Source: JBDROU01 sp043809745 [NCBI: bacterium] (GTDB lineage: Bacteria; Elusimicrobiota; JBDRMW01). From it: DNA of 16,772 nucleotides. The DNA lies in contig JBDROU010000030.1 of the NCBI GenBank assembly GCA_043809745.1, forward strand, positions 1-16,772. The letters run 5' to 3'. The notes under the pieces are model-generated. The model ran no database searches and was not told where the DNA came from. It worked only from the letters and a program-made list of their open reading frames with translations. Numbering within the stretch: the stretch's first letter is position 1; the number at the start of each line of letters is the position of its first letter. A program made the position numbers and the translations under genes. Of the stretch, positions 1 to 16,772 are shown piece after piece.

Positions 1-40
1 AAATGGCTTCTAGATAATCTTTTTTTGATTTTGGGCCCAT
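1..40 (-). CDS. 5' end of a minus-strand gene, possibly a DtxR/MntR-type repressor (partial)
   Basis: Reading leftward from an ATG at 40-38 gives MGPKSKKDYLEAI, still open at the window edge. A GGGGG Shine-Dalgarno core lies seven bases before the ATG (complement of 48-52), and a good minus-strand promoter lies further upstream, so this looks like a real gene start. The short S-x-x-D-Y-L-E-A-I pattern resembles the N-terminus of metal-dependent DtxR/MntR repressors, which begin with a helix of this type. Thirteen residues cannot prove that; other winged-helix regulators could look similar. Confidence 0.5.
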   Translation of the reverse strand, partial: MGPKSKKDYLEAI

Positions 41-62
41 AATATTACCCCCTTTAGTGTAA

Positions 63-91
63 ATCTTAGGGTAACATTATTTATGAGTCAA
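63..91 (-). promoter_or_regulatory. Sigma-70-type promoter for the leftward gene
   Basis: On the minus strand, TTGACT (91-86) is followed after exactly 17 bases by TAAGAT (68-63). The expected start of transcription is near 56, leaving about 16 bases of leader that include the GGGGG ribosome site before the ATG at 40. Spacing and both hexamers are close to consensus. Confidence 0.6.
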
Positions 92-135
92 CGATATGTT
101 TTTTTACCATGCCTCGGTAACATTTAATGTGAGGC
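70..135. promoter_or_regulatory. Candidate operator: repeated GGTAACATT and an interrupted dyad
   Basis: GGTAACATT occurs at 70-78, inside the spacer of the leftward promoter, and again at 116-124 in the same orientation. The second copy overlaps a dyad: TGCCTC (110-115) and GAGGCA (131-136) flank ACATT-T-AATGT (120-130), with four extra bases (GGTA) on the left side only. The location between two divergent promoters suits a site bound by the leftward gene product, but no known operator consensus is matched exactly. Confidence 0.3.
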
Positions 136-156
136 AATTCGGGTATTTGGCTTTGT

Positions 157-185
157 TTGACTTGAAATTTATTTTATGTTATACT
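157..185 (+). promoter_or_regulatory. Strong sigma-70-type promoter with extended -10
   Basis: TTGACT (157-162) is followed after 17 bases by TATACT (180-185), with a TG-n extension (177-179) before the -10 box. Transcription would begin near 192, only about 13 bases before the TTG start of the DUF502 gene. The ribosome site AAAGAGG would therefore sit at the very start of the transcript. Confidence 0.7.
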
Positions 186-204
186 TTTAAAAAAAGAGGC
201 ATTT

Positions 205-852
205 TTGGAAGCAAAAACTCGCAGCAGAAATTATTTTATTACAGGCTTAATCACAATCCTGCCGCTTGCATTAAGCTTATACATCCTTTGGATAATCTTA
301 AGTTTTATAGGCAGACAGACATATCCGATTTTCCGCAAATTATTTGAGATAATGGAGATCAATTACTCGCCTTTTTTGGAGACGGGGGTTAGTGTAATAC
401 TGACGGCAGCCTTAATTTGGCTAATTGGATTAATAGCAACTAATATTTTAGGGCGCAGGCTTTTCTTGATGTTTGAAAAGCTTGTTATAAGAATCCCGAT
501 ACTTAAAGGTTTTTATTCAAGTATAAAGCAGCTCTTAACACATATTTCTAGTGCCAAAGCATTCAAACAGGTCGTGCTTGTTGAGTATCCCAGGATGGGT
601 ATATACTCAATAGGTTTTGTTACTTGCGATGCCAATGGTGAGATACAGGATACAACCAAAGATTTTGTAATAAATGTATTTATTCCTACTACTCCTAATC
701 CAACCTCGGGCATGCTGATTATGGTTCCAAAGAAGGACTTGATCTATTTGCGTATGTCTATTGATGACGCGGTTAAATTTGTGATTTCCGGCGGTATTGT
801 TACTCAAAAAAATGCGGACCAGCAGAAAATTTTAGATGAGGAGAATCTATGA
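205..852 (+). CDS. DUF502 family inner-membrane protein
   Basis: A 215-residue membrane protein of the DUF502 family; its biochemical role is not known. Two hydrophobic segments lie near residues 12-35 and 60-83, followed by a soluble domain. That domain carries the conserved stretch VFIPTTPNPTSG (158-169), then a VPKKD segment and M-S-x-D-D-A-x-K-x-x-I-S-G-G (184-197), all typical of the family. The length is normal. The start is TTG, chosen because AAGAGG ends five bases upstream and because the first membrane segment begins soon after; no other good start precedes it. The stop overlaps the next gene's ATG (ATGA), so it is translationally coupled to the histidine kinase. It is first in the set driven by the promoter at 157-185. 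The family call is firm; function is open. Confidence 0.85.
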   Translation: MEAKTRSRNYFITGLITILPLALSLYILWIILSFIGRQTYPIFRKLFEIMEINYSPFLETGVSVILTAALIWLIGLIATNILGRRLFLMFEKLVIRIPILKGFYSSIKQLLTHISSAKAFKQVVLVEYPRMGIYSIGFVTCDANGEIQDTTKDFVINVFIPTTPNPTSGMLIMVPKKDLIYLRMSIDDAVKFVISGGIVTQKNADQQKILDEENL

Positions 853-2420
853 CTTTGCGTAACTCTGATCTTGAACTTCTTGTAGATGTGTCCAGAATAA
901 TATCTTCAAAACTTAATTTGAAAGAGTTGCTTGAAACCATAATGGAATGCGCAACAAGGGTTGTTAGGGCTGAAGCATCCAGTCTTTTGCTTGTTGATGA
1001 GAAAACACATGAGTTGTATTTTGATGTTGCATTGGGTGATAAAGGCGACGAAATAAAGACAATACGCCTAAAAATGGGTGAAGGTATTGCCGGGTGGGTT
1101 GCCAAGAATAAGGCTGCGGCTGTAGTAAATGATGTTTCTTCTGACTCAAGATGGACTCAAAAAGCTGATGACAAAACAAGTTTTAATACAAAGGCTATAT
1201 TAGCTGTGCCGCTGCTTGCTAAAGGGAGAGTGGTCGGGGTTATAGAAGCTATAAACAGACTTGACAATCAGCCTTTCAGCGATGAGGATCAGAAGATATT
1301 CGAAGCATTCGCGTCCCAGGCAGCTGTTGCTATAGAAAATGCGCAGCTTTTCAGCAAATTGAAAGAAGAAAAGGATAAAATTGAAACTGTTTTTTCTGAG
1401 ATGTCAGATGGCGCATTATTAATAGATGAAGTTGGACAAACCGTACTTTATAATAACGGCGCTTGCAGACTGCTTGGTTTAGGGGACAGAGAATATTACC
1501 AGCTTAAGGTAGATGAGATGCTGAAAGATTTTGAAATAATGCCTTCTATAGAAGACATAATGAAAAAAGAAGAGGATATGTTTCCTATAGAGATGGTTAG
1601 AAGGAAAGGGAAGGTGCTTGTTCTTCAGGGAATAGTTAATCGCCTGACATCTGATGATGGATCAGTAATTGGTTATCTCTCAGTATTTCGTGATGTTACT
1701 ATAGAAAAAAGAGAAGAGAGATTAAAACGGAATTTCTTGTCTTTAATTTCCCATAAACTAAAAACCCCATTGGTTTCTATTAATGGGTACATACCAATAT
1801 TTATGGAAGATTCAGAAAGACTGACTGAATTCCAGAAAAAGGCTCTCAATACTATTAAAAATCAAGGCAGCTACTTAGCTAATCTTGTTGAGAAACTCAT
1901 AAATTATACTATTGTTGAAGAGGAACAATTAAAACTGATAAAGAAGAAAATCCCGGTTAATTTGCTTGTTACAGAAGCGCTTATACATTTGAAAAATTTT
2001 GTAGATGAAAAAAATACTGAGATTCTAAAGGATGGAAGTTTAAAAGTAATGCCGGATGTTTTTGTTGATAGGGAACGTATGAGAGAGGCCTTAAAAAACG
2101 TTATTGAAAACGGAATAAAATTTAATAATAGTGATATCAAAAAAGTTACGATCTCGGCCAGGTCTCAGGATAATTTTGTTTATATTGATATTCTTGATAA
2201 CGGGCCTGGTATACCGTCCGAAGAGCAGGAAAAAATATTTCAAAAATTCTATCAGATTGAAGAAAGCTTTACCGGACAAGTGGAAGGTGTGGGATTGGGG
2301 CTTGCTTTCGCCAGGATGGTATTAGAGGCCCATGACGGCGGGATATCGGTTCAATCTATAATCGGGCAGGGGAGTCATTTTATTTTGGTAATACCTATCG
2401 CAGAGACAAATGGACAATAA
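849..2420 (+). CDS. GAF-PAS sensor histidine kinase
   Basis: A 523-residue sensor kinase with no membrane segment, so probably cytoplasmic. A GAF domain spans about residues 5-165 (GEGIAGWVA at 78-86) and is followed by a short coiled stretch. A PAS domain spans about 178-285, followed by the dimerisation helix and an ATPase domain. The phosphoacceptor is His302 in SHKLKTPL. The N box has Asn417 and Asn421, the G1 box is DNGPGIP (450-456), the F box is IFQKFYQ (463-469), and the G2 box is GVGLGLAFA (480-488). Most kinases of this class have Glu or Asp directly after the histidine; here it is Lys303. The start overlaps the DUF502 stop and has GAGGAG six to eleven bases upstream. It overlaps tldD by 11 bases. 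No response regulator gene is adjacent; the nearest is at 16246. The signal sensed cannot be read from the sequence. Confidence 0.9.
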   Translation: MTLRNSDLELLVDVSRIISSKLNLKELLETIMECATRVVRAEASSLLLVDEKTHELYFDVALGDKGDEIKTIRLKMGEGIAGWVAKNKAAAVVNDVSSDSRWTQKADDKTSFNTKAILAVPLLAKGRVVGVIEAINRLDNQPFSDEDQKIFEAFASQAAVAIENAQLFSKLKEEKDKIETVFSEMSDGALLIDEVGQTVLYNNGACRLLGLGDREYYQLKVDEMLKDFEIMPSIEDIMKKEEDMFPIEMVRRKGKVLVLQGIVNRLTSDDGSVIGYLSVFRDVTIEKREERLKRNFLSLISHKLKTPLVSINGYIPIFMEDSERLTEFQKKALNTIKNQGSYLANLVEKLINYTIVEEEQLKLIKKKIPVNLLVTEALIHLKNFVDEKNTEILKDGSLKVMPDVFVDRERMREALKNVIENGIKFNNSDIKKVTISARSQDNFVYIDILDNGPGIPSEEQEKIFQKFYQIEESFTGQVEGVGLGLAFARMVLEAHDGGISVQSIIGQGSHFILVIPIAETNGQ

Positions 2421-3780
2421 GTTCTTTTTAGCACATTTATGTTATGGGGATTATGGAACAATCTTTATAGAAGATTCTGAGTTGTTATCAATTAATTGGG
2501 AGAATGGAAAGCTAGAGAATATTCAGTCCGGTGCAGATAAAGGGTTGGGCATTCACATCCAGTCTGGAGATGAATCATATTATTCGCACCAGAATACAGT
2601 AGATGCTGGATCGTTAGACAAAATAGTTAGTTCGCTCATTCCTAGAAATAAAAAGAAAAAACAATTAACAAAACCAATTCAGGAAGAAAAAGCGTTTTCC
2701 CATCCAGTAAAAATAAAAGCAAATGAAATAGAATTAAATAGTAAAATAGGTTTCTTGAAAGATGTTAATGGATATATTGCTTCATCTGACAGCAAAATTA
2801 AACAAGTAGTCATACGATACGGCGAGAAAAATAAAAAAATAAAAGTGATAAGTTCCGACGGATGCGTATCGAGCGAAATCAGGGATTATGTTGTAGTGTT
2901 TGTTTCTGTAATTGCGGCTGATCAAGGTGATATTCAAACAGCCACAGAAGTTGTAGGAGGAATTGGTGGTTTTGAATTGATAAGGGAAACTGATTGGAAA
3001 ACAATATCAAAACGCTTAGCGTCACTAGTAATAAATAAACTGTCTGCTCCATATCTGCCGGCAAGAGAGATGCCGGTAGTTCTGTCAAGCGAGGCGGGCG
3101 GAACGATGATACATGAAGCTATCGGTCATAATCTGGAAGCCGATGCTGTTCAGAAGGGGATATCGCCTCATTTTGCCAATAAAAAAGGAAAAAAGGTCGC
3201 AAACGAATTAGTTAGTATTGTTGATGATCCAACATTAGCTGGGAAGAGAGGGTCATATTTTATTGATGACGAAGGAGTCATTGCTCAAAAGACTGTGTTG
3301 GTTGAAAATGGATTGTTAAAAGATTACCTTTATGACAGGTATACTGCATTAAAGGATAAGCGAGAATCCAATGCACACGGAAGAAGAGAGTCTTTTCAGA
3401 CAAAACCTATTCCAAGAATGGCAAATACTTTCATTCTGCCCGGCAGCAGCAGTCCATCGGATATAGTAAGATCACTAAAGGATGGGTTGTTGGTTAAAAA
3501 GATGGGAGGCGGTCAAGTAAACACCGCTACCGGAGACTTTGTTTTTGAGGTGGAAGAAGGTTATTTAGTAAAGGAAGGTAAGCCTCAAAATTTAGTAAGA
3601 GGCGCTACATTGCTTGGTAACGGGCCGCAGGTTTTGCTGGATATAGATATGGTTGGAAATGATATGGGTTGGGGTATAGGTACGTGCGGTAAAGAAGGTC
3701 AGGGTGTGCCGGTGTCAGACGGCCAGCCTACTTTGAGGATCAAGAATATACTAGTTGGCGGTAGTTCGGAATCTAAGTAA
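2410..3780 (+). CDS. tldD: TldD/PmbA family metallopeptidase, TldD type
   Basis: A 456-residue member of the TldD/PmbA (U62) family. Known TldD-TldE complexes are heterodimeric metalloproteases that cut unfolded peptides, including modified peptide precursors and antitoxins; TldD carries the metal site. Here the zinc motif HEAIGH is present (His235, Glu236, His240), and the C-terminal GTCGKEGQGVPV (424-435), with Cys426, is the typical TldD signature. So this is the catalytic type, not the TldE/PmbA partner. Residues 80-100 form a Lys-rich low-complexity linker. No TldE gene lies in the window, so it may act as a homodimer or pair with a gene elsewhere. Its ATG lies inside the end of the kinase gene with only a weak ribosome site (CAGAGA), which suggests coupled translation. 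No peptide precursor is visible nearby. Confidence 0.88.
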   Translation: MDNKFFLAHLCYGDYGTIFIEDSELLSINWENGKLENIQSGADKGLGIHIQSGDESYYSHQNTVDAGSLDKIVSSLIPRNKKKKQLTKPIQEEKAFSHPVKIKANEIELNSKIGFLKDVNGYIASSDSKIKQVVIRYGEKNKKIKVISSDGCVSSEIRDYVVVFVSVIAADQGDIQTATEVVGGIGGFELIRETDWKTISKRLASLVINKLSAPYLPAREMPVVLSSEAGGTMIHEAIGHNLEADAVQKGISPHFANKKGKKVANELVSIVDDPTLAGKRGSYFIDDEGVIAQKTVLVENGLLKDYLYDRYTALKDKRESNAHGRRESFQTKPIPRMANTFILPGSSSPSDIVRSLKDGLLVKKMGGGQVNTATGDFVFEVEEGYLVKEGKPQNLVRGATLLGNGPQVLLDIDMVGNDMGWGIGTCGKEGQGVPVSDGQPTLRIKNILVGGSSESK

Positions 3781-3829
3781 AACGAGGTCGCTTGTATAAA
3801 ATATCTTGAAATAATAAGGATTTATATCA

Positions 3830-6055
3830 ATGAAAAAAATCTTAATGGCAGCAATATTATGTTGTTTTATGGCGGGTAAGTTGTTTCCTATAGAAAACAA
3901 ACCTATAGAGCATTCTAATGTCCCTGTTTCAGAAGCATATGGGCATTATCTGAATGCGCTTCTCTTGGAACGCAGTGAAGAGTACGATGGAGCCATTGAA
4001 GAGTACAAGAAAACACTTGAGTTAGATGATAAAGCGGTGTTTGTTTATAGGAGTTTGGCAAACTTATATTTGCGGATTGGGAAAGTAGATGAAGCATTAG
4101 AAATATCAGAAAAGATGATAGAGATAAATAAAAATGATGCAGATGCTTACCTGTTTCTTGGGATGATATATTTTGCCAAGAAAGATACGGTTAAAGCTAA
4201 CGATTTGTTTGAAAAAGCTTTTGAACTGGATAATGATAAAAAAGAGGCACTTCTATATATTGCCAATCTAAATAGAAATGATAATCCTGCAAAATCGATT
4301 AAGTATTTTAATAAGTACCTGTCATTTGACCCTGAAAATGGTGAAATCTACTATCAGATGGCAATCATACACATTGAAAGCAAGAACCAGGCAAAAGCAG
4401 TCGAAAACCTTAAAAAAGCGATAGAACTAAATCCAGACCATTTTCAGGCTCACTTAGCTCTTGCCAGAGAGTATGAAAAAAACAAGAAGATGAATGATGC
4501 GATTAAAGAATACACAAAATGCCTTGAGCTGGATCCTGAAAATCGACTGTTGGCTGAGTATCTGGGTACGCTTTACTTAGAGAGCAGTAATTTTAAAGAA
4601 GCTGAAAATGTATTCAAAAAAATCAACAAAGATGCAACCAGCGACATGCTGTCAAATTTCTGGTTAGGTATTTTAGCGGAAGAAAAGAGCGATTGGGATA
4701 TAGCTATAAAATATATTGAATCAATGCCGAAGTATAAAGAAGATGTAAGTCTATTGCTTCGCTTAAGCTATTATTATGCAAGATTAAAGAAAACAAAGAA
4801 GTCAGTTTCTATTTTGAAGAGAGCCAATATATTAGAACCAAATAATCCAGAAGTTTGTTTTTTTCTTGCTATCGGATATGAGGCGATTAATAAGCTAAAA
4901 CATGCACGCAAATATTTCAAGAAAGCTATAGAGTTAAAGGAGGATTTTGTTGAAGCTCATTTCCAACTAGGTGTAGTTGAAGATAAATTAAGGAATTTCC
5001 CGGCAGCTATTGACTCATTCTTGAACGCGGTTGAATACGACGAAAAACATACAGCAGCATATAATTACTTGGCTTATTCATATGCTGACAGGGGGATATA
5101 TTTAGAGGAGGCAGAGCAACTGGTAAAAGCAGCACTGAAAATTGATCCGGAAAATGGAGCTTATCTTGATACATTGGGATGGATCTATTACAAAACAGGA
5201 AAAATTGATGAAGCAATTGAGTACTTAACTAAAGCAAAGGGAAAGTTGATTGATCCAATAATAATGGACCATCTGGGCGATGCTGTATGGGTTAAAATGA
5301 GGAAAGAAAAAAAGAATGAATCAGCTGCGCCTATAAAAATATGGCAGGAAGCCTTAAAAGCATATCCAAAAAATAAAATAATAAAAAATAAAATTGAAAG
5401 GACGCAGGATATAGGTCTTGAATTTCCGGACTCTTTTAAGCGTTTATATATATTAAGAGCCTTGCTTCAAAATATTGCTGATCTTACGGGCTATATTAGA
5501 TTGGATGGAAAATATGGAAGCAGAGCTTTTCACATTCAAGGAATGTTTTATTTCAAGAAAGGAAATTCTCTCAGGATCGATTTGCTTGGTCCATTCATGG
5601 TGCCTCAGGGATCAATAGTTTATAAGGATGGAGCTTTTAAAACAGTCCCAAGCGAGTTAGGAGACAGACTTCTTAATGTAAATTCTATAGGATTTAACTT
5701 TCCATTAGCGATTAGCAAGTTAATAACTGAGTTCTTAAGCGCTGATATAATAAATGAGTTTTTGGATCCATCTACTATTGAAAAAAGCGGATGGAAAGTC
5801 TCTTCGTATAAAACGCTTTATTCAACCCTAAAATTATATAAAAGAAATAACTATATAAGTCAATATAGTTATATTTCAGAAAGCGGTTTAAGAGTAGTAG
5901 TGAATTTTGAGAACTATATTAATATAGAAGGGGTGCCTATGCCGCAATTAATTAGATTTAAAGTTCCTGAAATGGATATTGATATTCTGCTTCATTGTGG
6001 AAAGGTTGGCGTTAATAAGGGAATAAATGAAGAACTTTTTGATTTGTCAAAGTAG
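3830..6055 (+). CDS. Exported TPR-repeat protein with C-terminal LolB-like domain
   Basis: A 741-residue protein starting with a Sec-type signal (Lys-Lys, then a hydrophobic core at residues 4-16). Cys11 and Cys12 do not form a proper lipobox, so it is probably a soluble periplasmic protein, not a lipoprotein. Residues about 33-515 are tandem TPR units, about 13 by eye. The last units (DTLGWIYYKTGKIDEAIEYL at 447-466, then DHLGDAVWVK at 480-489) match the TPR protein encoded beside lolB in Pseudomonas-type genomes. Residues about 545-725 are beta-rich and read like LolB or DUF4292: a TGYIRL strand, a short FYFKKGNSLRIDLLGPF stretch (573-589), then strands ending in PQLIRFKVP (705-713). LolB inserts lipoproteins into the outer membrane. 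The gene sits directly before ispE, as lolB does in many Proteobacteria. An AAGGA ribosome site ends nine bases before the ATG. The TPR call is firm; the LolB-like call is by pattern only. Confidence 0.8.
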   Translation: MKKILMAAILCCFMAGKLFPIENKPIEHSNVPVSEAYGHYLNALLLERSEEYDGAIEEYKKTLELDDKAVFVYRSLANLYLRIGKVDEALEISEKMIEINKNDADAYLFLGMIYFAKKDTVKANDLFEKAFELDNDKKEALLYIANLNRNDNPAKSIKYFNKYLSFDPENGEIYYQMAIIHIESKNQAKAVENLKKAIELNPDHFQAHLALAREYEKNKKMNDAIKEYTKCLELDPENRLLAEYLGTLYLESSNFKEAENVFKKINKDATSDMLSNFWLGILAEEKSDWDIAIKYIESMPKYKEDVSLLLRLSYYYARLKKTKKSVSILKRANILEPNNPEVCFFLAIGYEAINKLKHARKYFKKAIELKEDFVEAHFQLGVVEDKLRNFPAAIDSFLNAVEYDEKHTAAYNYLAYSYADRGIYLEEAEQLVKAALKIDPENGAYLDTLGWIYYKTGKIDEAIEYLTKAKGKLIDPIIMDHLGDAVWVKMRKEKKNESAAPIKIWQEALKAYPKNKIIKNKIERTQDIGLEFPDSFKRLYILRALLQNIADLTGYIRLDGKYGSRAFHIQGMFYFKKGNSLRIDLLGPFMVPQGSIVYKDGAFKTVPSELGDRLLNVNSIGFNFPLAISKLITEFLSADIINEFLDPSTIEKSGWKVSSYKTLYSTLKLYKRNNYISQYSYISESGLRVVVNFENYINIEGVPMPQLIRFKVPEMDIDILLHCGKVGVNKGINEELFDLSK

Positions 6056-6115
6056 ATTTTTAAGCCTAATAATAAGCAGAAGGTTTTAATTTTATTTAAC
6101 TAGTCGTATCAATGA

Positions 6116-7033
6116 ATGAAAGTTTCAGTACCTGCCAAAATTAATTTGTATTTGAAAGTAGTGGCTCTCTTGCCCAGCGGCTATCATTATATCGAAACTA
6201 TATTCCATGAAATTTCACTTAGGGATGAGCTTATAATAAAAAAGGAAGCTTCGAGTGGAATTACACTGAAAGTAGACTCTGATTTTAAAAAAATGAAAAA
6301 TCTCAAAAAAAACAACAGCATAATAAAAGCATATGAATATTTATCAAAACATATAAGTAAAAAATTAGGTGTTTCAGTTACATTAAAAAAGAAAATCCCT
6401 TTAGGCGCTGGGCTCGGTGGCGGCTCAAGTGATGCTGCTGGACTTATACGGGGCATGAATGCCCTTTATAATTTAGGTTTAAGCATAAAAGAAGAGATGA
6501 ATATCGCATCTAAGGTTGGTGCTGATGTTCCTTTCTTTTTGAATGGAGGTTGTGCTTTAGGCATCGGGCGGGGAGATAAGATAAAAAATATTGATAATAA
6601 ATTTAAGTTTTGGGTTGTTTTGGTGTATCCTGAAGTGGCGGTTCCTACTGAATTCATTTATAAAGAATATGATAAATCAAGGAGTATACCAGTAATAGCG
6701 AAAAAGCATGAATATAAAGGATTGACATTATCTAAAAATATTATTAATATTAAGCGTTATTTAATAAATAATAATCGTCACAAATTGCTGTCAAATCTGC
6801 ACAATGATTTACAGGATATTGCTTTAAGTAAATATCCTCAGGTCAGTACTGCGTTATTGCTTTTGAAAGAGAATGGGGGTGAAATAGGCGGAGTCAGTGG
6901 AAGTGGATCTTCGGTTTATGCTTTGTTTTCTGATAAGAAAAAAGCGGAAGAATGTTTTAGAAGGATCATACGCAAAAGAAGGAAAAATGTTTGGTTGTTA
7001 GAAAACGGTTTAAATGGCATAATTATCAGTTAA
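6116..7033 (+). CDS. ispE: 4-diphosphocytidyl-2-C-methyl-D-erythritol kinase
   Basis: A 305-residue GHMP kinase that phosphorylates 4-diphosphocytidyl-2-C-methylerythritol with ATP in the cytoplasmic MEP route to isopentenyl diphosphate. The N-terminus has PAKINLYL (6-13) with Lys8, then the GHMP phosphate loop PLGAGLGGGSSDAAGL (95-110). Next come GADVPFFLNGG (135-145) with the catalytic Asp137, and the third GHMP motif GGVSGSGSS near residue 262. The length is slightly above the usual 280-300. The ATG at 6116 directly precedes the conserved N-terminus, but no ribosome site is visible just upstream; the overlapping ATG at 6112 is in another frame. It lies 60 bases after the TPR-LolB-like gene and 85 bases before spoVG. 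Confidence 0.95.
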   Translation: MKVSVPAKINLYLKVVALLPSGYHYIETIFHEISLRDELIIKKEASSGITLKVDSDFKKMKNLKKNNSIIKAYEYLSKHISKKLGVSVTLKKKIPLGAGLGGGSSDAAGLIRGMNALYNLGLSIKEEMNIASKVGADVPFFLNGGCALGIGRGDKIKNIDNKFKFWVVLVYPEVAVPTEFIYKEYDKSRSIPVIAKKHEYKGLTLSKNIINIKRYLINNNRHKLLSNLHNDLQDIALSKYPQVSTALLLLKENGGEIGGVSGSGSSVYALFSDKKKAEECFRRIIRKRRKNVWLLENGLNGIIIS

Positions 7034-7106
7034 AGAGTATGCTGTTCCGAACAGAGAATTGCCAAAGGTATTGATAAGCATTTTTGGTTATTTCAATGAT
7101 CTCCAT

Positions 7107-7113
7107 GAGGAGG
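7107..7113 (+). promoter_or_regulatory. Ribosome binding site that fixes the spoVG start
   Basis: GAGGAGG lies five bases before the ATG at 7119. It selects this ATG over an in-frame TTG 60 bases upstream, which has no ribosome site and would add 20 residues not found in the SpoVG family. Confidence 0.8.
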
Positions 7114-7118
7114 AACCG

Positions 7119-7382
7119 ATGGAAATCACAGAAGTCAAGGTTGCGTTAAGAGATGAGGAAAAATTGAAGGGTTATGCTACAATTACTTTCGATGATTGTT
7201 TTGTGGTTAGGAACATCAGATTAGTCAGGGGCGAGAAAGGCTTAATGGTGTGTATGCCGTCCAGGAAGATGAACGATGGTAAACACAAAGATGTTGCCCA
7301 TCCCATTAATAATGATTTTCGGCACAAAATCGAACAAAAAGTTTTGGCGGAGTATGAGTCTGAACTAAAACAAAAAAAATAG
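7119..7382 (+). CDS. spoVG: SpoVG family regulatory protein
   Basis: An 87-residue protein matching SpoVG over its whole length: MEITEVKV at the start, then ITFDDCFVVRNIRLV, GLMVCMPSRK, and HPINNDFRHKIEQKVLAEY. SpoVG proteins bind DNA and RNA and act as global regulators in Firmicutes and Borrelia; they also occur in many non-spore-forming bacteria, so this is not evidence of sporulation. The C-terminus ends in a Lys-rich tail. The start is set by the strong ribosome site at 7107-7113. Its place next to glmU and prs is the same as in Bacillus, but here a repeat element and a tRNA gene separate it from glmU. Confidence 0.93.
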   Translation: MEITEVKVALRDEEKLKGYATITFDDCFVVRNIRLVRGEKGLMVCMPSRKMNDGKHKDVAHPINNDFRHKIEQKVLAEYESELKQKK

Positions 7383-7441
7383 ATTAGTAACCTTGTTTCT
7401 GGAATTTTTCTCTAAAGATTACTCCAGCACATCGATTTACT

Positions 7442-7646
7442 GAGGTCTCTCAAAGAGTCTTTTGCTTAGCGAGGATCCTTCGACGTTGCTCATGATGGTG
7501 AGTGCAGTCGAATTATAGCAGCATCAGCGCTTACTTAGCGCAGTTGAGCGAAGCGTAAGTCCTGAGCTACCAGCAATAAAGGTAGTCCAAGGGTAGATCC
7601 TGAGCTCAGTCAAAGGATAGAAGAAAGGGACTTTTTGAGCGATCTC
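7442..7646. repeat. ~205-bp nested inverted-repeat element (family copy 1)
   Basis: This fills most of the gene-free stretch 7383-7688. The outer arms are GAGGTCTCTCAAAGAGTC (7442-7459) and GACTTTTTGAGCGATCTC (7629-7646), which pair at 15 of 18 positions. Inside is a second inverted pair, ATCCTTCGAC (7475-7484) and GTCAAAGGAT (7609-7618), matching 9 of 10. There are smaller hairpins at 7481-7510, 7530-7559 and CTACC/GGTAG (7567-7571 and 7581-7585). TCCTGAGCT is repeated directly at 7560 and 7598. The interior is visibly richer in G+C than the neighbouring genes, and I see no credible protein in it. The arms match those of the elements at 8559-8658 and 9637-9675. It looks like a non-coding miniature or structured dispersed repeat. 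Confidence 0.7.
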
Positions 7647-7664
7647 TGCTCTTCACAGTAAAAT
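7635..7664 (+). promoter_or_regulatory. Possible promoter for tRNA-Gln, partly inside the repeat arm
   Basis: TTGAGC (7635-7640) lies within the right arm of the repeat element and is followed after 18 bases by TAAAAT (7659-7664). Transcription would start near 7671, about 18 bases before the mature tRNA. The -10 is good, the -35 only moderate. Confidence 0.3.
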
Positions 7665-7688
7665 AAAAATTTTAGCTTTTTGATTAGT

Positions 7689-7760
7689 TGGGGCGTCGCC
7701 AAGCGGTAAGGCACGGGCTTTTGGAGCCCGCATTCGAAGGTTCGAATCCTTCCGCCCCAG
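7689..7760 (+). tRNA. tRNA-Gln (anticodon UUG)
   Basis: A complete cloverleaf of 72 bases. The acceptor stem is TGGGGCG with CGCCCCA (7753-7759), with U1-A72 as is usual for glutamine tRNAs, and the discriminator is G7760. The anticodon arm CGGGC-TTTTGGA-GCCCG places TTG at positions 34-36. The T arm is GAAGG-TTCGAAT-CCTTC (7736-7752). The 3' CCA is not encoded, so it must be added enzymatically. A tRNA-Gln gene between ispE and prs is also known from Pseudomonas genomes. Confidence 0.97.
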
Positions 7761-7784
7761 AAGAATTTTTAGCAGTTTCAGGAG

Positions 7785-7814
7785 TTTACTTAACCGGAAT
7801 AGTGGATTTATAAT
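7785..7814 (+). promoter_or_regulatory. Possible promoter before the glmU-like gene
   Basis: TTTACT (7785-7790) and TATAAT (7809-7814) are separated by 18 bases. The predicted start near 7821 leaves about six bases before the ATG at 7827, and no Shine-Dalgarno sequence is present, so translation from a nearly leaderless transcript is possible. Confidence 0.35.
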
Positions 7815-7826
7815 TTACCAAAATTT

Positions 7827-8600
7827 ATGATAGAAAATATGCATGCTGTGGTTCTGGCTGGCGGTGAAGGAACAAGAATGAAGTCACAGCTTCCCAAAGT
7901 GCTGCATAAAGTTAAGGGCAAGCCAATGATAGAGTATGTTTTGGAAGCCGTCAATGAAGCTGGTATTTGCGAAACAGGAGTAGTAGTAGGATTTAAAGCA
8001 GAAGCCATAAAAAATTATTTTAAGTGGAACAAAAAACTTAGTTGGTTTTATCAGAACAAGCAATTAGGGAGTGCTAATGCGCTCTTGAGCGCGGACTCGT
8101 TTTTAGATAATGATAATCAACTACTGGTTTTATGCGCTGATACTCCTTTGATAAAGGCTAAGACTTTAAAAAATTTTGTGCAGTTTCACCTTAATAATGA
8201 CAATGATATTTCAATTTTGACTGCAAAATTGGAGAACCCTTTTGGGTATGGAAGGATTTTGAAAGATAATAAAGGATTAGTTGTAAAAATAGTGGAAGAG
8301 AAAGATGCTTCCGATGAAGAAAGAAGCATAAGTGAAGTAAATAGTGGTATTTACTGTTTCAGGAATAAGAATATAAAGTCATTTCTGAAAAAAATAAAAC
8401 CGGACAATGCAAAAAATGAATATTATCTGACTGATTTAGTTGAGTTGATTGCTAAGTCCGGAAGGAGGGTGGAGAGTTTCCCTGTGGAAAACACAATAGA
8501 AATAACAGGAATAAATAGCCGGGATCAGCTAATAATGGTTGAAGAGTTAATTAATAAAAGATCGCTCAAAAATTCACTTGGTTCGGCTAGCTCACCATAA
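7827..8600 (+). CDS. glmU: GlmU-like nucleotidyltransferase, uridylyltransferase half only
   Basis: A 257-residue protein matching the N-terminal half of GlmU, which makes UDP-GlcNAc from GlcNAc-1-phosphate and UTP. Seen are the nucleotide loop LAGGEGTRMKSQLPKVL (10-26) with Lys25, QLGSANAL (79-86; usually QLGTAHA), CADTPL (103-108) with the metal-binding Asp105, SEVNSGIY (169-176), NEYYLTD (197-203) and the linker GINSRDQL (228-235). Full GlmU is about 450 residues and adds a left-handed beta-helix acetyltransferase; here the protein stops exactly at that boundary. The last 13 residues and stop are encoded by the repeat element at 8559. The start could also be Met5; no ribosome site favours either. 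It sits before prs as in Bacillus. The acetyltransferase step must come from another gene, or the substrate may be a different sugar phosphate. Confidence 0.82.
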   Translation: MIENMHAVVLAGGEGTRMKSQLPKVLHKVKGKPMIEYVLEAVNEAGICETGVVVGFKAEAIKNYFKWNKKLSWFYQNKQLGSANALLSADSFLDNDNQLLVLCADTPLIKAKTLKNFVQFHLNNDNDISILTAKLENPFGYGRILKDNKGLVVKIVEEKDASDEERSISEVNSGIYCFRNKNIKSFLKKIKPDNAKNEYYLTDLVELIAKSGRRVESFPVENTIEITGINSRDQLIMVEELINKRSLKNSLGSASSP

Positions 8601-8658
8601 ACCATCTTTAGCTAAATCGAAGAATTTTCGCTTCGAGTACCGCTTTTTGAGAGATCTC
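8559..8658. repeat. ~100-bp inverted-repeat element (family copy 2) overlapping the glmU 3' end
   Basis: The left arm GATCGCTCAAAAA (8560-8572) pairs with TTTTTGAGAGATC (8644-8656) at 12 of 13 positions. The interior holds a smaller hairpin, TCGAAG/CTTCGA, around 8618-8637, and is unrelated to the interior of the copy at 7442. The left arm lies in the last codons of glmU. The right arm ends eight bases before the AGAGGAG ribosome site of prs. Confidence 0.65.
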
Positions 8659-8674
8659 ATAGAGAGGAGATGTT

Positions 8675-9619
8675 ATGCCTAGTCAGTTAAAATTATTTAC
8701 TGGTAATGCAAATGTAAGTTTAGCGAAGGAGATTGGCAGCAGATTAAATATGCAGTTAGGCAATATAGAGGTCGGACGTTTCCCTGATGCTGAAATCGAA
8801 ATAAAGATTAAAGAAAATGTACGCGGTTGTGATGCTTTTATTATACAACCAACGAGTTTTCCAGCAAACGAGCATTTGATGGAGCTGCTTCTTATCGTTG
8901 ACGCATTGAAGAGGGCTAGCGCCCGCAGAATAACTGCTGTAATACCGTATTATGGTTATGCCAGAGCTGATCGCAAGGCGGAACCAAGAGTGCCAATTTC
9001 AGCAAAGTTGGTTGCTAATCTGCTTACGGCAAGCGGTGCTGATAGAATTCTTACTATGGATTTACACGCAGGTCAGATTCAAGGTTTCTTTGATATCCCC
9101 GTTGATCATCTATATGCAACACCAGTATTTATAGATTACTTTAAGAAAAAGAAATTGACCGATCTTGTTGTTGTATCCCCGGATGCCGGTGGAGTGGAAC
9201 GAGCCAGAGTGTTTGCGAAATTATTAGAATGCGATCTGGCAATTGTAGATAAAAGAAGAATCTCTCCAGATTCAACGGCTGTGATGCATATTATAGGAGA
9301 TGTTAAGAAAAAGAATGTTCTGATAATTGATGATTTGATTGATACTGGCGGTACATTATGTAAAACATGCGATGCGCTTAAAGAACAAGGCGCTTTAAGA
9401 GTTTTCTCAGCGTGCGCCCATGGGGTTCTTGCGGGTAATGCAATCGAGAAGATCAAAAATTCGTGTTTAGAAGAGATTGCCATTACAAACTCAATTGAAG
9501 TAGGTAATAGAAAGATTAAAAAGCTGGTTGTTCTGTCTGTTGCAGGTTTATTGAGTAAAGCTATTAGAATGATACATGAAGAAAAATCCGTGAGCAAGCT
9601 GTTTATAAATGTGCAATAA
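8675..9619 (+). CDS. prs: Ribose-phosphate pyrophosphokinase (PRPP synthetase)
   Basis: A 314-residue class I PRPP synthetase, making 5-phosphoribosyl-1-pyrophosphate from ribose-5-phosphate and ATP for purine, pyrimidine, His, Trp and NAD synthesis. Seen are GRFPDAE (34-40), PYYGYARADRK (91-101), TMDLHAGQIQGFF (127-139) with the metal-binding His131, and SPDAGGVERAR (168-178). The flexible catalytic loop is VDKRRISP (191-198) with Lys193 and Arg195, and the PRPP loop is IIDDLIDTGGT (217-227). The length is normal (about 310-320). The ATG at 8675 follows AGAGGAG with normal spacing. It is flanked on both sides by members of the inverted-repeat family. Confidence 0.97.
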   Translation: MPSQLKLFTGNANVSLAKEIGSRLNMQLGNIEVGRFPDAEIEIKIKENVRGCDAFIIQPTSFPANEHLMELLLIVDALKRASARRITAVIPYYGYARADRKAEPRVPISAKLVANLLTASGADRILTMDLHAGQIQGFFDIPVDHLYATPVFIDYFKKKKLTDLVVVSPDAGGVERARVFAKLLECDLAIVDKRRISPDSTAVMHIIGDVKKKNVLIIDDLIDTGGTLCKTCDALKEQGALRVFSACAHGVLAGNAIEKIKNSCLEEIAITNSIEVGNRKIKKLVVLSVAGLLSKAIRMIHEEKSVSKLFINVQ

Positions 9620-9636
9620 ATTAAAGAATATATAAA

Positions 9637-9675
9637 AGATTGCTCAAAAAGTCGCTGCCACTTTTTGAGAGATCT
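9637..9675 (+). repeat. 39-bp hairpin (family copy 3) between prs and rplY
   Basis: AGATTGCTCAAAAAGT (9637-9652) and ACTTTTTGAGAGATCT (9660-9675) form a 16-bp stem with one G-U pair and one mismatch around a 7-base loop, CGCTGCC. These are the same arms as in the copies at 7442 and 8559, with nearly no interior. It ends five bases before the AAGGAGG site of rplY. No T-run follows, so it is not a canonical terminator; it could attenuate, stabilise or mark processing of the message. Confidence 0.7.
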
Positions 9676-9691
9676 CTATTAAGGAGGAAGT

Positions 9692-10387
9692 ATGGAAGAA
9701 GTTAATGTTGAGGCTCAAGAAAGAAAAGAGTTAACAAAAGGTCAAATAAAGGAAAGCCGTAGAAAAGGATTAATACCAGCAGTAATTTATGGTCATGGAG
9801 AAAATAGCAGTGTTTTTGTAAATGAAAAAGCTTTTCGCGAAGCGATTCATACACATGCCGGCTTAAACGCGATTATTAACATGAAGTTGGGTAATGGATC
9901 TTATAAAGTAATAGTTAAAGATATTCAGCGTAATCCAATTACAGATAATCCAATTCATGTTGATTTCCAGAGTATTTCACTTAAGGAGAAAATAGAAGTT
10001 AATGTTCCTTTGCGTATAATAGGCGAGGCACTGGGTGTAAAGGAAAAAGGTGGTGTGGTGGAACATATAGTCAGAGAAGTAGAGATTAAATGTTTGCCCA
10101 CTAATATTCCTGAGGAGTTTGTAGTAGATGTTAGTGAACTGGATATCGGGCAGGGTATACATATGAAGGATATCCAAATACCTGATAATGTTGAATCCCT
10201 TATGGATCCGGAAATAGTGGTAGTACATGTTGTGTCATCCACAAAGATAGAAGAAGTTGCTGTAGCAGAGACTGCTACCGAGCTTTCTGCTGAACCAGAG
10301 GTTATATCAAAAGGCAAGAAGGAAGAAGAAGGGGAAGTTGGGAAAGAACAAAAAAAGGCTCCTCAAAAAGAAAAAGAGAAGCAGTAA
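9692..10387 (+). CDS. rplY: 50S ribosomal protein bL25, long CTC/TL5 form
   Basis: A 231-residue bL25 of the long (CTC/TL5) type, which binds 5S rRNA in the large ribosomal subunit. Residues 1-92 form the 5S-binding domain (KESRRKGLIPAVIYG at 20-34, KDIQRNPITDNPIHVDF at 76-92). Residues 93-185 form the C-terminal beta domain (VPLRIIGEALGVKEKGGVVE at 105-124, then SELDIGQGIHMKDI). After about residue 187 comes a low-complexity tail rich in Ala and Glu, then Lys and Glu, common in this family. AAGGAGG lies four bases before the ATG. It follows prs as in both Bacillus and Pseudomonas. Confidence 0.96.
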   Translation: MEEVNVEAQERKELTKGQIKESRRKGLIPAVIYGHGENSSVFVNEKAFREAIHTHAGLNAIINMKLGNGSYKVIVKDIQRNPITDNPIHVDFQSISLKEKIEVNVPLRIIGEALGVKEKGGVVEHIVREVEIKCLPTNIPEEFVVDVSELDIGQGIHMKDIQIPDNVESLMDPEIVVVHVVSSTKIEEVAVAETATELSAEPEVISKGKKEEEGEVGKEQKKAPQKEKEKQ

Positions 10388-10459
10388 AATATTTCTTAAA
10401 CAATCGGTTCTAAACTGCAATGATTTGAATTACGCTAGGTTCTATTGCGCAGGTTTGGT

Positions 10460-10465
10460 TATAAT
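10460..10465 (+). promoter_or_regulatory. TATAAT box immediately before pth
   Basis: A perfect -10 hexamer ends six bases before the ATG at 10472, so the start of transcription would fall at or next to that ATG, giving a leaderless message. No good -35 box is seen at the usual distance, and no Shine-Dalgarno precedes the ATG. Confidence 0.3.
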
Positions 10466-10471
10466 TTATTT

Positions 10472-11050
10472 ATGTGTAAATCAAATATAGAAGCAGTTGT
10501 AGGTTTGGGGAATCCGGGTAAACTTTATAGCGAAACATTTCATAATGCAGGTTTTTTGGTTGTCCAGAAAATGGTGCAGCCTAATGCAGCTTGGAGGAGC
10601 TGGAAGAATGTTGCTCGCGTAATATGGGATAAGCCAATATTGTTTCTGCCGCAAACTTTTGTTAACTTGTCCGGTAATGCTGTAAGATTACTGCTGGATT
10701 ACAGAAAGTTAAATGCAGATCAAATTCTAATTGTATATGATGATTTTTCTTTGGATTTGGGAAAGGTAAGAATAAAGCAAAAGGGATCTTCAGGGGGACA
10801 TAATGGATTGGCATCTATCATACAGAATCTCGGAACTGAGGATATCCCAAGAATTAGAGTTGGGATTGGACCGTTAGAAAATAACGGTCTTGCAAAAGAA
10901 TATGTGTTGAAGGTCCTAAAAGGTGATGTTAAGAATAAATTTATGAAAGTAGTGGATGCGACGGCTGAAATACTCAAATTCGTTTTGAAAAATGGAATTG
11001 AAAAAGCTATGAATACTTATAACGGATTGGAAGCATTAAATGAAAATTAA
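10472..11050 (+). CDS. pth: Peptidyl-tRNA hydrolase
   Basis: A 192-residue Pth, which frees tRNA from peptidyl-tRNA dropped by stalled ribosomes. Seen are VGLGNPGKLY (10-19) with Asn14, the catalytic His24 in TFHNAGF (family usually TRHNxG), PQTFVNLSG (60-68) with Asn65, VYDDFSLDLGKVR (88-100), and GSSGGHNGLASI (105-116). The ATG at 10472 is preferred because VVGLGNPG then starts at residue 9, as usual; an in-frame TTG at 10445 would add nine unusual residues and has no ribosome site. The stop overlaps the CBS gene by 11 bases. It continues the rplY-pth order known in many bacteria. Confidence 0.95.
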   Translation: MCKSNIEAVVGLGNPGKLYSETFHNAGFLVVQKMVQPNAAWRSWKNVARVIWDKPILFLPQTFVNLSGNAVRLLLDYRKLNADQILIVYDDFSLDLGKVRIKQKGSSGGHNGLASIIQNLGTEDIPRIRVGIGPLENNGLAKEYVLKVLKGDVKNKFMKVVDATAEILKFVLKNGIEKAMNTYNGLEALNEN

Positions 11051-11513
11051 AGAAATAATGATCCCTAATGTCGTGGCGATAAATCAAGAGATATCTATTA
11101 AAGAATTAGTGAAGGTTTTTATACAATACAAATTTGACATGCTGCCTGTTGTCAATAAAGAAAATCTGCTTGTTGGGAAAATTTCATTGGACGAGATTGT
11201 CTCTATTTTTTTTCCCAGGTACTATGATATAGTAAAGGATTATACATATATTGAGGATTTCGGGCTGCTCGAAAAGATCTTTGTTGCGCAGTCTTCTTTG
11301 CTTAATGAAGATAAACTGCTTCTTGCTTGTGATGTTATGAATCCAAAGGTTATTGCTATAGAGGAGGGATCTTCCGTTTTGCAAGCTGTAAGTTTGATGC
11401 AGTCATACGGGGTTAGCAGACTTCCGGTTATCTCTAATCAGAATAAACTTATAGGAATCATATCTCATATTGATATAATTCTTACTCTGTTAAAAAAAAG
11501 CTTCTGTCATTAA
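11040..11513 (+). CDS. Tandem CBS-domain protein
   Basis: A 157-residue cytoplasmic protein made of two CBS motifs and little else. CBS1 covers about residues 1-57 (KEIMIPNVVAI at 4-14, FDMLPVV at 32-38) and CBS2 about 97-152 (CDVMNPKVIAI at 97-107, YGVSRLPVI at 123-131). Between them is a 40-residue insert with FPRYYDIVKDYTYIEDFG (58-75). Paired CBS motifs bind adenine nucleotides and often gate transporters or enzymes. The gene overlaps pth by 11 bases and ends 12 bases before the exchanger-like gene, so control of that transporter is a reasonable inference. The ribosome site is weak (GGAAG), consistent with coupled translation. Confidence 0.87.
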   Translation: MKIKEIMIPNVVAINQEISIKELVKVFIQYKFDMLPVVNKENLLVGKISLDEIVSIFFPRYYDIVKDYTYIEDFGLLEKIFVAQSSLLNEDKLLLACDVMNPKVIAIEEGSSVLQAVSLMQSYGVSRLPVISNQNKLIGIISHIDIILTLLKKSFCH

Positions 11514-11525
11514 TGTTATTGTAAT

Positions 11526-12686
11526 ATGGATAATTTCTTTTTTACCGCGTTGTGGGCATTCCCTGCAATAATTTTTGCCGCATTGGTAATAGCATGGGCT
11601 GCAGAATGCAGCCAGTTCATGATTGCGCAGGGATTAGCTTTGGCGATTCTGGCGTGGCTTCAAACATTGCCTGAATTTGCTGTAGAGGCTGTTATAGCTT
11701 TTGAGGCTGGCAAGGATCCCTCAAAGATTCATCTTATAACTGCTAATTTCACGGGTTCTTTGAGGCTGCTTGTTGGATTAGGTTGGCCATTGGTTTTCTT
11801 TACTCAATTAATTTTTAATCTTAAAAGGCTGAACAGTAATTGGAGAAATTTGCTTGTTATCCGTTTGGAGGATTATCAGGCAATCAATGTTATTGCTTTG
11901 CTGCTGCCGTTAGTTTATTTTATATTTATTTTAATGAAGCAGTCATTATCTGTATACGACGGGCTTATTCTTGTAGGAATTTACATCTTATATCTATTCG
12001 TATTAAAAAAATTACCACCTAAGGATGAGGATGAGATCGAATCTGTTGGTCGTATACCAAAAATGGTGTTAAGACAACCTGTCAAATTTAGGGGATTGCT
12101 TATCATAAGTCTTTTTCTTGCAGGAGGCATTATATTGTTCTTCTCTGCACGTCCGTTTCTTCACTCCATGCTTGGTATAGCTGTATTTTTTGGGATATCT
12201 CAATTTATATTTGTGCAATGGTTAGCGCCATTTTTATCCGAGTTCCCGGAAAAGATAAGCGCGTTTTATTGGGCAAGAACCCCTCATCGCGCACCAATGG
12301 CGTTGACTAATTTGATATGTTCCAATATCAATCAGTGGACGGTATTAATAGGGATGGTTCCATTTATCTATGTGATAAGCTTGGGCAGTTTTAAGCCTAT
12401 AGTGCTTGATGCTTTTCAAACAGAAGAGATTATATTAACCATGCTGCAATCAGCGCTGGGAATGTTATTACTATGTAAAATGTATATTAAATGGTATGAA
12501 ATAGTTGGTTTATTCATATTATGGTTTATGCAGTTTATATTACCGCCTTTACGAATTCAAATAAGCATGATATATGCGGTATGGTGTATATATGAGGTTG
12601 TTTTGTTTTTTTATAAAGTTGAGCGCAGAAAGATAATTTATATACTTAAAGATGTTTATAAAAAACATCTTGCAGTCGCTAATTAA
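11526..12686 (+). CDS. Divergent Na+/Ca2+-exchanger-like membrane protein
   Basis: A 386-residue polytopic inner-membrane protein with about ten hydrophobic segments and a charged cytoplasmic-looking loop at residues 161-190. Two alpha-repeat-like stretches place it near the cation:Ca2+ exchanger (NCX) superfamily: LQTLPEFAVEAVIAF (45-59) with Glu50 followed by TANFTGSLRL (72-81), and WLAPFLSEFPEKI (232-244) with Glu239 and Glu242 followed by NLICSNINQWT (262-272). The classical GTS before the acidic residue is missing in both repeats, so the ion carried is uncertain; proteins of this branch are usually annotated as sodium:calcium or sodium:proton antiporters. The start lies 12 bases after the CBS stop with no clear ribosome site. 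Only two bases separate it from dnaE. Confidence 0.72.
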   Translation: MDNFFFTALWAFPAIIFAALVIAWAAECSQFMIAQGLALAILAWLQTLPEFAVEAVIAFEAGKDPSKIHLITANFTGSLRLLVGLGWPLVFFTQLIFNLKRLNSNWRNLLVIRLEDYQAINVIALLLPLVYFIFILMKQSLSVYDGLILVGIYILYLFVLKKLPPKDEDEIESVGRIPKMVLRQPVKFRGLLIISLFLAGGIILFFSARPFLHSMLGIAVFFGISQFIFVQWLAPFLSEFPEKISAFYWARTPHRAPMALTNLICSNINQWTVLIGMVPFIYVISLGSFKPIVLDAFQTEEIILTMLQSALGMLLLCKMYIKWYEIVGLFILWFMQFILPPLRIQISMIYAVWCIYEVVLFFYKVERRKIIYILKDVYKKHLAVAN

Positions 12687-12688
12687 TT

Positions 12689-15600
12689 ATGGCAATTTCA
12701 AAATTTGTGCATCTTCATAATCATACCGAATACTCCCTGCTGGACGGTGCCTGCCGCGTAAGTGATGAGCGCGGTAAACCAGGGGAGTTTATCAAGACAG
12801 CAGCTTCATATAAGATGCCTGCTCTTGCCATTACAGATCATGGTAATTTGTATGGAGCGATTGAATTTTATAAAAACTGTGTTGATTCAGGCGTGAAGCC
12901 GATAATTGGTTGTGAGATCTATGTGGCGCCGCACTCGCGTTTTGATAAACAGGCGCATAACGGAAACGGAACCAATTATTATCATCTAGTTTTGCTCGCA
13001 ATTAATGAGGTTGGGTATAAAAACCTTATGATGCTTTCTTCCAAAGGTTTTTTAGAAGGATTTTATTATAAACCGCGTGTTGATAAAGAATTGCTGAATA
13101 AACACAGCGAAGGGCTGATCGCCATGTCTGCCTGTCTTAAAGGAGAAATACCGCAGTCATTATTAAAAAATGATAAGGTTGCCGCCAAAAAAAGTTTGTA
13201 TGAGTATTTGGATATATTTGGGAAGGACAATTTTTATTTAGAATTGATGGACAATGGTATCGAAGATCAGAGGAAAGTGAAAGCAGATTTAATCGAGATG
13301 GGTAAGGCAAATAATGTGAAAGTTGTTGCGACAAATGATTGTCATTTTATGAAAAAGGATGATTCTTCAGCCCATGATGCGCTGCTTTGCATAGGAACGG
13401 GGAAGTTGTTAGATGATGTTAATCGGATGCGTTTTCAAACAAACGAATTTTATTTTCGTACTCCGGAAGAAATGGCTAAGTTGTTTTCTTCAGTTCCCGA
13501 GGCATTAACAAGCACAATTGAAATTACTGAAAAGTGCAACCTGAGTATTGATTTTAATCAGTTTTATTTGCCTAAATTTAACACCCCTGATAATGAATCA
13601 CCGGATTCATTATTGTCTAAGCTTGCTTTTCAGGGTCTAGAAAAGCGTTACGGATCCATCCAGCCTGAGCACAAAAATCGGTTAGATTACGAACTGGATG
13701 TAATAAAAAAGATGGATTTTTCCAGTTATTTTCTGATTGTATGGGATTTTATAAATTACGCTAAAAAGAAAGGAATACCGGTTGGCCCCGGAAGGGGTTC
13801 AGGCGCCGGGTCATTAGCTGCACATTGTTTAGGAATAACTGATATATGTCCCATAGAGCATGGTTTGCTTTTTGAGAGGTTCCTAAATCCGGACAGGAAG
13901 ACCATGCCGGATTTAGATATAGATTTTTCCGATCAAGGAAGGGAAGAAGTTATAGATTATGTAAAACAAAAGTACGGAAGAGAAAATGTTGCTCAGATCA
14001 TTACTTTTGGAGCCCTTATGGCAAGGTCGGTTGTCAGGGATGTTGGTCGTGTGATGAATATTGCGCTAAATGAAGTGGATAGGATCGCGAAATTAATTCC
14101 AAGAGAAGTTGATATGACGATTTCAAAGGCGCTGGCAGTTGTTCCAGAGCTAAAATCTATTTATAAGAGCGATCCGCGAATAAAAAAACTGCTTGATATA
14201 GGAACACGGTTGGAAGGGCTTAAACGCCATACGGGCGTTCATGCAGCAGGGATCGTCATTACAAAGGATATAATAAGCTCGTACACGCCGCTTGCGAAAA
14301 GTTCAAGAGACGTTGTGACCACGCAGTATAATGATAAATCACTCATAAGCTTAGGATTGCTTAAGGTCGATTTTCTAGGTTTAAGCACTTTAACTGTTAT
14401 AGACCAGGCATCCAAGGAGATTCAACAGAGGATAGATCAAAAATTTGATATTGAAAAAATACCAATGGACGATAAAAAAACATATTTTGTCTTAAGTTCA
14501 GGCAAAACTGTAGGTATTTTTCAGCTAGAATCTGAAGGGATGAGGGATCTGCTTCGAAAAATCAAACCAACCCAGTTAGGTGATCTGGTTGCGCTTATAT
14601 CTCTTTATAGGCCCGGGCCTATGGGTTCTGGAATGCTTGATGAGTTCGTGGCAAGAAAGCATAAAAGGGTAAAGGTTGCGTATGATCATCCGTTGTTAAA
14701 ACCTATTTTAGAGGATACATTTGGGGTAATACTGTATCAGGAGCAGGTTATTAGAATAGCGATTGATCTTGGAGGTTTTTCTCCCGGGAAAGCGGATAGT
14801 TTGCGCCGCGCAATGAGCAAGAAAATCCCTGAGGAGTTGGAACAAAGCAGAAATTCGTTTGTTGAAGGCGCAAAGCAGAAAGGTATTGATAAAACACTTT
14901 CAAATAAAATATTTGAGCAGATGGTTTATTTCAGCGGTTATGGTTTTAACAAATCGCATGCATCTGTCTATGCGCTTATTGCTTATAGGAGCGCTTATTT
15001 GAAAGCGCATTTTCCTGAAGAATTTATGTGTTCTCTTGTAACTTCTGAAATTGGAGGAAATACATCCAGTACAGAAAAAGAGAGTCGGTTGGTAATTTAT
15101 TTGAGAGAGGCTGAATCTTTAGGCATCCCTATATTGAAGCCTGATATTAATCTTTCTAAGCAGGTGTTTGCAATAGAACAGCACAGCAATAATGTAAATT
15201 CAGCAGCGCATAGAAAGCATGCTATCAGGTTTGGATTGCGCGCTATCAAGAATGTTGGAGAAGCGGCGGCAGACGCAGTAATAGAAGAACGAATCAATAA
15301 TAGCGATTTTAAGTCTTTTGATGATTTCTGCAAAAGGATTGATCAAAGTAAAGTTAATAAGAAGGTTATTGAGTCATTAATAAAAGTAGGAGCGATGGAT
15401 TGTTTTGGTGAAAAATCGAGTATGGTCAGGCCGAAATTACTTGGTTCAATGGAACAGATACTAATGCAAGCGCAGAAGATTAAAAATGAGTCCTCAATAG
15501 GGCAGGGAAGCCTGTTCAAATTAGAAGAAATCTCTAATGGCGAAATTGCGGAAGCTGAAAGTGTGCAAGAATGGGCAGAGCATGATCTTCTTGCTGTTGA

Positions 15601-16225
15601 AAAGGAGCTTTTGGGATTATATCTTTCCGGGCATCCGTTAGCTAAATTTAGTCATGAGTTGATGTGTTATTCACAAGTCCCGCTTTCCGGATTGAATGAT
15701 CATGTAAAAGCTAAGGGGACAAACGGGAGTATGCGCTTAGCAGGCATCATAACTAATATAAGGAAATTATTTACAAGAGAAAAAAAGGAACCATATGCCC
15801 GTTTTAGAATTGAGGATCTTGATGGTGAATTAGAATGCATTCTTTTCCCAAAGAATTTCTCTAGTAATAATGTTCAGCATTTAAAGCCTAACGAGGTTGT
15901 TGTTGTTAAAGGACGAATTAATAAAAGGGAAGAGAGTATAGAGTTTCTTGTTGATGAGATAATTCCATTAAAAAATGCAAAGAAACTTCTTATTCAGCAA
16001 GTGATTATTTCGCTCAGTACGGTGGGGTTAGATGAACTGCTTTTAGGACAGATTAGAAAAACGATAAGTCAATTCCCAGGGAGTGTTAAAGTGATATTTC
16101 ATATTCTTAATAGAAATGGAGAGACACTGGTCGTGGAAACTCCGGAACGGGTTGAAGTAAATGAAAAATTTCAAAAAGCGGTTAATAACATTCTTGGAAA
16201 AGAATCCTGGAAGATTAAGGTATAA
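12689..16225 (+). CDS. dnaE: DNA polymerase III alpha subunit
   Basis: A 1178-residue replicative polymerase of the DnaE1 type. The N-terminal PHP domain (about 4-280) keeps the metal ligands: His8, His10 and His12 in HLHNH, Asp50-His51, Glu76, Cys149, Asp217 and His219. E. coli DnaE has lost several of these. The polymerase core has GPGRGSGAGS (366-375) and PDLDIDF (407-413) with catalytic Asp408 and Asp410, plus Asp561 in KVDFLGL. A tandem HhH region lies at about 846-905. QGSLF (939-943) fits the beta-clamp binding motif. An OB fold spans about 1014-1092 and is followed by a C-terminal domain. The length is normal. The ATG two bases after the exchanger stop begins the conserved N-terminus; no ribosome site is seen, so translational coupling is likely. 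Confidence 0.97.
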   Translation: MAISKFVHLHNHTEYSLLDGACRVSDERGKPGEFIKTAASYKMPALAITDHGNLYGAIEFYKNCVDSGVKPIIGCEIYVAPHSRFDKQAHNGNGTNYYHLVLLAINEVGYKNLMMLSSKGFLEGFYYKPRVDKELLNKHSEGLIAMSACLKGEIPQSLLKNDKVAAKKSLYEYLDIFGKDNFYLELMDNGIEDQRKVKADLIEMGKANNVKVVATNDCHFMKKDDSSAHDALLCIGTGKLLDDVNRMRFQTNEFYFRTPEEMAKLFSSVPEALTSTIEITEKCNLSIDFNQFYLPKFNTPDNESPDSLLSKLAFQGLEKRYGSIQPEHKNRLDYELDVIKKMDFSSYFLIVWDFINYAKKKGIPVGPGRGSGAGSLAAHCLGITDICPIEHGLLFERFLNPDRKTMPDLDIDFSDQGREEVIDYVKQKYGRENVAQIITFGALMARSVVRDVGRVMNIALNEVDRIAKLIPREVDMTISKALAVVPELKSIYKSDPRIKKLLDIGTRLEGLKRHTGVHAAGIVITKDIISSYTPLAKSSRDVVTTQYNDKSLISLGLLKVDFLGLSTLTVIDQASKEIQQRIDQKFDIEKIPMDDKKTYFVLSSGKTVGIFQLESEGMRDLLRKIKPTQLGDLVALISLYRPGPMGSGMLDEFVARKHKRVKVAYDHPLLKPILEDTFGVILYQEQVIRIAIDLGGFSPGKADSLRRAMSKKIPEELEQSRNSFVEGAKQKGIDKTLSNKIFEQMVYFSGYGFNKSHASVYALIAYRSAYLKAHFPEEFMCSLVTSEIGGNTSSTEKESRLVIYLREAESLGIPILKPDINLSKQVFAIEQHSNNVNSAAHRKHAIRFGLRAIKNVGEAAADAVIEERINNSDFKSFDDFCKRIDQSKVNKKVIESLIKVGAMDCFGEKSSMVRPKLLGSMEQILMQAQKIKNESSIGQGSLFKLEEISNGEIAEAESVQEWAEHDLLAVEKELLGLYLSGHPLAKFSHELMCYSQVPLSGLNDHVKAKGTNGSMRLAGIITNIRKLFTREKKEPYARFRIEDLDGELECILFPKNFSSNNVQHLKPNEVVVVKGRINKREESIEFLVDEIIPLKNAKKLLIQQVIISLSTVGLDELLLGQIRKTISQFPGSVKVIFHILNRNGETLVVETPERVEVNEKFQKAVNNILGKESWKIKV

Positions 16226-16245
16226 TATGGATTAAGGGAGGTTTT

Positions 16246-16617
16246 ATGACAAAGAGGATCCTTGTGGCAGATGATGATAATGATATCAGGGAGATGCTAA
16301 TAACGCTGTTGACTGATTTTGGTTATGAAACTATCTCGGCAAAAGATGGAAAACAGGCTGAGGAAAAGATTAAATCAGAGGTATTTGATCTGGCTATATT
16401 GGATGTTTCCATGCCTTTTACCAATGGATATCATTTGTGTTACCAGATTACTACACAAACCGACAGAAAACCCGCAAAAGTAATCATAATTACAGCGCGC
16501 GATCCGGAAAAAGATAAAATGATCGGGACTGTGTCCGGAGCTGAGGTGTATATCACGAAGCCGTTTGAATATAAAGAATTACTAAAAAAAGTTACAGAAT
16601 TAATAGGAAAACCCTGA
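16246..16617 (+). CDS. Single-domain (CheY-like) response regulator
   Basis: A 123-residue receiver domain without an output domain. The acidic pocket is Asp9-Asp10-Asp11, the phosphoacceptor Asp53 (in AILDVSMP), the switch Thr83 and the conserved Lys105 in ITKPF. It would act by protein contact, as a phosphorelay step or for motility or polarity control. GGGAGG lies four bases before the ATG. It starts 20 bases after dnaE, and a TATAAT overlaps the dnaE stop (16221-16226), without a clear -35. No kinase is adjacent; the GAF-PAS kinase at 849 is the only one in the window, and pairing is unproven. Confidence 0.92.
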   Translation: MTKRILVADDDNDIREMLITLLTDFGYETISAKDGKQAEEKIKSEVFDLAILDVSMPFTNGYHLCYQITTQTDRKPAKVIIITARDPEKDKMIGTVSGAEVYITKPFEYKELLKKVTELIGKP

Positions 16618-16701
16618 TATTCGTTGCCTTCAGTTGTGTAAAATATCTTGCTGACTTTCAGTAAAGACTTCTAATAAGAAGCAGTTAAAGTAGAAGCCCA
16701 A

Positions 16702-16716
16702 GACCCCGAAGGGGTC
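16702..16716. repeat. GC-rich hairpin near the window end
   Basis: GACCCC-GAA-GGGGTC forms a perfect 6-bp stem; CCC and GGG flank it across a 2-by-2 internal loop, extending the fold. No T-run follows, so it is not a standard terminator. The surrounding 16618-16772 has no gene I can support. The G+C-rich core differs from the neighbouring sequence and could belong to a dispersed repeat. Confidence 0.45.
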
Positions 16717-16772
16717 GCGGGAGAAGATCTTTGAAACAGGGCAAAAAAAAGGTATAACCGCTTTTGGAAGAG

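Follow-up and report, generated by a model that had tools for sequence, protein, structure and literature searches.

Three hairpin-forming inverted-repeat elements of 205, 100 and 40 bases, here called E1, E2 and E3, lie inside 2.2 kb of DNA from an uncultured Elusimicrobiota-like bacterium, and we consider that they probably form one small non-autonomous mobile repeat family of the MITE/BIME/REPIN type. This reading is favoured over a regulatory RNA specific to the gene cluster because the two arms of a copy differ and E1 has them in flipped order, E1 and E2 have a core in common, that core is scattered in a few genomes of the phylum, and the relatives lack the arms. As in MITEs, the elements are short (40-205 bp), are bounded by facing terminal inverted repeats and contain no transposase gene, for which this length is too small.

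The window, i.e. the whole stretch of 16,772 nt that was analysed, carries on its plus strand the genes for a DUF502 protein, a GAF/histidine kinase, TldD, a TPR protein, IspE, SpoVG and tRNA-Gln, followed by those for GlmU (uridylyltransferase part only), Prs, RplY, Pth, a CBS protein, a Na/Ca-exchanger-like protein, DnaE and a response regulator. Seven of the proteins (GlmU, SpoVG, DUF502, TldD, TPR, CBS and exchanger) were run against Pfam, and the remaining names are a reading of the ORF sequences. The three elements are all found in the cluster spoVG - tRNA-Gln - glmU - prs - rplY, whose genes are co-directional (Table 1). A preliminary description of this DNA had placed facing arm pairs at 7442/7646, 8560/8656 and 9637/9675, all in gaps of this cluster and two of them ending just before the ribosome site of the next gene. 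The three pairs were borne out, as was the position before the ribosome site, with E2 and E3 ending 16 and 15 bases before the start codon. The location also stood, except that E2 overlaps the last codons of glmU and is therefore not purely intergenic. When the whole window was searched with Rfam, the tRNA alone scored above the curated value, and no RNA family was matched at E1, E2 or E3. The GC content of E1 is 0.48 versus 0.37 for the window.

Table 1. Coordinates of the elements, their parts and the neighbouring tRNA gene in the window.
Feature	Position	Strand	Description and basis
E1	7442-7646	- (flipped: right-type arm first, left-type last)	205 bp, spoVG/tRNA-Gln gap; arm alignment with diagnostic position 6, RNA fold
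E1 outer arm, right type	7442-7463	-	GAGGTCTCTCAAAGAGTCTTTT as read on the plus strand
REP-like palindromic core in E1	7476-7516	+	nhmmer profile of nine copies from other genomes, E 2.4e-6, partly circular
Possible second half-core in E1, facing the first	7597-7617	-	nhmmer E 0.82, weak
E1 outer arm, left type	7625-7646	-	reverse complement starts GAGATCGCTCAAAAAGTCCC
tRNA-Gln (TTG)	7688-7761	+	just downstream of E1; tRNA and Rfam searches
E2	8559-8658	+	100 bp, left-to-right, between the glmU uridylyltransferase part and prs
REP-like core in E2, ACCAT doubled	8576-8632	-	nhmmer E 8e-5 for 8579-8598, envelope 8576-8618; 8601-8632 aligns to the E1 core region
E3	9637-9676	+	40-bp solo hairpin, arms and 7-base loop, between prs and rplY

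The arms were searched for on both strands with the 16-base pattern CTTTTTGAGMGATCTC, allowing up to three mismatches. The window contains eight matches. Shuffled sequences averaged 0.43 and had 3 at most, with 0 of 200 reaching 8, and the arm matches in the window are not due to chance. Six of them are the arms of the elements, while the other two, at 12186 and 13868 and with three mismatches each, fall inside the ORFs of the exchanger-like protein and dnaE; no further facing arm pair was found in the rest of the window. When left arms were read forward and right arms as reverse complements, the arms turned out to be asymmetric, with a left type AGATCGCTCAAAAAGT and a right type ACTTTTTGAGAGATCTC. 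The left-type set consists of AGATCGCTCAAAAATTC (E2 left), AGATTGCTCAAAAAGTC (E3 left) and AGATCGCTCAAAAAGTC (E1 right), and the right-type set of AGATCTCTCAAAAAGCG (E2 right), AGATCTCTCAAAAAGTG (E3 right) and AGGTCTCTCAAAGAGTC (E1 left). The diagnostic base is at position 6, G in left-type and T in right-type arms, and every element has one arm of each type. The order is left to right in E2 and E3 and right to left in E1, which is the outcome expected if E1 had inserted the other way round or had been inverted. To judge from this one diagnostic base, with which the orientation of the core agrees, E1 looks like a flipped copy relative to E2 and E3, a feature absent from the preliminary description. 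For none of the three elements was a target-site duplication of at least 4 bases detected within 4 bases of its ends; a 3-base CTG, possibly fortuitous, is present on both sides of E1 if its ends are set at 7443 and 7645.

The same description favoured a mobile repeat, MITE or REP-like, on the grounds of constant arms with unrelated interiors. The mobile reading is indeed better supported than an RNA regulator, but on different grounds, and E1 and E2 prove to have related interiors. After reverse complementation, the E1 interior aligns with that of E2 over 32 bases with a score of 24, which only 7 and 6 of 2000 shuffles attained when one or the other partner was shuffled, whereas the best score without flipping was 14, reached by 1074 and 1189 of 2000 shuffles. 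What they share is a REP-like core, located on the plus strand in E1 and on the minus strand in E2, which is the same orientation relative to the arms. E3 has no core. In E1, the interior past the core (7517-7596) contains further palindromes (GCGCTTACTTAGCGC and others).

The core was then looked for in other genomes with CTTCGACNNGCTCANGATGGTGAG, a motif based in part on E1, in which NN is one base longer. Allowing one mismatch, it was found at 10 places in 5 of 334 phylum genomes, with 0 in the backwards control, and it was absent from the other 329. One place, in genome G160, was dropped because its flanks lack a second half-palindrome; the profile was built from the other nine, in four genomes (six in G329 and one each in G006, G175 and G003), whose position relative to genes was judged by eye only. 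This profile scored 21.6 and 16.8 bits in the window, against 11.6 (the dropped place) and then 10.1 in 1.31 Mb of other loci, and its next matches in the window after E1 and E2 were the half-core in E1 and noise (E 5). The match to E1 is partly circular, because E1 itself served in part as the model for the pattern that retrieved the copies, and that to E2 less so, as 12 of the 20 bases aligned there are not covered by this pattern. A single weak match in G168 (profile E 0.22) was excluded from the count. The six copies of G329 sit within a larger dispersed mosaic repeat. This repeat (L142, L144, L146-L149) is roughly 300 bp long; in the six copies seen, the REP-like core is accompanied by facing A/T-run arms peculiar to this repeat, CGGTTTTTC / GAAAAACCG. 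The core was not matched in plasmids at E 0.01 or in 25 further genomes, mostly of other phyla by title, viral contigs contained neither the core nor a facing arm pair, and the 16-letter core string had no match in the literature searched.

As an alternative, the hairpins could be cis-acting RNA elements, selected between cistrons for a part in the processing or stability of the spoVG-tRNA-glmU-prs-rplY transcript; the arm sequence would then be conserved because RNase III or a binding protein reads it. The placement of all three between co-directional genes, two of them next to a ribosome site, would suit this explanation, and so would part of the RNA predictions. Predicted folds had free energies of -77.4 kcal/mol for E1 (7436-7652; z -3.4), -25 kcal/mol for E2 (z -1.8) and -14.7 kcal/mol for E3 (z -2.6). 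All four non-Watson-Crick pairs in the predicted E1 stem are G-U on the transcribed strand, and for this reason the duplex of the E1 arms is more stable on the plus strand (-28.7 kcal/mol) than on the minus strand (-16.1 kcal/mol); E3 adds one U-G. For all five to fall on the transcribed strand, the chance is roughly 1/32 if changes are equally likely to favour either strand. This hints that the hairpin of E1 has been maintained at the RNA level, but it comes to five changes in all, the one of E3 included. E2 and E3 showed no strand asymmetry of duplex energy, and an element whose sequence is read as RNA would not easily tolerate being flipped as E1 is. Intrinsic terminators were considered and rejected, as E3 scores on the minus strand only and the window contains 11 terminator-like sites versus a shuffle mean of 10.3. 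Promoter-like sites in the window were not above chance either (49 versus 54 in shuffles).

The relatives argue further against a selected RNA element, which on balance we regard as unlikely. The gene order spoVG - tRNA-Gln - glmU - prs - rplY recurs in them without these arms. The best RplY matches were 50% identical in one search and 53, 50 and 54% identical for the first three in another, and the highest Prs identity among the loci compared was 68% (locus L118). In all 17 loci with spoVG and glmU on one strand within 3.5 kb, tRNA-Gln (TTG) lies between the two genes; two of these loci are titled Omnitrophota. In many relatives the gaps of this cluster would not accommodate an element. From spoVG to tRNA-Gln they measure 2-266 nt (median 62, 17 loci) versus 305 nt in the window, and from prs to rplY they are at most 35 nt in 32 of 86 loci, a set with at least one duplicate (L005 and L128 are the same contig), versus 72 nt in the window; in L118 this gap is only 17 nt long. 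Subtracting E1 and E3 leaves 100 and 32 nt in the window, so that both gaps come within the ranges of the relatives. Stems of at least 15 pairs between prs and rplY were present in 3 of the 81 relatives scored (5 with gaps of at most 14 nt were unscored), and they have other sequences.

It is also conceivable, though we think it quite unlikely, that one hairpin was merely duplicated among the gaps of the cluster by recombination or gene conversion and that there is no genome-wide mobile family. This explanation is supported by the three copies within 2.2 kb with no other pair in the window and by arms at chance level in the phylum, which count, as does the sparseness of the core, against a mobile family. 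The facing arm pair, for which the preliminary description had looked to related genomes, was found in 0 of 340 phylum genomes. With at most one mismatch, the arm gave six single matches in these genomes versus seven in the backwards control, i.e. not above chance, so that no second genome backs the outer ends; five of the six had, by eye, no facing partner in the preceding 150 bases. Arm matches in four relatives at three mismatches were rejected as noise (24 versus 34 in the backwards control), and at two mismatches the loci L001-L080 yielded one match, in a part of L076 that has no connection with the cluster. Local spread is disfavoured by the different orientation and flanks of the copies and by the occurrence of the core in dispersed repeats of other genomes; moreover, the window offers few other gaps, the DNA between listed genes from 205 to 16617 adding up to 829 bases.

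Integron attC sites have the boxes RYYYAAC and GTTRRRY at their outer ends, and recombination sites of this kind, or repeats of an invertible segment, would share with our elements the conserved arms, the variable interior, the conserved stem mismatch and one flipped element, but they are a very improbable explanation, as the arms read by eye lack these boxes, the intervening genes are conserved housekeeping genes in their usual order and not cassettes, and no integrase was recognised among the window ORFs (seven run against Pfam).

In a mobile repeat family, each copy would consist of two similar but distinguishable facing ends, of left and right type, around a palindromic REP-like core. E1 would be a long flipped copy and E2 a shorter one in the other orientation, while E3 would be a minimal coreless copy, either a deletion derivative or a bare hairpin where cores come and go. 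Such elements would persist between co-directional genes, where harm is small. Situated inside transcription units, they are probably transcribed and carried in the mRNA as hairpins, and may act there in processing or stability, as reported for Correia and ERIC elements. We infer past mobility, transcription and any RNA effect from these features, and likewise mobilisation in trans by a transposase, for which an IS200/IS605-like Y1 enzyme is one candidate.

Several known repeats resemble the elements. ERIC differs in being a single palindrome, about 127 bp long. The likeness, which is by description, lies in a small inverted-repeat element at gene ends for which an effect at the transcript level is described in a review (PMC10969869). 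According to the same review, Correia elements of Neisseria have terminal inverted repeats, lie beside genes and have been reported to invert, and RNase III cleaves transcripts at their terminal repeats. Here, too, the likeness is by description, and the Correia elements differ from ours, at which no target-site duplication of at least 4 bases was seen. REPINs and BIMEs, as presented in three papers (PMC3116915, PMC2817692, PMC3733652), have in common with E1, E2 and E3 facing palindromic units in long hairpins, an extragenic location, conserved ends, a variable spacer and a mosaic structure, and their mobilisation by Y1 (RAYT) transposases has been proposed. According to PMC3733652, REP families carry a GTAG or CGTC tag. 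In contrast, neither tag nor its complement was found at the palindrome ends of our elements; they are absent from E2 and E3, and GTAG, CTAC and GACG occur in E1 but inside only.

A further difference from REPINs and BIMEs concerns the Y1 genes. Genes matching Pfam Y1_Tnp (PF01797) were present in 6 of 7 related genomes examined, with 15 in G329 and none in G168. Such Y1 (IS200/IS605-like) transposase genes are numerous in phylum genomes (loci L130-L139 and L151-L165). None of the 15 genes of G329 had a core within about 1.5 kb (less at contig ends), so that a Y1 enzyme is only a candidate, and none was a RAYT gene flanked by two inverted repeat copies. One core of this genome is located about 3 kb from a Y1 gene, and in G327 and G001, which contain Y1 genes, the core was not matched. 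The elements were not assigned to a named family, since the search for target duplications, for GTAG/CGTC tags at the ends and, in G329, for a RAYT next to the core was negative. If our reading is correct, a small mobile hairpin family would be added to a phylum for which the literature on Elusimicrobi with MITE, REP or RAYT, judged by title and start of the abstract among the matches listed, describes no such repeats. Two orientations and three sizes in one cluster would make a compact case for a repeat that shrinks, flips and settles between genes, in what is otherwise ordinary repeat biology.

Finally, the overlap of E2 with glmU (7827-8600) affects the end of the protein, which has 257 amino acids and nucleotidyltransferase-type domains only (Pfam), without the C-terminal acetyltransferase half. 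The codons from 245 onwards and the stop (8600) come from E2. The start of E2 within glmU is blurred, since GlmU can be aligned with the proteins of 12 relatives up to residues 247-254, which is 3-10 residues past it. The residues LKN are encoded in the arm and occur in some relatives, which may be a chance overlap or may reflect this blurred left end. One might speculate that E2 inserted into glmU at or together with the loss of its acetyltransferase half and so remodelled this essential gene, whose 3' end would now consist of 13 codons plus the stop from the left arm and core, with the three hairpins together cutting one conserved housekeeping transcript into separately processed units, a scenario that seems unlikely to us. 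Among the 12 aligned relatives, eight GlmU proteins are 449-467 residues long, those of L002, L006 and L018 have 318-342 residues, and that of L126 has 308, with masked letters. Shortening of GlmU thus occurs elsewhere too.
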